DNA from: a bacterium
Lineage (GTDB): Bacteria; Bacteroidota; Ignavibacteria; Kapaibacteriales; UBA2268
Direction: 5' to 3'
Assembly (NCBI GenBank): GCA_024711295.1
Contig: JANJTB010000006.1
Coordinates: 186,001 to 250,000, forward strand
DNA: 64,000 bases
Shown in pieces: positions 1 to 64,000 of this stretch. The position numbers and the translations under genes are program-made. Every line of letters begins with the position of its first letter. Positions within the stretch are counted from its first letter, which is position 1. The notes beneath the pieces are model-generated. The model was not told the origin of the DNA, searched no databases, and saw only the letters and a list, made by a program, of their open reading frames with translations.

Positions 1-393
1 GATGTTGCACTTGTGGAGAAGCAACAATTCGAGCAACTAGCTCAAGAAAAGGAAATTCAAAAAAATACCGCATTTTATGTGATAGGTAAAGAAAAGAATT
101 TGAAGCAAGACAATATTATTAAGATGGAAGGTGAAGGATTTTTGGGTATAGGTGGTAAATATGTACCTTCGACAGAAGCAGACCTAAAGTATTTCACTAA
201 AATTGATATTTACAAAGATACTCTAATTCCTTTGCCGTCGAATTCAAAAGTTGCTGAAATAGTATCAACTCATAACAAAAGAATGATTGAGTATCATAAT
301 CCTGCGTCGGGTTCTGATATGCTGAAAATAAAGTCTCCCGAGAGTTTTTGGAGGACTGATAAATTATTAATAATTATAGTAGAAGACAAGTAA
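1..393 (+). CDS. C-terminal part of a coiled-coil envelope protein (5' truncated by window edge)
   Basis: The reading frame is open to base 1, so the visible 130 or so residues are the end of a longer protein. The first GTG at base 13 is probably not the start. The visible part begins with a Gln/Glu/Lys-rich helical stretch typical of the end of a coiled coil, followed by a compact domain (YVIGKEKNL, GFLGIGGKY, ESFWRTDKLLIIIVEDK). This layout recalls coiled-coil lipoproteins of Bacteroidota that end in a YVIG-type domain; that is from memory and unverified. No function can be assigned. The DUF3078 gene follows 31 bp downstream on the same strand. Confidence 0.6.
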   Translation, partial: DVALVEKQQFEQLAQEKEIQKNTAFYVIGKEKNLKQDNIIKMEGEGFLGIGGKYVPSTEADLKYFTKIDIYKDTLIPLPSNSKVAEIVSTHNKRMIEYHNPASGSDMLKIKSPESFWRTDKLLIIIVEDK

Positions 394-424
394 TTTAATA
401 ACAATTTATTTAAAGGTTTAAAAT

Positions 425-1333
425 ATGAAAAAAAATATTATTTATTTATTATTGATATTTGTAATTTATAACACAGCAATTTCTAATGATACAACAACAA
501 CCCACAAGTTGCTATGGAAAAAAGGTGGTTTAACGGGATTGAATTTTTCAAATGTTGGTTTGCAGAATTGGGCAGGTGGTGGTTCAGATATGGTATCTGT
601 TACAGGTCTTGCACAACTTTATGCTAATTACAAAACAGATAATATGTCTTGGGATAATTCTCTTGATATGGGCTATGGTTTGGTAAAACAAGGTAAAGAA
701 GACTTACGAAAAAGTGACGACAGATTGATTTTTCTTTCCAAATTTGGTTATAACGCCACACCAAAATTATTTTATACTGCTCTTTTGGATTTCAGAACCC
801 AATTTGATTTAGGTTATGACTACAGTAAAAGAGAACCAAATTCTGATAGGGCACTTTTAATATCTGATTTTATGTCACCTGCATACTTAAACTTAGGTTT
901 GGGTATGAATTACAAACCTGATGAATTTTGGCAAATGTTTATTTCAGCTGTATCCAACCGTCTGATAATTGTTCTGAATGAACAACTTTCAAATCAGGGG
1001 GCCTATGGTGTCAATCCCGGAGAAAACATATTCAGCCAGCTTGGTGCTTCTGCAAACATTGTTTTTCAAAAAGATATATTTGATAATGTGAATTTCAGGT
1101 CACGATTAAATTTGTTCTCTGCCTATAACAGGTTCACATCTGTTGTGGTCACTTCAGAAACAGCTATCAATATGAAAGTAAACAGCTTTATACAAGCTTC
1201 AGTAGCTTTAGACCTTATTTATGATGATAAGGTTATGATTAACAGAAATGATGGGACTATTGGACCTGATACACAAATAAGACACGTTATAGGTGTTGGT
1301 ATAGCATACAAATTTGGTGATGACAGAAACTAA
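425..1333 (+). CDS. DUF3078 family outer-membrane protein
   Basis: A 302-residue protein with a signal peptide (residues 1 to about 20, Lys-Lys then a hydrophobic core) and a mature part of alternating amphipathic strands rich in Gly, Asn and aromatic residues, ending in a strand that fits a beta-barrel terminus. The early region with LTGLNFSNVGLQNWAGGG and later KDIFDNVNFRSRLNLF matches my knowledge of the DUF3078 family of Bacteroidota. The family has no established biochemical role; an outer-membrane location is inferred. The ATG at 425 directly precedes the signal peptide. An inverted repeat lies just downstream, before the convergent HAD gene. Confidence 0.75.
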   Translation: MKKNIIYLLLIFVIYNTAISNDTTTTHKLLWKKGGLTGLNFSNVGLQNWAGGGSDMVSVTGLAQLYANYKTDNMSWDNSLDMGYGLVKQGKEDLRKSDDRLIFLSKFGYNATPKLFYTALLDFRTQFDLGYDYSKREPNSDRALLISDFMSPAYLNLGLGMNYKPDEFWQMFISAVSNRLIIVLNEQLSNQGAYGVNPGENIFSQLGASANIVFQKDIFDNVNFRSRLNLFSAYNRFTSVVVTSETAINMKVNSFIQASVALDLIYDDKVMINRNDGTIGPDTQIRHVIGVGIAYKFGDDRN

Positions 1334-1357
1334 TTCTGTTTTAATTTATTCAATTGA

Positions 1358-1434
1358 TTAAGGGGCTATCAATAATTTTCACTCTACATGAAAGTTAATG
1401 GAATATAAATTTTGAGATATTAATAGCCCCTTAA
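1358..1434. terminator. Long inverted repeat between convergent genes
   Basis: Perfect 12-bp arms (1358-1369, core AGGGGCTAT, and 1423-1434, core ATAGCCCC) are separated by 53 bases, between the convergent DUF3078 and HAD genes. The arms start and end in A/T. It could act as a two-way terminator, but the loop is unusually long for an intrinsic terminator, so the role is uncertain. Confidence 0.4.
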
Positions 1435-1439
1435 AATAA

Positions 1440-2192
1440 TTAAATTGAATTTTCAATTTCTACAAGTGTACTTTCAAATTCGTTCCAATTGAAAATTTCT
1501 GAGTCTGCCAAAGTGATTTTATTATTATCCTTATTTAAAACAGCGGTTTGGTCGCCACTAAATCTAATAGCGCGCATCCCAACTTTTTTTGCTCCTACAA
1601 TATCAGTCTTTTCAATATCGCCAATGTGCAAAGAATTCATGGGTTCGATAGATAATTGATCTAAAATTGTTGTATAGGCTTTTTCATGTGGTTTAGAAAC
1701 ACCGGTTTCATCACTAAAGCTAAATGCATCGAACAGATCTAAAACACCCGCATTTTGCATTACCATTTTAAGAATTGAACCGGGAGTAAATCCTGTATCA
1801 GATATTAATCCAAGTTTATATCCTCTGCTTTTAAGATTACTAAGTGTTTCGAACGAATTTTCCATTAAGCTTGGTGGATAATCCAAAATTGACTCTGCAA
1901 ACGATTTGGCAACCCTTTGTATCGAATTATCATTATGAGGCAAATTTAAATATGACCACAAATACCCGATTGTTTCAATTGTTTCAGGGGTCCTTTGTTG
2001 GTTCATCCAAATGTTATTAAAAAACTCCCAAGATGCCTGTACAGCTTCACTGAATTTATCATGGCTTACCTTGACATCTAGTTTAGCAATTTCTTCGGCA
2101 AATACGTGCTGCCTGACTGCATTCCTTTTTATTCCATTACTTGAATCAAATAATGTATTCCAAAAATCAATAGTAATTAATTGTATTTTCAT
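1440..2192 (-). CDS. HAD-superfamily hydrolase
   Basis: A 250-residue HAD-type phosphatase of the haloacid-dehalogenase-like group. All four motifs are visible: nucleophile Asp9 with Thr13 (IDFWNTLF), Ser131 in GLISDTG, Lys167 in SKPHEKAY, and Asp192/Asp197 in HIGDIEKTD. A helical cap fits residues 15-105. The usual second acid of motif I is Trp here, as in several dehalogenase-like members, so a phosphomonoesterase role is likely but not certain. The substrate cannot be told from sequence. It follows the symporter gene on the same strand with a 69-bp gap. Confidence 0.8.
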   Translation of the reverse strand: MKIQLITIDFWNTLFDSSNGIKRNAVRQHVFAEEIAKLDVKVSHDKFSEAVQASWEFFNNIWMNQQRTPETIETIGYLWSYLNLPHNDNSIQRVAKSFAESILDYPPSLMENSFETLSNLKSRGYKLGLISDTGFTPGSILKMVMQNAGVLDLFDAFSFSDETGVSKPHEKAYTTILDQLSIEPMNSLHIGDIEKTDIVGAKKVGMRAIRFSGDQTAVLNKDNNKITLADSEIFNWNEFESTLVEIENSI

Positions 2193-2261
2193 TTAATTAA
2201 AGTATGCTTTATTATAAAACAAATAGTGACATTGATGAATGACAAAAATTGCATATAAACA

Positions 2262-3626
2262 CTAACTAATACCTGTCACTTTGAATATGCTAACAAGTAT
2301 AACAAGGACAATTACAGGTAATAAATACTTTATTAGAAATATCCATGTACCTTTGAATTTGCTGAAATTATCTCCTGAAATCATGATTTCAGCTCCGGCA
2401 TTTTTTGCTCCCCAAATCCATCCTATAAATATACAAAGAAGCAAGGCTCCAAATGTAAGTAAAAAATCTCCAAAGAAAAAGCTCATTTGACTTAGAAAAT
2501 CTGCTGATGTCAGACTTGAAGGCAACCATCCGAAATTTGTAAAAAATTTAACCGTTCCTTGAGATAATGCTGATGGTAATCCAACTATAAAAACGAAAAA
2601 TGCAACATACCACACAATCTTTTTCCTACTGACATTCTTTTCATCAACAAGATAAGAAACTGGAACTTCGAGAAGAGATATTGTAGAAGTAAGCGCAGCA
2701 ATAGACAGCAAGATGAAAAATGCTGCACCAACAAAATTCCCTGCAGGCATTTGGCTGAATAGCTTGGGTAATACGATAAAAACTAAAGATGGACCTGATG
2801 CCGGATTTTCTCCAAGAGCAAATAATGCCGGAAATATTATCAGACCAGCAAAAAGTGCTACTATTGCATCGAATAATACTATATACAAAGCTGAAGTGAA
2901 AATGTTAGTTGACTTAGGTATATAGCTTCCAAATGTTATCATTAAGCCTAATCCTAAACTTAATGAAAAAAATGCCTGACCTAGTGCTGCAATAATTGTT
3001 TTAAATCCTACTTTGCTGAAATCTGGATATAAATAAAATTCTATCCCTTGTGATGAATTTGGAAGAAGATTTGCATAAACAATCAGTATTATAAATAAAA
3101 CCAATAATAACGGCATAAGTATCTTTGACCACTTTTCAATTCCACTCTCTACACCCTTATATACAATTACAGCAGTAACTATTATAAAGATTGCGTACAG
3201 ACCAATTTCATATTGTGGATTGCTGATAAAAGCTGAAAAATCATTACTTGCAGGTGTACCTGTATCAAAAAGTGATTTGAAAATATATCCAAAAGTCCAT
3301 CCGGCAATCACACCATAAAAAGATAAAATTCCAATACTTGTAATGATTCCAAGCAAGCCAACATATTTCCATTTATTACCCGGTTTGACTTTTTCAATAG
3401 CTCCAACAGGATTTAACTGTGTTGCTCTGCCCAAAGCGAATTCAGCCATCATATAAGGCAAACCAAGCAATAAAACGAATACTAAATAGATTAATACGAA
3501 TGCGGCACCACCGTTCTCACCTGTAATATACGGGAATCTCCAAACATTTCCGAGGCCTATCGCTGAGCCGCTTGCTGCTAAGATAAAACCTAATTTGGAA
3601 CCCCATAATCCGCGTTCACTTTTCAT
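2262..3626 (-). CDS. Sodium:neurotransmitter symporter family (LeuT-fold) transporter
   Basis: A 454-residue polytopic membrane protein with about 11-12 hydrophobic segments. The N-terminus (GLWGSKLGFILAASGSAIG followed by GNVWRFPY) is the hallmark of bacterial NSS transporters, which take up amino acids or similar solutes with Na+ across the inner membrane. The unwound TM1 region with the GSAIGLGNVWRFP core, which builds Na+ and substrate sites, is intact. The substrate is unknown; bacterial members include amino-acid and tryptophan transporters. ATG 3626 gives a short cytoplasmic N-terminus typical of the family. Confidence 0.9.
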   Translation of the reverse strand: MKSERGLWGSKLGFILAASGSAIGLGNVWRFPYITGENGGAAFVLIYLVFVLLLGLPYMMAEFALGRATQLNPVGAIEKVKPGNKWKYVGLLGIITSIGILSFYGVIAGWTFGYIFKSLFDTGTPASNDFSAFISNPQYEIGLYAIFIIVTAVIVYKGVESGIEKWSKILMPLLLVLFIILIVYANLLPNSSQGIEFYLYPDFSKVGFKTIIAALGQAFFSLSLGLGLMITFGSYIPKSTNIFTSALYIVLFDAIVALFAGLIIFPALFALGENPASGPSLVFIVLPKLFSQMPAGNFVGAAFFILLSIAALTSTISLLEVPVSYLVDEKNVSRKKIVWYVAFFVFIVGLPSALSQGTVKFFTNFGWLPSSLTSADFLSQMSFFFGDFLLTFGALLLCIFIGWIWGAKNAGAEIMISGDNFSKFKGTWIFLIKYLLPVIVLVILVSIFKVTGIS

Positions 3627-3663
3627 GTTTTTGAGCCTAATTGTATTTATTTACATATTAAAT

Positions 3664-5622
3664 TTATTCCAGAGGTGTTTCTACCTCAATTAGAACTGTT
3701 CTTGAATAAAATCTTCCTTCAGGAGTATTGTTGTTGATTTTACCATCGACAAAGCCAACACCTTTTGATTCAATAATATTGATATCGGGAATAATGCTCT
3801 TTAAATAATTACTTACATTTATGGCTCTCTGCTCAGATAAAGTTAAATTATAATTCTCCTCACCAAGTTTGTCTGTGGAGCCGGTAATTTTAATCTTTGA
3901 GTTTTGTTTAACTTCATTTTTTACAAAGTTTTGTATCATCAGTTTATTGAAATTGGATAGCTCTGATTTATCAAAGTCAAATACTATAAGATTCAACCTG
4001 CCTGTTTCAAAACTCTCTTTCTGTGTTATAAACCTTAACAACTTATCAATTCTACTCTTATTACCTTTATTATCACTAAAATTTAGCTCCAAAGCAAGCT
4101 TATCATTGGGATTTAAATTTGATTTACCAAAAGCATCACCAAAAACAATGCTTTGTGGGATATCCTCATCCTTTGTAATTGTATTAATCAAATTATTATT
4201 TTTTAAAGATTTTAATTCAAAGGACTTTAATTGGATGTCAGGCTTAATATCCAGATAAATATTTGATGTTAAATTACTAAATTCACTAAATTTACTATTA
4301 ATAACAGGTTCAAGGAGCTGATAATCATCTGAGTTTAATTCAACTCTTCTGTTTTCTTCAAAACCTTCATCATAGTTTTCAGAAGTAGGTAAAGTTGGTT
4401 TCTTGATATAAGATGTAACTAACCTTTTTTTGTCTATCATCCATTTTTCATGTAAATAGTTTGCTACATGTTCTGCTCTTTGTTTGGCTAAGTTGAAATC
4501 AGGATATTCTTGTATTTCCTTACTGTCCTGAGTACCATTGATTCTCAGAGTTGAACTTTTGTTTTTCAACATTCTGGAACCAATTATATTTAATAAATTA
4601 TAGTATATTTGTAAATTATCGTTAGGTATTTCATTTTCACTAAATTTTGAGAAATTTTCGGTATATTTATTATTTAATTCTGCTTTACCGAAATCGAAGA
4701 AAATATATGGAAGAATCGGATAAGTCTGCGTTACTATCAACTCTTTCAGATACAAATCTGTTACTTCTAAGCTATATTTTGGTTCGATAAATGTATCTTT
4801 TTGGGTTATAATCGGCTCTTCGTTTTTTATTTGTATGATTGGACTAACTCTTTCAGGAATGGTTTTGTCCAAATTGGTTTCGAAACCAATTGACAGACTC
4901 AATCTGAAAATATTTTGATACCAGTCTGAAACTGATATTGCAGAATTTATTGATTTTCTAAACGAGATTCCGGGTTCAATTATCATATCATTTTTTAACT
5001 GGTGTTTATATGATAATCCCAGTGAAACTCCAATAGCTGTACCGGTGTTGTTAATTTTTCCGTTTGATACTGAGTGTTTACGTGTCAGGTCAGGAAATAA
5101 ATAATTATTTGGGCTAATAATTGATTCGCTGTTATCATATTCAGCAGAAAATATTGGATTACCAAAATCGGCTGAAAGCCTGATATAAGCCGGAACATCT
5201 ATTATGGGTTGGTATTTGATTCCTAAATCAATAATTACATACTCAAGATTTCCTGAATAATCGTGTCCCATAACCAATGGTTGATATGAATTGGACGCAG
5301 GATTAAATACCTCGAAACCGGATGTTTCTTCGTAAAGAGTAACAGGTCTTTTATCAAAAATAAACCTGATATCAAAATCAATATTTGGAATTGGTTTTTG
5401 ATAAGAATAAAATAGTCCAAGATGGTAGCTAACCTCAGATCCGTTATTATAATTTCCGCAGTCATCTGATGAGTAATATATGGGAATATTTGTATTGTTC
5501 AGAACATAAGATGGACCAATCAAAAAGCCAAAATAGTGCTTTTTGGGGTGTCCATCATCGGGTTTAACAATAATTGTAATAGCAAAAAAAAATATTATAT
5601 AAAGTATTATAAATTTAATCAA
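3664..5622 (-). CDS. Outer-membrane protein with beta-barrel and two OmpA-like domains
   Basis: A 652-residue protein: signal peptide (1-20), a predicted outer-membrane barrel (about 25-255), a first OmpA-like peptidoglycan-binding domain (about 310-430, with LAKQRAEHVANYL and EENRRVEL) and a second at the C-terminus (about 560-648, with FDFDKSEL, ITGSTDKLG, LSEQRAINVSNYL). A linker of about 120 residues separates the two. The family usually tethers the outer membrane to peptidoglycan; a repeated OmpA domain is less common. The start is TTG, one base after the stop of the DUF3137 gene; it is chosen because the signal peptide begins there and no ATG is available. It is likely co-transcribed with lemA and the DUF3137 gene. 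Confidence 0.8.
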   Translation of the reverse strand: MIKFIILYIIFFFAITIIVKPDDGHPKKHYFGFLIGPSYVLNNTNIPIYYSSDDCGNYNNGSEVSYHLGLFYSYQKPIPNIDFDIRFIFDKRPVTLYEETSGFEVFNPASNSYQPLVMGHDYSGNLEYVIIDLGIKYQPIIDVPAYIRLSADFGNPIFSAEYDNSESIISPNNYLFPDLTRKHSVSNGKINNTGTAIGVSLGLSYKHQLKNDMIIEPGISFRKSINSAISVSDWYQNIFRLSLSIGFETNLDKTIPERVSPIIQIKNEEPIITQKDTFIEPKYSLEVTDLYLKELIVTQTYPILPYIFFDFGKAELNNKYTENFSKFSENEIPNDNLQIYYNLLNIIGSRMLKNKSSTLRINGTQDSKEIQEYPDFNLAKQRAEHVANYLHEKWMIDKKRLVTSYIKKPTLPTSENYDEGFEENRRVELNSDDYQLLEPVINSKFSEFSNLTSNIYLDIKPDIQLKSFELKSLKNNNLINTITKDEDIPQSIVFGDAFGKSNLNPNDKLALELNFSDNKGNKSRIDKLLRFITQKESFETGRLNLIVFDFDKSELSNFNKLMIQNFVKNEVKQNSKIKITGSTDKLGEENYNLTLSEQRAINVSNYLKSIIPDINIIESKGVGFVDGKINNNTPEGRFYSRTVLIEVETPLE

Positions 5623-5623
5623 T

Positions 5624-6622
5624 CTATTCTTTTCCCCAAATTCTTAAATTTAAGTTTAACTCGTCAACAATTGAAAGAGTTAGCTCTAATTGCTCATAAT
5701 AGACTCTTAAAGTTTCCTCTGATACAAGCTTACCAAATATTTTGGGCTCAAACAATCTACCTTTGTAATGTATGCCCAAATAAATATGATTATCAACAAA
5801 AGAAATATAGATATCTTTTTTTACTTTTCTTTTGAAATTAGTCAATCGATCCATAATACTGGTGGAAAGAATAAACCTTGATTCAATTTGGTCATTTGAA
5901 TAAACCATAAATTCTTTTTCAAATTCAATATCTTCCAACTTTACGAGCTCACCGTATTGCTTCATCAAACTTTGGAAAAAGTTGGCAAATTTACCTAAGG
6001 TTCTTTCTGCTTTATCTGGTAAAACAATAGTTTTTCCATTGAAGTTTTTGTTAAAATCAGCAATAAAAAAAATACCACCAAATATTTCGACCAATGTTTT
6101 TTTGTTGTCACTTGAGTTTTCTTCGACAAATACATGAATTTCAGAGAACTTGATATTTGTTTTGTCAAGCTTTCCTTCAACATAGTCGTCACCATAGTAT
6201 TTATCTATTCTGCGTGGGAAAAGTCCGCTCTTTTCAAATTGGTCAAATGGAATATAATTGTTTGGTTGATAATTCAGTGATTTGTCAAAAAACTCAATGA
6301 TACTTTTGATGATTCTAAGTTTGAAATTGTATGTGAATTCATTTCTAATTTTTCTTTGATGCTTATATACAAATACTATCAAAACTACATAAAGTATAAG
6401 GGAAATAACTGATACAACAGTATAAAACCAGTTATCTTCAATTATATTTATTAATAATTCGAAAACACCCATTAATGCCAAAATACCAATAACCTGAAGT
6501 GTAATAAGAGCTCTAAAAAAAATCAGTTTCTTAACAACTTTAGATCTTAAATCACTTTGGTTGTTGAGTTCATTATTTAAAGAAGTATTACAGAAAGTTT
6601 TGAATTCTTCATAAGTTTTCAT
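5624..6622 (-). CDS. DUF3137 membrane protein
   Basis: A 332-residue protein with two adjacent transmembrane segments (about residues 32-55 and 65-87) followed by a large soluble domain with the pattern of DUF3137 (EIFGGIFFIADFNKNF, LPDKAER, FMVYSNDQIESRFIL). The function of the family is unknown; genes of this family are often next to lemA, as here, where lemA lies 15 or so bases upstream. The gene is followed by the tandem-OmpA gene with only one base between stop and start, so the three probably form one transcript. Confidence 0.8.
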   Translation of the reverse strand: MKTYEEFKTFCNTSLNNELNNQSDLRSKVVKKLIFFRALITLQVIGILALMGVFELLINIIEDNWFYTVVSVISLILYVVLIVFVYKHQRKIRNEFTYNFKLRIIKSIIEFFDKSLNYQPNNYIPFDQFEKSGLFPRRIDKYYGDDYVEGKLDKTNIKFSEIHVFVEENSSDNKKTLVEIFGGIFFIADFNKNFNGKTIVLPDKAERTLGKFANFFQSLMKQYGELVKLEDIEFEKEFMVYSNDQIESRFILSTSIMDRLTNFKRKVKKDIYISFVDNHIYLGIHYKGRLFEPKIFGKLVSEETLRVYYEQLELTLSIVDELNLNLRIWGKE

Positions 6623-6637
6623 TTTTAAAAATCTTAT

Positions 6638-7207
6638 TTATGAGTTGAAAAGCTTTTTAACATCAACATTTTTTCTTTCTGTTTCATCAATTTGGAATAA
6701 CTGTTTAACTTTGAACCCCATAATACCAGCCATTATGTTTGATGGAAACATTTGGACAGAATTGTTGTAGTCAGTAACGGTTGCGTTGAAAGCTCTACGT
6801 GCAGCTGATATTTGTTCTTCAACTTCGTTAATTGAACCTTGCAGATGGATAAAATTTTGATTTGCTTTTAATTCAGGATAATTCTCTACAGCAACTTTTA
6901 TTCCATTCAGTGCTTGACTTATTTGGTTATTCAATGCAACTTTTTCATCTGAATTTAAGTTAGTGTCCATAGCCCTCGAACGTAACTCAGTGATTTTTGT
7001 TAGTGTGCCTTGTTCGTGCTTCATGTACTCTTGAACAGCAGAGACCAAATTAGGTATCAAATCATATCTTTTTTTGAGCAAAACATCAATAGTAGCAAAA
7101 ATATTATCTACCTGATTTCTTTTGTTTATAAGACTATTATAAATTGAAATAATAGTAATCAATACAATTGCTGCTACTACGAGAATAATTATTAGCGTTG
7201 TGTCCAT
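6638..7207 (-). CDS. lemA: LemA family protein
   Basis: A protein of 189 residues with one N-terminal transmembrane helix (about residues 4-25) followed by the LemA signature: NKRNQVDNIFATIDVLLKKR, YDLIPNLV, and a central YPELKANQNF stretch. LemA proteins form helical bundles on the outer side of the membrane and their role is poorly defined. The ATG at 7207 is preferred over a TTG at 7219, which would add four residues before the membrane helix. The gene is first in a minus-strand group with the DUF3137 and tandem-OmpA genes and is divergent from the Ppx/GppA gene. Confidence 0.9.
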   Translation of the reverse strand: MDTTLIIILVVAAIVLITIISIYNSLINKRNQVDNIFATIDVLLKKRYDLIPNLVSAVQEYMKHEQGTLTKITELRSRAMDTNLNSDEKVALNNQISQALNGIKVAVENYPELKANQNFIHLQGSINEVEEQISAARRAFNATVTDYNNSVQMFPSNIMAGIMGFKVKQLFQIDETERKNVDVKKLFNS

Positions 7208-7239
7208 TTTGAAACTCAATTTGATTGTTTAGAATTTTA

Positions 7240-7267
7240 CAAATATATATAATTTGATAAAACAAAT
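7240..7267 (-). promoter_or_regulatory. Possible Bacteroidota-type promoter of lemA
   Basis: Read on the minus strand, TATATTTG (7240-7247) fits the TAnnTTTG -7 box and TTTG (7264-7267) fits the -33 box, 16 bases apart, slightly short of the usual spacing. It lies about 33 bases upstream of the lemA ATG. The motif is AT-rich and expected by chance at times in this DNA, so this is only a candidate. Confidence 0.35.
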
Positions 7268-7349
7268 CATTCTAAATATTAAGATTAGATAATTATATAT
7301 ATATTTTTTTTATTTTTAAAGGTCTTTAAAAACGAAAATTCAAAAAAGA

Positions 7350-8291
7350 ATGAATCTCTCAATAGATAGAACAATACTTTCAATTGATATAGGTACAAAC
7401 TCTATTCACGGAATTATCGCAAGGATAAGTAATTCTGATTTTACAATTTTATTCAGAGACAAAGTATCATTAAGGTTGGGGAATAGTATTGTAAATAATC
7501 AAATATCAGATGACTCCATTATTTCTGCTACTAGAGTTATTGAGAAATTTAAATATCATGCACAAAGTTACAATGCTGAAGTTTTTGCTGTTGCCACGAG
7601 CGCGGTTAGAGAATCTCAAAATAGTGAATATTTTAAAGAGGAAATTTTCAAAAAAACCGGGATATCTATAGATATTATTGATGGGGAAAAGGAAGCTGAA
7701 CTTATCTATTTAGGAGTAAAACATGGACTTAAACCGAAAAGCAGTAGCTTTGTTATTATAGATATTGGTGGTGGAAGTACCGAGTTGGTTTTTTCTTACG
7801 GTCAAAGAACTATTTTCAAAAGTTTGAAAGTAGGTGCTATTAGATTAAGCAAACTTTTTTTTGAAAATTTTTATACTGATAAAACGAATATAGAGAATTG
7901 CAAAAGATATATTTCAGAAATCTTTGATAAAGAAACTAAGGGTTTTGAAAATCGAATATTTGAATCCTTTATTGGAACTTCCGGAACAATACAGCAGATT
8001 GCAAGATTAATTCAGGTTAATAATGGATTTACACCCTTGCGATTTCTAAATGACGTTTCTATTCACACAGAAGATTACAAAAAAATATATAATGAAATAA
8101 TAGAAGCAAGTAAACCTGAAGATAGACTGAGAATTTCAGGTATGGATTCTTCAAGAGCTGATATTATAAGTGCAGGAACGCTTATTCTTGATGAATTTCT
8201 GAATAGGTTTAATGTTACGGAGATATTGGTCTCTACTTTCTCCCTTCGAGAGGGTGTAATTTTTGATAAGTATTATAAAAATATAAAGTAA
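7350..8291 (+). CDS. Ppx/GppA family phosphatase
   Basis: A 313-residue ASKHA-fold phosphatase. Visible motifs are the phosphate loop SIDIGTNSIH (Asp13), the catalytic acid region GEKEAEL (Glu117) and the second phosphate loop DIGGGSTE (138-145). Members hydrolyse polyphosphate ends (Ppx) or pppGpp (GppA). This protein has the two core domains but lacks the C-terminal HD-like extension of about 200 residues found in enterobacterial Ppx and GppA, so the precise substrate is open. It leads a tight plus-strand operon; the punA-like gene starts 3 bases after its stop. Confidence 0.88.
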   Translation: MNLSIDRTILSIDIGTNSIHGIIARISNSDFTILFRDKVSLRLGNSIVNNQISDDSIISATRVIEKFKYHAQSYNAEVFAVATSAVRESQNSEYFKEEIFKKTGISIDIIDGEKEAELIYLGVKHGLKPKSSSFVIIDIGGGSTELVFSYGQRTIFKSLKVGAIRLSKLFFENFYTDKTNIENCKRYISEIFDKETKGFENRIFESFIGTSGTIQQIARLIQVNNGFTPLRFLNDVSIHTEDYKKIYNEIIEASKPEDRLRISGMDSSRADIISAGTLILDEFLNRFNVTEILVSTFSLREGVIFDKYYKNIK

Positions 8292-8293
8292 TT

Positions 8294-9115
8294 ATGACAG
8301 AAAATAGAAAAAGAGTTCTTGAGGCAGCTGAATTTATTAAGCAAATCGAGTCGGAAAAAGTAGAAATCGGTATTATTTTAGGTACCGGTTTGGGCCATTT
8401 GGCAGATAATATCGAGGTGATAACCAAAATTAATTACAAGGACATACCACATTTCCCCATATCAACAGTAGAAAGCCATGAAGGAAACTTGTTATTTGGC
8501 AAACTGGGTGGAAAGAGGATAGTTGCTATGCAGGGTAGATTCCACTATTACGAAGGTTATCAAATACGTCAAATAGCATTGCCTGTAAGAGTAATGAGAG
8601 AACTAGGAGTCAAAACTCTATTTATCTCCAATGCTTGCGGAAGTCTGAATCCTTACATCAAAAGATGTGATTTGATGATAATTGACGACCACATTAACCT
8701 AATAGGTGATAATCCTTTGATTGGTGGATATGATAGTTATTTTGGACCTCGATTTGTTGATATGAGTGAACCTTATAATCAAGAATTAATAAGCTTGGCA
8801 GAAGCAATTTCACTTAAATTAAATCTAAAGGTACACAAAGGAGTTTATTCGGCTATGAGTGGCCCAAGCTTAGAAACACGTGCTGAATATAGAATGTTAA
8901 GAACAATGGGGGCTGATGTGATTGGCATGAGCACAATTCCTGAATGTATAACAGCTCGTCAAATGAATATGAAAGTTTTTGCAGTTTCAATTATTACAGA
9001 TGAGTGTTATCCTGATGCTCTTAAGCCAGTTACTGCTGACGAGATAATTGAAGCAGCCAATATCGCAACTCCTAAGTTAAGTGAATTATTTACAGAAATG
9101 ATTAAATCTCTGTGA
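8294..9115 (+). CDS. punA: Purine nucleoside phosphorylase (trimeric type)
   Basis: A 273-residue enzyme that splits purine nucleosides with phosphate to the free base and (deoxy)ribose 1-phosphate in cytoplasmic salvage. Motifs: phosphate-binding GTGLGH (30-35), SHEG (61-64), QGRFHYYEG (80-88), the purine-site Glu194 in GPSLETRAE, and GMSTIPE. The position that is Asn243 in human PNP is Asp236 here (TDECYP), with the same 42-residue spacing from the conserved Glu. Methylthioadenosine phosphorylases also have Asp there, so adenine nucleosides might be accepted, although I recall the same TDEC motif in other Bacteroidota PNPs. It overlaps the next gene by one base. Confidence 0.9.
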   Translation: MTENRKRVLEAAEFIKQIESEKVEIGIILGTGLGHLADNIEVITKINYKDIPHFPISTVESHEGNLLFGKLGGKRIVAMQGRFHYYEGYQIRQIALPVRVMRELGVKTLFISNACGSLNPYIKRCDLMIIDDHINLIGDNPLIGGYDSYFGPRFVDMSEPYNQELISLAEAISLKLNLKVHKGVYSAMSGPSLETRAEYRMLRTMGADVIGMSTIPECITARQMNMKVFAVSIITDECYPDALKPVTADEIIEAANIATPKLSELFTEMIKSL

Positions 9116-9408
9116 TGAATTTTGTTTATTACGAAATCGTAGAAGATTGTATCGAAGCCAAGAATGTGTATGACGCCTATCTTAGTATAAAGATCGGTAA
9201 TGAACTTATGAATCATCTTTCTAAACTTGGTAAATTAGTAGTAATGAACAATATTGAAAAGCCATTTTTCAGAATTATAGTTCGTGGCAAATACACTTTG
9301 AAAGCTGTTATGACAGATGACAAACTTAGAGTATTATTACCTGATATTGCAGATTTCAGAGTTCTTGATGAAATTAAATATCATATTAATGAATTTGGGA
9401 AAGTTTAG
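9115..9408 (+). CDS. Small conserved-looking protein of unknown function
   Basis: A 97-residue soluble protein without signal peptide or membrane segment. I do not recognise the family. The ATG at 9115 shares its A with the TGA stop of the PNP gene (TGATG coupling); a GTG at 9112 would add one residue. The next gene starts directly after its stop. The sequence alternates predicted strands and helices (FRIIVRGKYTLKAVM, KLRVLLPDIADFR), consistent with a small alpha/beta fold. Its tight position between salvage and carbonic-anhydrase-like genes argues that it is truly translated. Confidence 0.7.
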   Translation: MNFVYYEIVEDCIEAKNVYDAYLSIKIGNELMNHLSKLGKLVVMNNIEKPFFRIIVRGKYTLKAVMTDDKLRVLLPDIADFRVLDEIKYHINEFGKV

Positions 9409-9999
9409 ATGGCAAATATATTTGAATTTAACGGTTACAGACCCGTAATTCACGAAAGTAGTTTCATACATCCTAATGCAAATGTTATCGGTAATGTGAT
9501 AATTGGACAAAATGTATATGTTGGTCCCGGAGCTGCAATCAGAGGTGATTGGGGAGAGGTAGTTATCGAAGATGGGTGCAATGTTCAGGAAAATTGCATT
9601 ATTCACATGTTCCCTGGTGTTACTGTTACTCTAAAGCAATCAGCTCACATTGGTCATGGAGCTATTATTCACGGTGCACTGATAGGTCGCAATTGCTTAA
9701 TCGGAATGAATGCTGTAGTTATGGATAACGTAGTTATAGGCGATGAGTCTATTATAGGTGCTTTGTGTTTTGTACCATCTGAAATGATTATTCCTGAAAG
9801 AAAAATAGTTGTAGGGAATCCTGCAAAAATTGTAAAAGATGTTAGTGATGATATGATAAAATGGAAAACTCAGGGCACAGAATTATATCAGAAACTACCT
9901 AATGAATGCTTCGACACTCTTAAAGAGTGCCACCCACTCAGGCACATTCCCTCGGAACGTCCGCCTATGTCTTCAAATTATCAAATTTGGAAAAAATAA
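9409..9999 (+). CDS. Gamma-carbonic anhydrase / PaaY-like hexapeptide-repeat protein
   Basis: A 196-residue left-handed beta-helix protein with hexapeptide repeats over about residues 20-130 and a C-terminal helix. The three zinc ligands of gamma-carbonic anhydrases appear to be His66, His83 and His88 (IIHMF, HIGHGAIIHG), with the 5-residue spacing of the archaeal Cam enzyme. Arg45, Asp47 (RGD) and Gln60 match other conserved active-site residues. The long C-terminal tail (CHPLRHIPSERPP) resembles the PaaY/CaiE subgroup. It may be a carbonic anhydrase or a related acyl-CoA thioesterase or transferase; the metal site is intact. It ends 5 bases before the convergent CheB-CheR gene. Confidence 0.82.
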   Translation: MANIFEFNGYRPVIHESSFIHPNANVIGNVIIGQNVYVGPGAAIRGDWGEVVIEDGCNVQENCIIHMFPGVTVTLKQSAHIGHGAIIHGALIGRNCLIGMNAVVMDNVVIGDESIIGALCFVPSEMIIPERKIVVGNPAKIVKDVSDDMIKWKTQGTELYQKLPNECFDTLKECHPLRHIPSERPPMSSNYQIWKK

Positions 10000-10004
10000 T
10001 TAAA

Positions 10005-12944
10005 TCAAATTGCTGAAAAAGATAGTATAATAAACTTGACAGCTCCTTTTGTATTAAGCATAGGAATTCCATTTAGAACTACTTCTTTTTGGAATTCATC
10101 ATTTATATTTACTAATGCTGAATAATTATGAATTGGTGACTTGTTTTCAAGTATTTGCCTGAAAGGACTATTTAAAATTAATTGCTTTTTCGTGTTTAAA
10201 TCAAAAAATTCGACTTTTATACTTTTATCAGCAATAACATCATCAATTTCAAGTAGTTCTTTTGCTGCTTGGTTTATATATATTACTTCACCATTTTCAT
10301 TCAGCATTACTTCAGAATCTTTTGTCACATCAAGTACATTTATCAAAAAATCATTATCAAGGGCAAGCAAATCCTCATATTCTTTGATTTTGTGTATATC
10401 AGTAAACGTGATTACAACACCTTTTACAGCATTTTCGATAGTTCTGTAAGGAATGATTTTCATCAAAAACCATTCATCATCTCTTGATTTGAGTTCAACT
10501 TCGTATGGCTTGAGTGTTTTTAATGTTTTGTTGATTTCGTTAAAGAAATCAGGGAAATCAAAGTTGTAAGAGATATGACTAATAGGTCTTCCCATATCGT
10601 CATCAATTAAGTTGACAAACTGAACAGTAGCCGGGGTAAATTTTCTAACCCTCAGCTTCATATCGAGAAAGACAGTTCCGATATTAGTGACATTAAACCA
10701 ATTATTATTGTCATTGTTCAATTCTGTCAATTCTTCAATTTTATTTTGATACTCTGAATTTACTGTATAAAGTTCTTCATTTACAGACTGTAGCTCTTCG
10801 TTGATACTTTGTAATTCTTCATTCGATGCTATCAGCTCTTCATTCGTAGCTTGCAATTCTTCGTTGCTTGTTTCTAACTCTTCAATAGTAGCCTGAAGAT
10901 TCTCTTTTGTATATTTAAGCTCATTCTCAATATCCTGAAGTCTTAAATTGAGATTGCTGTCCATCTCGAAAACATTATCTACACCATCTTGCTCACCAAT
11001 TACAGGTTTTTCATCGAATACAACTAGCAAAAGATTAGTTTGATTTTTACCTTGTTTAAATAGCTTAACTTTCAGATCTAATGATATTAATTCTTCATCT
11101 TTGGTAAAAGTAACGTTTGAGTATTTAATTTCATTATTATCTTTTAGTACCTTATGTATTGCAGTGCTCAATGCTACAGAGAGTTCACCCGGTACCAAAT
11201 TAAGTATATTTAAAGAAATTTTTCCTGATGGAATTTTTAAGTATCTGTTAGCATCTTTAAATACGTGAACTAACTCATATTTATCATTGATGATGATTGA
11301 TGGAGGTACATAGCTTGAGAATAAATCTCTACTGATGCTTTCGAATAAATCTGCATCTGAGCTCAGTTTTGATTTAATGTCATTAACAGGCAATGATTTT
11401 TTACTTTTTATTGATGGAATATAAAGTTCGTCAATCACCACTTGTTTTGTATTTATGTTGCTTTTATATATTTTCCATTTGTGTTCGACCGGAGTAAAAA
11501 AAGAAGCTAAATCACCAATGGATTCGCTAGAGCCAAGGAACATTATACCACCGGTATTAAGCGAAAAGCTGAATGAAGAAAGGACTTTCTTTTGCATAAT
11601 AGGTTGGAGATAAATTAAAAGATTTCTACAACTAATCATATCAATTTTTGAAAATGGGGGGTCTTTAATGATATTATGAGTTGCGAAAATGACCATTTGT
11701 CTGATTGTATCAACTACTTTAAATACTTGTCCATTTTTTACAAAATATTTTTTCAGAAAATCTTCATTTACATCTGTAACTATACTTTCCGGATAAATTC
11801 CGGCACTGGCATATTCAATTGCATCCCTGTCAATGTCTGTAGCAAATATCTTAATGTCGTAAACTTTTCCACTTACATTCATGTAGTCATGGAAAAACAT
11901 TGCAAGAGAATAAGCTTCCTCACCGGTAGAACATCCTGCTACCCAAACCCTTATACTTTCACCTGCTTTTTTTAATCCTATAATTTCTGGAATTGCCTTG
12001 AACCTTATTAGCTCGAATGCTTCGTAATCTCTAAAAAATTTAGTTACTCCAATCAAAAGCTCTTTATATAATACATTTGCTTCGGTAGGGGAGTCGCTTA
12101 AAAGCCGATAATAATCTTCGATATTAGCTATTTGGTGAACACTTATTCTTCTTTCAATTCTTCTAACTATTGTATTTGGTTTGTAATAAGTGAAGTCAAC
12201 CCCGGTTCTTGATCGAATAGTCAGTAATATTTTTGAAAGAATATCATCATCTTCAATTGTTATAGTGTTAGCTCTCTCCGAAGCTGAAACCAAAGGATGT
12301 TCAATGTATTTAGATAGTTGTTCACCCATCATTTCAGGAGGTAGAATATAATCAACTAATCCAGTTGATATGGCACTTTTGGGCATTCCGTCAAATTTAG
12401 CGGTTTCTTCATCCTGAACCATTACCATACCACCTGCACCTTTAATGGCTCTTATCCCTAATGTCCCGTCGCTTCCTGTTCCCGACAAAACAATACCTAT
12501 AGATTTTTCACCCAAGTCTTCAGCAAGTGAACGAAAAAAGACATCAATCGGTAGATTCAAGCCTAAGTTTTGAATTTGGTCAGTGAGATATAATTTTCTG
12601 TGAAATATTGTAAGGTTCTTTTTTGGAGGTATCAAATATATTGAATTTTTGGCAATATACATGCCATCTTCGGCTCTGTAAATTGGCAGTAATGTATGCT
12701 TACTAAGAAGCTCCACCATCAAACTTTTGTAATCGGGTGATAAATGTTGGACAACAACATACGCAAGACCACTATCAGGTTTGATGTGTTTGAAAAATTG
12801 CTCTAATGCTTCTAAGCCACCTGCAGATGCTCCTATTCCAACTATCGCGAAGTCATTATTGGCGGATTGTGTCTTATCTGTTAAATTGATGTTTTCTGAC
12901 TGGTTTTCACCAGCATGCTGAACTTTTCTTCCTTTGTATGCCAT
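10005..12944 (-). CDS. CheB-CheR fusion with coiled coil and PAS domains
   Basis: A 979-residue protein. The N-terminal CheB methylesterase domain (about 30-215) keeps the triad Ser40 (GASAGG), His67 (QHLSPD) and Asp159 (SGTGSDGT). It lacks a receiver domain. A CheR methyltransferase follows (about 230-490), with the SAM loop [14 protein letters not shown] and CRNLLIYL. Next are a PAS-like region (about 550-640), a Glu/Leu/Asn-rich coiled coil (about 665-748) with repeated NEEL units, and two PAS-like domains to the end. No histidine kinase domain follows. Homologues are often hybrid sensor proteins; here output probably goes through protein partners or through methylation/demethylation. No other chemotaxis genes are in the window, so the substrate is unknown. 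Confidence 0.88.
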
Positions 12945-13060
12945 CTCTTACAAGTCAAAAAGTAATAATTCTATTATGAAATAAATAATTACAAATATAA
13001 CTAATATTCCATAAAAGAAATTAAATATTTTGGGGTATAGAAATAATCTTAATTCAGCTA

Positions 13061-16000
13061 TTAAAAGTCCAGACCTATAGAAAATAAATAATACGGCTCA
13101 GACCATCGTTCAATTTCATCTCTCCATGCAATATCAATTTTCCATGGAATACCAAAAAAGTAACTTCTGATCCCCAGCCCTGTGCTCATAAGCAAATTAC
13201 CGGGGATTCTCTCACCATCAATAGATTGTTGAGAAGTAATAATTTCATCATTCCAAGCAGAGCCAACATCAAAAAAGATGGCACCATTAATTCCTTGTAT
13301 AAGTATGGGTAATGGTCCAGCCAACAATGCGGTTATCAAAGGGAACCGGAATTCTGCATTTGCTATAAAATACTTATTCCCAAATACTTCACTGACAGCC
13401 CATCCACGTAAAGGCATTTCGAAGGCCATAAAAGCAAAGTCTTCAGGTTGGTCAAACGGTAATCTACCACCACTGAATCTTCGGTTTATCCAGTTGTCTG
13501 TTCCACCCATAAAAAAATTCTGCGGGTCGGCACCAAAGCTACCCCCGCCTGAACCACGTAATGCAAATCCAAAAAACCAACCCAGAGGTATATAAGTTCT
13601 ATAGTCTGCTCTAATTGTTGCAAATCCAACACCATTGTCGCTGAACTTTGGTGAGCCATACATTTCGATAAAATATCTAGAACCATCTCTTGGACCGTAA
13701 TATCCCCACAGGGTATTATCATGTACATATTTAAGTTTGGGTACCAATAAGAATCTGTCGATACCACTCAATTCCGGAACCTCAACATTTTCTTTTGATA
13801 ACACCATGAAATTAGCACCAAACTCTAATCTGTTAAACAAACTAAAAGGATAAGAGGCATTAACTCCTGCTCCATAATTTCTGAAACGATAGAAAAAGTT
13901 GTCAAAGCTGAAAATGAATGCTGATGTATGATATACGCTAAATGAATAATCTATAATGTCAGGAAGGTAGTTGTAAGCCAAGTAAAATTGACTATTTCGT
14001 AAATCTAAAAGTAAATTAGCCTGGAAGTAAATCTGATGATCACCAAGAACATCGCTAAACAGCATTTGGGTAACACCCTGCACACCAAAAAATGTGTTAT
14101 AACCTGGATTACCAAGTATCAAATCAGGAGAAAACTTTACTTTGTAATCATTCTCAGTAAATTCAGAGCCGATTGTATCTTTACTGTCTAAGTTTGGTTT
14201 GCTTTCTTCAAGTAAGTTTTTCTGAGCATCTACACTTGGTTGAATAAGCTGCTGTCCTTCGAAAGTAAGTTCGAAATTCCCAAATCCTACAAGTTTAGTT
14301 TCTTCTTGTTTAACGTCTGTACCTTCAGCGATCGATTCAATAATCTTTTGTTGTTCTATTTGTGATTGTCTGAATTTTGTTAGTGGTAATTCATCAACCT
14401 TGAGTTTACTTTCCAGAGGATACTTCATCATATAGATATCATATCCACCTTTAACTTGAATAGTAAAAAGAGCTTTTGATGCATCTCTTGAAATAGTTGC
14501 TTGTGTAATTCCATAAAGTGAATTAGTTAATGGTTTTGATCGTTTGGTATTAATATCTAATATATACAAATTCGCAATACCATTTTTGTCTGAAGTAAAT
14601 AATAACTTTTCATCACCTGGTACTACCGAAATGCTTGTCTTTTTATTTTCCGAGTCATAAGTGAGTCGAGTTATTCTTCCTGATTCAAGGTTCAACTCAT
14701 AAATATCATCCTGGTAAACGTTATAATCCCAAATTTTAAAAGTTTTATTGGTAAAAATTCCGTCAACATTACTGCTTCTATCAGAAATAAAATAAATTTT
14801 CTTACCATCAAAAGACCAACTAATTCCTGTAACAGAAAAAACGTCGTTTGTTACCTTTGTTAATTCTTTATTTGAAAATTTGTAAACATATATATCTGAT
14901 TGCAATCCGTTTGATCCTATAAATGCTATGCTCTCACCATTATTTGACCATTGGACAGATGAAATTGACTTAATTCCCCAAGTGAGTTTGTCGTATTTTC
15001 CATTATCTGCATTAACAATGTAAATTGCATCTTCACCGCCAGCTTTTGCAGAAATTGCAATATGAGTGCCTTTTTCGTTCCAGGAGATACCTGGTGTAAG
15101 CATGTTTAAATCTTCGAAATCCTGAGCTCTTGAACTACTTATAAGCTGTTTGACACTTTTCTTATCATCAATATTTCTCACAAAAATTCCAAAAACACCA
15201 CCACTTGTTGATATATAAGCTAACCTTTCACCATCTGGAGAAATTGCAGGTGAAGAATTATAAAATGTCATATCCTTATCGTGATCTGTCAGTGCTTGAG
15301 CAAAGTCTTTAGGGTCTTCGAATAATTCTAAATCAGGGAAATAAAATTTCTTTATATCTTTTTGCCACTTTTCTGAAAAATCTTCAAATGACATCTGAAA
15401 AGCACTTTCGAAAGCTATATCAATATTTCTGTGAATTCTAAGTTTATTTATCAAATCACCAACTCGTTCGTTTCCGTACTTTTCAGCTATGTAATGATAA
15501 AAGGTTTGTCCTCCCCGATATGCCAGATAGCCATCGAGTCTATTAAGGGGGGGCAGATTTTCGCTTAATGTGAGATCTCTCATAAACATATCTGTTTCGG
15601 TATTCATCCCACCTATACTTTGCCACTCAACAAACCCTTCGTTTAGCCAAAGAGGGATCATAAATCCCCCACTTGATGAAAGTGCAGATTGAAATGTGCC
15701 TCCATAAAACATATCATTAAGAACCGCATGCCCTAATTCGTGGTGGATTACGTGGTCAAGTTGTGCCCAATTACCCTGAAAGGGGACAACAACTCTATTC
15801 TTGAATAGTTCTGTTACACCGCCTACACCTTCCGGCATAAATTGCATTATGACATTGGTTTGCTGAAACTCATTGTGGGCTCCATAGACTATGACTGCTA
15901 CTCTGCTCGACATTTTATGATTCAATGTCTTTTGAATTGAAGTCAATGAGCGCTCACAAACAGTTGCTGTGTAATCTCCAAGATATTTGAATCCGTCATT

Positions 16001-16147
16001 GTAATATACATCAAAATTTACTGTTTGAACATATTTCCAATCAAACTTCTCATATTGTACTTTATTTTTTCCAAACTGACCAAATGCATCATAGTATAAT
16101 ACATGAAATGCAACAAAAGTCAATAAATATATAATATTTTTTCTCAT
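13061..16147 (-). CDS. Outer-membrane metallopeptidase with beta-propeller and barrel
   Basis: A 1028-residue secreted protein. A signal peptide (1-23) precedes a zinc-peptidase domain with HHELGH (His136, Glu137, His140) and a downstream NEG (Glu170) as likely third ligand, the layout of gluzincins such as peptidase MA. Residues about 280-600 hold TolB/WD40-like propeller repeats (SPDGERLAYIS, SWNEKGTHIAIS, SRDASKALFTI). The C-terminal 350 or so residues look like a surface-antigen/BamA-like outer-membrane barrel ending in LFSIGLDF. A tethered protease facing the periplasm or exterior is plausible. Partner and substrate are unknown. A charged, low-complexity linker (about 600-670) separates propeller and barrel. 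Confidence 0.75.
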   Translation of the reverse strand: MRKNIIYLLTFVAFHVLYYDAFGQFGKNKVQYEKFDWKYVQTVNFDVYYNDGFKYLGDYTATVCERSLTSIQKTLNHKMSSRVAVIVYGAHNEFQQTNVIMQFMPEGVGGVTELFKNRVVVPFQGNWAQLDHVIHHELGHAVLNDMFYGGTFQSALSSSGGFMIPLWLNEGFVEWQSIGGMNTETDMFMRDLTLSENLPPLNRLDGYLAYRGGQTFYHYIAEKYGNERVGDLINKLRIHRNIDIAFESAFQMSFEDFSEKWQKDIKKFYFPDLELFEDPKDFAQALTDHDKDMTFYNSSPAISPDGERLAYISTSGGVFGIFVRNIDDKKSVKQLISSSRAQDFEDLNMLTPGISWNEKGTHIAISAKAGGEDAIYIVNADNGKYDKLTWGIKSISSVQWSNNGESIAFIGSNGLQSDIYVYKFSNKELTKVTNDVFSVTGISWSFDGKKIYFISDRSSNVDGIFTNKTFKIWDYNVYQDDIYELNLESGRITRLTYDSENKKTSISVVPGDEKLLFTSDKNGIANLYILDINTKRSKPLTNSLYGITQATISRDASKALFTIQVKGGYDIYMMKYPLESKLKVDELPLTKFRQSQIEQQKIIESIAEGTDVKQEETKLVGFGNFELTFEGQQLIQPSVDAQKNLLEESKPNLDSKDTIGSEFTENDYKVKFSPDLILGNPGYNTFFGVQGVTQMLFSDVLGDHQIYFQANLLLDLRNSQFYLAYNYLPDIIDYSFSVYHTSAFIFSFDNFFYRFRNYGAGVNASYPFSLFNRLEFGANFMVLSKENVEVPELSGIDRFLLVPKLKYVHDNTLWGYYGPRDGSRYFIEMYGSPKFSDNGVGFATIRADYRTYIPLGWFFGFALRGSGGGSFGADPQNFFMGGTDNWINRRFSGGRLPFDQPEDFAFMAFEMPLRGWAVSEVFGNKYFIANAEFRFPLITALLAGPLPILIQGINGAIFFDVGSAWNDEIITSQQSIDGERIPGNLLMSTGLGIRSYFFGIPWKIDIAWRDEIERWSEPYYLFSIGLDF

Positions 16148-16272
16148 AGTTTAAGCTCTTATTTGTATTGCCATGGAAATTACACATCAAAATCTATTAT
16201 GTTACAAAAAATGATTTTTATCCCAAATTTTTAGACGTAATAATTATCCGAATGGTTTATTTTTACAATTAT

Positions 16273-16316
16273 AAAAAAAAATCCCGGCAGCCTTTCAGCA
16301 TACCGAGATAACGGGA
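16273..16316 (-). terminator. Probable intrinsic terminator after the DUF6132 gene
   Basis: On the minus strand, arms TCCCG (16312-16316) and CGGGA (16282-16286) with an inner GC-rich segment are followed by nine T residues. It lies just downstream of the DUF6132 stop and would separate the thioredoxin-DUF6132 unit from the metallopeptidase gene. Confidence 0.5.
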
Positions 16317-16342
16317 GTTTATGAACAATTATCAATTTATTT

Positions 16343-16543
16343 TTATTTAGACTCTGTAGTCTTTTCTTTCTTTTTACTCGGAAAAACAGCAATTAATCCC
16401 ATTGCAGCACCATAAATTGTAGAAATGTGCCAATTTGATGTAATAGGGCAAGTGCCGCTGTTACAACCAATGAAGTAGTAATATGCATATCCTAATGCTG
16501 CACCTGCAACTGAGCCTATAATGAGTTTGTAGTAGCTTTTCAT
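16343..16543 (-). CDS. DUF6132 small membrane protein
   Basis: A 66-residue protein with two short hydrophobic segments (about 7-25 and 41-55) flanking the family signature with two cysteines, GCNSGTCPITSN. This pattern matches DUF6132, a small Bacteroidota family of unknown role, often seen near thioredoxin or rhodanese genes. Here it sits one base downstream of the thioredoxin gene, which supports a link to thiol or sulfur chemistry. The C-terminus is Lys/Glu-rich and cytoplasmic by the positive-inside rule. Confidence 0.8.
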   Translation of the reverse strand: MKSYYKLIIGSVAGAALGYAYYYFIGCNSGTCPITSNWHISTIYGAAMGLIAVFPSKKKEKTTESK

Positions 16544-16544
16544 G

Positions 16545-16919
16545 TTAATTTAGAATTATAGGTTCCGATACGCCAAAAATATCTAGAATGGCTTTTTTAT
16601 AATCTTCTTTTCTCATAGCACCTACCGACATTTGAGGTCTTTCACTTTTAGTTGGTATAAATAATACCGAGGGGATGCTTCTTATACCAAATGCGGCTGC
16701 TAATTCTTGTTCAGCTTCTGTATCAACCTTGAAAATATTGACTTTTCCATTATAATCATTGGATAATTCTTCCATAATAGGTGATAACATTCTACATGGC
16801 CCACACCAGTCAGCATAAAAATCAATTATAACAGGTAACTCACCGTTATATTCCCACTCTGTTTTGTTCTCAAAGTCAAATATTGTATCAATAAATTCTT
16901 GTTTTGATAAAAATTTCAT
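16545..16919 (-). CDS. trxA: Thioredoxin
   Basis: A 124-residue thioredoxin with the WCGPC active site in FYADWCGPCRMLSP and the cis-Pro segment GIRSIPSVLF. The length is slightly above the 105-110 of classic thioredoxins, because of a 15-residue N-terminal extension. There is no signal peptide, so it acts in the cytoplasm as a protein disulfide reductase. It is co-transcribed with the DUF6132 gene. It could be one of several thioredoxins of the organism. Confidence 0.93.
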   Translation of the reverse strand: MKFLSKQEFIDTIFDFENKTEWEYNGELPVIIDFYADWCGPCRMLSPIMEELSNDYNGKVNIFKVDTEAEQELAAAFGIRSIPSVLFIPTKSERPQMSVGAMRKEDYKKAILDIFGVSEPIILN

Positions 16920-17015
16920 TTTTTTATTTCCTGTATTTGTTTCAAATTTTTAGTTATAAACGATACACAAAAAACTATATTGCTTAAAAGTAATATAAAA
17001 TTTATTTTTTAAAAA

Positions 17016-17993
17016 TTATTTTTTATATCTTATCAGATTTAAATCCGCCAAAACTATTGATAATACAGATTCTAAGACTACTGGTACGCGTAGGGCAATA
17101 CATATATCATGCCTTCCAATAATTTTCAGGTTCTGTTTTTCATTCGTTTCAAAATTTAAAGTGCTTTGTGTTACAGAGATAGACGAAGAAGGCTTAACAG
17201 CTACTCTGAATACCAAGTCATTACCATTGCTGATACCACCGTTGATTCCACCGGAATTATTAGTTGCGGTTTTACCTGATTTATCAAAAATCAAATCGTT
17301 ATGTTCCGAACCATTCATACATGCACTATTAAATCCGGAGCCGAACTCAATTCCTTTTATAGCTGGAATTGAAAAAACCATGTGGGAAATCAATGATTCA
17401 AGACTATCAAAAAATGGTTCACCTAATCCAAGAGGAACATTTTTTGCGGTACACTCAACAATTCCACCAACAGAATCACCGTACTTCAGAGCATTGTCAA
17501 TTGTTTTTTCAATCTCATCACTGCCACCAACTGATATTAGCCTAGACTCAATAACGATTTTTGGGATGATTTTTTTTGCAATTACTCCCGCTATAACCAA
17601 ACTTGTGGTTAAGCGGCCTGAAAAATGCCCGCCACCTCTATAATCATTAAATCCGTAATATTTTTGGCTTGCAACAAAATCTGCATGGCCGGGTCGGGGT
17701 GTACTTTTTACAAAATCGTAATCTTTACTATTGATATTTTTATTCGGAACTTCAATTAATATCGGTGCGCCAGTAGTGAAACCATTAAATATTCCTGTTT
17801 TTAGTAAAATTTCATCCTTTTCCTTTCTAGGTGTTGTTCCTTTGATTTTTGGGTTACGTTTTATGAGGGGTTCTTTAAAATCATTCTCAGACAATGATAA
17901 ACCTGGTGGACATCCATCAATCAAAATTCCTACACATTCTCCATGTGATTCACCAAAGATGTGTACTCTAAAGATCCTACCAAAACTATTCAT
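17016..17993 (-). CDS. aroC: Chorismate synthase
   Basis: About 325 residues; converts EPSP to chorismate with reduced FMN, the seventh step of the shikimate pathway. Motifs: FGESHGE near the N-terminus, RPGHAD, the DYRGGGHFSGRLT loop, and GRHDICIALR near the C-terminus. ATG 17993 is chosen because it starts with MNSFGRIFRVHIFGESHG, the usual position; two upstream in-frame Met codons would add ten residues. It overlaps the aroA stop by 8 bp. The protein is somewhat shorter than the common 350-360 residues but all core motifs are present. It is the last gene of the aro operon. Confidence 0.93.
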   Translation of the reverse strand: MNSFGRIFRVHIFGESHGECVGILIDGCPPGLSLSENDFKEPLIKRNPKIKGTTPRKEKDEILLKTGIFNGFTTGAPILIEVPNKNINSKDYDFVKSTPRPGHADFVASQKYYGFNDYRGGGHFSGRLTTSLVIAGVIAKKIIPKIVIESRLISVGGSDEIEKTIDNALKYGDSVGGIVECTAKNVPLGLGEPFFDSLESLISHMVFSIPAIKGIEFGSGFNSACMNGSEHNDLIFDKSGKTATNNSGGINGGISNGNDLVFRVAVKPSSSISVTQSTLNFETNEKQNLKIIGRHDICIALRVPVVLESVLSIVLADLNLIRYKK

Positions 17994-19212
17994 TAACATT
18001 TGCTCCAATTTTGATAATATCATTCCAAAAGCCAGGGTAAGATTTGCTTACACATTGGGGATTTGAAATGCAAATGGTTTCACTTACTTTAAGTGCAGAA
18101 ACAGCTAATGACATTGCAATTCTATGATCGTTGTGTGGATCTACTAAACCACTCTTTATTTTGCCCGGTTTAACTATCAAACTTTTTCCATCCTGTTTTA
18201 TTGAAATTCCTAATTTAGCATATTCCAAAATGAGAGATTCTATCCTATTTGACTCTTTAAATATTAATCTGTTAACATTATTCAAGTAACAGATTTCATT
18301 TGAATTTATTGCAATTGGAATTATGGCAGGAACCAAATCAGGGCAGTCAGCAAAATCAAACTCAAAACTTTCAATTTTAGATTTAAATACTTCAAAGGAA
18401 TCAGTTCTCTGAGAAAATTTCACGTTTGATTTTTTAAGAAGCTCTGTAATGGAATAATCTGCTTGGCTTGGGTTTTGTCTCAAGCCTGATATTACAATAC
18501 TCTCTTCAGATGCAATTGCTGCAGCAGATATTAAAAATGAAGCACCACTCCAATCACATTCATCATAATCATAAAGTTTTGAGTACTTTTGGTTTCCTGG
18601 TATGTAAAATTCATTGAAATTAGAACGGGTTATTGTTATATTGTATGATTTTAAAATTTCAATTGTCAAATTGATATAGGGTTCGCTTTGCAAGTTTTTA
18701 ACTCTTATTTTGGAATCTTGACTCATTATTGGTAAAATCATCAACAATGCAGTTAAGCTCTGACTTGTTTTTGAACAATCAATTTCAAATTCACCTGAGT
18801 ATATGCTGCCGGAGCAATTAAGAATTACAACATCTTCATCGCTTACTACTTCAATTGACAAACCAATTTCTTGTAGTTCGTTTAAATATGGTCTTTTAGA
18901 TAAAGAATGAGACAATTTAAAAATATTTTTTTCTCTAAAAGCCGAAAATATTATTGGTAAAACTCTTAAAGCAAAACCTGATTCGCCCATATAAAATTCA
19001 TTACATGAATTAAAATGAATCAGAGAGTTTAGCACAATAATAACATCATCAGAAATAATTGGATTATCTACAACTAATTCTCTGCCTGATAAAAAATTAC
19101 ATATCAGCACCCTTTGTTGGATACTTTTTGATTTAGGGGCTTCAACAATACCTTTAAGTTTAGAGAAGGTTAAGCATTTCATCATGTATTCTGCGAATTG
19201 TTGACGTGACAT
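17986..19212 (-). CDS. aroA: 3-phosphoshikimate 1-carboxyvinyltransferase (EPSP synthase)
   Basis: Sixth step: transfers enolpyruvyl from PEP to shikimate 3-phosphate. It has 408 residues, near the usual 420-430. Motifs: KSKSIQQR (substrate loop), GESGFALRVLP (counterpart of GNAGTAMRP), SQSLTALLMILP, the KESNRI segment and DPHNDHRIAMSL. The PEP-loop sequence ESGFALR deviates from the common NAGTA(M/I)R, which could change inhibitor sensitivity. ATG 19212 overlaps the preceding aroE-aroK gene by 53 bp; ATGs at 19185 or 19182 (MMKCLTFSKLKG) fit the family start better. It is translationally linked to aroC. Confidence 0.9.
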   Translation of the reverse strand: MSRQQFAEYMMKCLTFSKLKGIVEAPKSKSIQQRVLICNFLSGRELVVDNPIISDDVIIVLNSLIHFNSCNEFYMGESGFALRVLPIIFSAFREKNIFKLSHSLSKRPYLNELQEIGLSIEVVSDEDVVILNCSGSIYSGEFEIDCSKTSQSLTALLMILPIMSQDSKIRVKNLQSEPYINLTIEILKSYNITITRSNFNEFYIPGNQKYSKLYDYDECDWSGASFLISAAAIASEESIVISGLRQNPSQADYSITELLKKSNVKFSQRTDSFEVFKSKIESFEFDFADCPDLVPAIIPIAINSNEICYLNNVNRLIFKESNRIESLILEYAKLGISIKQDGKSLIVKPGKIKSGLVDPHNDHRIAMSLAVSALKVSETICISNPQCVSKSYPGFWNDIIKIGANVNE

Positions 19213-20413
19213 TGTTACTGTTTTCTACTATTAAGTCTGAGTATTTATAATATGTTAGTTCTCTGCTGTAATATATTTCAGTTAAGTTGTTTGTATCCAG
19301 TAATGGTCTATCAGTTTTATCCCTTGCTAATCTATCCTGTATTAAATCAAAATCTGAGTAAACCCAAATATTGTAACACATTAAATTTACAAATTGAGCT
19401 GCTTTAGGGTGTGTCAAAGTGCCACCACCAAGGGATAATAATTCGTATTTATTTGATTTTACAGCATTTTCCAAAATTTTGAACTCAATTTCTCTAAACT
19501 GGTTAATACCATCTTCTCGAATGATTTGTGCAGAAGTTTTATTCGTATATTTTGCTATTAGACCGTCCAAGTCAGCTGATTTAATATTATGTGAACTATG
19601 CAATTCCTTAGAAACTAACGATTTACCACAAGCCATCATGCCTGATAAGACAACTGTTTTATGTTGCTTGATTTTTAAGGTATCATGGACAGCAGAAGCT
19701 AACAATTCTATGTTGAATAATTTGCTAATGTTTGGTATTGCTTGAAGAATTAGCCAGTCAACTCCACCTATATATTTTACATTTAAATTATTTAAAAATG
19801 GTTTATGATAGATTGTATCAATCAAAATAAGGTTAGGTTTATATTCCAAAAATTCAAAATTTATTTCGGATTTTGGGATGGTATTTATTAAAACATCATA
19901 TTCCATGAGGGAATCTAGTTCAATCAAGTTTAATGTATTAACAATGTTGCTTTCAAATTGTGCTCTCAATCCTTCTCTAACAGCAATGGTAATATTATTA
20001 TATTTCAATTTATTAAGTTGATAATATGACAAAAATGCAGTATCACCACCACCCAAAATTAATAATCTAGAATTCTTTGGAATTTGACAATTATTGATAA
20101 TGGTATTAAAGGCATCAATATCTGTATTATTGGCAACTAAGCCTTTATGGTTATTTATGAAAAGTGAATTGAATAGTCTTAAATCAATTTCATTTTTATT
20201 TTCAATACAGGTTGCTACATCAGACTTATAGGGAGAAGTAATATTTAAAAATTCAATATTTAGCTTTTTTGCAAGTTCAAGTGCATCCTCAAATGATGAT
20301 GAACAAATTCTGGTATAATGTGAATCAATATTTAATAAATTGCTTATACCATTGAAAATATTAGGGCTTAAGCTGTGTGATATAGGTGATCCAACGACTG
20401 CAAATTTTCTCAT
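19160..20413 (-). CDS. aroE-aroK: Fused shikimate dehydrogenase - shikimate kinase
   Basis: A 417-residue fusion for steps four and five. Residues 1 to about 248 are shikimate dehydrogenase: SPISHSLSP (9-17), catalytic Lys63 (NITSPYK) and Asp98 (NNTD), and a nucleotide loop GGGDTAFLS (121-129). Residues from about 252 are shikimate kinase: P-loop GMMACGKS (258-265), DLD (281-283), FRE with Arg307, GGG (329-331) and lid DRPLL (Arg369). Both active sites look complete, so a bifunctional enzyme is expected. I see no stop or frameshift between domains. ATG 20413 shares four bases with the aroD stop. Confidence 0.9.
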   Translation of the reverse strand: MRKFAVVGSPISHSLSPNIFNGISNLLNIDSHYTRICSSSFEDALELAKKLNIEFLNITSPYKSDVATCIENKNEIDLRLFNSLFINNHKGLVANNTDIDAFNTIINNCQIPKNSRLLILGGGDTAFLSYYQLNKLKYNNITIAVREGLRAQFESNIVNTLNLIELDSLMEYDVLINTIPKSEINFEFLEYKPNLILIDTIYHKPFLNNLNVKYIGGVDWLILQAIPNISKLFNIELLASAVHDTLKIKQHKTVVLSGMMACGKSLVSKELHSSHNIKSADLDGLIAKYTNKTSAQIIREDGINQFREIEFKILENAVKSNKYELLSLGGGTLTHPKAAQFVNLMCYNIWVYSDFDLIQDRLARDKTDRPLLDTNNLTEIYYSRELTYYKYSDLIVENSNNVTSTIRRIHDEMLNLL

Positions 20414-21054
20414 ATTTGCAATAATTCCATTATTCGGGATAATTCGTCGAAAGATAATTGTGAGGGTTCAGTCTTATTGTTTTCTGTTGAAGCATACATG
20501 AATGGAGCCCCTTTCTGAATTGCCAAAATCCTACTTAGTGAGCCAATGTCTCCAAGATTAAAAGCTATAAGTTTATTTGTCTTAGCATTTTTATAGAGTT
20601 CCATAGTCCTGATAACATCTGAAATATTATTTGCCTTAAAACAAAGTTTTGATATGTCTGCATTAAATGACTGCATTTTATAAAATATCGTATTTAAATT
20701 GCTTGGGTCTGGTGTATAATCATGATTATGATATGAAAGAATCAATTTTGTAGAGCTTTTGGCTAGTTCATTTTCTAAATGAATGTGTATAGTAGTATAA
20801 TCATTTAAGTCAATATCAATATAACTAACGTTACAAAGCAATGCTTTTCTGTAAATTGTAATTGCATAATCAAGATCATAATTGTTGCAATTAAGCCTAT
20901 AAGTTACAATGATATTAGTGTGATTATTTAATAAATAATCCACATAATTTAGCTCCAAATTCAATAAATCAAGTCTTAGTTCTGTTAAGTCATGATTTCT
21001 ACATATAACATCAATTTCCTGAATGTTTCCACTGCCTAAACTAATACAAATCAT
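20410..21054 (-). CDS. aroD: Type I 3-dehydroquinate dehydratase
   Basis: A 214-residue class I enzyme (third step), forming an imine with its substrate. Schiff-base Lys136 (ADISKLCFKA) and His109 (SYHNHD) are 27 residues apart, as in the Salmonella enzyme (His143, Lys170). Substrate-binding Glu25 and Arg27 (TELRLD), Arg175 (SLSR) and Gln199 (EPSQL) are also present. It is slightly shorter than the usual 225-250. It overlaps aroB by 14 bp upstream and the aroE-aroK gene by 4 bp downstream. Confidence 0.9.
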   Translation of the reverse strand: MICISLGSGNIQEIDVICRNHDLTELRLDLLNLELNYVDYLLNNHTNIIVTYRLNCNNYDLDYAITIYRKALLCNVSYIDIDLNDYTTIHIHLENELAKSSTKLILSYHNHDYTPDPSNLNTIFYKMQSFNADISKLCFKANNISDVIRTMELYKNAKTNKLIAFNLGDIGSLSRILAIQKGAPFMYASTENNKTEPSQLSFDELSRIMELLQI

Positions 21055-22051
21055 TTATCAGCCTAATGTATTCATCTACTTCAAAATTATAGAACTTATG
21101 TTTACCTATACCTTCAATTAATATTTCCCGTATTTTACCATTATTAATTTTTTTATCATTTTCTAAGACAGCAGAAACAATAGAAGGATCTGCTTTGAAA
21201 TCACTTGATAGTTTAAGAGTTTCCAGTAATTTCGTAATTTTATTGTAATCTTGAGGATCAACTATATTTAACTTCTTCGATATATTCACTGATGTCATTA
21301 TGCCAATCGCAACGGCATCTCCATGAGAAAGGTTATGTTCAATTTCAATGGCATGAGCGAAAGTATGTCCAAAGTTTAATATATTTCTAAATCCACTATC
21401 ATAAAAATCTTGATTAACTATCTTAATTTTTGAGTTGATGGAAGTATTAATTAGTTTTTTTATAGTATCCTGTTTTAAAATTTCATCAAATGATAATTTA
21501 CTTAAATAATTAAACAAATTAATGTCATAAATAATTGCAATTTTGAGTACTTCAGCAATACCTTCATATATTTGCTTATTTGTTAGCGTTTTCAAAAAAT
21601 CAGTGCATATTAATGTTTTGTCCGGAATTTTGAAACATCCAATCACATTCTTATATGGGATGCAATTTAATCCATTTTTACCACCAATTGAAGCATCAAC
21701 TTGAGCTAACAATGTTGTTGGTATGAGCGTTAATTGAGTTCCACGTTTATATGTAGATGCAATGAATCCTGCAAAATCGCAAACTATCCCGCCACCAATC
21801 CCGATAACATTAACATTACGTTCTATACCGATATCTAGCATTTGATTTATACATGATGAATAATTGTCAAGCGATTTATTATTTTCTAAAGATGTTATGA
21901 TGAATGGTTTGAGTCGTAGAAATATTTCCGGATATAGTTTGGTTAGCAAATCATCGGCTATTATGAAAGTATTATTTTGATTTAATACATTTGTGATATC
22001 ATCAATTTCAGAAAATTTAACTGTGCTATGTTTATCATGATAAATTAGCAT
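21041..22051 (-). CDS. aroB: 3-dehydroquinate synthase
   Basis: A 336-residue NAD- and metal-dependent cyclase (second step) converting DAHP to 3-dehydroquinate. Motifs: GIGGGIVCDFAGF, YKRGTQLTLIPTTLLAQVDAS, GGKNG, EGIAEVLK and the metal-binding NFGHTFAHAIE and HGDAVAIG. The length fits the family (330-360). ATG 22051 lies 2 bases after the stop of the DAHP synthase gene, and the 3' end overlaps aroD by 14 bp. Confidence 0.94.
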   Translation of the reverse strand: MLIYHDKHSTVKFSEIDDITNVLNQNNTFIIADDLLTKLYPEIFLRLKPFIITSLENNKSLDNYSSCINQMLDIGIERNVNVIGIGGGIVCDFAGFIASTYKRGTQLTLIPTTLLAQVDASIGGKNGLNCIPYKNVIGCFKIPDKTLICTDFLKTLTNKQIYEGIAEVLKIAIIYDINLFNYLSKLSFDEILKQDTIKKLINTSINSKIKIVNQDFYDSGFRNILNFGHTFAHAIEIEHNLSHGDAVAIGIMTSVNISKKLNIVDPQDYNKITKLLETLKLSSDFKADPSIVSAVLENDKKINNGKIREILIEGIGKHKFYNFEVDEYIRLINDLY

Positions 22052-22053
22052 TT

Positions 22054-23088
22054 CTAGAAGTATTTATTGATATAGTCAATTATTCTTTCAAGCTCAATAG
22101 GTTTGATTGATTGTTTGCCATCAGATAAAGCTTCTTCCGGCTTGTTGTGTGTTTCAATTATTAATCCATCAGCACCAAGTTCTAATGCTGCGATAGAAGT
22201 TTTTACTACATATTTCGAACGACCACATGCATGAGAAGGGTCGAATACTATTTTAAGATTTGTTTTCTCTTTAAGTTCTAATATTGTAGCCAGGTCTGGA
22301 GTATTTCTTAAATCGGAATCAATTTGTTCAAATGTTCTAATACCCCTTAGGCATAGTATCACGTTAGGATTGCCCTCATTAATAATGTATTGGGCAGATA
22401 GTAAAAATTCGTTAACTGTTGATTGAAATCCTCTTTTAAGTAATACAGGCTTTTTGTCTTGAGCTGTTCTTTGTCCAATTTGCTTTAGAAAACCATAGCT
22501 GAACATATTTCTACTACCGATTTGGATTACATCTACCAAATCATAAAGTTCATTCAACTGCCTTGAATCAGTAAATTCTGATACTGTGTACATGCTATAT
22601 TTATCAGCAATTTTCTTCATCAAAGCTAATCCTTCATCCTCCATACCCTGAAATGAAAAAGGTGAAGTTCTGGGTTTGAAAGCTCCACCTCTTAATAATT
22701 TTATACCTGACTTGCTTAAATGGTTGGCAATGTTACATAGTTGCTCTTCAGATTCTATGGTACATGGGCCTGCTATAATAAATGGCTCAGAATTCAACAC
22801 TTCAAATAATTTGTTATTAGTGTTGATTCGATAATTATCGGCTTTCGAATAAAAAAGTATTTCTCTAAAAACACCTTCAATAAGTTGAGGATTTATGTTC
22901 TGTGAAAATTCGCCTTTTAATTTTTCAACAATTTCCAACTCTCTTTGTCTATCATATACCGAAATATTGTTGCATTTTTTTTCACTAATAATTTTATCAG
23001 ATAGCTCTTTTCTAAAAATTAACAGATCTATGATATTTTTATCAATATTGTCAATTTCAGCTCTAAGCTTTCTTATTTCCTCATTCAT
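22054..23088 (-). CDS. aroF: Bifunctional chorismate mutase / DAHP synthase
   Basis: A 344-residue fusion. Residues 1 to about 85 are an AroQ-type chorismate mutase (RAEIDNIDKNIIDLL, RQRE). Residues about 90-344 are a type I-beta DAHP synthase with AGPCTIES, RGGAFKPRTSPFSFQG, GSRNM, KRGF, DPSHACGR and ETH. It makes DAHP from PEP and erythrose 4-phosphate, the first step. In the known AroQ-DAHPS proteins (as in Bacillus subtilis) the mutase domain senses chorismate or prephenate and inhibits the synthase, so the same feedback is likely. It is the first aro gene, 21 bases downstream of the SlyD-like gene stop. Symbols differ between species (aroA, aroF, aroG). Confidence 0.93.
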   Translation of the reverse strand: MNEEIRKLRAEIDNIDKNIIDLLIFRKELSDKIISEKKCNNISVYDRQRELEIVEKLKGEFSQNINPQLIEGVFREILFYSKADNYRINTNNKLFEVLNSEPFIIAGPCTIESEEQLCNIANHLSKSGIKLLRGGAFKPRTSPFSFQGMEDEGLALMKKIADKYSMYTVSEFTDSRQLNELYDLVDVIQIGSRNMFSYGFLKQIGQRTAQDKKPVLLKRGFQSTVNEFLLSAQYIINEGNPNVILCLRGIRTFEQIDSDLRNTPDLATILELKEKTNLKIVFDPSHACGRSKYVVKTSIAALELGADGLIIETHNKPEEALSDGKQSIKPIELERIIDYINKYF

Positions 23089-23109
23089 TACAAAAAACCA
23101 TAGAATAAA

Positions 23110-23535
23110 TTAATTGATACTTAGAATCTCAACTTCAAAAATTAAATCTTCGCCTGCAAGTTCATGATTGGCATCAATGCTAACTTCATTTTCTCCGATT
23201 TCTACTATCGAAGCGAATAGTGAATTACCTTCGGGCATGGGCATTTCCAATACATCGCCAACTTGAAGCTGGTCATCTACCTGTATATCTTCTTTATCAA
23301 CAGTGAAAATAAGATCTTCGCTATGTGGACCATAAGCATCGTCAACTGAGATATTAATAGTTTTACTTTCGCCTACCGACATACCAAGAATACCATTTTC
23401 AAAACCTGGTATTACCATGTTTTCACCTAATGTAAAAACAAATGGGTTTTCGTTGTCAGTTTCGTCAAATATTGTTCCATCTGTAAGTTTTCCTGTATAT
23501 TTTACGGATACAGTGTTGCCTAATTCTGCTTTCAT
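23110..23535 (-). CDS. SlyD-like FKBP-type peptidyl-prolyl isomerase
   Basis: A 141-residue cytoplasmic PPIase. The FKBP core (VSVKYTGKLTDGTIFDET, GENMVIPGFENGILGM) carries an inserted flap domain between about residues 65 and 120, and ends with NHELAGEDLIFEVEIL, the SlyD pattern (NHxLAGxxLxFxV). It lacks the His/Cys-rich metal-binding tail of enterobacterial SlyD. It is likely a folding catalyst and chaperone. It lies 21 bp upstream of the aro genes on the same strand, so it may head the transcript without a pathway link. Confidence 0.9.
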   Translation of the reverse strand: MKAELGNTVSVKYTGKLTDGTIFDETDNENPFVFTLGENMVIPGFENGILGMSVGESKTINISVDDAYGPHSEDLIFTVDKEDIQVDDQLQVGDVLEMPMPEGNSLFASIVEIGENEVSIDANHELAGEDLIFEVEILSIN

Positions 23536-23636
23536 AATAGGATTACCTCAATAAATTAAATACAATTTTTAAAATGGGAATTCTTCTATATTAAAAATAA
23601 GTAATTATTTAGATTAAAAAAAATATTGGTTAATAT

Positions 23637-23918
23637 ATGTCAACAATTAATAAGAAATTTAAAGTAAAAGCTTCAATTACTGAAATGCGACATTTTATAG
23701 ATACTAAATTGCTGCCAAATCCTGCATTGGGCACATTGATTGACAATGCTAAATGGACTGGGAATACTTTGTTTATTCAATCTAAACTAGGTAAGGGGAC
23801 AATCGAACTTTTCGAAAATTTGGTTGAAGTCAATATTGATTTAAACTTCCTTGGCAATATGGCTCGCAACACGATTGAAGCTACCTTGGATAAAGAATTT
23901 AAGCAGCTTAATCCTTAA
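23637..23918 (+). CDS. Small protein, polyhydroxyalkanoic-acid-system-like (uncertain)
   Basis: A 93-residue soluble protein. The pattern of a central TGNTLFIQSKLGKGTIELFENLVEV stretch (quoted in part: KLGKGTIELF) followed by an amphipathic helix rich in Ile, Glu and Leu recalls the small PHA-granule-associated family PF09650, but the match is from memory and weak. It stands alone on the plus strand between minus-strand operons and is followed by a strong hairpin terminator lying inside the convergent glycosylase gene, which supports it being a real transcribed gene. Confidence 0.55.
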   Translation: MSTINKKFKVKASITEMRHFIDTKLLPNPALGTLIDNAKWTGNTLFIQSKLGKGTIELFENLVEVNIDLNFLGNMARNTIEATLDKEFKQLNP

Positions 23919-23927
23919 AGCCATAAG

Positions 23928-24542
23928 TTACTTTAAAATTTCACCGGTTGATGATGCCCAAAATAGCAAATCTAATTCATCAACCGGTATTTTTGTATAC
24001 TCAGAAAAACGTAGGAAATCTTCTTCGACTTTTTTATACTGTTTTTCAGAACTTATTGCCGGAATTTCGGAGTAAACTCCACATTCAGCCAAATGCCTTA
24101 AGATATGCCTGTCGAGTATAGCTAATCCACGATAACCAATATTTCTTAGAAAATGTGAACTTTCCTTGAAACTAAAACCATTAAAATTATGTGCAATCCA
24201 ATCTCTTTTCGAAAAGTTACTTTCATCTGAGTTCAATACATCCATAAGTAACGGATAAAATTTAATTGCATCTAATAATCTTTTAGACTTCACATTATGA
24301 AAACGTATGTACCTACCCGGAAATCTTAAAATTTCTGTAGGATCAAAAGGATTATTATAAAAATCCCTTTCCTCTAGAATTCTTTGAACTTCGAAGGCTG
24401 ACCTTGCTTTTGACTGAGGAGTACAAATGCAGTAACAAAATTCGTAAAAGTACTTGTCTTTGGGAACATTCGAAAATTCTGACAGTCTTTTGTTTATATT
24501 TTCTTTTATCTTCCCATATAATAAGAGATGATATTCAGTCAA
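23928..24542 (-). CDS. ogg: N-glycosylase/DNA lyase, Ogg2 type (8-oxoguanine repair)
   Basis: A 204-residue helix-hairpin-helix DNA glycosylase and AP lyase that would remove 8-oxoguanine. The catalytic pair is Lys126 (SFKESSHFLR) and Asp144 (AILDRHIL), 18 residues apart as in the Methanocaldococcus Ogg enzyme (Lys129, Asp147). The RNIGYRGLAILDRHILRHL core of the family is well kept. Ogg2 was first described in archaea and thermophilic bacteria. The frame starts with TTG at 24542; no ATG is available before the conserved part. It is the last gene of the Kdo8N operon, 24 bases after the KdnB gene stop. Its 3' end also carries the terminator of the convergent gene. Confidence 0.88.
   Translation of the reverse strand: MTEYHLLLYGKIKENINKRLSEFSNVPKDKYFYEFCYCICTPQSKARSAFEVQRILEERDFYNNPFDPTEILRFPGRYIRFHNVKSKRLLDAIKFYPLLMDVLNSDESNFSKRDWIAHNFNGFSFKESSHFLRNIGYRGLAILDRHILRHLAECGVYSEIPAISSEKQYKKVEEDFLRFSEYTKIPVDELDLLFWASSTGEILK
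23943..23994 (+). terminator. Intrinsic terminator embedded in the convergent gene
   Basis: Perfect 12-bp arms ACCGGTTGATGA (23943-23954) and TCATCAACCGGT (23977-23988) with a 22-base loop are followed by ATTTTT. On the plus strand this is a typical intrinsic terminator 25 bases after the stop of the 93-residue gene. It lies wholly within the last 20 codons of the minus-strand glycosylase gene. Confidence 0.8.
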
Positions 24543-24566
24543 CGATGCTTTAATAATTGTCCCCGG

Positions 24567-25643
24567 TTACATTTTTTTGAACAAGTTCTTAATTTTTTCT
24601 CTTGAAATTTTTTCTTTCCAGTTTTTTCCAAGAGCATTCTCCCACAAGGGCTCTAAGACCAATGAAATGTCTGTCATTTTTTCAAAATCATCTTCACTGA
24701 GTCCGTTTGTAAGTCCAGTGGGTAGGGTAATATGATTATAATCCATGATTTTTCTAAATTCTACTACATAATCATGGTAATATTCATCAAGCTGATTAAA
24801 AACAATACAGTTGCTCAGACCGTGATGTAATTTTAAAACATAAGATATACCATAAGATAATGCATGGCAAACCCCGACCTGCGAATATGCAATTGAAAGC
24901 CCACCAAATAGAGAAGCCATCATGAGTTTATCATCTTTTTCACTTTTATCACCTTCTTTTAAGAATACTTCTCTGCATAACTCAAGAGATTTTTCTCCGA
25001 AAGAACGGCTAAATTCATTAAGATATGTGCCAGTAAGTGATTCTACATTGTGAATATAACAATCCATTGCTGTATAGAATCTTTGCTGGTTAGGCACTTC
25101 TGCAATCAATTCAGGATCTAAAATCATTTGATTAAATACTGTAAAGTCTGAGTTTATACCCAATTTCTTTACAGGTCCGCTAAGAACTGTGGTTCTTGAT
25201 ACTTCTGCTCCAGTTCCTGAAATTGTAGGTATTCCAACATGATAAATTGCCGGTTTCTTAATTAAATCCCATCCCTGATAGTCGGCGGCACTTCCTTCGT
25301 TTGTTAGCATCAAGGAAATGGCTTTAGCCAAATCCATTGTGCTTCCACCGCCAATTCCAATGATTCCATCGGGTAATTGATCAGAATACTCTTTGATGCC
25401 TTTTACCAAAGCATCAACATAAAAGGTTGTTGGTTCATCAGTTACGTCTGCAAATATAATTCTGTCATTATCCTTAAGTGGTATTCTGGTTAAGAATTTT
25501 ACATTATTTTCAAAAACGTGGTCAATCAAAAATATCATACCCTGAGAATTTGTTGTTCTTTGGTGAGATAAAATTTCATCAAGCTGACTAAAACAACCTC
25601 TCCCGTAAACAACTTTATCTACAAGTTTAAAATTTTTAAACAT
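24567..25643 (-). CDS. kdnB: KdnB-like Kdo 8-oxidase (iron-type alcohol dehydrogenase family)
   Basis: A 358-residue member of the metal-dependent alcohol dehydrogenase family. Features are the nucleotide-binding IGIGGGSTMDLAKA, GTGAEVS, and metal ligands in MDCYIHNVES, GVCHALSYG and LHHGLSN. In Shewanella oneidensis KdnB oxidises the C8 hydroxyl of Kdo to the aldehyde, which KdnA then aminates. The neighbouring kdnA and kdsB genes and waaA make the same role very likely here, rather than a fermentative alcohol dehydrogenase. It overlaps kdsB by 8 bp. Confidence 0.85.
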   Translation of the reverse strand: MFKNFKLVDKVVYGRGCFSQLDEILSHQRTTNSQGMIFLIDHVFENNVKFLTRIPLKDNDRIIFADVTDEPTTFYVDALVKGIKEYSDQLPDGIIGIGGGSTMDLAKAISLMLTNEGSAADYQGWDLIKKPAIYHVGIPTISGTGAEVSRTTVLSGPVKKLGINSDFTVFNQMILDPELIAEVPNQQRFYTAMDCYIHNVESLTGTYLNEFSRSFGEKSLELCREVFLKEGDKSEKDDKLMMASLFGGLSIAYSQVGVCHALSYGISYVLKLHHGLSNCIVFNQLDEYYHDYVVEFRKIMDYNHITLPTGLTNGLSEDDFEKMTDISLVLEPLWENALGKNWKEKISREKIKNLFKKM

Positions 25644-26370
25644 TTTTCATCCTTTTTATAAATTCATTTGCTTTAACTAAATCTTCTTCAGTGTCAATTT
25701 CTATACCCATGTAATTAGTTTCGTAAACTTTAATTTTCATCCCATTTTCGAGAAACCTTATAGGTTCAATTTTTTCAAGTATTTCGAGAGGCGTGGGCTT
25801 TAAACTACTAAATTTGATTAATGCATCTTTCCTGAAAGCATATATTCCTATATGCTCGTAATATATAGCTCCAGTATCATTATCTCTATTATAAGGAATT
25901 GGAGCTCTTGAAAAATATAGTACAGAACCATCCAATGAAAACACAACTTTGACATAATTGGGATCACTGATCTGCATTTCATCATCAATTTTTTGAACTA
26001 AGGTAGCCACATCAACTTTCTTATCGTTGAAAGCAGAAATTAACTTTTGCACAGCTTCTTTGTTAATAAATGGTTCATCGCCCTGAATATTGAAAATAAT
26101 GTCAGCTTCCAGTTTTTCTGCTGCCTCTGCTATCCTGTCAGTTCCAGTGGAATGATTTTTTATGCTATACATTGCTTTACCACCGTTACTGACAATATCA
26201 TTATAAATAAGATCATTATCAGTTACTACAATAACCTCGTCAAAAATTCTGAGATTTAAGGCTTCATCATAAGTAAAACGTATAACAGTTTTCCCAGCCA
26301 GATTTGCCATCATTTTGCCAGGGAATCTTGTTGAATCATACCTTGCAGGTATTAGTGCAATAATTTTCAT
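25636..26370 (-). CDS. kdsB: CMP-Kdo/Kdo8N synthetase (cytidylyltransferase)
   Basis: A 244-residue nucleotidyltransferase that couples CMP from CTP to Kdo-type sugars. Motifs are ALIPARYDSTRFPGK at the N-terminus, NIQGDEPF, the FSRAPIPYNRD segment, and YEHIGIYAFRKDAL. In Shewanella the paired KdsB uses Kdo8N, and here the flanking kdnA and kdnB genes suggest the same preference. The length is typical (240-255). The start codon overlaps the kdnA stop (ATGA). Confidence 0.93.
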   Translation of the reverse strand: MKIIALIPARYDSTRFPGKMMANLAGKTVIRFTYDEALNLRIFDEVIVVTDNDLIYNDIVSNGGKAMYSIKNHSTGTDRIAEAAEKLEADIIFNIQGDEPFINKEAVQKLISAFNDKKVDVATLVQKIDDEMQISDPNYVKVVFSLDGSVLYFSRAPIPYNRDNDTGAIYYEHIGIYAFRKDALIKFSSLKPTPLEILEKIEPIRFLENGMKIKVYETNYMGIEIDTEEDLVKANEFIKRMKNV

Positions 26371-27566
26371 TTTAAGCCATTTTGAAAGAATACTTTTTCG
26401 ATATTCCTTATTCTATTTTGTAGTTCATCATCTGTCCAATTTAATTTAATCTGCATAGAAATTGTTCTGCTCATAATATCATCGGATTGATAAAGCTCTA
26501 ACTTGTTATAATCAGGTAAGTTCGCCAATGAAGATTGTGCCATCTTCATAGCAAAGTTCATATTCTTGATGTGGTGCCAATTACGTATGTAGTGCCAATT
26601 ATTATCATACCAATAAAAAGAGCCATCTACTCCGTTTTGGGCCAATTCAGAAGCAATTTTTCTGGTTAAATCCTCGCTCGGTAACATGAAACTAATGAAA
26701 GTGCAAGAATCACCATCAGGGTCTGGAACAACTCTTAGTTTCACATCATCAAACTTTGATATACAATCAGAAATAATCTTGTGATTTTTTTTCTGAATTT
26801 CAATAATTTTGTTTAATTTACGAAGTTGAGCTACACCAACAGCTGCATTTAATTCACTGATTCTGAAATTTACACCCATAAACTCGTGCCCTTCTTTACC
26901 TCTGTCATTACCAATATGATCATGGCCATGGTCGTGAAAAGCATCAGCTCTGTTATAAATTGACTCATTGTCAGTTACAATACCACCACCTTCACCGCAA
27001 GTTATTGTTTTTACGGAATCAAAAGAAAAACATCCAACAATACCCCAAGTGCCTGCAAATTTTCCTTTGTAATGGGCTCCGGTTGCCTGACAGGCATCTT
27101 CCATCAACATTATATTATGTTTATTGGCAACCTCTTTAATTTTATCTATTTGAGCCATCGATCCACACATATGAACCGGTAAAATACCTTTTGTACGTTC
27201 GCTAATGTAATTTTCTAGTTTTGTGGGGTCGAGGCAAAGTGTTTCATCAATTTCTGCAAAAACAGGAACGGCACCGGCCTGAATAACACCTTCTACAGTT
27301 GCCACAAATGTAAATGGCGGTAAAATAACTTCATCGCCATATCCAACTCCACAGGCAGCTAAAGCAGCACTTAGAGCTGAGGTGCCACTTGATGTCAGTA
27401 AACAGTATTTGGAGCCTATATATGAAGCAAATTCTTTCTCAAAAGTTTTAGCTTTCCAAATGTCATTTCTGGCTGAATCAAAACCATATCTGAAAAGTAC
27501 TCCTGTTTCGAGAACTTCGTTAACACTATCTCTTTCTTCCTGACCGAAAATTTCAAATCCCGGCAT
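26367..27566 (-). CDS. kdnA: KdnA-like 8-amino-3,8-dideoxy-manno-octulosonate transaminase
   Basis: A 399-residue PLP-dependent aminotransferase of the DegT/DnrJ/EryC1 (sugar aminotransferase) class. The PLP-binding lysine is in FSFDSVKTITCGEGGG; the DAC of MLMEDACQATGA stabilises the cofactor. The Shewanella KdnA enzyme transfers an amino group to 8-oxo-Kdo to yield Kdo8N, and the operon with kdnB and kdsB gives the same assignment here. DegT-family enzymes can use other nucleotide sugars, so the exact substrate rests on context. It is 40 bases after waaA and overlaps kdsB. Confidence 0.87.
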   Translation of the reverse strand: MPGFEIFGQEERDSVNEVLETGVLFRYGFDSARNDIWKAKTFEKEFASYIGSKYCLLTSSGTSALSAALAACGVGYGDEVILPPFTFVATVEGVIQAGAVPVFAEIDETLCLDPTKLENYISERTKGILPVHMCGSMAQIDKIKEVANKHNIMLMEDACQATGAHYKGKFAGTWGIVGCFSFDSVKTITCGEGGGIVTDNESIYNRADAFHDHGHDHIGNDRGKEGHEFMGVNFRISELNAAVGVAQLRKLNKIIEIQKKNHKIISDCISKFDDVKLRVVPDPDGDSCTFISFMLPSEDLTRKIASELAQNGVDGSFYWYDNNWHYIRNWHHIKNMNFAMKMAQSSLANLPDYNKLELYQSDDIMSRTISMQIKLNWTDDELQNRIRNIEKVFFQNGLK

Positions 27567-27606
27567 TCTTATACTCCAATTTGACTTATAAAAACTTCAA
27601 AAATAA

Positions 27607-28896
27607 TCAATTTGAATCATTATTTAGAATTATCTCAACAATTTTTTTTGATGAACCTGAGTTATCAAGTATGTATTCCTGATTTTGCTTGCCTAATTTG
27701 TATCTAAGCTCATCATCATTAATCAAATTATTTAAAACACGAATAAGTTCTTCGCTATTCTTGATAATAATTAATGATTGCCTTTCAAACAGTCTTACTG
27801 CATCCGGCATTGAGCTTATATTAGGTCCACAAATAATAGGTAAACCATAACCAGCCGGTTCAGAAACACTGTGAACACCATCGCCAAATCCACAGCCAAC
27901 ATAAGCTATATCAGAATTTCCATAAAGTTGTAGTAAACTACCTATACTATCTACAATAATGTGTTTCTTTTCTAAAATTCTGGTTTGGTTAATTTTTGGG
28001 ATAGTCTCTAATTCCTTTAATAATTTACTAAGCAGAACAGTCTTGCTGTGATAGCCAGAAATCCTTAAAATATTCTTTTCATTAGGTACATGAGGTACAT
28101 ATATAACTCTGATTTTGAAATCGACTGAATTAATTTGATTTACTGATACGGAAATTATTTCTTCATCTTTTTCCCAGCTGCTTCCTGCTATAAGTGTTAT
28201 ATAATTATCCAAAATATTTTTGGGCAAAACTGGATTATTTCTTGCTTGTGTAACTACACTCAATATCCTGTCCGTTCTTGTATCAGTACTTGTAACAACG
28301 CTTACAGATTTACTAATTGCCTGAATAAATTCTGAGTCAACATCTGAAACAGTAAAAACCTTATCAAACTGATTATAACAGTGATTTAAATATTCAGTTC
28401 CAAAATAGTTATTATAAATATATTTTGAGTTTGGTTTAGTAGCGCAAATCAAATAATTTCTACAATTTGATTTTTTTAATTCTGACAGAATATTGCTCCA
28501 AAGTTCATATCTGACAAAAATTGCAATATCAGGGTTTACTTTTTTCACAAAAGTTACTGAATTAACTTCTGTATCAATGGGTAGATACAATGAATAGTCA
28601 ATTTGCGAATAATCTTTTTGATTCTCGAATCCAGATGGTGAAAAAAATGAAGCTATAATTTCAATTTCAGGGTTAAGCTTCTTTATTTCCTCAATCAAAG
28701 GTTTAGCTTGTTCAAATTCTCCCATAGACGCAGCATGAACAAGTATTCGAAGACCACTTTTTTCAGGAACATTGTTAAGTAACTCCTGCCATGCTGATTC
28801 TCTGCTGTAAGCCTTTTCGTTAAAATATGAATACAGCTTAAATATCAAATATAGGATATTAATTATGATGTATTTGTATATGTAATAGATAATCAT
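27607..28896 (-). CDS. waaA: 3-deoxy-D-manno-octulosonic acid transferase
   Basis: A 429-residue GT-B glycosyltransferase (family GT30) that links Kdo-type sugars from CMP donors to lipid IVA at the inner membrane. An N-terminal hydrophobic anchor (about 1-25) is followed by the acceptor domain with HAASMGEFEQAKP, which contains the catalytic Glu; the C-terminal domain has AYVGCGFGDGVHSVSEPAGYGLPI, the CMP-site signature. Next to kdnA/kdsB/kdnB, it probably accepts CMP-Kdo8N. The gene overlaps the metallophosphoesterase gene by 4 bp. Confidence 0.93.
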   Translation of the reverse strand: MIIYYIYKYIIINILYLIFKLYSYFNEKAYSRESAWQELLNNVPEKSGLRILVHAASMGEFEQAKPLIEEIKKLNPEIEIIASFFSPSGFENQKDYSQIDYSLYLPIDTEVNSVTFVKKVNPDIAIFVRYELWSNILSELKKSNCRNYLICATKPNSKYIYNNYFGTEYLNHCYNQFDKVFTVSDVDSEFIQAISKSVSVVTSTDTRTDRILSVVTQARNNPVLPKNILDNYITLIAGSSWEKDEEIISVSVNQINSVDFKIRVIYVPHVPNEKNILRISGYHSKTVLLSKLLKELETIPKINQTRILEKKHIIVDSIGSLLQLYGNSDIAYVGCGFGDGVHSVSEPAGYGLPIICGPNISSMPDAVRLFERQSLIIIKNSEELIRVLNNLINDDELRYKLGKQNQEYILDNSGSSKKIVEIILNNDSN

Positions 28897-30131
28897 TTTG
28901 TCTTTGCAATTTCTTCTGGACTTTTAATGTCTATGATTGTAACTTCCGGATTGAATCCTATTCTGATTGGTGGACCGGATACACCCAAACCACGATTTAC
29001 ATACAAAAGTTGACTTCCTTTTCTATATAATCCCTTGTATTGGTTGTAAGCAATTGCAGCAGGGGAGAACCCAAACGATTCTGAATCAACTCCAACCTGT
29101 CCGGCATGAGTATGCCCTGACAAAGTTAAATCTGCGGGTAACTTATTTACCACAAACTGTTCCCATGTTTTAGGATCATGGCTCATCAGAATATTAAATG
29201 ACTTTGAATCAATTGAATTGAATGCCTTGTCAAAATCTCCAAATGTTTGACGAGCTCCGAAATTATCAACAGAAATTAGGTTTAATTCACCATTTCTGAT
29301 TTTAATTTTAGAGCTTTCATTGATAAGCAACTTAACTCCTGTTGCTTTAATCTTTTTAATTAGTTTAGTATGGTCTTCATCAGTCATATAATGATCGTGA
29401 TTTCCAAGGCATGCATATACTCCATATTTGGCTTTGAGACTTTTCAGGAATGATGCTCCATAATCAATTTCCTGGTATCTGAAATTAACAAAATCCCCGG
29501 TAATTAAAATTAAATCTGGGTGTGTATTTTCGATTTTCTCCAAAACTGAGTTCAGCTTTGCTTGTGGCATATAATCACCAAAATGCAAGTCTGAGAGCTG
29601 TATTATTCTTATCTTATCAAAATTGTTTTGCAGTTTGGGTATAATAATATTTTCTCTGAATACTTTAACATCATTAACGGTTACTAATAATCCATAAATT
29701 GTAATGATAAATGGAATCAATGAAAATAACCATAATGTTCCAACAATTATTCTGTATTTATTTAAATCAATTTGATTACTTATATTCTTAGTTTTTTGAA
29801 ATACTTTTCTTAACAATTTGTAAATGAAATAAAAAGTATTAAAAATAATAATAAATGGGCTAATTCCAATTTTGGGTAGATACCAGGAACTCGTTATAAT
29901 ATTCAAAGATTTTATATGCTCTGGGACAGGGAATGAAATAAGGTTATAATAATTTGTATAAATATACAAAATCATCATCAAAAAAGAAATATAAATTGGT
30001 ATAATATAAAGGTATGACGGTAAATTAATTCTCTTAACAAACTTCTTCCATTTAATCAGTGTAACAAAATCCAAAAATGCCATGAAAAGAAGTAAAACAC
30101 TGAAGAAGATAATTATTCTTGTAAAGTCCAA
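28893..30131 (-). CDS. Membrane-anchored metallophosphoesterase (YkuE/LpxG-like)
   Basis: A 412-residue protein with about four N-terminal transmembrane helices (to about residue 155) and a C-terminal calcineurin-type phosphoesterase. Metal motifs are SDLHFGD, GDFVNF, GNHDH, and GHTHAGQ. Relatives include YkuE-type proteins and LpxG, the chlamydial UDP-2,3-diacylglucosamine hydrolase of lipid A synthesis. Its overlap with waaA makes a lipid-A-related role plausible, but this is inference. The start is TTG at 30131, with a GAGG Shine-Dalgarno sequence 5 bases upstream; the first ATG would cut into the first membrane helix. Confidence 0.8.
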   Translation of the reverse strand: MDFTRIIIFFSVLLLFMAFLDFVTLIKWKKFVKRINLPSYLYIIPIYISFLMMILYIYTNYYNLISFPVPEHIKSLNIITSSWYLPKIGISPFIIIFNTFYFIYKLLRKVFQKTKNISNQIDLNKYRIIVGTLWLFSLIPFIITIYGLLVTVNDVKVFRENIIIPKLQNNFDKIRIIQLSDLHFGDYMPQAKLNSVLEKIENTHPDLILITGDFVNFRYQEIDYGASFLKSLKAKYGVYACLGNHDHYMTDEDHTKLIKKIKATGVKLLINESSKIKIRNGELNLISVDNFGARQTFGDFDKAFNSIDSKSFNILMSHDPKTWEQFVVNKLPADLTLSGHTHAGQVGVDSESFGFSPAAIAYNQYKGLYRKGSQLLYVNRGLGVSGPPIRIGFNPEVTIIDIKSPEEIAKTK

Positions 30132-30218
30132 AGAATCCTCAAAATTATTTTTATTAATGACGAAAAGAGAGTTTAGTTCGTTTTATAATAATTGTATTAC
30201 AAGTTAAAAATAAATATT

Positions 30219-30773
30219 ATGGCAGCAACTGAATCAAAGATGGTGAGTTTAGGTACAATAGCCCCTTATTTTAAAATATTTAATCCTGTGTCAGGAACAT
30301 ATCAATCAATTGAAAATCTGAAATCAGACATAGCTACTGTTATTACGTTCATTTGTAACCATTGTCCTTATGTAATACATATTAATCCAAAATTATCAGA
30401 AATTGCAATAAAATATTCAAAATTGGGTATTAGTTTTATTGCAATTAACTCAAATGATGTTGTCAAATATCCCGAGGATTCACCTGAAAAAATGATTGAA
30501 ATATCGGAGAAGTATAATTATACATTTCCATATTTATACGATGAAACACAGGAAGTTGCTAAAGCATACAATGCCGTTTGTACACCTGATATTTTTGTAT
30601 ATGACTCGTACATGAAATTGGTTTATCGAGGACAATTTGATAACTCAAGACCAAATAACGGAATACCTGTAACCGGAAATAGTCTTATAAACGTTTTAGA
30701 TTCTATTCTTGACGGTTCTGAAATACCTGATGAGCAAGTGCCGGGCATTGGTTGCAACATCAAATGGAAATGA
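30219..30773 (+). CDS. Thioredoxin-like redox protein (AhpC/TSA-type)
   Basis: A 184-residue protein of the thioredoxin superfamily with the redox pair in FICNHCPYVIH (CxxC form CNHC), followed by ISFIAINSND and the cis-Pro region CTPDIFVY. It matches the redoxin-domain proteins with the CNHCPY motif, common in many bacteria and of unclear specific role, possibly peroxide or disulfide metabolism. No signal peptide is present. ATG 30219 is preferred over the TTG at 30192. It stands alone on the plus strand and converges on tsaD. Confidence 0.85.
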   Translation: MAATESKMVSLGTIAPYFKIFNPVSGTYQSIENLKSDIATVITFICNHCPYVIHINPKLSEIAIKYSKLGISFIAINSNDVVKYPEDSPEKMIEISEKYNYTFPYLYDETQEVAKAYNAVCTPDIFVYDSYMKLVYRGQFDNSRPNNGIPVTGNSLINVLDSILDGSEIPDEQVPGIGCNIKWK

Positions 30774-30776
30774 TAT

Positions 30777-31781
30777 TTAAGCTCTAATGGCAGTTGAATT
30801 AACTGTGAATTTAAGATTATCATAGTGATTCTTGTTTGATAAATACTTTAATTCACCAATAAATCCAATCATAGCTGCATTATCAACGCAATAGTTCATT
30901 GCAGGCGCTATCATACTCATCTTATGTTTATCAGCTTCTGCTTTCAATTCTTTTCTCAACTGACTGTTAGCAGATACACCACCGGCAATAACTATTGATT
31001 TAACTTGATAATGTTTAGCAGCATTTATAAGCTTTCTTACCAACACATCAATTATTGCTTGTTGCACAGATGCAGACAAGTCATAAATTTCATTTTCAGA
31101 AATTCCGTTTGGAAAATTTTTGTGAATAAAATACCTTACTGATGTCTTTAGTCCTGAGAAACTAAAATCATAGTTAGGATCGTGGATCATAGGTCTTGGG
31201 AAATCATATCTGAATGGATTGCCCAGTTTTGCGTTTTTATCAATAAGCGGGCCTCCAGGGTAGGGAAGTCCCATCAATTTTGCAATTTTATCAAAAGCTT
31301 CTCCGGCTGCATCATCTTTTGTTGAACCAACAGTATGGTATTCATCAAAACTGTTAACTAAAAAAATCGATGTATGTCCTCCACTTACAACCATCGAAAC
31401 GAATGGAAATTCCAAAGAACTATCTTGTAAGCAACCCGAAAATAAATGTCCTTCAATATGATTTACAGGGATAATAGGCAATCCTCTCGATAATGAAAGA
31501 CCTTTGGCGAAAGATGTTCCAACAATTAAACTCCCTGCCAATCCGGGTTTGTTAGTAACTGCAATTGCATCAATTGAATTAATATCAACCTTTGCTACTT
31601 CCAAGGCTTCGTGAGTGAGCGAATAGATTGTATTCAGATGTGCTCTCGAAGCTAATTCAGGTACAACTCCTCCGTATTTTGAATGGAAATACTGGGATGA
31701 GATTATATTACTTAATACATTGGATTTTTCTATAACAGCCACTGAAGTTTCATCACAGGATGATTCTATTGCTAATATCAT
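30777..31781 (-). CDS. tsaD: tRNA threonylcarbamoyladenosine (t6A) synthase subunit TsaD
   Basis: A 334-residue ASKHA-fold protein that transfers the threonylcarbamoyl group to A37 of ANN-decoding tRNAs. Motifs: AIESSCDETSVAV at the N-terminus, the metal-binding NHIEGHLFSG, VVSGGHTS, GEAFDK and GGVSANSQLR. The length and order are typical (330-340). It overlaps cinA by 4 bp and follows it. It ends 3 bases from the convergent redoxin gene, and I see no clear hairpin there. Confidence 0.95.
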   Translation of the reverse strand: MILAIESSCDETSVAVIEKSNVLSNIISSQYFHSKYGGVVPELASRAHLNTIYSLTHEALEVAKVDINSIDAIAVTNKPGLAGSLIVGTSFAKGLSLSRGLPIIPVNHIEGHLFSGCLQDSSLEFPFVSMVVSGGHTSIFLVNSFDEYHTVGSTKDDAAGEAFDKIAKLMGLPYPGGPLIDKNAKLGNPFRYDFPRPMIHDPNYDFSFSGLKTSVRYFIHKNFPNGISENEIYDLSASVQQAIIDVLVRKLINAAKHYQVKSIVIAGGVSANSQLRKELKAEADKHKMSMIAPAMNYCVDNAAMIGFIGELKYLSNKNHYDNLKFTVNSTAIRA

Positions 31782-33025
31782 TTGTCAAACAACCTTTCTT
31801 TCAACATTAATAATGCGGCAGATACAGCCCTTTCTCTATTCAAACCTCTGTCATTACCAAATCTGAATAATTTTGTATATGAACTAAAATTGTGGTATAT
31901 CGAAATCCATACAGTACCAACTGGTTTATCAGGTGTACCTCCTTCGGGACCTGCAATCCCAGTAATTGATATTCCAAAATGAGCATTAAATATTGAGGAT
32001 ACGTTCTTCGCCATCTCAATAGCTACTTGCTCAGAAACTGCACCATATTCATTTATTAAATCAATGCCAATACCAAGAGCATTTACTTTAACCGAATTGG
32101 AATAAGCAATTACTCCACCATGGAAATACATCGAGCTTCCGGGTAGTTCTGTGAATTCTTTTCCAAGCATTCCACCTGTGCACGACTCTGCCACAGCAAC
32201 TGTCAGCTCTTCTTTCTTCAATTTTTTTGCAATCAATGACATAATAGAATCATTTCCATAGCCAACTATATACTTGCCTGCTTTCTGTTCAATCATTTTT
32301 TGAAATTTATTCAATTTGAGTCGGGCTGTATTAAAATCTGAACCTCTTGCTCCAATACGCAATTTGACTGAACCGGCCGATGGTAGAAAAGCCAGAGAAG
32401 TATCAATTGGAAATTCTTGCGGGCTACCTATCAATTCAGCAAGTGATGACTCAAAAATGCCAGCGGTTTTGATTGTTAAATAAAGTTGAATACTCTTAGA
32501 ATGACTTTTAAAATATTGAGCAGCAATAGGAATAAATTCATTTTCAAATATTGATTTCATTTCTGCAGGTACACCCGGAAGAGCAATAAGCAATTTATTG
32601 TCAAATTCGAACAATAAACCTGGAGCTGTCCCTACATTATTAGTTAAAGGTTTTGATTTTGAAGGGATTAGAGCCTGACCTTTGTTAATTTCATTAAGTG
32701 TTCTGTTTCTGGATTGGTACCATTTCTCCAAATAATCCAAAGTATCATGATGAATAATCAGATTATCTCCGAAAAACTTAACAAGCATTGGTTTGGTAAT
32801 GTCGTCGTGGGTTGGTCCTAATCCACCGGTCAGTATAATTACATCGGAATTTTCAATTAGCCTTGCTAACTCACTTAACATTAATTCTTCATTATCAGGA
32901 ACCGATGAATGAAAAATGGCTGAAAAACCAATATTTGTCATTTTTTCGGCAATCCAGGCAGCATTTGTATTGACAATTTGGCCAATGCAAATTTCATCAC
33001 CTATTGTTAAAATCGAAAATTTCAT
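31778..33025 (-). CDS. cinA: CinA family protein with nicotinamide-nucleotide amidase domain
   Basis: A 415-residue two-domain protein. The N-terminal MoaB-like (COG1058) domain has TIGDEICIGQIVNTNAAWIA (20 residues), LTGGLGPTHDD and ALPGVPAEM. The C-terminal PncC-type domain has AVAESCTGGMLGKE with the catalytic Ser, and GIAGPEGGTPDKPVGTVW. The family hydrolyses NMN to NaMN, or ADP-ribose in the N-terminal part. It lies between rpsA and tsaD in one minus-strand unit; a terminator precedes it after rpsA. Confidence 0.93.
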   Translation of the reverse strand: MKFSILTIGDEICIGQIVNTNAAWIAEKMTNIGFSAIFHSSVPDNEELMLSELARLIENSDVIILTGGLGPTHDDITKPMLVKFFGDNLIIHHDTLDYLEKWYQSRNRTLNEINKGQALIPSKSKPLTNNVGTAPGLLFEFDNKLLIALPGVPAEMKSIFENEFIPIAAQYFKSHSKSIQLYLTIKTAGIFESSLAELIGSPQEFPIDTSLAFLPSAGSVKLRIGARGSDFNTARLKLNKFQKMIEQKAGKYIVGYGNDSIMSLIAKKLKKEELTVAVAESCTGGMLGKEFTELPGSSMYFHGGVIAYSNSVKVNALGIGIDLINEYGAVSEQVAIEMAKNVSSIFNAHFGISITGIAGPEGGTPDKPVGTVWISIYHNFSSYTKLFRFGNDRGLNRERAVSAALLMLKERLFDK

Positions 33026-33040
33026 TTTGGTTTTATCTTT

Positions 33041-33079
33041 AAAAAAACAATGGGATTGCTCAAACGAAACAATCCCATT
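33041..33079 (-). terminator. Intrinsic terminator after rpsA
   Basis: On the minus strand, arms CAATCCCATT (33070-33079 on plus) and AATGGGATTG (33049-33058) form a 10-bp stem with an 11-base loop, followed by a T-rich run (33041-33047). It lies 24 bases after the rpsA stop and before the cinA start, so cinA-tsaD may be read separately or by read-through. Confidence 0.8.
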
Positions 33080-33102
33080 CTAATTATTTTACACAATTAA
33101 AT

Positions 33103-35070
33103 TTACTCAGCTTTTGGAGCTTCTTCACTTGTTTCACTGTCAGCCTGAGCTTCTGTAGCTTCAGCTGATTGAACTAATTCAACATTCTGAAAATCTTCTT
33201 TATTGAATTTTTTGTAATCAAGGTTGAACTCTTCAGTAAAGAATTCAGCTTGTGAACTGTCGTAAGTAACTTCAGTTGGAGGATTATCAGCATTCGGTAC
33301 CGGGTGTAACTTATTGTATGATTCAATAATTGCCTGGTCTTTTCCGCGAAGAGCTTCTACTACTGATAAAACGATTTTCTTGGATTCCTTATCAAATTCA
33401 ACAACCTTAAGCGGTAAACTGTCACCTATTTTGAAATATTCGCTGATATTCTTAACAGGTGCGAACGATAATTGAGAAACTGGAACAAATCCGTCAACAC
33501 CTTCAGGTAATTCAACAATAACACCTTTTTCGATGATTCTTTCAATTTTAGCTTCAGACTCTGAGCCAATGCTGTAAGTTTTTTCGAAATCATCCCAAGG
33601 ATTATCATTAATCTGCTTGTGACCTAAAGCGATTCTTCTTTGTTCAGGGTCAATGCTGATTACAACAACTTCAAGCTTATCGCCTTTTTTCACAAATTCG
33701 CCGGGGTGACGAATTTTCTTAGTCCATGATAAGTCGCTAATGTGAACTAATCCATCTACTCCTGGCTCTAATTCAACGAATACACCGAAATTGGTAAGAT
33801 TTCTAACAATACCGTTGTGCTTAGAATCAACAGGATATTTCTTCATTAAATCTTCCCATGGATCTGGTTCTAATTGTTTCATACCAAGGGCAAGTTTTTT
33901 GTTTTCTTTATCTATATTAAGCACGATAGCTTCGACAACCTGTCCCATAGAAACAATTTGTGATGGATGCTTAACATGTTGTGTCCATGACATTTCTGAA
34001 ATGTGAATAAGGCCTTCAATGCCTTTTTCGATTTCGATAAATGCACCGTAATCGGTTAAGCTGACAACTTTACCGCTAACCTTAGTGCCTTTTTCGTATT
34101 TTTCACCGATTGTATCCCAAGGATGTGAAGTAAGTTGCTTCATACCTAGTGAAATACGCTTCTTATCACCATCAAAATCAAGCACAACAACTTTAACAAC
34201 TTCATCAAGAGAGACTATTTCTGATGGATGAGTTACTCTGCCCCATGACAAGTCAGTGATATGAACAAGACCATCTACACCGCCGAGGTCAACGAATACA
34301 CCAAAGTCTGAAATTGCTTTTACTGTACCTTCTAGAACAAGACCTTTTTCAAGACGTGACATAATTTCACTTCTTTGTTCGGATAATTGTTCTTCGAGAA
34401 GTACTTTGTGAGATACAACTACATTTTCACTTGGATGATTAACTTTAACAACCTTAACATCAATTGTTTTGCCGACCCAGCCGTCGAAATCTCTTACAGG
34501 GCGAACATCAATCTGCGAGCCAGGTAAGAAAGCCTCGATGCCTAACAAGTCAACAACCATACCGCCTTTGATTCGGCGTAAGATTTTTACTTTTGTAAGC
34601 TCTTGTTTGTCGAATAAGCTGATGATGTCATCCCAAATTCTCATAAAGTCAGCACGGCGTCTTGATAAGAGTAATTTACCGCTGGAATCTTCCATTTTTT
34701 CGATAAACACATCAATCTCATCACCGATTTTGTATGTCTCTGCGTTTAATAATTCGGCTTTAGGTACTACACCAAGTGATTTAAATCCGATATCAACGAA
34801 AACTTCATCTTTGCTGATATTTACGATTGTACCATTAACAAGCTCGTCTTCTTTAATCGTCTTGATCTTTGTATCAAATAGTTTGGTAAATGAATCATCA
34901 TCAATATCAAAATTATCGAAAGTTCCTTCGAGAAATTTTGTGATCGAATCTGCATCATAGCGTTTAGTTTTGTTTTGAATGCCGTGCATAGGATGTTTTG
35001 AATCAGCTCCCTGAAAATCGCCTTCTTTTACTGCGACAACATCCTGATTCGTATTAGCATTATCCGACAT
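33103..35070 (-). CDS. rpsA: 30S ribosomal protein S1
   Basis: A 655-residue protein with six S1 RNA-binding repeats over about residues 70-590 (GGVDGLVHITDLSW, KGIEGLIHISEMSW, PGVDGLVHISDLSW and GVDGFVPVSQLSF are the clearest). It docks mRNA on the 30S subunit. An N-terminal extension of about 60 residues and an acidic, Glu/Ala-rich C-terminal tail (about 610-655) flank the repeats. The strong Shine-Dalgarno GGAGGA lies 5 bases upstream of ATG 35070. Confidence 0.95.
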   Translation of the reverse strand: MSDNANTNQDVVAVKEGDFQGADSKHPMHGIQNKTKRYDADSITKFLEGTFDNFDIDDDSFTKLFDTKIKTIKEDELVNGTIVNISKDEVFVDIGFKSLGVVPKAELLNAETYKIGDEIDVFIEKMEDSSGKLLLSRRRADFMRIWDDIISLFDKQELTKVKILRRIKGGMVVDLLGIEAFLPGSQIDVRPVRDFDGWVGKTIDVKVVKVNHPSENVVVSHKVLLEEQLSEQRSEIMSRLEKGLVLEGTVKAISDFGVFVDLGGVDGLVHITDLSWGRVTHPSEIVSLDEVVKVVVLDFDGDKKRISLGMKQLTSHPWDTIGEKYEKGTKVSGKVVSLTDYGAFIEIEKGIEGLIHISEMSWTQHVKHPSQIVSMGQVVEAIVLNIDKENKKLALGMKQLEPDPWEDLMKKYPVDSKHNGIVRNLTNFGVFVELEPGVDGLVHISDLSWTKKIRHPGEFVKKGDKLEVVVISIDPEQRRIALGHKQINDNPWDDFEKTYSIGSESEAKIERIIEKGVIVELPEGVDGFVPVSQLSFAPVKNISEYFKIGDSLPLKVVEFDKESKKIVLSVVEALRGKDQAIIESYNKLHPVPNADNPPTEVTYDSSQAEFFTEEFNLDYKKFNKEDFQNVELVQSAEATEAQADSETSEEAPKAE

Positions 35071-35112
35071 TAAAGTCCTCCAAATAAATACATTTAATAT
35101 AGTGAAACATAC

Positions 35113-35127
35113 AGTGCAAAACGCACT
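35113..35127 (-). promoter_or_regulatory. Small hairpin in the rpsA leader
   Basis: AGTGC (35113-35117) and GCACT (35123-35127) form a 5-bp stem with a 5-base loop about 43 bases upstream of the rpsA start on the minus strand. S1 mRNA leaders are autoregulated in enteric bacteria; whether this hairpin matters is unknown. Confidence 0.25.
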
Positions 35128-35224
35128 TATTTATTATTTTCTAATTTTTGTCAAATTTAGCTTTGCAAAATAATACTTAAATTTCATATAACCAAATAAT
35201 TAGAGTATTTTTTGTTTGAGCAAT

Positions 35225-36124
35225 TTATTTGAAGGGTGTCCAATAAAAATTCACTACGGGGAATAGTGCAGGAACTGTAAAAAACATGAGCCCAAAGTCT
35301 GCTGAAAAAGTAGTATTTTGAAGTCTTATCGCAGCTAAGAGTCCTGTATTTGTCATTGCGGAGATATTTGTGTTCCAAAGCTCTCCGACAAAGAATAAGT
35401 CGTGTCTTTCTGTAAATTTGGTTGTAATTCCTAATCCTAAACCAAACGAGTTATTTATATAAGTTGCAGGGTAGACTCTATCAGCAAATTTTAAATCGTA
35501 AAAGTCATCTGCACCCGTTTTTAAGAATACCATACCTGTCAAATCTGTACGATCACCTCTAAAGGTTATATTGCCATAAATATGGCTAAAGCGATTCTTA
35601 TCATTAACAAAAGCCAAATTTCCACCAATTGCAAGACTCATACCACCTTTCATATCTTGCCAATTAACATTATAAAGAGTTGCTTTAACGTTTAAAACAC
35701 TTATTTGGTCTCTTCTGTCAACTGTGGGTATAAGGCTTGTACCACCTGTCACTGATATTATATCAAACAAACCAAATCCACCATAGAACAATGCTATCAT
35801 ATTGTTGCTTATAAAATGATCGTCACCAATGGGTTCAGCAGTGGGCATTATGAACGCTCTGTGCCTGTGCCTTCTGTAACTGTCATTTTGAGTTATCTCG
35901 TTGACTTCATTAACGTAAATGGTAGTAGTACCGATTGCAGTCTTAAATCGGAATGAACCGCCATTTGTAGTATCATCTGAAACTTCGAGAATATTACCGC
36001 TGATTAAATCACCATTTTTTAATCTTACAATATAGATATCTTTGTCATTAATATCGTTATTTAAATCAACTTCAGATAAAAGTTGTAAAGGTAATAAAAA
36101 AAATAATAATTTAATCCAATTCAT
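35225..36124 (-). CDS. Secreted or outer-membrane protein, unknown function
   Basis: A 299-residue protein with a signal peptide at ATG 36124 (MNWIKLLFFLLPLQLLS); an upstream in-frame ATG at 36160 would place it inside rlmN and spoil the signal. After the signal comes a 45-residue domain with VRLKNGDLISGNIL and TIYVNEVNEI, which looks like a small SH3-like or Sm-like barrel. The rest (about residues 90-299) has amphipathic strands and resembles a beta-barrel. I do not know the family. The gene follows the rlmN stop with a 2-base gap, so the pair is likely co-transcribed. Confidence 0.65.
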   Translation of the reverse strand: MNWIKLLFFLLPLQLLSEVDLNNDINDKDIYIVRLKNGDLISGNILEVSDDTTNGGSFRFKTAIGTTTIYVNEVNEITQNDSYRRHRHRAFIMPTAEPIGDDHFISNNMIALFYGGFGLFDIISVTGGTSLIPTVDRRDQISVLNVKATLYNVNWQDMKGGMSLAIGGNLAFVNDKNRFSHIYGNITFRGDRTDLTGMVFLKTGADDFYDLKFADRVYPATYINNSFGLGLGITTKFTERHDLFFVGELWNTNISAMTNTGLLAAIRLQNTTFSADFGLMFFTVPALFPVVNFYWTPFK

Positions 36125-36126
36125 GA

Positions 36127-37200
36127 TTATGCTCCTTCGGATAGTGCCAATTGACCACATGCTGCTTCAATATCTGTACCAAAAGTGTCCCTAATAGTAA
36201 CAGCACCACCATAATGCCTGACTTTAAGCCCAAATTCCAAGATTTTATCTTTGGGGGTAGGTTTTAATTTATTTGAAAATCCGACGGCACCTGTAAATGA
36301 TATGTCATTAAAAGGAATAATATTCACTCTTGATGGTACTCTTTTCAAAATTTTAGCTAACCTCTTAGCATCTTCTTCAGTGTCGTTATAATTTTCGAAA
36401 GGAATGTATTCATAGGTAACCGGAATTCTGGTTTTTCGGTAATAATATTCTATTGATTCCATCAATGCGTTCAGTTGAATACCTTTTGCCATCGGGATGA
36501 TTTTCTCTCTGAAGCCATTAGTAGTAGCGTGTAGAGAAATTGCAAGTTTAACAGGATTTTTGCTCAAAGCCAGATGTTTTATTTTTGCTGTTATGCCCAC
36601 TGTTGATAGGGTGATTTTTTTTCTTCTCAGTAAATTGTTCTTTGGTAAAGTTAATATATCAATAGTATTCACAACATTGTTATAGTTAAGTAACGGCTCA
36701 CCCATGCCCATAAACACAATATTTGTTACTTTTATACCCAAATCTTTTTCGACAAACAATATTTGGTCAATAATTTCTCCTGATGTAAGATTCCTTTGAA
36801 ATCCCAAAGTACCTGTAGCGCAAAATGCACATTCAACTGGGCAACCAGCCATCGATGAAATACATAATGTTACGCGTTCAATCTCACCGTCTGTTTCATC
36901 GTACCATGGCATATAGACTGTTTCTATTTGCTTACCATCAAATAGTTTAAATAAATATTTTATCGAGCCATCCTCTGATTTACGAATTTTTGAAATTTCT
37001 AATGAATTAATCCTAAAAGTGTCAATCAATAATTCTCTTAATTTGGGTGGTAATGTTTTTATGTCTTTAAAGTTATCAATTCTATCAACATACAAGCCGG
37101 AGAAGACTTGAGAAGCTCTATACTTTTCAAATCCAAAATCCTGTATCAGAATTTCTAATTTATCAAGTGTGTAATTTTTTATGTAGTTAGGTTTATCCAT
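36127..37200 (-). CDS. rlmN: Dual-specificity RNA methyltransferase RlmN
   Basis: A 357-residue radical-SAM enzyme that methylates A2503 of 23S rRNA and A37 of some tRNAs. The Fe-S cluster motif is CAFCATG in GCPVECAFCATGTLGFQRN (given in part), with GMGEPLLNY, the LSTVG segment, LAISLHA and the C-terminal catalytic cysteine region AACGQLA. The length is typical (350-370). ATG 37200. It is divergent from the aldehyde dehydrogenase gene. Confidence 0.95.
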   Translation of the reverse strand: MDKPNYIKNYTLDKLEILIQDFGFEKYRASQVFSGLYVDRIDNFKDIKTLPPKLRELLIDTFRINSLEISKIRKSEDGSIKYLFKLFDGKQIETVYMPWYDETDGEIERVTLCISSMAGCPVECAFCATGTLGFQRNLTSGEIIDQILFVEKDLGIKVTNIVFMGMGEPLLNYNNVVNTIDILTLPKNNLLRRKKITLSTVGITAKIKHLALSKNPVKLAISLHATTNGFREKIIPMAKGIQLNALMESIEYYYRKTRIPVTYEYIPFENYNDTEEDAKRLAKILKRVPSRVNIIPFNDISFTGAVGFSNKLKPTPKDKILEFGLKVRHYGGAVTIRDTFGTDIEAACGQLALSEGA

Positions 37201-37376
37201 TCCGACGTGCTTTGTAAATTATTAATGACGTTAGTATTACTGAATAAGTGGGTTTTGTAATAAAAGTTATTAAAAGAAATTTTTCAAAAAATCCAATATA
37301 GGATTGATAATTTTGCCGTTTTTTGTTATATTATGTCATTACAATTAGTTACTTTAGTATTTTATTGTGTTACATA

Positions 37377-37397
37377 TTTGGAACTAAAATTTCCAAA
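37377..37397. repeat. Inverted repeat in the rlmN - aldehyde dehydrogenase intergenic region
   Basis: TTTGGAA (37377-37383) and TTCCAAA (37391-37397) with a 7-base spacer lie 24 bases upstream of the aldehyde dehydrogenase start. The symmetric half-sites are the size of a small operator, but no regulator can be named. The downstream Shine-Dalgarno AAGGAG is clear. Confidence 0.4.
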
Positions 37398-37420
37398 AAA
37401 TATTATCAAGGAGAAAAATA

Positions 37421-38902
37421 ATGCAAAAATTCAAAAATTACATTAACGGTGAATGGGTAGAACCAATCTCCGGAAAATACTTCCCCAATATTTCACCTGC
37501 AAATAATGAAGATATAATAGGTGATTTCCCTGATTCCGGCCAGCAAGATGTAGATGCTGCTGTTAGAGCAGCAAAAGAAGCCTTCAAAAGCTGGAGCAGA
37601 ATGCCTGCTCCAAAAAGAGGTGATATCATTAAAAAAGCTGGTGATATCTTTGTTAGAAGAAAAGCTGAATTAGCAAAAATAATGACCAGAGAAATGGGTA
37701 AGCCAACTTTTGAGACAGAAGGTGATGTTCAGGAAGCTATCGATACTGCGTTTTATTCAGCATCCGAGACTAGAAGACTGTTCGGCTTTACAGCTCCATC
37801 AGAGATGGAAAATAAAATGAATTTGTCGTTCAGAACACCAATTGGTGTTTGTGGGATAATCACTGCATGGAATTTTCCAGTTGCTGTTCCTTCATGGAAA
37901 ATATTACCCGGTTTAGCTGCCGGTAATACAATTGTCTATAAGCCCTCTAAAGAATCACCTTATTCAGGTGTTATTTTTGCTGAAATATTAGAAGAAGCCG
38001 GAGTGCCAAAAGGTGTTTTCAATTTACTTCTCGGTAAAGGTGCTATGGGTAACTTTATAGTTGAGCATCCAGATGTTAATTTAATTGGATTTACCGGCTC
38101 AACTGATATAGGTACAAAAATTGGAGAGATTTGTGGTAGAATGAACAAAAAAGTCTCTCTGGAAATGGGTGGCAAAAATGCTCAGATAGTTCTTGATGAT
38201 GCAAACTTAGAATTGGCTGTCGAAGGTGCATTATGGGGTGCTTTTGGTACTACAGGTCAAAGATGTACTGCTACTTCTAGAGTAATTGTAGAGAAAGGTA
38301 TCTATGACAAATTTATAGAAGTCATTGCTGACAGAGCACGTAAATTAAGACTCGGCGATGGTTCAAAGCCTGAAACTGAAGTTGGTCCGGTTATTCATGC
38401 ACAATCACTCAGGAACTGTCAAAACTATACAAATATTGGTATTGAGGATGGTGGTAGATTAATTTGTGGTGGTGAACCTGCTACTGATGGCGACCTCTCT
38501 AAAGGAACTTTTTTCAAACCAACAATTATTGCTGATGTAACTACATCAAACAGATTATTTAATGAAGAAGTTTTCGGGCCTGTATTGTCTATAACCAAAG
38601 CTGAAGATTTTGAAGATGCAATCAGACTGCAAAACCATTGTGAATATGGTTTATCATCGTCAATTTTTACAAGGGATGTTAACAAAGCATTTCTTGCAAT
38701 CAGAGAAATTGAGGCAGGTATTACTTATATTAATGCTCCTACTATAGGTGCCGAAGCTCACATGCCGTTTGGTGGTGTAAAAGGTACAGGTAACGGACAT
38801 AGAGAAGGTGGCTGGACTGTATTTGATATCTTTACTGAATGGAAAACAGTTTATGTAGATTATTCTGACAGATTACAAAGAGCTCAAATTGATAATTATT
38901 AA
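37421..38902 (+). CDS. NAD(P)+-dependent aldehyde dehydrogenase
   Basis: A 493-residue aldehyde dehydrogenase with the usual core: TAWNFPVAVPSWK (Asn), GFTGSTDIG, the general-base Glu in SLEMGGKNAQ, the nucleophilic Cys in TTGQRCTATS, and EVFGPVLS. It oxidises an aldehyde to the acid in the cytoplasm. The specific substrate cannot be told; the sequence recalls the semialdehyde-dehydrogenase-like part of the superfamily. An AAGGAG Shine-Dalgarno precedes ATG 37421. It is a single gene, flanked by a 5' inverted repeat and a 3' terminator. Confidence 0.9.
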   Translation: MQKFKNYINGEWVEPISGKYFPNISPANNEDIIGDFPDSGQQDVDAAVRAAKEAFKSWSRMPAPKRGDIIKKAGDIFVRRKAELAKIMTREMGKPTFETEGDVQEAIDTAFYSASETRRLFGFTAPSEMENKMNLSFRTPIGVCGIITAWNFPVAVPSWKILPGLAAGNTIVYKPSKESPYSGVIFAEILEEAGVPKGVFNLLLGKGAMGNFIVEHPDVNLIGFTGSTDIGTKIGEICGRMNKKVSLEMGGKNAQIVLDDANLELAVEGALWGAFGTTGQRCTATSRVIVEKGIYDKFIEVIADRARKLRLGDGSKPETEVGPVIHAQSLRNCQNYTNIGIEDGGRLICGGEPATDGDLSKGTFFKPTIIADVTTSNRLFNEEVFGPVLSITKAEDFEDAIRLQNHCEYGLSSSIFTRDVNKAFLAIREIEAGITYINAPTIGAEAHMPFGGVKGTGNGHREGGWTVFDIFTEWKTVYVDYSDRLQRAQIDNY

Positions 38903-38930
38903 AATATAATTATATTCGTCAATACTATCG

Positions 38931-38965
38931 AGACCTCAGATGTTTTATCTGGGGTTTTGTTTTTG
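38931..38965 (+). terminator. Intrinsic terminator after the aldehyde dehydrogenase gene
   Basis: Arms ACCTCAGAT (38933-38941) and ATCTGGGGT (38947-38955) pair over 9 bp with one G-U, with a 5-base loop, followed by TTTTGTTTTT. It lies 30 bases after the aldehyde dehydrogenase stop. Confidence 0.8.
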
Positions 38966-39013
38966 AAAGTAAAACACAACTAATCTTGAATTCAAACATA
39001 AATAAATTGATAA

Positions 39014-39652
39014 ATGACAGAACATAATAAAAATACTTCGCTTAAACCCCTTTTTATACTTGCATTTATATTGGTTTTGGCAGACCAAATAACAAAATTA
39101 TACTTCAAAGGATTCAATTTTTTGGGAATTGAACATTTAGGTTATAAATATGGTGAGCAAAATCCTGTAATTGATGGAATTTTGTACTGGACTTACATTG
39201 AAAATCCGGGTATGGCATTTGGTATTCAATTCGGATGGGCAAAAATATTTCTCAGTTTATTTTCAATTTTTGCTAGCATAGGATTAGTTTATTTATTAGT
39301 CAAAATAAAAGAAAGAAATATTTGGGTAAGAATTGGTTTCTCGTTAATTCTTGCAGGTGCTGTAGGTAATTTGATTGACAGGGTATTTTATGGAGTGATA
39401 TTTGGAGAAAGTCCGTTATTTTACGGTAAAGTTGTTGATTTTATTCAAGTTAATATTCCTGATATTGCCTTTTTGGGATGGACTCATTTTCCGGTTTTTA
39501 ACATTGCAGACTCTTGCGTTACTGTTGGTGTTAGTTTTTTGATCCTTTTTCATAATCATATCCCTGACTTTGCAGAAATTTTCGGAAAGAAAAAAAATGA
39601 ATCTGTAACTAATTCAACCGAAGAAAATTTACTTCAGGAAAACGCTGAATGA
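39014..39652 (+). CDS. lspA: Lipoprotein signal peptidase
   Basis: A 212-residue inner-membrane aspartyl protease that removes signal peptides of lipidated prolipoproteins. It has four transmembrane segments; catalytic Asp residues lie in AVGNLIDR and FNIADS, and FGIQFGWAK/ENPGMAFG match the conserved boxes. It is longer than the usual 150-170 residues owing to loop insertions, including one around GVIFGESPLFYG, and a charged C-terminal tail of about 30 residues. It overlaps rluD by 4 bp (ATGA). Confidence 0.93.
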   Translation: MTEHNKNTSLKPLFILAFILVLADQITKLYFKGFNFLGIEHLGYKYGEQNPVIDGILYWTYIENPGMAFGIQFGWAKIFLSLFSIFASIGLVYLLVKIKERNIWVRIGFSLILAGAVGNLIDRVFYGVIFGESPLFYGKVVDFIQVNIPDIAFLGWTHFPVFNIADSCVTVGVSFLILFHNHIPDFAEIFGKKKNESVTNSTEENLLQENAE

Positions 39653-40758
39653 TGGAATCATCTGATAAAAATAATTATCCTGATTACATCGAAAAGGAAT
39701 TTAAATTTATAGTCGCTAAAGGACAAAATCCTGAGAGGGTTGACAACTATCTAACTAAATATATTTACAATGCAACCAGAAATCGCGTTCAGAAAGCTAT
39801 AGATGACGGGAATGTGACTATAAATGGCAAAGTTGTAAAATCTAGTAGAAAGGTACAACCGAATGATGAAATCATTTGCAAAATAATGAAAGCCCCTCCG
39901 ATTGAATTATTGCCTGAAAGCATCCCTTTAGATATTTTATACGAGGATGATTATCTTCTTGTTGTTAACAAGCCAGCATTTATGTGCACTCATCCCGGAT
40001 TCGGTCATAGATACGGAACTCTTGTCAATGCTATTCTATATCATTTTGGATTAAGACAAGTCCTTCAATATGAAAGCATAGATGAAGATTCTGAAGATGA
40101 TGAAAACTCTGATGAGCTAGATGAGCCATTTCTCGATAATATTGATGAAGGTGAAATATTTGCTTCTGACTCTGTTAGACCAGGTATTGTCCATAGACTC
40201 GATAAAGATACTTCTGGCTTGCTCGTTATTGCCAAAAATCCTGAAGTACATGCAAAACTATCTGCTCAATTTGCAGCCAGAACAACTGAGCGTGAGTATA
40301 ATGCAATTGTTTGGGGTGATGTTAAGGAAGAATATGGCGTTATCGAAGGGGATATTGGGCGTTCGTCAAAGGACAGGAAGCTTTTTGCAGTTGTCAAAAA
40401 AGGTGGAAAATTTGCAAAAACTGAATATTGGGTTGTTAAAAGGCTTAAATTTGCAACATTAGTTAAGTTAAAACTACACACAGGCCGCACTCATCAAATT
40501 AGGGTTCATCTAAATCACATCAAGCATACTGTTTTTGGTGATACAGCTTATGGAGGTGCTCAAAATTTGTATAATGGTAGGCCTGAATTAAACAATATTG
40601 CCAACAAATGCCTGAAGCTCGTTAAACGTCAAATGCTGCATGCCCGTACTTTAGGATTCAAACATCCTGTTATAAATGAGTTTATGAGGTTTGATAGTGA
40701 TTTACCTGAAGATTTTATAAAAGTATTGAGTATTGTTGAAAGTTTAAATATTGAATAA
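39649..40758 (+). CDS. rluD: RluD-type 23S rRNA pseudouridine synthase
   Basis: A 369-residue enzyme with an N-terminal S4 RNA-binding domain (about 18-80) and a catalytic RluA-family domain with the motif GIVHRLDKDTSGLLV (catalytic Asp). RTHQIRVH is also present. Between the first conserved strand and the HRLDKD motif there is an acidic insertion of about 25-30 residues (roughly residues 141-172, rich in Asp and Glu) not usual in RluD. It starts with ATGATG, overlapping lspA. Confidence 0.9.
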   Translation: MMESSDKNNYPDYIEKEFKFIVAKGQNPERVDNYLTKYIYNATRNRVQKAIDDGNVTINGKVVKSSRKVQPNDEIICKIMKAPPIELLPESIPLDILYEDDYLLVVNKPAFMCTHPGFGHRYGTLVNAILYHFGLRQVLQYESIDEDSEDDENSDELDEPFLDNIDEGEIFASDSVRPGIVHRLDKDTSGLLVIAKNPEVHAKLSAQFAARTTEREYNAIVWGDVKEEYGVIEGDIGRSSKDRKLFAVVKKGGKFAKTEYWVVKRLKFATLVKLKLHTGRTHQIRVHLNHIKHTVFGDTAYGGAQNLYNGRPELNNIANKCLKLVKRQMLHARTLGFKHPVINEFMRFDSDLPEDFIKVLSIVESLNIE

Positions 40759-40768
40759 GGATGGAATA

Positions 40769-41371
40769 ATGATTAATAAGTTTGCTGAAAGCATTTACCC
40801 GATAAATGACCTGATAGCTAAAAGGTGGTCACCAAGAGCATTTGACATAAATAAAGTTGTTTCGAGAAAAGATATTATTTCAATATGTGAAGCAGGTCGT
40901 TGGGCACCATCTTGCTACGGTGATGAACCCTGGAGATTTATAGTATGGGACATTTACCATGATTCTGAATCTTATTACAATGCATTAGATTGTATAGGTG
41001 AATGGAACAAAAAATGGGTTTGTACTGCTCCGGTAATAATAGCTTCCTTTGCCGATAACAGTTTTAGAAAAAATGGCGATTTAAACAGATGGGGGCAGCA
41101 TGATACAGGTTTGGCGACTCAAAATATTTTACTTCAAGCATTTTCTTTAGGTTTGGTGGCACATCCCTTAGGGGGATTTGATTCAAAAAAGATTAAAGAA
41201 CACTTTAGTGTTGAAGATAGATTTACTCCAATGACTTGTGTCGCTATTGGATATCAGGCTGATATTGATGTACTTAATGGTGAACATGCTGAACAGGAAT
41301 CTAAACCACGTTTTAGGCGTCCTCTCGGTGAGACTTTTTTTGATGGAACCTGGAAAAAGCCGATTTATTAA
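40769..41371 (+). CDS. Nitroreductase family protein
   Basis: A 200-residue FMN-dependent oxidoreductase fold with the typical KRWSPRAFD opening, AGRWAPSCYGDEPWRF (FMN phosphate binding), QNILLQAFSLGL and the C-terminal PLGETFFDG. Nitroreductases reduce nitro compounds or quinones, though the physiological substrate is unknown. ATG 40769 with an AAGGA 7 bases upstream is preferred over an in-frame TTG at 40751. It is the third gene of the lspA-rluD group, 10 bases after rluD. Confidence 0.87.
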   Translation: MINKFAESIYPINDLIAKRWSPRAFDINKVVSRKDIISICEAGRWAPSCYGDEPWRFIVWDIYHDSESYYNALDCIGEWNKKWVCTAPVIIASFADNSFRKNGDLNRWGQHDTGLATQNILLQAFSLGLVAHPLGGFDSKKIKEHFSVEDRFTPMTCVAIGYQADIDVLNGEHAEQESKPRFRRPLGETFFDGTWKKPIY

Positions 41372-41373
41372 AA

Positions 41374-41399
41374 AAAAGCTGTCTACGAAGACAGCTTTT
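41374..41399. terminator. Bidirectional intrinsic terminator
   Basis: Perfect 11-bp arms AAAAGCTGTCT (41374-41384) and AGACAGCTTTT (41389-41399) with a 4-base loop lie between the convergent nitroreductase gene and rpmB. A/T runs on both sides suit termination in both directions. Confidence 0.85.
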
Positions 41400-41429
41400 A
41401 CAAAAATTTTTAAGAGTTAAAACAAAAAA

Positions 41430-41651
41430 TTAAGAAGCAAGTTCTTTCATCATTGCTTTGTAACCTTTTTTATCCAAAGTTCTGATTGCCTTTGCAGTAG
41501 CTTTAACAGTTATCCAGCGACCTTCTTCTGCAACCCAAATTCTTTTTTTCTGAAGATTGGGTAAAAATCTTCTCTTTGTCTTATTATTTGCATGCGATAC
41601 ATTATTTCCGGTTAATACTCCGGTGCCGGTTAATTCACATCTTCTTGACAT
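41430..41651 (-). CDS. rpmB: 50S ribosomal protein L28
   Basis: A 73-residue ribosomal protein with the L28 signature: CELTGTG near the start, GNNVSHANNKTKRRFLPNL, and a C-terminal VKATAKAIRTLDKKG. It is a one-gene unit on the minus strand, without the rpmG partner often found in other bacteria. The C-terminal end faces a shared terminator. Confidence 0.95.
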   Translation of the reverse strand: MSRRCELTGTGVLTGNNVSHANNKTKRRFLPNLQKKRIWVAEEGRWITVKATAKAIRTLDKKGYKAMMKELAS

Positions 41652-41731
41652 TTTTTATACCCTTTTAGAGAAATTTCAATTTAAATAAACTCAAATATAC
41701 ATAAAATATATGAATTGGCAAAAAAATAAGT

Positions 41732-42928
41732 TCACTTTTTTAATAACAATTTATATGAATCAGAAATTATTTTGATGCTTTTTTCCCAATTATAATTTTC
41801 TAAGACAAAATTTCTGCCGTTTTCACCCAGCATTCTAATCAAATCAGGATTCTCAATAATATTTGATATATGATCAACAAATTCTGATTCAGTCTCGGCT
41901 ATTTTAACTCCATTTTCTTTAGTTTTATTTATACCTTCAGCAGCAATTGGAGAGGCAACAACAGGTATTTTCATTGCAAGTGCTTCGAGAATTTTAATTC
42001 TGATACCGCCACCTACAAATAATGGAGAAATATAAATTCCTGCTTCTGAAAAAGGTTTTTTTAGGTCATTCACAAATCCAACAGCTTCAACTCCCAAATG
42101 GCCGAATTTTCTAAAACATTCAGGTGGGTTTTTACCGTACAAGAAAAATTTAATTTCAGGATATTTTTGTTTAAGGCTTGGCATTACATTTTTAATAAAC
42201 CATAATAATGCATCAACATTATGTACCCAATCATAAGTAGTGGCATGTACAAGATGAAACTTTTTCCTATCTATATTCAGAGGTGTCCATTCATCAAGAT
42301 TTATACCTGGAGCTGCTGTTATTAGATTTGATTTAGGTGCTATAATTTTTGCTAATTTAGCATCCTCATCAGTAATTGGGAAAGCAATATCAACTCCGTT
42401 TTGCAAAATTTCTGCTTCTTGCTTTTTTAGTTTTTTATATTGAGAATAAACATACCATCTCTTAGGATGGTAATAACTCAATTGCTTATAATAGCGCTTC
42501 CAAATTAAATTTTCAACATTGTGAAGTCTAAGTCCAACGGGCAATCCTGTTACTTTCTTTAATTCCAATGCCAATGGTGCCATTGCTGTATGGTCAGCGT
42601 GTATGATATCAACAGGATTTTTGGTTATATATTCAAGCAATTGATTTACAAAGTTTTTATTTTCATGTTTTCTTAGATATAAGGCACGACTATCAAATAA
42701 TGACTTCAAAATTCTCAACTTGGAATTCTTAACACTATGTTCGAATAATATTACGTGACCATATTTCGATGCTATCTTCAGATATTTATCTTCTGGTTTT
42801 GAATCTGCATAACACGCAAAAGAAACTTCGGCTTCTTTTGCCAATTGTCTGAAAGTACTGGCAATACCTACTTTCCCGCCATTTGTTTCCGGAAATGGAA
42901 ATTGAGGTGATAATTGTAGAATTCTCAT
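41732..42928 (-). CDS. GT-B glycosyltransferase (family 4-like)
   Basis: A 398-residue GT-B enzyme. The N-terminal domain begins RILQLSPQFPFPETNGG (loop for nucleotide sugar), and the C-terminal domain has the donor-site motif GGIRIKILEALAMKIPVVA with a Glu, and YGKNPPE. It is likely retaining and adds a sugar to an envelope glycan; donor and acceptor are unknown. It overlaps the family 2 gene by 4 bp, so both probably act on the same surface polysaccharide. Confidence 0.85.
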   Translation of the reverse strand: MRILQLSPQFPFPETNGGKVGIASTFRQLAKEAEVSFACYADSKPEDKYLKIASKYGHVILFEHSVKNSKLRILKSLFDSRALYLRKHENKNFVNQLLEYITKNPVDIIHADHTAMAPLALELKKVTGLPVGLRLHNVENLIWKRYYKQLSYYHPKRWYVYSQYKKLKKQEAEILQNGVDIAFPITDEDAKLAKIIAPKSNLITAAPGINLDEWTPLNIDRKKFHLVHATTYDWVHNVDALLWFIKNVMPSLKQKYPEIKFFLYGKNPPECFRKFGHLGVEAVGFVNDLKKPFSEAGIYISPLFVGGGIRIKILEALAMKIPVVASPIAAEGINKTKENGVKIAETESEFVDHISNIIENPDLIRMLGENGRNFVLENYNWEKSIKIISDSYKLLLKK

Positions 42929-43860
42929 TCTTTGCCCAGTATTTTTCTTCTAAACACAGACTTAAAAAACAAATATTGACTTCTAAATGCGCTTGTGCCA
43001 AGTGTAATGTCATACATTAGTTCTTTTGGAACCGGAATTCTCTCATTTCTATATGCCATAAATGCTACGGACATCATGCCAAGAATACCTTCGAAATATG
43101 CACTAAGCTTAATTCTCTTATATACAGCTTCGAGTGTTGCTGTAAAAATAAATAATAAAGTACGGCCAAAAGCAGTACCGACAGGCATATATTTCCATTG
43201 ATACCTGACTAACTGTTTATTAATTTTTACCCATCTGTCATCTGGAATTCTATTATTTCTAGATGCAAAATGCAAAGTTCGAATATTTGGAAAGTACCTT
43301 ATTTTAAACCCTGCCAATATTGCTCTTGTACAAAAGTCTAATTCTTCGAACCCAAATTCCCAAAATCCTCCGATTTTATTAAACACTCTTCGTCTGATGC
43401 CTGCCCCTGTTCCCGGGAAAATATGTGATTGATAACCTTTTTCAGGAATGTTGATTTTATCAACTTTATGTGGATACCACTCCCAAATTTTATTACCATC
43501 AGTAACTTCGATATCTTCTGAGCATACAATATCTATGTCTTCGTTCTTAGAAAATATTGATATTATTTTTTCGAAAGCATCCGAAGATTCAGGATATGAG
43601 TCATCGTCAGTACGCCATAATATATCACCTTTCGACCTTGAAACGGCTATGTTCAGAGACCTTATGTCAAAATTATCAGGCAACCAGGTATAATCAATAT
43701 CAGGGAAATCATTACTCATCATTTCACGAGTTCCATCGTCCGAGCCATTATCAACAACAATAATTTCTTTATCCAAGTAAGTTTGTGAAGAATAACTTTT
43801 TATAGTGCTTCTCAAATCTTCTTTTCTATTTCTGGTAACAATAATTACACTAATTTTCAT
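42925..43860 (-). CDS. Family 2 (GT-A) glycosyltransferase
   Basis: A 311-residue inverting GT-A enzyme. The N-terminus ISVIIVTRNRKEDLRSTI and EIIVVDNGSDDGTREM are the nucleotide-sugar binding region, WRTDDDSYPES has the DxD motif, and GGFWEFGFEELDFC fits the acceptor-side catalytic region (EDxDFxxR-like). Two hydrophobic stretches at the C-terminus (about residues 225-265) may be a membrane contact. It is transcribed before the GT-B gene. Confidence 0.87.
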   Translation of the reverse strand: MKISVIIVTRNRKEDLRSTIKSYSSQTYLDKEIIVVDNGSDDGTREMMSNDFPDIDYTWLPDNFDIRSLNIAVSRSKGDILWRTDDDSYPESSDAFEKIISIFSKNEDIDIVCSEDIEVTDGNKIWEWYPHKVDKINIPEKGYQSHIFPGTGAGIRRRVFNKIGGFWEFGFEELDFCTRAILAGFKIRYFPNIRTLHFASRNNRIPDDRWVKINKQLVRYQWKYMPVGTAFGRTLLFIFTATLEAVYKRIKLSAYFEGILGMMSVAFMAYRNERIPVPKELMYDITLGTSAFRSQYLFFKSVFRRKILGKE

Positions 43861-43952
43861 TTAAGGTGCTTCAATTATTTCAAATTTTTCTGGTCATTTT
43901 AACATCTCATGCAATTCTTTGCGAAAGTTATTTGGTATAGTTAAATTAAGTA

Positions 43953-45077
43953 TCAACTATTTGATATCAATGATTTATAAACATTATGGCCAAATTTTGA
44001 AAAATTCTCAAAATAACCGGTGTACCATTGATTTAGAGTAACACCAGCATTCTGTGAGTCAATTAAATCCTTATGGGTTTCGATTCCACCGGTTCGGATA
44101 ATATGAAATTCATTTTTCAGTTTTGATTTTTTTATCTCATCATGGGCAGTTTTACATAATTTGAGTGATTTATCTTTTAAAACCCGTCCGCTGATACCAC
44201 CACCAAAATTTTCAACAAAATACTTGTATTGGTCAAACTCCTTCTTATCTATATACTTCTGTATTTCATCATATTTAGTAGAGGTATTACCTAAATTGAT
44301 ACCATCAAATTCTAAATCAATCAGCAAATTGACTAAACTGCCAATTAATGATTCATTTGTATCAATTGAATACTTTACAATAACAGGTAAATTACGCTCC
44401 CTTTTTTTCAAAAAGTTATCCTTGATATACTGTAAGCGATTAATCATCTCTTCATCAAGAATTGTATGATCCTTATGAGTATGGTTACTTACATTGGGAC
44501 AACTTTCGTTAAGCTCAATAAAGTCAATATTCTGTTTAGCAAGATTATTCATACCCTCTACAAGTGATTTTAACGCATGCAGTCCTGATTCTGATGGATT
44601 ACTGCTGACACTAATACCAATAGGGCAACCATCTATTCTTTCAATTTTCTTTAAAGTACCTGCTATGGCTGAATGACCGTCATTGGGTAGTCCTAACCAA
44701 TTAATTGCAGCACCAGAGCGGGGAAGAGGTACAAAAGGATGAACAATGCCATTTTTTGCATTTCCCATCCTGGGTTGTGATGTGGTTGTTCCACAAAGCC
44801 AAGCACCAGCTCCTTGCGAAGCAACTACCTCATAACCTTTGCCTTTTTTGAACATACCTGCAGCATTAAAAATACAGTTATTGAATTTGATATCCCATAC
44901 TTTTATTGGATTTGACCAACTCGAAACATCAATGTTCTTTGGTGTTTCACTTACCAACCTGTCAAGAAATTCTTTTCTACCTTTAGAATAGAAGTCAATA
45001 TAGAATTTTGGAGAAAAGTTCGATAGAACAGGTCTCATAATGCCGTCTAATTTTGCGAGTCTTTCGGATAAACTCAT
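43953..45077 (-). CDS. pyrD: Dihydroorotate dehydrogenase-like flavoprotein
   Basis: A 374-residue TIM-barrel FMN enzyme. FNAAGMFKKGKGYEVV, CGTTTSQPRMGN, INWLGLPNDG and the catalytic segment LNESCPNV (Cys193 at the base position) place it in the dihydroorotate dehydrogenase family, which oxidises dihydroorotate to orotate in pyrimidine synthesis. A Cys at this position is typical of class 1 enzymes, whereas the LGLPNDG loop and the extended N-terminus are more class 2-like. No pyrK or other pyr genes lie nearby. A minor divergence from canonical enzymes means function is not certain. It shares the strand with cdd, which precedes it. Confidence 0.75.
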   Translation of the reverse strand: MSLSERLAKLDGIMRPVLSNFSPKFYIDFYSKGRKEFLDRLVSETPKNIDVSSWSNPIKVWDIKFNNCIFNAAGMFKKGKGYEVVASQGAGAWLCGTTTSQPRMGNAKNGIVHPFVPLPRSGAAINWLGLPNDGHSAIAGTLKKIERIDGCPIGISVSSNPSESGLHALKSLVEGMNNLAKQNIDFIELNESCPNVSNHTHKDHTILDEEMINRLQYIKDNFLKKRERNLPVIVKYSIDTNESLIGSLVNLLIDLEFDGINLGNTSTKYDEIQKYIDKKEFDQYKYFVENFGGGISGRVLKDKSLKLCKTAHDEIKKSKLKNEFHIIRTGGIETHKDLIDSQNAGVTLNQWYTGYFENFSKFGHNVYKSLISNS

Positions 45078-45157
45078 TATTATTTCTTATTTTGTTGCAG
45101 ACAATTGATTGCAAAAATACTCTAAAAAAATGAATTCTATTAATTTGTTGTAAATTA

Positions 45158-45610
45158 TTATTTGATAAAACTGTTGTTGAACATGAATGGCAACAACTCC
45201 TTAATTTCAAAACTAGTGATATTGACAATATCATTGTTGTCATTTAAATTAACTACAATTATTTCACTCTCAGCATTTGAGTCAAATTCAACAATCTTTT
45301 GCCGACACAATCCACAAGGTGTTGCGGCTTTAGTGCCAATTCCACGTAAAGCAATTACAACTTTTTTGACTTGTAAACATCCACTTTTTACCATCGAATC
45401 TATTGCAACCATTTCTGCATGCGAGCTTAGTGTATAATCTGCACTTTCAATGTTGCAGCCGGTATGTATGCATCCGTTTGAGTCAATCAATGCTGCACCA
45501 ACTGCATATCCTGAATATGGACAGTAAGCAAATTTTCTGACTTGAATGGCTTTCTCGACAAGTTCTTTGTCTGTCTTGTTAAGGTTGTTCAGTAATATAC
45601 TTTTCATCAT
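45158..45610 (-). CDS. cdd: Cytidine deaminase
   Basis: A 150-residue zinc deaminase converting (deoxy)cytidine to uridine in pyrimidine salvage. Zinc ligands are His64 (SSHAEMVAI, with the proton-shuttle Glu66), Cys99 and Cys102 (TPCGLCRQ). A His in place of the first Cys matches the dimeric E. coli type, although the short length fits the tetrameric type. YCPYSGYAVGAAL is the substrate-binding region. It starts MMKS (45610 or 45607) and overlaps the 3' end of the DUF454 gene by about 32 bp. Confidence 0.9.
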   Translation of the reverse strand: MMKSILLNNLNKTDKELVEKAIQVRKFAYCPYSGYAVGAALIDSNGCIHTGCNIESADYTLSSHAEMVAIDSMVKSGCLQVKKVVIALRGIGTKAATPCGLCRQKIVEFDSNAESEIIVVNLNDNNDIVNITSFEIKELLPFMFNNSFIK

Positions 45611-46019
45611 TCAAATTCCTGATTTCTTCTTCAGTTAATGTTTTGAGGGCAACTAGATGCCAGGTTACTCCTATTCCGACTAACAAGAGTATTATTCTTA
45701 TATAAAGTATTTCAACAAAGGTTGCCGATAATCCAAGTGTTAACCATAGTAAAGAAATTGACTTAATTCTTGCATTTTTTTCAATTCCCTGATACTCTCT
45801 ATAATTACGTATCATTCTTCCGAAGATTCTGTTTCGCACCAGTTTATAATAGTATTTCTCAGAACTACGTATGAAGAACCATGCTGCCAAAATCATAAAA
45901 ATTGTTGTTGGCCAGACAGGTAGAATTACGCCGATAATACCCATAATAACGCAAAAAACACCTGCACTAAGATATAATATCCGTATAAATTTATTTCTTT
46001 CTATTTTAAATTCAGTCAT
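45579..46019 (-). CDS. DUF454 (YbaN-like) small membrane protein
   Basis: About 146 residues with two transmembrane segments near the N-terminus (LYLSAGVFCVIMGIIGVILPV (19 or so residues) and PTTIFMILAAWFFIRSS) and another pair further on. The LPVWPTTIF and WFFIRSSEKYY motifs are the hallmarks of the YbaN/DUF454 family, whose role is unknown. ATG 46019 lies 8 bases after the metH stop and is preferred over 46055, which would overlap metH. It overlaps cdd at its 3' end. Confidence 0.85.
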   Translation of the reverse strand: MTEFKIERNKFIRILYLSAGVFCVIMGIIGVILPVWPTTIFMILAAWFFIRSSEKYYYKLVRNRIFGRMIRNYREYQGIEKNARIKSISLLWLTLGLSATFVEILYIRIILLLVGIGVTWHLVALKTLTEEEIRNLNDEKYITEQP

Positions 46020-46027
46020 AATTTTGT

Positions 46028-49000
46028 TTAGTAAGCCAAATATTGTGACAACCACTTTTCTGCAACTTGCTTGTCAATACCTTTTCTGTTGGCATAAGAT
46101 TCTACCTGATCCTCTGTTATCTTTCCAACAGCAAAGTATTTACTTTCAGGATGTGAAAAATAGAGCCCGCTTACAGATGCAGCCGGCACCATCATACAAC
46201 TATCTGTAAGACTAATTCCTGAAGACCCGGCATTTAAAATATTCATAATTTTAATATTTTCTGTATGATCAGGCAATGAAGGATAACCTGAAGCTGGTCT
46301 GATGCCTGAGTACTTTTCGGAAAGCAATTCGTCAATACTTTTGTTTTCATCTGAATTATAACCCCAAATCTCTTTCCTTGTCTTTTCGTGAAGTAGTTCT
46401 GCAAATGCTTCAGCCAATCTATCAGATATAATCTTGATCATTATTGATTTGTAGTCATCATGTTCAGACTCATATTTTCGGACCAACTCATCTGTACCTA
46501 TACCTGCAGTACATGCAAATACTCCCAAATAATCCGGCTTACCACAGGATTTAGGTGCTATATAATCAGCTAATGATAAGTTAGGAGTATTGTTTTGTTT
46601 AGCTTGTCTCCTTAATAAATTGAAGACTTCTATCACATCATCATGACTTTCACCATAAACTTCAATGTCATCATGGTTTACTGTATTTGCCGGTAGAACT
46701 GCAACAATACCATTTGCCTTCAGTAGCTTTCTCGAAATGACTTCGTCAAGCATTGTGTTTGCATCATCGAATAGTTTTTTTGCTTCCTCGCCTTTTTCAG
46801 GATTATCAAAGATTTGAGGGTATCTTCCTTTAATTTCCCAAGTAACAAAGAATTGAGTCCAATTGACATACTTTCTAATTTCTTGTAATGGGTAGTCATC
46901 AAACCTAAAAACACCTTTCTTGATTGGTACATTAATCTTATAATTATCCCAGTCAGTGTTTAGTTTGTTTTTTACAGCTTCCAGATATACAGTTAAATTT
47001 TTGTCCTGTAAATTTTTGTAATGATTATCCCTGATCTCATTATACTCTCTTTCCAATTTTTCGAGGAAAGTTACTTTGTTCTGATTTAATAAATTGGATA
47101 CTACTGTTACACTTTTACTTGCATCCAATACATGTATCACAGGTTTTCTGTAGTTAGGAGCAATTTTGACTGCTGTGTGAATCCTTGAAGTAGTAGCACC
47201 GCCTATGAGTAGGGGAACATCCATGCCTTCTCTTTCCATCTCCTTTGCAATATGAACCATTTCATCAAGTGAAGGTGTAATCAAACCGCTAAGTCCAATA
47301 ATATCAGCACTTATCTCTTTTGCTGTCCTGAGAATTTTTTCGGTTGGAACCATTACACCCAAATCAATTACTTCATAATTATTGCAAGCTAAGACTACTC
47401 CAACAATATTTTTTCCAATATCATGAACATCACCTTTAACTGTTGCTAAAAGCACTTTCCCTGCACTTTGTCGCTCACCCTTTTTAAGTTCTTTTTCGAT
47501 GTATGGAATTAGATACGCAACCGACTTTTTCATCACTCTTGCGCTTTTTACAACCTGAGGTAAGAACATTTTACCTGAACCAAATAATTCACCTACAACG
47601 TCCATGCCTTTCATCAATGGACCTTCTATGACATCAAGAGGATTGATTACAGTGAGTCGCGCTTCCTCGGTATCTTCAATTATATGCTCAACTATACCTT
47701 TAACTAATGAATAAGTCAGTCTTTCATTGACTGGTAAACACCTCCATTCTTCTAGTTTATCTTCCTTTTGCGATTGTGATTTGAATTTATCAGCGAATTC
47801 CACCAATCTTTCAGTTGAATCCGGACGCCTGTTCAGAAGAACATCTTCTACCAAAACAAGCAGTTCTTTGTTTATCTCTTCATACACTTCTAATTGACCG
47901 GCATTAACAATGCCCATGTCCATACCGGCCTTGACAGCATGATACAAAAATGCAGAGTGCATTGCTTCACGTACTTTATTATTGCCCCTGAAGGAGAAAG
48001 AAATATTGCTTACTCCACCACTTACCTTTGCTTCTGGTAAGTTCTCCTTGATCCATTTTGTTGCTCGCAAATAATCAACAGCATAATTATTATGCTCTTC
48101 TATTCCAGTTGCTACTGTTAAAATATTTGGGTCAAAAATTATATCATAAGGTGCAAATCCAACTTCATCTGTAAGTATTTTGTAAGCTCTTTCACAAATT
48201 TCAATCCTTCTTTCGTATGTATCTGCTTGACCATTCTCGTCAAAAGCCATTACTATTACTGCTGCCCCGTAATCCAGAATTTTTGATGCGTGTTCTTTAA
48301 ATACCTGCTCACCTTCTTTCAGTGATATTGAGTTGACAATTCCCTTACCCTGAAGACATTTCAAACCTGACTCGATAACACTCCATTTTGATGAGTCAAT
48401 CATTATAGGTACTTTGGCAATGTCAGGTTCTGAAGCAATCAAGTTAAGAAATCTTGTCATAGATGCTTCGGAGTCCAACATTCCTTCATCCATATTCACA
48501 TCAATTATTTGAGCACCATTTTCCACTTGTTGAAGAGCTACAGCGAGAGCTTCTTCGTATTGGTCAGATTCAATCATTTTTCTAAATTGAGCTGAACCTG
48601 TAACATTAGTTCTTTCACCAACATTGATAAAATTTGAATTTTCGAAGACGATTAGGGGCTCTAAACCACTCAGTTTAAAATATTTATTAGGTTTGGATAC
48701 TTGTCTTGGTTTAAAATCCGAAACAATATTTTTTATGGCATTGATATGCTCAGGTGTTGTTCCGCAGCAGCCACCGACAATATTAAGCAATCCTTCATCT
48801 GAATATGATTTAAGAATATCTGCCATTGAATCAGCTGTTTCATCGTAACCTCCGAAAGCATTAGGCAGTCCGGCATTTGGATACAAACTAGTAAAGCAAT
48901 CAGCAATCTCAGATAATTCGGTAATGTATGGTCTCATTTGCTCTGAACCCAAGGCACAATTCAACCCTACTGAAAGTAGGTTTGGAGCATGTGAAATTGA

Positions 49001-49711
49001 AATCCAAAAAGCTTTGGTTGTTTGTCCTGATAACGTTCTTCCGCTTTGGTCAACAATCGTTCCTGAAATCATCACTGGAAGATAAATTCCTGAATCTCTA
49101 AAATACCTTGCCGTTGCGTATATTGCAGACTTTGCATTAAGGGTATCAAAGATGGTTTCGATTAAAATTATGTCACAACCACCCTCTACTAATCCCTTAA
49201 TTTGTTCATAGTAAGCAGTGGCCATTTTGTCGAATGTAATTGCCCTGTATCCAGGATTATTTACGTCAGGAGATAATGATAATGTTTGGTTTGTGGGTCC
49301 TATTGCACCTGCAACATACTTAAATTCACCCGGATGTAATTTTAGATAATCATCTTTAGCTTTTTTTGCCAAACGAGCTGATTCGTAATTAAGTTCATAA
49401 ATTATATTCTCCAAATGGTAATCTGATTGAGCAATGTAAGTACCACTGAAAGTATTTGTCTCAATAATATCAGAGCCTGACTCCAAATATTGTTTGTGTA
49501 TGTCATAGATGATTTGAGGTTGTGTTAAACTGAGTAAATCATTATTACCTTTTAAGTCGAATTCGAAATCCCTGAATCGCTTTCCTCTAAAGTCCTGTTC
49601 AGTTAGTTTATGCCTTTGAATCATTGTTCCCATGGCACCATCTAGAACCAGGATTCTATTTCTAAGGTCCTCGGATATTTCTTTATATTTATTTCCCGTT
49701 ATCTTTCTCAT
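46028..49711 (-). CDS. metH: Cobalamin-dependent methionine synthase
   Basis: A four-module protein of 1227 residues from ATG 49711, the same length as the E. coli enzyme. The homocysteine domain has DGAMGTM, and zinc ligands in GLNCALG and [10 protein letters not shown]. The pterin-binding domain has [12 protein letters not shown] and [12 protein letters not shown]. The B12 domain has [12 protein letters not shown] (His ligand of cobalt) and the C-terminal activation domain ends [12 protein letters not shown]. It transfers the methyl group of 5-methyl-THF to homocysteine; it makes the cell use or import vitamin B12. An in-frame TTG at 49735 would add 8 residues. It heads a metH-DUF454-cdd unit. 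Confidence 0.95.
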
Positions 49712-49907
49712 ATTGTAGGAGTGTTTGAATTTCAAATTATAAGGTGAAGTTAAAAAAAGGAAAATATTTTATTCAAACATTTATAAGTGAGTTTCAAAGG
49801 AGAATACTGATTTTTTTTTAAGAATATCGAAACCAAAAATTATAAATCACGTATTGTATATTATCTATTTAATATTTTGTTTTTTAAAAAAGAGATAACG
49901 GGAATTT

Positions 49908-50555
49908 ATGAAAAAATTATTTATTACAGCACTAATTGTGTTTTCTTTTGTAACTGGCAAAGCTCAGGATAATGGCATGGAAACCTTATTCGGTGGTGAA
50001 AACTTTTCACTGGGAGGTTATGGTGGACCTGAAGTGAAGTTCACTAACATTAATAACGAATTCGGGTTGATGGTTGGTGGAAGAGGTGGATTTTTGATGA
50101 ATAGTGTATTTACCGTTGGTATTGCCGGTTATGGATTGGTGACAAGCCACAAGGTTGAAGACTACAAGCCTCAATTTCCTCGAGGAGAAGATTCATCTGC
50201 ATATCTTAGATTGGGCTATGGAGGTCTTCATTTTGGGTTTAACATCGAACCGAACAAATTAGTTCACATTACAACAGGTGTAATTATTGGTGGAGGTGCT
50301 GCAAGCTATACAACACCATTTTATCATCGTCACGATGATGAAGATAATTATGATTCCAACTTCAAAACTTACGAAACCAGTGCCTTTTTTATAGTTGAAC
50401 CTCAAGTTGGGGCAGAAGTTAATCTTCTCAAATTTATGAGAATGGAAGTTTCAGGTTCGTATAGGTTTGTTTCAGGAATAAATCTTCCCAACACACAGAA
50501 TTCAGACCTAAGTGGTTTTTCCGGGAATATAATGTTCAAATTTGGTAAATTTTAA
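49908..50555 (+). CDS. Small outer-membrane beta-barrel protein
   Basis: A 215-residue protein with a signal peptide (1-19, ending GKAQ) and about eight predicted amphipathic strands with Gly/aromatic-rich sequence (FSLGGYGGPEVKF, YLRLGYGGLHFGFN), ending in FKFGKF, as an outer-membrane barrel does. I cannot assign a function. ATG 49908 is just after GAGATAACGGGA. The gene is followed by a terminator and is divergent from metH. Confidence 0.7.
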   Translation: MKKLFITALIVFSFVTGKAQDNGMETLFGGENFSLGGYGGPEVKFTNINNEFGLMVGGRGGFLMNSVFTVGIAGYGLVTSHKVEDYKPQFPRGEDSSAYLRLGYGGLHFGFNIEPNKLVHITTGVIIGGGAASYTTPFYHRHDDEDNYDSNFKTYETSAFFIVEPQVGAEVNLLKFMRMEVSGSYRFVSGINLPNTQNSDLSGFSGNIMFKFGKF

Positions 50556-50583
50556 TTTTGAAATTCATATAAGCGACATAATA

Positions 50584-50619
50584 GGAACTGTTGAAAATAA
50601 TATAAACAGTTCCTTTTTT
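50584..50619 (+). terminator. Intrinsic terminator after the barrel protein gene
   Basis: GGAACTGTT (50584-50592) and AACAGTTCC (50605-50613) form a 9-bp stem with a 12-base loop, followed by six T residues. It lies 28 bases after the stop. Confidence 0.8.
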
Positions 50620-50703
50620 ATTGAAGTTTATAAAAATATTAACATTTTTAACTTAACGTATCATACTTTTTAATTTTTAAATATTTCATTTTGGAAAAAA
50701 ATA

Positions 50704-51144
50704 ATGGAAATCAAATCAGTAAAATCTTTTCGTCTTGTAAAAAGTGAAGATTTAAATCATCATGGGACATTATTCGCAGGAAGAACTGCAGAATGGTTTG
50801 TAGAATCCGGTTTTATAGCTGCATCACTTTATATTAACCCAAAACATTTGATATGCGTCAACATTCACGGGATGCATTTTATAAAGCCTGTAAGACTGGG
50901 CCAAACTGTTTGTTTCGACAGTAAGGTAATCCACACCGGTAATTCATCAATTATTACATATACAAGAGTAAGTGTGGCAGATGATGTAGACAATAGTGTC
51001 GTGGATGGATTTATCACTTATTTGTTTGTTGATGATAATACAAAACCTAAGAAACATGGTATTACCTTAGAACTTAATACAACAGAAGATATTGAACTGA
51101 ATGCAATTGCTCAGGGATTAAAAGATTCAGTTTGGAAAATTTAA
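50704..51144 (+). CDS. Hotdog-fold acyl-CoA thioesterase-like protein
   Basis: A 146-residue hotdog protein with NHHGTLFAGRTAEWFVESG in the substrate-binding helix region and the core strands FIKPVRLGQTV and YTRVSVADD. It resembles short-chain acyl-CoA hydrolases. The aspartate common in YciA-type enzymes (QMD/WMD) is replaced, with VE in WFVES, so catalysis may rely on the Glu or the protein may have a different role. The gene stands alone between two terminators. Confidence 0.75.
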   Translation: MEIKSVKSFRLVKSEDLNHHGTLFAGRTAEWFVESGFIAASLYINPKHLICVNIHGMHFIKPVRLGQTVCFDSKVIHTGNSSIITYTRVSVADDVDNSVVDGFITYLFVDDNTKPKKHGITLELNTTEDIELNAIAQGLKDSVWKI

Positions 51145-51167
51145 ACTATAAAATAACCAATAAATCA

Positions 51168-51202
51168 AAAAAAGGAGTGCAATTATTTTACACTCCTTTT
51201 TT
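51168..51202. terminator. Bidirectional intrinsic terminator
   Basis: Perfect 12-bp arms AAAAAAGGAGTG (51168-51179) and CACTCCTTTTTT (51191-51202) with an 11-base loop sit between the convergent thioesterase and nuclease genes. The A/T tracts on both sides allow termination in either direction. Confidence 0.9.
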
Positions 51203-51230
51203 CGTTACTCGATTTTAAAATTTAAAAATA

Positions 51231-52235
51231 TTAGTTTACTTTAACAAATTTTTGAAAATCTAACCCAATTTTTAAATAATACATTCCTGCACTAAGCTTA
51301 GAGACATCAATTTGGGTATTAGAATCATAATTTATTTTTTGAGTCATCAAAATTTCTCCATAAGTGTTAAATATAGAAATTTCATAATTGTTAAGTAAAT
51401 CTGAAGTGCTTATATTAATAAAATCAGATGTAGGATTTGGATAAACAGTAACTTTACTTTTATCCATATCAATATTAGCAGTAATCCTTCCTTCGAGCTT
51501 ATCTTGTAAGATTTTAGGTAAAGAAGTAAAAAAATCTATTCCGGTTTGCTGCTCAATATTTTCAACAGTTGAGATAAACTTTGTCCAGTCCTGTGATTTC
51601 ACATTTTTATCATTATTGGGCATTACTACCGCAAATATTTTTGTGCCTTCATTAACATCTTCAATTCTCTGACCATAATCTAAAACTGCAAAAATCATAT
51701 AACAGCTATCAGGTATTGCAACTTTATTGTTGTATTTGGTAATAGGAAACTTTGAATAAATGGGTCCTGAATAAGCAAAAATCTCTTTAAGTGAGTCTTT
51801 TGCTAGTTTTTCCATATAATATTCCATCTTGAGCCATGTATTCTGATTCAACTCAGGGAGCTGAGGAATGATATTTGAGGTCAGAAAAGTAACTCTGTTT
51901 TCTTCAGGTGTTCTGGTTCTTTTTTCACTTCTTACCATGTGCCCTCTGTCGTAACCACTATTTGTATAATCACTGTGTCTAATCCAACAAGATTGAGGTA
52001 GGGAAGAATCAGGCATAAAGTTCTTACTCCACCTCGGAACATCACCATACCAATCTTTGTTTACATTATATGCAACCCACAATGGAACACCATAGTCACA
52101 TTTAACACCACTTGTATATTCATAACGTTCAACAAGCTGCAATGTTTCTGCTGACTTAGGCATGCCAAGTTCAGTGTGTATAGTATTGCCAAACATTACA
52201 AAAGGCAATAAAAATATATACATGACATATTTCAT
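51231..52235 (-). CDS. Secreted DNA/RNA non-specific endonuclease with T9SS sorting domain
   Basis: About 334 residues from ATG 52235 (ATG 52244 would add three). A signal peptide (1-16) is followed by an ENDO3c/NUC1-type nuclease domain with the His-Me finger motif SGYDRGHMV (His99), Asn121 (LTSNIIPQ) and the metal-binding LNQNTW. After a linker, residues about 255-334 form a T9SS type A sorting domain: VTVYPNPTSDFINI, YEISIFNTYGE, LSAGMYYLKIG, QKFVKVN. It is therefore likely exported by type IX secretion and used on extracellular DNA and RNA for nutrients or biofilm matrix. Confidence 0.88.
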   Translation of the reverse strand: MKYVMYIFLLPFVMFGNTIHTELGMPKSAETLQLVERYEYTSGVKCDYGVPLWVAYNVNKDWYGDVPRWSKNFMPDSSLPQSCWIRHSDYTNSGYDRGHMVRSEKRTRTPEENRVTFLTSNIIPQLPELNQNTWLKMEYYMEKLAKDSLKEIFAYSGPIYSKFPITKYNNKVAIPDSCYMIFAVLDYGQRIEDVNEGTKIFAVVMPNNDKNVKSQDWTKFISTVENIEQQTGIDFFTSLPKILQDKLEGRITANIDMDKSKVTVYPNPTSDFINISTSDLLNNYEISIFNTYGEILMTQKINYDSNTQIDVSKLSAGMYYLKIGLDFQKFVKVN

Positions 52236-52244
52236 AATTATCAT

Positions 52245-52546
52245 TTTTGTATTAATTTTGATTAAATAATTTTGGGCTAATTCAGGAATCCTGCCAATGC
52301 AGATTTTTCTTTAATGCCGATTAAAATAATATGTTATTATATACATATTAATATACAAAAATACGAAAAATTATTAATTTTCAGTAACTTGATTGATAAA
52401 TAAATTTAATAATTAACAATTTTAATAATCATAATTTAAGCAAATAATACAAGTGATTGTCTCATAAAAAACTCTGAACGTTAACTTCGTCAGATTTAAA
52501 CTTTTGAAACAACCTAAAATTGCTTGATTTAAAAAAAATAAATTTT
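52245..52546. other. 302-bp AT-rich intergenic region
   Basis: No open reading frame, tRNA or clear terminator is seen. It holds an 11-bp palindrome CAGGAATCCTG (52283-52293) and a minus-strand TATTTTTG (52356-52363) that could be the -7 promoter box of the nuclease gene, without a good -33 partner. The rest is low-complexity A/T. Confidence 0.6.
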
Positions 52547-53527
52547 TTAAAACATACCCTCAATTAACTCGGAAATTGAAACATTCCTGAAGTAATCATC
52601 AAGGTTTATTTTTTCAAAAAGTTGAATAAGTGAGTTTTCTTCGTGTTTAGTACCTATTAGTAAATCTTCAAATTCTGATGTATCTTTAGTATTAAAGTAA
52701 TCACCGTAAATTTTAGCTTTTTCAATAATACCATCAATTACTTCAAGATTAATTTCTAAATTTCCGCCATTAGTTTTAATTTGCTTGTTAAAATTATATT
52801 TTGCTTGATAACCAAAATTCCATTCCCATTTTGAATACTTTGAATCGGCAAGTTCTCGAATTTTTTGCTTATCATGGTCGTTAAGTTCGTAAAGTATCGA
52901 ATCTTCATACATCTCCATAATATGATTCATTATCATTGCTGAAAAATCATCTAAGGAAATTTGAGCTTTCAAATGATCTGAAATATTTGTAACTCTTGAA
53001 CGAACAGATTTTACTGCTTTGTCTTGATATTTTAGCGGGTTTACATTTAGTGCCTCAGATAAATCTTTCATTTCTGAAGAAAAAAGTAGTGTGCCGTGTT
53101 GTAAAATCCTATTTCTTACAACGTGCATGGCATTCCCGGAAAATTTTTTTCCATCGATTGTTAAATCATTTCTACCTTCAAATTTTGCAGGTACATCTAG
53201 TTTATTCAGAACTTCCAGGATTGGGGTAGTGTATTTTTTGAAATCAGCAGGTAATCCATCTCCACCATTCATAATAAATGTAAAATTGAGATTCCCTAAA
53301 TCATGGAATACAGCACCACCTCCAGATAGTCTCCTGACTACTTTAATTCCTTTTTGTTTAACATAATCAACATTTATTTCAGCTAGCGTATTTTGATGTT
53401 TGCCTACAATTATCGCATTATCATTTCGCCACAACATAAATATATCATCATTGAAGCTATTGAATAGATATTCTTCAACAGCCATGTTGAAATAGGGCTC
53501 GATAGAGCTATTATAAATACAAAGCAT
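52547..53527 (-). CDS. lplA: Lipoate-protein ligase A
   Basis: About 326 residues. It activates lipoate with ATP and attaches it to lipoyl domains of 2-oxoacid dehydrogenases or GcvH. Motifs are RRLSGGGAVFHDLGNLNFT, YFNMAVEEYLF near the start, and KFSGNAMH. The C-terminal domain of about 80 residues after about residue 245 is typical of the long-form LplA. ATG 53527 starts MLCIYNSS and is preferred over the in-frame TTG at 53539. It is divergent from rsmI. Confidence 0.9.
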   Translation of the reverse strand: MLCIYNSSIEPYFNMAVEEYLFNSFNDDIFMLWRNDNAIIVGKHQNTLAEINVDYVKQKGIKVVRRLSGGGAVFHDLGNLNFTFIMNGGDGLPADFKKYTTPILEVLNKLDVPAKFEGRNDLTIDGKKFSGNAMHVVRNRILQHGTLLFSSEMKDLSEALNVNPLKYQDKAVKSVRSRVTNISDHLKAQISLDDFSAMIMNHIMEMYEDSILYELNDHDKQKIRELADSKYSKWEWNFGYQAKYNFNKQIKTNGGNLEINLEVIDGIIEKAKIYGDYFNTKDTSEFEDLLIGTKHEENSLIQLFEKINLDDYFRNVSISELIEGMF

Positions 53528-53559
53528 ATTTTTCCCCAATAATTTAATAACAAGTTATG

Positions 53560-53581
53560 CAAAAATAATTAATTATATTTG
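53560..53581. promoter_or_regulatory. Possible divergent -7 boxes of lplA and rsmI
   Basis: Minus-strand TATTTTTG (53560-53567) and plus-strand TATATTTG (53574-53581) both fit the Bacteroidota -7 consensus TAnnTTTG and lie 33-38 bases from the lplA and rsmI starts. No clear -33 TTTG is present, so the assignment is weak. Confidence 0.3.
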
Positions 53582-53618
53582 CATTCTTAAATTTTACATA
53601 TTTTTATAAAGTATTCAG

Positions 53619-54845
53619 ATGAGTAATCAAGCAGAATCTTCGGGTGGTAAATTATACATCGTTTCAACTCCTATCGGCAACAAGGACGATATTTCAGTCA
53701 GAGCAATCAACACTATCAAAAGATGTGATATTTTGGTTTGCGAAGAGATGAAAATGGGAGCCTTGACACTGAAAAATTTAAATTTTGCAAAAGAGATGCT
53801 TCCTTTAAATGAAAATAACGAAACCCAAATGACAATGGAGGTTCTTAATTATTTGCGCGAAGGGAAAAAAATCGCATTGATTTCTGATGCTGGCACACCT
53901 GTGTTCGCTGATCCGGGGCTTTATTTGGTTAAATCTGCAATTTCAAATAACATTGATATCGAAGTTGTACCAGGTGCTTCAAGCATAATGACTGCAATTG
54001 TCAGAAGTGGTTTTGAACTTTATGAATTTTTGTATGCAGGATTTTTACCACGAAAGAATGAAGATAGAGACAGAAAAATTCAAAAACTTGCCAGAGAAAG
54101 ACGAACAGTTGTAATCTTTGAGACACCTTATAGATTGAATACCTTAATGCAAGCTCTTGCTAATATAATGCCAGAGCGAAGAGCATACATTGGCATGAAT
54201 TTGACTATGCCATTCGAAACTCATCATTATGGAACATTAAAAGAGTTAGCTGCAAAATTTGAGAACTCGAATTTGAAAGCTGAATTTGTACTGGTTATTG
54301 AAGCCAATAAAGATTGGATTGATAACAAACATCACGTTGATACTGATGAAGAAGATGATTCTCCTGAAACTGAATTTGAATATCCGGTAAAAGCACATGC
54401 AAAACCAAAACCCGTGAATGATAGCAGAAGAGGATTTGGAGCAGGAAAGAAAGAAAGAAAGGTAATTCAGCCAAGAGGGGGGGATGGTTTTAAAAAACAT
54501 AGTTTCAGTGACAATGAAGAAGATGGTTTAGATAAAAGATTCAGAAGAAAAAGTGAATCAGACAGAGGTGAAAGGTCATTTAACCGAGACAAGTCAAGCT
54601 CATTTGAAAAAAGAGGTTCTGGAAGAGACAGAAAATCATTTGGAGAAAAACCAATCTTCAAAAAAAGAAAAGATAATGATTCTGAATTTGGTGGATTTAG
54701 AGATAATGAATTTAAAGATAGAAGAAATGATAAAAGTGATTCCTTTGATAATCGTCCTAAACGTAATTATGCTAGCAAGTCATCAGGAAAATTCAAAGGT
54801 AAATCAAATGGAAAGAAAGGAACTAATCCAAGAAATAAAAGGTAA
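53619..54845 (+). CDS. rsmI: 16S rRNA 2'-O-methyltransferase RsmI with a long charged tail
   Basis: A 408-residue protein. The first 230 or so residues are a tetrapyrrole-methylase-type fold with STPIGNKDDISVRA, SDAGTPVFADPG, VVPGASS and a final FVLVIE strand, the RsmI pattern (2'-O-methylation of C1402 in 16S rRNA). A further 170 residues form a highly charged tail rich in Arg, Lys, Asp, Ser, Gly and Phe (SRRGFGAGKKERK, NRDKSSSFEKRGSGRDRK, KFKGKSNGKKG). It is predicted to be disordered and to bind RNA. Typical RsmI is about 280 residues. The last 38 bases overlap the adenine deaminase gene. Confidence 0.88.
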   Translation: MSNQAESSGGKLYIVSTPIGNKDDISVRAINTIKRCDILVCEEMKMGALTLKNLNFAKEMLPLNENNETQMTMEVLNYLREGKKIALISDAGTPVFADPGLYLVKSAISNNIDIEVVPGASSIMTAIVRSGFELYEFLYAGFLPRKNEDRDRKIQKLARERRTVVIFETPYRLNTLMQALANIMPERRAYIGMNLTMPFETHHYGTLKELAAKFENSNLKAEFVLVIEANKDWIDNKHHVDTDEEDDSPETEFEYPVKAHAKPKPVNDSRRGFGAGKKERKVIQPRGGDGFKKHSFSDNEEDGLDKRFRRKSESDRGERSFNRDKSSSFEKRGSGRDRKSFGEKPIFKKRKDNDSEFGGFRDNEFKDRRNDKSDSFDNRPKRNYASKSSGKFKGKSNGKKGTNPRNKR

Positions 54846-56451
54846 CATTGTTGATGTAATTAATCGTGAAATTTATCCCGGAAAGATTATTGTAAATGAC
54901 GGGTTTATTGAATCAATAAACCGAGTTGACGAAAAATTCGATAACTACATTCTTCCCGGATTTGTTGATGCTCACGTTCATATCGAAAGCTCGATGATGA
55001 TTCCGTCAGAGTTTGCAAGATTGGCTGTATTACATGGTACTGTTGCTACGGTATCTGACCCCCATGAAATTGCAAATGTTTGTGGGATGGAGGGAGTAAG
55101 ATATATGATAAATAATGGGAAAAGAGTTCCCTTTAAGTTCTTTTTTGGTGCTCCTTCATGTGTACCAGCAACCTCATTTGAAACCGCAGGAGCCACTCTC
55201 AATCCTGATGATATTCGTGCATTATTAAGTGACCCGGATATTAAGTACCTCAGCGAAATGATGAATTTTCCCGGAGTGTTGCATGAATTTCCTGATGTAA
55301 TGCAAAAAATTAAAATTGCCAAAGAACTTGGTAAAAGAGTTGACGGACACGCACCGGGTCTTAGAGGAAATGATGCAAAAAAATATATTAATGCAGGTAT
55401 AAGTACTGATCATGAGTGTTTTACTCTCGAAGAAGCTCTCGAGAAAATTTCTTATGGAATGAAGATAATTATCAGAGAAGGTACTGCAGCAAAAAACTTC
55501 GATGCTCTAAGTTCATTGATTAATACTAATCCGGATATGGTAATGCTTTGCAGTGATGACAAGCATCCAGATGATCTGGTGATAAGCCATATCAACAAAA
55601 CTGTTGCAAGAGCAATCGCAAAAGGGTATGATTTATTCAGTACTTTGAGATCTGCTACTTATAATCCTATCTCTCATTACAAACTTGAGGTGGGATTACT
55701 TAGAGAAAATGACCCAGCAGATTTCATCGTTGTGAGAGATTTGGTGAATTTTGATGTTTTGCAGACTTATATCAACGGTGTTGTTGTTGCTGATAATGGT
55801 CAAAGCCTGATAGAGCCGGTCAAAGCAGATGTAATTAATAATTTTGCAGCTAACTTCAAAAAAACAGAAGATTTCTTTGTATCAGCCGACAAAATTGAAA
55901 TGCTGAATGTTATTGATGCTTTGGATGGACAGCTGGTGACTTTGAAATCACAGCATAAACCACTAATATCAAATAATAATATAATCTCAGACACTGATAA
56001 AGATATCCTTAAGATTAGTGTAGTTAACAGATATTCTGATGTGAAACCTGCAGTTGCTTTCATTAAAAACTTCGGTTTGAAAAAGGGTGCAATAGCGTCA
56101 AGCGTTGCTCATGACTCTCATAATATCATAGCTGTTGGTACCAGTGATGAGGATTTGTGTAAAGCGGTGAATGCAGTAATCGAAAATAGGGGAGGATTAT
56201 CTGCTGTATCAGATGATTTTATATTCACTTTACCGTTACCTGTTGCAGGTTTGATGAGTAATGAAGATGGCAGGATAATAGCTGAAAAATATCATAAAAT
56301 TGATTTGGTATCAAAAGAGCTTGGCTCTAAACTTCATTCTCCTTACATGACATTATCATTCATGGCTCTTTTGGTGATTCCAAGTATTAAGCTTAGTGAT
56401 AAGGGATTATTCGATGGTGATAAATTTCAGTTTATACCGCTTGGTTATTAA
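54808..56451 (+). CDS. ade: Adenine deaminase
   Basis: A 547-residue amidohydrolase from ATG 54808 (MERKELIQEI). The frame is open further upstream to 54553, but that stretch is the alternative frame of the rsmI tail and is not like ade. Metal-binding motifs are GFVDAHVHIESS, DPHEIAN, DGHAPG, TDHEC and CSDDKHPDDL; the C-terminal domain has SVAHDSHNIIAVG. It converts adenine to hypoxanthine. Its length is near the 570-590 of known enzymes, a little shorter at the N-terminus. It overlaps rsmI by 38 bp and ends at a terminator. Confidence 0.9.
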   Translation: MERKELIQEIKGNIVDVINREIYPGKIIVNDGFIESINRVDEKFDNYILPGFVDAHVHIESSMMIPSEFARLAVLHGTVATVSDPHEIANVCGMEGVRYMINNGKRVPFKFFFGAPSCVPATSFETAGATLNPDDIRALLSDPDIKYLSEMMNFPGVLHEFPDVMQKIKIAKELGKRVDGHAPGLRGNDAKKYINAGISTDHECFTLEEALEKISYGMKIIIREGTAAKNFDALSSLINTNPDMVMLCSDDKHPDDLVISHINKTVARAIAKGYDLFSTLRSATYNPISHYKLEVGLLRENDPADFIVVRDLVNFDVLQTYINGVVVADNGQSLIEPVKADVINNFAANFKKTEDFFVSADKIEMLNVIDALDGQLVTLKSQHKPLISNNNIISDTDKDILKISVVNRYSDVKPAVAFIKNFGLKKGAIASSVAHDSHNIIAVGTSDEDLCKAVNAVIENRGGLSAVSDDFIFTLPLPVAGLMSNEDGRIIAEKYHKIDLVSKELGSKLHSPYMTLSFMALLVIPSIKLSDKGLFDGDKFQFIPLGY

Positions 56452-56477
56452 TTAAGAACATTTTTTTTAAAAGCAAT

Positions 56478-56510
56478 AAGGGTTGAATCATGTTTTCAAC
56501 CCTTTATTAT
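56478..56510 (+). terminator. Intrinsic terminator after ade
   Basis: AAGGGTTGAA (56478-56487) and TTCAACCCTT (56495-56504) form a 10-bp stem with a 7-base loop, followed by a T-rich stretch. It lies 26 bases after the ade stop. Confidence 0.8.
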
Positions 56511-56564
56511 TTTATAAACGTTTTTTTATATATTATTAAAAGTCATTATTTGTTAATATTTATT

Positions 56565-56572
56565 TATTTTTG
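56565..56572 (+). promoter_or_regulatory. Possible -7 box of pdxJ
   Basis: TATTTTTG fits TAnnTTTG and lies 29 bases upstream of the pdxJ ATG; a TTTG at 56549-56552 is only 12 bases upstream of it, less than usual. Weak candidate. Confidence 0.3.
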
Positions 56573-56601
56573 TAAGTTAAACAACAAATGAAACATATAA
56601 T

Positions 56602-57330
56602 ATGATAACTTTAAATATAAACATTGACCATATAGCAACTATCAGAGAAGCAAGAAAAGGTGTAGAGCCAAGCCCTGTATTAGCAGCTCAAAAAGCTATG
56701 CTTGCCGGTGCTGATGGTATTGTAGCGCATCTGAGAGAAGACCGTCGCCATATTAATGATAATGATGTTCGTAATCTACGTAAATTGGTAGATACCAGAT
56801 TCGATCTCGAGATGGCAGCTACAGACGAAATTATTAATATAGCACTAGACGTTGTTCCTGATTTAGTCACAATAGTCCCTGAAAAACGTGATGAACTAAC
56901 AACCGAAGGTGGGCTGAACATTCATTCGGACATTCATAGATTTGCAGCATTGTCAAAATCTATGCACAACAAGAATATCCTGGTAAGCTATTTTATCGAA
57001 CCTGAGATATCGCAGATTGACGCTGCCAAAAAAGTTGGTGCTGATATCATCGAATTGCATACTGGCACTTATGCTAATAATTTCAGAAGTACCAAATTTG
57101 CTCATGAATATGCACGAATCAAAAAAGCTGCAGAATATGCAGAGTCAATTGGTCTTCATATAGCTGCTGGTCATGGATTGAATTATAATAATATTAAACC
57201 ATTGTTGAAGATTTCGCAAATAAAAGAATACAGTATTGGCCATTCAATAATATCAAGAGCGTCTATCACAGGTATTGACAGTGCAGTAAGGGATATGCTT
57301 CATATTATCCAAACTTATAGCCGGTTGTAG
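56602..57330 (+). CDS. pdxJ: Pyridoxine 5'-phosphate synthase
   Basis: A 242-residue TIM barrel that condenses 1-deoxyxylulose 5-phosphate with 3-amino-2-oxopropyl phosphate to pyridoxine phosphate (DXP-dependent route). Motifs are NINIDHIATIREAR at the start, HLREDRRHI, FDLEMAAT, TIVPEKRDELTTEGG and AGHGLNY near the end. The length is typical. The gene follows a terminator and is 3 bases before asnB, so a new unit begins here. Confidence 0.95.
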   Translation: MITLNINIDHIATIREARKGVEPSPVLAAQKAMLAGADGIVAHLREDRRHINDNDVRNLRKLVDTRFDLEMAATDEIINIALDVVPDLVTIVPEKRDELTTEGGLNIHSDIHRFAALSKSMHNKNILVSYFIEPEISQIDAAKKVGADIIELHTGTYANNFRSTKFAHEYARIKKAAEYAESIGLHIAAGHGLNYNNIKPLLKISQIKEYSIGHSIISRASITGIDSAVRDMLHIIQTYSRL

Positions 57331-57333
57331 AGT

Positions 57334-59256
57334 ATGTGTGGCATAGCCGGATTCGTTGATTGGAATAATACGAAAAAATCTGATTATCAGGTTCTTCGCA
57401 AGATGAGCGATGTTATTGTTCATCGAGGTCCAGATTCTGATGGTCAATGGATATCTGATGATTATGTGTGCGGGTTAGCTTTTCGCCGTCTGGCAATAAT
57501 AGATCTTAGCAGTCAGGGAAATCAACCGATGCATACCTCAGACGGCAGATATCACATTGTATTCAATGGTGAAATATATAATCACTCATCATTGAGAAAT
57601 GAGTTTATCAGTGATGGGAAAAAATACCATTCAGCGACCGACACAGAAACAATTCTGTATGGATTTGAAAAATATGGTGCGGATTTTCTTGATAAAATGG
57701 TAGGAATGTGGGCAATAGCTATTTGGGACAGTTACGAAAATGAGTTATTTCTTGCAAGGGACAGAATCGGTATAAAACCACTTTATTATTATTTTAAAAA
57801 TGACATACTGGTTTTTGGCTCCGAAATTAAATCTATTTTACAGCATCCCTCTGTAAGTGCCGAACCCGAAATGTCGGAAATACCAGTATATTTGTCCTAT
57901 ACAATGAGTTCTGATGAAAATTCATTATTTAAAAATGTCAGAAAATTGCCTGCTGGTTCATTTATTAAACTTAATAAAAATAAAGATCTGCGAGTTGTAA
58001 AGTATTGGTCTCCTTTAAGCAATTTTGTAGAATATACTCCTCTGAATAAAAAAGAGATTGAACAAAAGACCATAGAATTACTTAGGATAGCCATCAAAGA
58101 CCGTATGATGAGTGATGTTCCGTTTGGTGTTTTTTTGAGTGGAGGAATTGATTCGAGTCTTAATGTTGCATTGATGGCAGAGCTCATGAATAGGCCTGTT
58201 GATACATTCACAGTAGGATTTAAGGAACTCACCAAATATAATGAGTTGGAATATGCTTCGAAAGTGGCTAAATTATTCAAAACAAACCACCATGAAGTAT
58301 TGATTGATGATGGTGATGCGTTACCAATACTAGAAACACTTGCTTGGCACGAAGATGAGCCAAATGGTGACCCGGTTTGTATTCCACTATACTTTTTAAG
58401 TAAGTTGACGAGAGAATCCGGTACAACAGTGATTCAGGTTGGTGAAGGTAGTGATGAGCAGTTCATTGGGTATGACTGGATGAAACGTGAGTATAATTTC
58501 TATAATTCACTATGGAAAACGTTTACAAATACTCCTGATTTCATAAAACAAAAATTGGCAAATCTTTCAGTAAAAATATTGAGTTCGTCCGATAGATACA
58601 ATTTAGCAGAGTATTTCAGGCGTGCAGCTTCGGATGAGGAATTATACTGGAGTGGAATTTCGAAAATCCCTCCGGTAATGATGAGTGAATTAATTATGGA
58701 TAAAAATGTCAATATTGATAATGCATGGCTTCTTGCAAAAAAAATGCACAAGCAAATTAATGAGAATTATATTCATAATGATTATGCTCAGAAGATGATC
58801 TATATGGAACTTCATCATCGCCTTGCTGAAATCTTGTTGATGAGAGTTGACAAAATCACTATGGCTCATTCACTTGAAGCTCGAGTACCATTTTTAGATC
58901 ATAGGTTTGTTGAATTTACTATGTCCATACCTCCGGATATCCGAATGCCCCGGTCTGGGATTACAAAAGCTGTCTTAAAAAATGCCGTTGCAGGGATTTT
59001 GCCTGATGATATTGTTTACAGGAAAAAACAAGGATTTGCTGCACCTATAGGTGAGTGGCTAAGAACTAACTGGTACGACTTTACTTATAACGAAGTCACT
59101 AACTCTTATTTCGTAAAAAATAAAATATTTAGCAAAGATTTCATTGAGCGACTTTTTAAACTACATAAATCAGGTAGAAGAAATTATAAAATTGAAATTT
59201 TTCTTTTACTTATGCTTACAATTTGGTACAACAAATTTTTTGGTTCTTCTAAATGA
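57334..59256 (+). CDS. asnB: Glutamine-hydrolysing asparagine synthetase
   Basis: A 640-residue class II amidotransferase. The glutaminase domain starts with MCGIAGF (Cys2 nucleophile) with RGPDSDGQW and FNGEIYN. The synthetase domain has the pyrophosphate loop VFLSGGIDSSLN and VGEGSDEQFIGY. It makes asparagine or, since related enzymes act in polysaccharide or lasso biosynthesis, another amide. It overlaps the OstA gene by 4 bp (ATGA), which ties it to envelope genes. Length and motif order match AsnB. Confidence 0.9.
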   Translation: MCGIAGFVDWNNTKKSDYQVLRKMSDVIVHRGPDSDGQWISDDYVCGLAFRRLAIIDLSSQGNQPMHTSDGRYHIVFNGEIYNHSSLRNEFISDGKKYHSATDTETILYGFEKYGADFLDKMVGMWAIAIWDSYENELFLARDRIGIKPLYYYFKNDILVFGSEIKSILQHPSVSAEPEMSEIPVYLSYTMSSDENSLFKNVRKLPAGSFIKLNKNKDLRVVKYWSPLSNFVEYTPLNKKEIEQKTIELLRIAIKDRMMSDVPFGVFLSGGIDSSLNVALMAELMNRPVDTFTVGFKELTKYNELEYASKVAKLFKTNHHEVLIDDGDALPILETLAWHEDEPNGDPVCIPLYFLSKLTRESGTTVIQVGEGSDEQFIGYDWMKREYNFYNSLWKTFTNTPDFIKQKLANLSVKILSSSDRYNLAEYFRRAASDEELYWSGISKIPPVMMSELIMDKNVNIDNAWLLAKKMHKQINENYIHNDYAQKMIYMELHHRLAEILLMRVDKITMAHSLEARVPFLDHRFVEFTMSIPPDIRMPRSGITKAVLKNAVAGILPDDIVYRKKQGFAAPIGEWLRTNWYDFTYNEVTNSYFVKNKIFSKDFIERLFKLHKSGRRNYKIEIFLLLMLTIWYNKFFGSSK

Positions 59257-60587
59257 GAAAAACCGGAATAATTATATTATTTGTTTTAGCAGGAATTGCT
59301 GTTTTACTCTCACAGTCAAACAGCGGCAGAACAGAGATTAAGCTAAGATATGCAGATAGTTTGGTTGGTTCGAATACACCCGGAATTTCTTTCAGGGAGT
59401 TTTACGGTAATGTGCATCTTGAACATGGCGATGTTGATGTAAAATCTGACTTTGCTAAGCAGTATCTTGAATCAAACAGAGCTGACTTGGTCGGGAATGT
59501 AATAATTACGCAACAAACAATGATACTTCGTTCTCCTATGATAATATATTATGGAAATACCAATTCGGCGAACGCCTTTGATGGTGTAACCATTAAGGAT
59601 GATAAAGCCTATCTTAAAGCTGATGGTGGTGTTTATAATACTAAATCATATATAGCTGAGTTTACAGGTAATGTATTCGTTGAAGATGATTCAGCAAAAA
59701 TATATTCACATTACATAAAATATAATCGTAAGACTAGAGAAAGTTTTTCGCATGGTGATGTCTGGATTTTAGGAAAAAATACAAATGTTGTGCTTAATAG
59801 CGATACGTTGCTTAATACTCCTGATGATAACTACTCCTTAGCTTACGGCAATCCTGTATTATATCAGGTTGATTCAGTTTATAATCCTGCTGATACATCA
59901 CTTTATTTACCTGACTCACTCGTAATAAAAGATGCATATTACACATACGATACTCTGACAGTAAGTTGCGATACAATGCATTCACACAGGGCATTGTATA
60001 ATGAAAAGTATGTTTTTGTAAGTAATGTTGAGATTGTTAGAGGTCAGGTTGTAGCTAAAGCCGATGAAGCCGTATTTATGAAGGATGACGATTATATTAT
60101 ACTTAAAGGTAGCCCGATTGTATGGCACGATTCTACTCAACTTTATGCTGACTCAATTATTATCAGAATCCCAAATAACGAGCTTAAGACTATCGAAGCC
60201 TATGGTAATTCAATTGCTGTTTCAAGAAATGACACCATATCTCTCAATCGTCTCGACCAAATAATGGGGGATAGAATTTATATACATATTGATTCTGGTA
60301 AGGTTCATGGTATAACAAGCATCGGAGAAGCCAAGAGTCTCTATTTCTTCCGTGATGAAGAAGGTGAAAATGGTGTTGATCGCAGAACAACTGACACCAT
60401 TCATGTGGAATTTACAGATGGGGATATTGAAAATATAATATGGCTTGGCATGACCTATGCTGAGTTCTTTCCGGAAACTTTTGTTTATGGTAAGGAGAAA
60501 TCCTATTATTTGCCATTATTCAAATGGACTGATGACAAGCCCAGGAAAAAACTCCTTCAATTACCCGGCAAAATAAGCAATAAATAA
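59253..60587 (+). CDS. OstA-like LPS-assembly protein
   Basis: A 444-residue periplasmic protein with an N-terminal signal or anchor (1-20). The mature part has repeated OstA/LptA units (REFYGNVHLEHG, SDFAKQYLESNRADLVGNV in part, IYSHYIKYNRKTRE, ADEAVFMKDDDYIILKG), in which each repeat has a GNV-like turn. LptA/OstA proteins bridge LPS transport across the periplasm, and Bacteroidota often have this longer form. It follows asnB directly and ends one base before the convergent ABC transporter gene. Confidence 0.85.
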   Translation: MRKTGIIILFVLAGIAVLLSQSNSGRTEIKLRYADSLVGSNTPGISFREFYGNVHLEHGDVDVKSDFAKQYLESNRADLVGNVIITQQTMILRSPMIIYYGNTNSANAFDGVTIKDDKAYLKADGGVYNTKSYIAEFTGNVFVEDDSAKIYSHYIKYNRKTRESFSHGDVWILGKNTNVVLNSDTLLNTPDDNYSLAYGNPVLYQVDSVYNPADTSLYLPDSLVIKDAYYTYDTLTVSCDTMHSHRALYNEKYVFVSNVEIVRGQVVAKADEAVFMKDDDYIILKGSPIVWHDSTQLYADSIIIRIPNNELKTIEAYGNSIAVSRNDTISLNRLDQIMGDRIYIHIDSGKVHGITSIGEAKSLYFFRDEEGENGVDRRTTDTIHVEFTDGDIENIIWLGMTYAEFFPETFVYGKEKSYYLPLFKWTDDKPRKKLLQLPGKISNK

Positions 60588-60634
60588 TTTACAATTCTTC
60601 TATCTCGTGCTCGATTTGTTGTAAATTGTAAATT
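60586..60634. repeat. AT-rich inverted repeat at the convergent gene junction
   Basis: AATTTACAATT (60586-60596) and AATTGTAAATT (60624-60634) are perfect 11-bp arms with 27 bases between. They span the stops of the OstA gene and the ABC transporter gene. It may serve as a weak two-way terminator; no long T-run follows. Confidence 0.35.
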
Positions 60635-62337
60635 TCTGAATACTTACCCTTAAGTTCGATTAAATTCTCGTGATTTCCTTGCTCAACAATTTTACCGTGG
60701 TCGAGGACAATAATATTATCAGCATGCTTGAGCGAAGAAATTCTATGAGAAATAATTATTGTTGTTCTGTCTTTCATGTACTCTTTTAATTCACGTAGAA
60801 TAAAATCCTCTGTACTTGTATCTACAGCTGATAAAGAATCATCGAGAATTAGTATTTTGGGATTTCTCAACAATGCTCTGGCTATTGCGACTCTTTGTTT
60901 CTGACCGCCTGATAGAGTAATACCTCTTTCGCCCAAAACAGTATTGTATCCTTCCTGAAAAGTTAGCACTTCATCATGCAGCTTACATTTTTTCGAAACA
61001 TTGATAATTTCTTCTAAAGTTGCATCAGGTCGGGCAAATTTTATATTATTTTCAATAGTATCAGAGAAAAGGAAAGTATTTTGTGAAACCACACCGATTC
61101 CACTCCTTAAACTGTTCAGAGAATATTCCTTAATATCAAGTCCGTCAATAACTATTTTGCCATTTACGGCATCAAACAATCTTGGTATAAGATTAATCAA
61201 AGAAGTCTTTCCTGATCCAACGCTTCCAACAATACCCAGAGTTGTTCCGTTGGGTATGCTTAGATTAATATCCTGTATAACAAAAGGTAAATTTGAGTCA
61301 TACCTATGCGATACATTTTTAAAAATGATTTCACCAGAATTTATCATTAACTTCTCATCAACATCTTCGGTATTTGTAATTTCACTTTCTTCATCCATTA
61401 GTTTACCAAGTCTTGATGCAGATGCAGCACCTCTTTGGACCAAATTAGTAATCCAGCCGATTGCTGCAACAGGCCATATCAATAATTCTAAATATATAAA
61501 AAACTGTGTCAAGTCACCAAGAGTGGATTTCCCTTCGATTACAAGATAGCCTCCATAAGCAAGTACGCTTAATTGTGACAATCCTACCAAAACCATTAAT
61601 AGTGGCATCATAAATGCTTCGAGCCTTGCCAACTTTAAGTTTTTCATTAGATAATCTTTGCTTAGACTTGCAAACCTGAATGATTCGAATGCTTCTCGAG
61701 TATATGCCCTGACAACTCGTACACCTGAGATTGATTCCTGAGCTTGGGTTGTAAGGTCTGCAAATTGAGACTGAACATCCTTGAATGCAATATGGATTTT
61801 TTTACCAATAAAATATGTTACATAAGCAACAATCGGTAATGGTATCAAACCAACCAAAGCAATGGTAGGCTCTAACGAAAACATAAAATATAATGCAAAT
61901 CCGAAAGTAGTGATAGTATTTGCTGAATACATTATTGCCGGGCCCAGAAACTCTCTTGCTGATGGTATATCATTTGTTGCATAAGCCATCAAATTACCTG
62001 TTGGGTTCCGATGATAAAATGAAGAAGATCGATCTTTTATTGAATTGAACATATCATATCTGAGGTCATATTCAATCTCTCTCGAGGACACAATGATTGT
62101 TCTTCTTGTCCAAAACATAAAGAAGCCACTAAAAAAAACTAATGTTATTATCTTGGCGATTTCCAACAAAATGTATTCCATAGTAAAATCACCTTTTGAT
62201 ATTGTATCAATGGCACCTCCAACTATTCTAGGAACATAAGTCGATGACAGATTAGATATTGTAACGAATAAAAATCCCAACAACAGCTTCTGTTTATATT
62301 TAATAAGGTAAGGAAATAATCTTTTTAACTCTTTCAT
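60589..62337 (-). CDS. ABC exporter half-transporter (permease-ATPase fusion)
   Basis: A 582-residue half-size exporter with a six-helix membrane domain (to about 315) and an ATPase domain. Walker A is GSVGSGKTS, the Q-loop segment SQNTFLFSDTI, signature LSGGQKQR, and Walker B ends in ILDDSLSAVD, with Asp in place of the catalytic Glu. This pattern is known from one half of heterodimeric exporters such as YheI/BmrC and MdlA. No partner gene lies next to it. The substrate is unknown; a lipid or drug is common in this family. Confidence 0.9.
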   Translation of the reverse strand: MKELKRLFPYLIKYKQKLLLGFLFVTISNLSSTYVPRIVGGAIDTISKGDFTMEYILLEIAKIITLVFFSGFFMFWTRRTIIVSSREIEYDLRYDMFNSIKDRSSSFYHRNPTGNLMAYATNDIPSAREFLGPAIMYSANTITTFGFALYFMFSLEPTIALVGLIPLPIVAYVTYFIGKKIHIAFKDVQSQFADLTTQAQESISGVRVVRAYTREAFESFRFASLSKDYLMKNLKLARLEAFMMPLLMVLVGLSQLSVLAYGGYLVIEGKSTLGDLTQFFIYLELLIWPVAAIGWITNLVQRGAASASRLGKLMDEESEITNTEDVDEKLMINSGEIIFKNVSHRYDSNLPFVIQDINLSIPNGTTLGIVGSVGSGKTSLINLIPRLFDAVNGKIVIDGLDIKEYSLNSLRSGIGVVSQNTFLFSDTIENNIKFARPDATLEEIINVSKKCKLHDEVLTFQEGYNTVLGERGITLSGGQKQRVAIARALLRNPKILILDDSLSAVDTSTEDFILRELKEYMKDRTTIIISHRISSLKHADNIIVLDHGKIVEQGNHENLIELKGKYSEIYNLQQIEHEIEEL

Positions 62338-62520
62338 TTATCAAAATTGTATTTGCAAATACAACAATAACGAACCAAACACAATTATTACTAAAATAAT
62401 TAATTGGAAACCAAAATATTAATTTTTAACTTAACCATAAATAACCAAAAATTTAACAGAGTTTTCACTTTTATTTACTAATTTTGAATATTATTATTGA
62501 TAAATTTTGCAATAACTATT

Positions 62521-63252
62521 ATGTTAGACGAAATTAATACACCAGAAAATTTACAAAATTTTAATCCTTCAATTTCTAAAACTGTTGCTGTTGTTGACGA
62601 TGAACCGGATATTAAGGAATTGATTTCAATCAATTTAGCAAAATCAGGTTTCAAAGTTAAGGCATTTGATGATGCAGCCGGATTGTTTAAGTATCTCAAA
62701 ACCAACAAGCCTGATTTATTTATATTGGATTTGATGCTACCTGATGCAGATGGGTTCGAAATATGTAAATTTCTCAAAAAGGATGACAAATTTTCGAATA
62801 TCCCAATTATTATGCTTACAGCTAGAACAGATGAAATGGACAAAGTGTTAGGTCTTGAGATAGGTGCAGATGATTATGTAACCAAGCCGTTTTCCCCACG
62901 TGAATTAACTGCCCGAATTAAAGCCGTTTTGAGAAGAGAAGATAAAATTACTAAATCTACCAAATTGAATGTTGGGGATATCCTTTCAATTGACTTGCAA
63001 AAATATGATGTAAGTGTTGAGGGGAATAGGGTAGAATTAACTTCTACAGAATTCAAAATCTTAAAACTCCTAACTGAAAGGAAAGGTTGGGTTTATTCAA
63101 GAGAGCAAATACTAGATTATCTCGGGTCACATGATAAAGGAATTTTAGACAGAACAATTGATGTTCATATCAAGAACTTAAGAGAAAAATTAGGCTCAGC
63201 CGGTAAGTTTATAAAAAATATTCGCGGTGTTGGTTACAAATTGGAAATTTAA
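62521..63252 (+). CDS. Two-component response regulator, OmpR/PhoB family
   Basis: A 243-residue regulator with a receiver domain (about 21-140; acidic pair Asp26-Asp27 in VVDDEPD, phosphorylated Asp70 in FILDLMLP, TKPFSPREL with the conserved Lys) and a winged-helix DNA-binding domain (about 150-243, ending RGVGYKLEI). ATG 62521 is preferred over a TTG at 62497. It shares one base with the kinase gene (TAATG). The signal is not known. Confidence 0.93.
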   Translation: MLDEINTPENLQNFNPSISKTVAVVDDEPDIKELISINLAKSGFKVKAFDDAAGLFKYLKTNKPDLFILDLMLPDADGFEICKFLKKDDKFSNIPIIMLTARTDEMDKVLGLEIGADDYVTKPFSPRELTARIKAVLRREDKITKSTKLNVGDILSIDLQKYDVSVEGNRVELTSTEFKILKLLTERKGWVYSREQILDYLGSHDKGILDRTIDVHIKNLREKLGSAGKFIKNIRGVGYKLEI

Positions 63253-64000
63253 TGAAATCTCTCTCCTGGAAGATATTTTTTGGATTTCTTTTTGTTGTAT
63301 TGTCAATGACTGTACTTCTATTCTATTTTACTTATCATAACTTGATAAATAATGCGTATAATCATGTATTGAGTGAGCTGAAGCAGCAAAATTCAATAAT
63401 TCTTGCGAGTGTTTACACCAAAGGTGATCTTGATTTTGATAAATTAAAACAGATTAGCAGGGATAATATTAATAATATTACATTAATTAATATGAGTGGA
63501 CTGGCAATTTTTGATTCAAATACGAACAGCGATTTAATTCCAAATCAAAGTAATTCTATAGATTATATTAAGCTTATATCCGGCAAATCTGATACCTGGC
63601 ATTATTTTGATGATGAAAAAATTGTCTTTTCAAAGTTGATTAAGACACAAAAAGGGAATTTTATTCTAAGGATATCATCCGATGCTAGTTTTAAGGATGA
63701 AATCTTCTCTACACTACAAAAGAATTTTATATTGGTATCATTCTTAGCAATAGTAATATCTTTTGTACTTTCAATCATTTTGTCAAACAGAATAATTAAA
63801 CCGATAAGAATTCTGTCCAGAGCATCAAGGAAAGTAGCATTAGGAGATTTTGACAACAAACTTTATTTACCTGGTAATGATGAAGTGGCTCAATTGGCAA
63901 GAAATTTCAATCAAATGACCATAAAACTGAATGATTATTTCAAATTAGCAGAAGCTAGGCAAGAGGAATATCTTACTTTGATTGAATCAATTGAGGCTGC
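63252..64000 (+). CDS. Sensor histidine kinase, N-terminal part (truncated by window edge)
   Basis: About 249 residues are visible, with the stop beyond the window. Residues about 7-27 are the first transmembrane helix, followed by a periplasmic sensor region of about 130 residues, a second helix (about 158-178) and a HAMP domain (NRIIKPIRILSRASRKVALGD in part, and DEVAQLARNFNQM). The dimerisation and catalytic domains are not in the window. It pairs with the upstream response regulator. The sensor region has no family I recognise. Confidence 0.88.
   Translation, partial: MKSLSWKIFFGFLFVVLSMTVLLFYFTYHNLINNAYNHVLSELKQQNSIILASVYTKGDLDFDKLKQISRDNINNITLINMSGLAIFDSNTNSDLIPNQSNSIDYIKLISGKSDTWHYFDDEKIVFSKLIKTQKGNFILRISSDASFKDEIFSTLQKNFILVSFLAIVISFVLSIILSNRIIKPIRILSRASRKVALGDFDNKLYLPGNDEVAQLARNFNQMTIKLNDYFKLAEARQEEYLTLIESIEA

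Follow-up and report, generated by a model that had tools for sequence, protein, structure and literature searches.

Background

Why the order of genes in an operon follows the order of the steps in their pathway is an old question, for which the evidence is mostly statistical. In Escherichia coli, Kovacs, Hurst and Papp (2009, PMC2684527) found 71.6% colinear pairs in lowly versus 44.8% in highly expressed operons; in their statistics, which span 70 operons, colinearity is a trend reported only for the lowly expressed ones. The locus described here shares with those operons a gene order that equals the reaction order, but in this case it is a single seven-step pathway, that of shikimate, in which 21 out of 21 step pairs are in order. 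Song et al. (2005, PMC1173090) describe near-complete, non-colinear aro operons in the lactic Firmicutes Enterococcus faecalis and Streptococcus pneumoniae, whose step orders, with the gene letters of the paper translated into steps, would be 4-1-2-7-tyrA-6-5-pheA or 3-4-2-7-tyrA-...-6-5-pheA; on the steps so translated, 10 of the 15 pairs were computed to be colinear. These operons also gather many common-pathway steps in one apparent operon, but they are tied to tyrA and pheA, whereas here the order is strict and neither gene was found in the genome.

Genes for aro functions packed on one strand are also present in the clusters of Thermovirga lienii pTLIE01 and Ilyobacter polytropus pILYOP01 (aro-trp), the former with a K-B fusion and the latter carrying the closest named AroC, but these clusters have other gene orders, include a prephenate dehydrogenase gene and lack aroD. 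The fungal AROM protein joins steps 2 to 6 in a single chain with domain order B-A-K-D-E. The longest fusion in the relatives that we examined comprises three neighbouring steps of those five, and in the present locus only E-K, besides chorismate mutase-DAHPS, is fused. AROM had been invoked in the initial annotation as a colinear parallel; this comparison fails, since only 5 of the 10 pairs in its domain order are in reaction order. Chlamydiae have a chorismate pathway without known aromatic amino-acid synthesis, encoded as aroA-aroL-aroC-aroB-aroDE, which resembles the present case in a D-E fusion, found here among relatives, and probably in the lack of that synthesis, but differs in its rotated order and in belonging to an unrelated phylum. 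We consider it somewhat probable that the locus is an old chorismate operon for cofactors and other non-protein aromatics, with an order kept by inheritance and likely by selection.

Gene content and organization of the operon

All seven shikimate activities are encoded in six minus-strand ORFs located between positions 23088 and 17016 of the window, that is, the whole stretch of 64 kb that was analysed (Table 1), as identified from the ORF map and Pfam/NCBIfam searches. AroD, AroE, AroK and AroA scored under the NCBIfam equivalog cut-offs and over those of Pfam. The KPRTSP and DPSH motifs are retained in DAHPS (PDB alignment), as are the SYHN and SK residues in AroD (alignment with solved structures), and the Lys/Arg/Glu/Asp residues of AroA line up with solved EPSPS. 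The AroC core has 320 amino acids, compared to 344-352 in relatives from the order and class.

Table 1. Features of the aro locus, with positions in the window
Feature	Position	Strand	Basis
Intergenic stretch between FKBP gene and divergent ORF; probable promoter region (predicted)	23536..23636	.	ORF map
FKBP-type peptidyl-prolyl isomerase, probable first gene	23110..23535	-	PF00254 78.2 bits; neighbour comparison
aroQ-DAHPS fusion (CM_2 + DAHP_synth_1), step 1	22054..23088	-	PF01817 59.1, PF00793 208 bits; NF009239 305 > 279
aroB, 3-dehydroquinate synthase, step 2	21041..22051	-	TIGR01357 305.7 > 305
aroD, type I dehydroquinase, step 3	20410..21054	-	PF01487 124 bits
aroE-aroK fusion, shikimate dehydrogenase + shikimate kinase, steps 4-5	19160..20413	-	PF08501 47.3 + PF01202 90.2 bits, single ORF
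aroA, EPSP synthase, step 6	17986..19182 (start inferred; ORF opens at ATG 19212)	-	PF00275 194.5 bits
aroC, chorismate synthase, step 7, short form	17016..17993 (start inferred)	-	PF01264 370.5 bits
Thioredoxin gene, 96 nt downstream of aroC	16545..16919	-	TIGR01068 103 > 96.8

Counted from the likely starts, the junctions in order of transcription are +2, -14, -4, -23 and -8 nt, aroD overlapping aroB by 14 nt and aroE-aroK by 4 nt. For aroA, the ATG at 19182 fits homologues better than the upstream one at 19212 (MKCLTFSKLKGIVEAPKSKS), and aroC most likely starts at 17993 rather than 18023. The complete, colinear and tightly packed pathway on the minus strand that had been proposed from the sequence is therefore borne out by ORFs, domain matches and junctions. 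Of the spacing of 2-53 bp given for it, the tight packing stands, but the value of 53 derives from the upstream ATG of aroA, for which an overlap of 23 nt is likely. The description as separate proteins was inexact, aroE and aroK being fused here and other neighbours in relatives.

No terminator-like site was found in the region 15900-24000 (2.8 expected from shuffles), and promoter-like matches in the same region were at chance level (44 versus 50.7 in shuffles), which makes it plausible that the aro block is a single transcript. The FKBP gene, which ends 21 nt upstream of aroQ-DAHPS, may be the first gene of the unit; it is also located 5' of DAHPS in two genomes of the same genus (G001 and G002) and in G026, G039 and G046. 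The thioredoxin gene is possibly the next member, the same neighbour being present in G002. Several flanking families are common to more than one genus, among them FKBP (g1 and g25) and a chorismatase-like gene (g16 and g21). Searches of the 64-kb window for tRNAs and for Rfam families at gathering scores were both negative.

Gene order among relatives

Full clustering of the aro genes had been regarded as rare in bacteria, and a survey of relatives had been suggested to check it. At the level of the phylum the claim is supported, as aroB and aroC lie within 10 kb of each other in only 5 of 95 genomes from outside the order (both positions listed), three of them class relatives with the order B-DE-A-C. 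It does not hold within the own family, in which the complete DAHPS-B-D-EK-A-C block is present in 12 of the 27 genomes with the markers aroB, aroC and aroD, nor in other families of the order and class, which have B-D-E-A-(K)-C. The order is DAHPS-B-D-E-A-K-C in f8, f10 and f7-g47, and B-DE-A-C in f13 and f19. Strict colinearity appears to be a derived state, relatives having A-K-C (steps 6-5-7) and aroK being fused here to aroE.

The pathway is nearly all-or-none: the three markers were found together in 41 of 119 relatives, none of them in 67 and one or two in 11, the corresponding figures for the 54 genomes of the own family being 27, 19 and 8. Where the operon is broken, the pieces keep the order, as DAHPS-B-D (G019, G042, G053) or D-EK-A (G021, G035). 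On the other hand, aro genes are scattered in other genomes of the family, and g21 operons contain gaps of up to 1331 nt, so that neither the order nor the tight packing is indispensable.

Probable mixed ancestry of the genes

Gene trees, which were quick searches with long branches, rejected vertical descent for AroC (AU p 1.5e-84) and spoke against it for AroA (AU p 0.013; 7.1e-5 with wider outgroups). The AroB tree was also discordant (AU p 0.009 and 0.024) and is the weakest case; the one with p 0.024 places f30, f22, f34, f37, f45 and f48 together with Parabacteroides and Prevotella (support 100), which points to Bacteroidota in the wide sense as the phylum. A 16S comparison with the plasmid collection gave no decision on the taxon (Acetoanaerobium 78.7%, Persicobacter 78.2%). 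AroD forms one clade with AroD of the order and class (support 98), DAHPS groups with the order together with two outsiders only (support 90), and vertical descent is compatible with the AroE tree (AU p 0.417) and was not rejected for AroK (AU p 0.094). The closest named AroC proteins are those of the Ilyobacter polytropus megaplasmid (56%) and Acholeplasma sp. (49%), compared to 41.9% for Parabacteroides; the Acholeplasma was the one relative that the AroC sequence retrieved from named genome contigs.

From the AroC and AroA trees with p 1.5e-84 and 0.013, the duplicate loci L078, L081 and L083 and the long branches L031 and L106 were dropped, as were 9 of the 13 f30 AroC rows from the former. 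L031, L106 and L145 were dropped from the AroD, AroE, AroK and DAHPS trees and from the AroB tree with p 0.009, together with four DAHPS rows of another type, and rows below a score or length limit from the AroB tree with p 0.024 and some others. L031 and L106 were kept in this last AroB tree and in the wider AroA trees. The wider AroA test gave p 1.7e-6 when it included L066, a questionable row that may be a paralogue (end branch 3.14), and the value given above without it.

AroD, AroE and DAHPS fit a shared descent with the operon of the order. AroC and AroA, and with less support AroB, have a foreign look but occupy the same positions. Neighbours at conserved positions have conflicting trees, as in a mosaic formed by displacement, although on quick trees.

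It is quite possible, if a little short of probable, that the colinearity is a frozen accident, assembled once in an ancestor and kept by descent alone. This would agree with an order common to related families and with the conservation of operon order once set (Kovacs et al., PMC2684527); the chance of six units falling in one given order, 1/720, is not very small when there are many operons and pathways to consider, and it should not be read as counting independent events, since related genomes inherited the order by descent. Such an account has to accommodate, however, an order that persisted while aroA, aroC and probably aroB were apparently replaced, that became stricter with the E-K fusion and that remains in the pieces of broken operons. 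We consider it unlikely that the family acquired the whole operon horizontally from a source resembling Fusobacteria, Mollicutes or Clostridia: the closest AroC proteins and the discordance of AroA and AroB would be in line with it, but AroD, AroE and DAHPS fit the order or class, vertical descent was not rejected for AroK, and none of the possible donors found shares the gene order, which differs in L031, L102, L105 and L106. Wholesale transfer is ranked below a mosaic on account of AroD and AroE, whose trees are compatible with vertical descent.

Fate of chorismate

TyrA was not found in the own genome, the only one searched for it, and PheA was found in none of the 54 genomes of the family, 14 of 14 controls being positive in both cases; PheA was present in 7 of 65 other genomes of the order, all from f7. 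A search with PF00425 found no TrpE-type enzyme in the own genome, the sole PF00425 enzyme being PabB (folate; NF005486 459.5 > 275), and a gene for a class IV aminotransferase (PabC-like) adjoins pabB. A chorismate drain other than aromatic amino acids is therefore present; G001 likewise has PabB and PabC, and G002 a PabB-PabC fusion. PabB is the one drain found by the own-genome searches, which covered PF00425 enzymes, TyrA, PheA and an MqnA-like family; further drains may exist, for instance through trp genes of other kinds, chorismatase, UbiC or futalosine genes. A futalosine menaquinone route is possible in the own genome, which gave a weak MqnA-like match (24.4 bits, cut-off 26); this family was not adopted as a drain for chorismate, since it occurs also in genomes without aro markers.

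In relatives, men genes adjoin the aro operon in f8, f10 and G040. A chorismatase-like gene lies directly beside it in G017, G022, G036, G044 and G050, and with G014 such genes are near aro genes in 6 of the 12 genomes first counted without a drain, which led us to extend our reading beyond cofactors to non-protein aromatics in general. The products of chorismatase are not necessarily cofactors. In 6 of the 27 three-marker genomes of the family (G009, G011, G012, G021, G028 and G035), no PF00425 enzyme, PheA or chorismatase was found in the stretches examined.

Judging from this gene content, the operon probably does not serve to make aromatic amino acids. That it is an ordinary aromatic amino-acid operon, whose terminal branches use unrecognised enzymes or fall in assembly gaps, seems improbable to us: the genome is in 40 contigs and its DAHPS keeps a chorismate mutase domain, as is usual where prephenate is needed, but completeness is 100%, the searches for PheA and TyrA were negative with all their controls positive, and the single PF00425 enzyme is clearly PabB. 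No user of the product of the chorismate mutase domain was detected.

A proposed operon for non-protein aromatics

In the reading that we favour, of an old chorismate operon, the unit would be transcribed as one from the FKBP gene onwards, with translational coupling, DAHPS to AroC would supply chorismate, PabB and PabC would convert it to p-aminobenzoate for folate, and aromatic amino acids would be imported. The ancestral operon of the order would have been DAHPS-B-D-E-A-K-C, running on into menF-D-H-B-C for menaquinone in two sister families. In the own family, aroK would have moved into the fusion with aroE, completing strict colinearity, and foreign versions would have displaced aroA, aroC and probably aroB with positions unchanged. 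The operon probably runs at low flux, low expression being deduced from the amino-acid branches not having been found, and in such a weakly expressed operon the order would be maintained by inheritance and, as we think likely, by selection, since each burst of expression should provide the enzymes in order of need.

A broader proposal, which we hold only tentatively and rate as doubtful, is that throughout the order the pathway has lost its tie to amino-acid synthesis and been kept as a low-flux supply for folate, menaquinone and hydroxybenzoate-type products, with its gene order actively held. The foreign aroB, aroA and aroC would then have slipped into the right slots, the E-K fusion would have made the order perfect, and the next step would have been attached to the line, as menF-D-H-B-C after aroC in two families and as the chorismatase-like gene in two genera. 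If this were true, the clade would be the clearest natural series for weak expression selecting colinearity and fusion of neighbours.

The clade presents one pathway in many states (strictly colinear, with K displaced, split, variously fused, joined to the next pathway, or absent), which, together with the apparent absence of the amino-acid branches, makes the low-expression, frozen-accident and metabolon accounts testable against each other. A further suggestion from it is that aromatic amino-acid synthesis should not be taken as proven wherever the shikimate pathway is intact.

Fusions of neighbouring steps

Fusions of E-K, D-E-K, E-K-A, B-D-E, D-E-A and A-K were seen in the survey of relatives. 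That these recurrent fusions and the colinearity reflect ordered assembly or channelling in a metabolon, as proposed for AROM, is the most improbable of the accounts considered, as gene overlaps of a few bases are in any case expected to give rise to fusions and substrate channelling in AROM is itself disputed. Ten fusions were checked with Pfam, and each of the 26 AroK frames detected in the family contains AroE as well.

The aro operon of the window

All seven steps of the shikimate pathway are encoded in reaction order by six ORFs (Table), identified by an ORF map with Pfam and NCBIfam, and the clustering in pathway order that the initial annotation had proposed was thus borne out; its description of the products as separate proteins holds for aroB, aroD, aroA and aroC, but not for aroE-aroK. 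With starts fitted to homology, the aro junctions are +2, -14, -4, -23 and -8 nt. Co-transcription of these genes is likely, because no terminator-like hairpin was detected at the operon in a sequence scan and promoter-like matches there were no more numerous than expected by chance. AroD, AroE, AroK and AroA are divergent, scoring below NCBIfam equivalog cut-offs and above Pfam cut-offs, and the substrate-binding domain is the sole AroE domain given by Pfam; their known catalytic motifs, and those of the other enzymes, align with solved structures. The genome (3.45 Mb) has a completeness of 100%.

Positions and arrangements of aro genes and associated features. B, D, E, K, A, C, aro genes; DAHPS, step 1; =, fusion; G, genome (G001 and G002, congeners); L, locus; f, family; g, genus
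Feature	Genome or locus	Position or arrangement
aroQ-DAHPS, aroB, aroD, aroE-aroK (single ORF), aroA, aroC	window	23088-17016, minus strand
FKBP gene	window	21 nt upstream of aroQ-DAHPS
Divergent ORF	window	start 101 nt past FKBP gene
Thioredoxin gene	window	96 nt downstream of aro operon
Alcohol dehydrogenase (iron-type), CMP-KDO synthetase-like, aminotransferase	window	24567-27566
CheB-CheR-PAS hybrid	window	10005-12944
Methionine synthase, B12-dependent (folate user)	window	46028-49735
Complete block	G000, G001, G002, G011, G012, G022, G026, G036, G039, G044, G046, G050	DAHPS-B-D-EK-A-C
Ordered fragment	G009	B-D-EK-A-C, close to contig end
Ordered fragment	G008	DAHPS-B-D-EK-A
Ordered fragment	G019, G042, G053	DAHPS-B-D
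Ordered fragment	G021, G035	D-EK-A
Ordered fragment	G017	D-EK-A-C
Fusion	window's family	E=K
Fusion	G011, G040	D=E=K
Fusion	G037 (G024, same genus, unfused)	E=K=A
Fusion	f4 G065, f8 G060, f13, f19, f7 G094	D=E
Fusion	f7 G059, G067, G080, G085, G090; f8 G068, G075	B=D=E
Fusion	f10 G062	D=E=A
Fusion	f8 G068	A=K
Fusion	f13 G170 (L109), f19 G277 (L108)	C=chorismate mutase (steps 7 and 8)
men extension	G060 (L063), G062 (L064), G068 (L065)	menF-menD-menH-menB-menC
men extension, menH not detected	G075 (L067)	menF-menD-menB-menC
PabB plus PabC-like frame	G002	L189:6260-7873
Chorismatase-like genes	g21, upstream of DAHPS, or G017, downstream of aroC	L045:15877-17184, L052:728-2089, L056:1885-3228, L059:2103-3389, L042:7999-9225
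Chorismatase-like gene	G014	L167:2359-3000

Distribution among relatives

Among 119 relatives, aroB, aroC and aroD are each present in 47; all three markers occur in 41, one or two in 11 and none in 67. In the 54 genomes of the window's own family the corresponding numbers are 27, 8 and 19, and in the 65 genomes of other families of the order 14, 3 and 48. A survey of aro order in related genomes, which the initial annotation had suggested, rendered the complete block on the gene maps of 12 of the 27 family genomes with three markers, and related orders in f8, f10 and genus g47 of f7. Within the complete block, D, E and K form one protein in G011, and intergenic gaps reach 1331 nt in four g21 genomes. 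Ordered fragments are found in further genomes (Table); an inverted aroC adjoins the aro block in G013, and the genes are split into two blocks on opposite strands in G029 and G040.

As counted by eye from position lists, 16 of the 27 genomes of the family have aroB and aroC ≤10 kb apart; elsewhere in the order this holds for 5 of the 15 genomes with both genes. In the phylum sample, aroC is present in 225 and aroB in 227 of 247 genomes, and the two are ≤10 kb apart in 5 of the 95 with both positions listed, three of these five being class relatives. The claimed rarity therefore stands for the phylum sample, but not for the family. Clusters of aro genes also exist in Thermotoga, Thermococcales and Chlamydia. 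Near-complete aro operons with a different gene order have been published (PMC1173090). A literature search in which subscription journals were thinly covered found no paper on a colinear shikimate operon or an aro-men operon, which is a weak sign of their novelty.

Origin of the strict order

The order is DAHPS-B-D-E-A-K-C in f8, f10 and g47 of f7 (two overlapping frames cover aroD-aroE in the f7 genome G104), DAHPS-B-DE-A-K in f4, and B-DE-A-C in the class families f13 and f19. The gene order therefore predates the window's family, aroK then following aroA. In this ancestral-type order 20 of 21 gene pairs are colinear; the strict colinearity of the window (21 of 21) is a derived state, each of the 26 AroK frames detected in the family containing AroE as well.

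Fusions were read as single frames on gene maps, ten of them checked with Pfam, and every one except C=chorismate mutase unites neighbours in operon order; in the G075 fusion the dehydroquinase domain falls below the Pfam cut-off. Loci L126, L054, L038, L064, L065, L128 and L067 display fusions of three neighbouring domains, namely E=K=A, two cases of D=E=K, D=E=A and B=D=E, as well as A=K, and in L039 (G012) a free chorismate mutase frame immediately follows aroC.

Probable mosaic history of the genes

Whether the family forms one clade with operons from the rest of the order and class was examined with quick maximum-likelihood trees, which contain long branches, and AU tests, some including few outsiders. 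The single clade was rejected for AroC (p 1.5e-84) and for AroA (p 0.013; 7.1e-5 with wider outgroups); the rejection for AroB was weaker (p 0.009; 0.024 with wider outgroups). It was not rejected for AroE (p 0.417) or AroK (p 0.094), and was the free tree itself for AroD (support 98) and DAHPS (support 90, with just two outsiders included). The AroC core has 317-330 aa in the family (one truncated row, 253) and 344-352 aa in order and class rows of f4, f7, f8, f10, f13 and f19, the family lengths resembling those of Acholeplasma (322), Ilyobacter (327) and G149 of f25 (321 aa); this is a discrete sign that agrees with the tests. The three genes with a rejected clade, aroB, aroA and aroC, are precisely those grouped in G149 (DAHPS-B-A-C) and Acetoanaerobium (B-A-C-E). 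Because of the discordant trees, the AroC length and this grouping, foreign aroB, aroA and aroC appear to sit at the positions of displaced old genes. Some aro clusters are plasmid-borne (L106, Thermovirga lienii pTLIE01; L102, Ilyobacter polytropus pILYOP01), the latter accompanied by a trp operon and holding the closest named AroC (56%).

Use of chorismate

No match to TyrA (PF02153) was found in the window's genome, with 14 of 14 controls positive, and PheA (PF00800), not found in any of the 54 genomes of the family, occurs in 7 of the 65 others of the order, all f7. The sole PF00425 match in the genome is PabB (NF005486, 459.5 bits, cut-off 275), whose gene is overlapped by a pabC-like class IV aminotransferase gene. 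One congener has PabB and PabC and the other a PabB-PabC fusion, the G002 frame being of 538 aa. Within the family, PF00425 is present in 15 of 27 genomes that have the pathway and in 1 of 19 that lack it.

In f8 and f10 the aro operon continues directly into men genes (Table), and in G040 (L054), a member of the window's family, a men operon adjoins the aro genes; in both G062 and G040, all five men proteins pass curated cut-offs. The men genes lie away from the aro genes in G008, G013, G024, G027 and G065. A FkbO/Hyg5 chorismatase-like gene adjoins the aro operon on the same strand in G017, G022, G036, G044 and G050, and lies near aroB in G014; these six are among the 12 family genomes with the pathway and without PF00425. 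The proteins score above the PF21168 cut-off in 5 of 5 scanned and reach 113-138 bits with TIGR04444, below its cut-off of 325; their solved relatives are FkbO and Hyg5, the latter catalogued as a putative pteridine-dependent dioxygenase. Neither PF00425 nor PheA nor a chorismatase was found in the stretches examined of the remaining six of the 12, G009, G011, G012, G021, G028 and G035, which have all three markers. A weak MqnA-like protein is also present in genomes that lack the aro markers and is not informative on this point. The best reading of these gene contents is that chorismate would be supplied for non-protein uses, folate in the window's genome, and menaquinone or probably hydroxybenzoates in relatives.

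Colinearity and further observations

Kovacs, Hurst and Papp (2009, PMC2684527) report that ca. 60% of pairs across 70 E. coli operons are colinear, the share being 71.6% where expression is low and 44.8% where it is high, and argue that colinear order shortens stalls after chance enzyme loss. A pathway feeding only cofactors and the like would be expected to have a low flux, so that the operon could fit this low-expression regime. It can also be the case that the colinearity is a frozen accident, which is a serious alternative.

In 12 of 22 family AroA rows, Ala (ESA motif) occupies the position of Gly96 of the solved E. coli EPSPS, a change known to lower glyphosate sensitivity, and in 4 rows the Arg slightly further along is missing; the window AroA has ESGF, with the Arg present. 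Upstream of the operon, the three consecutive ORFs from alcohol dehydrogenase to aminotransferase look like a putative 8-amino-KDO set (KdnA/KdnB/KdsB).
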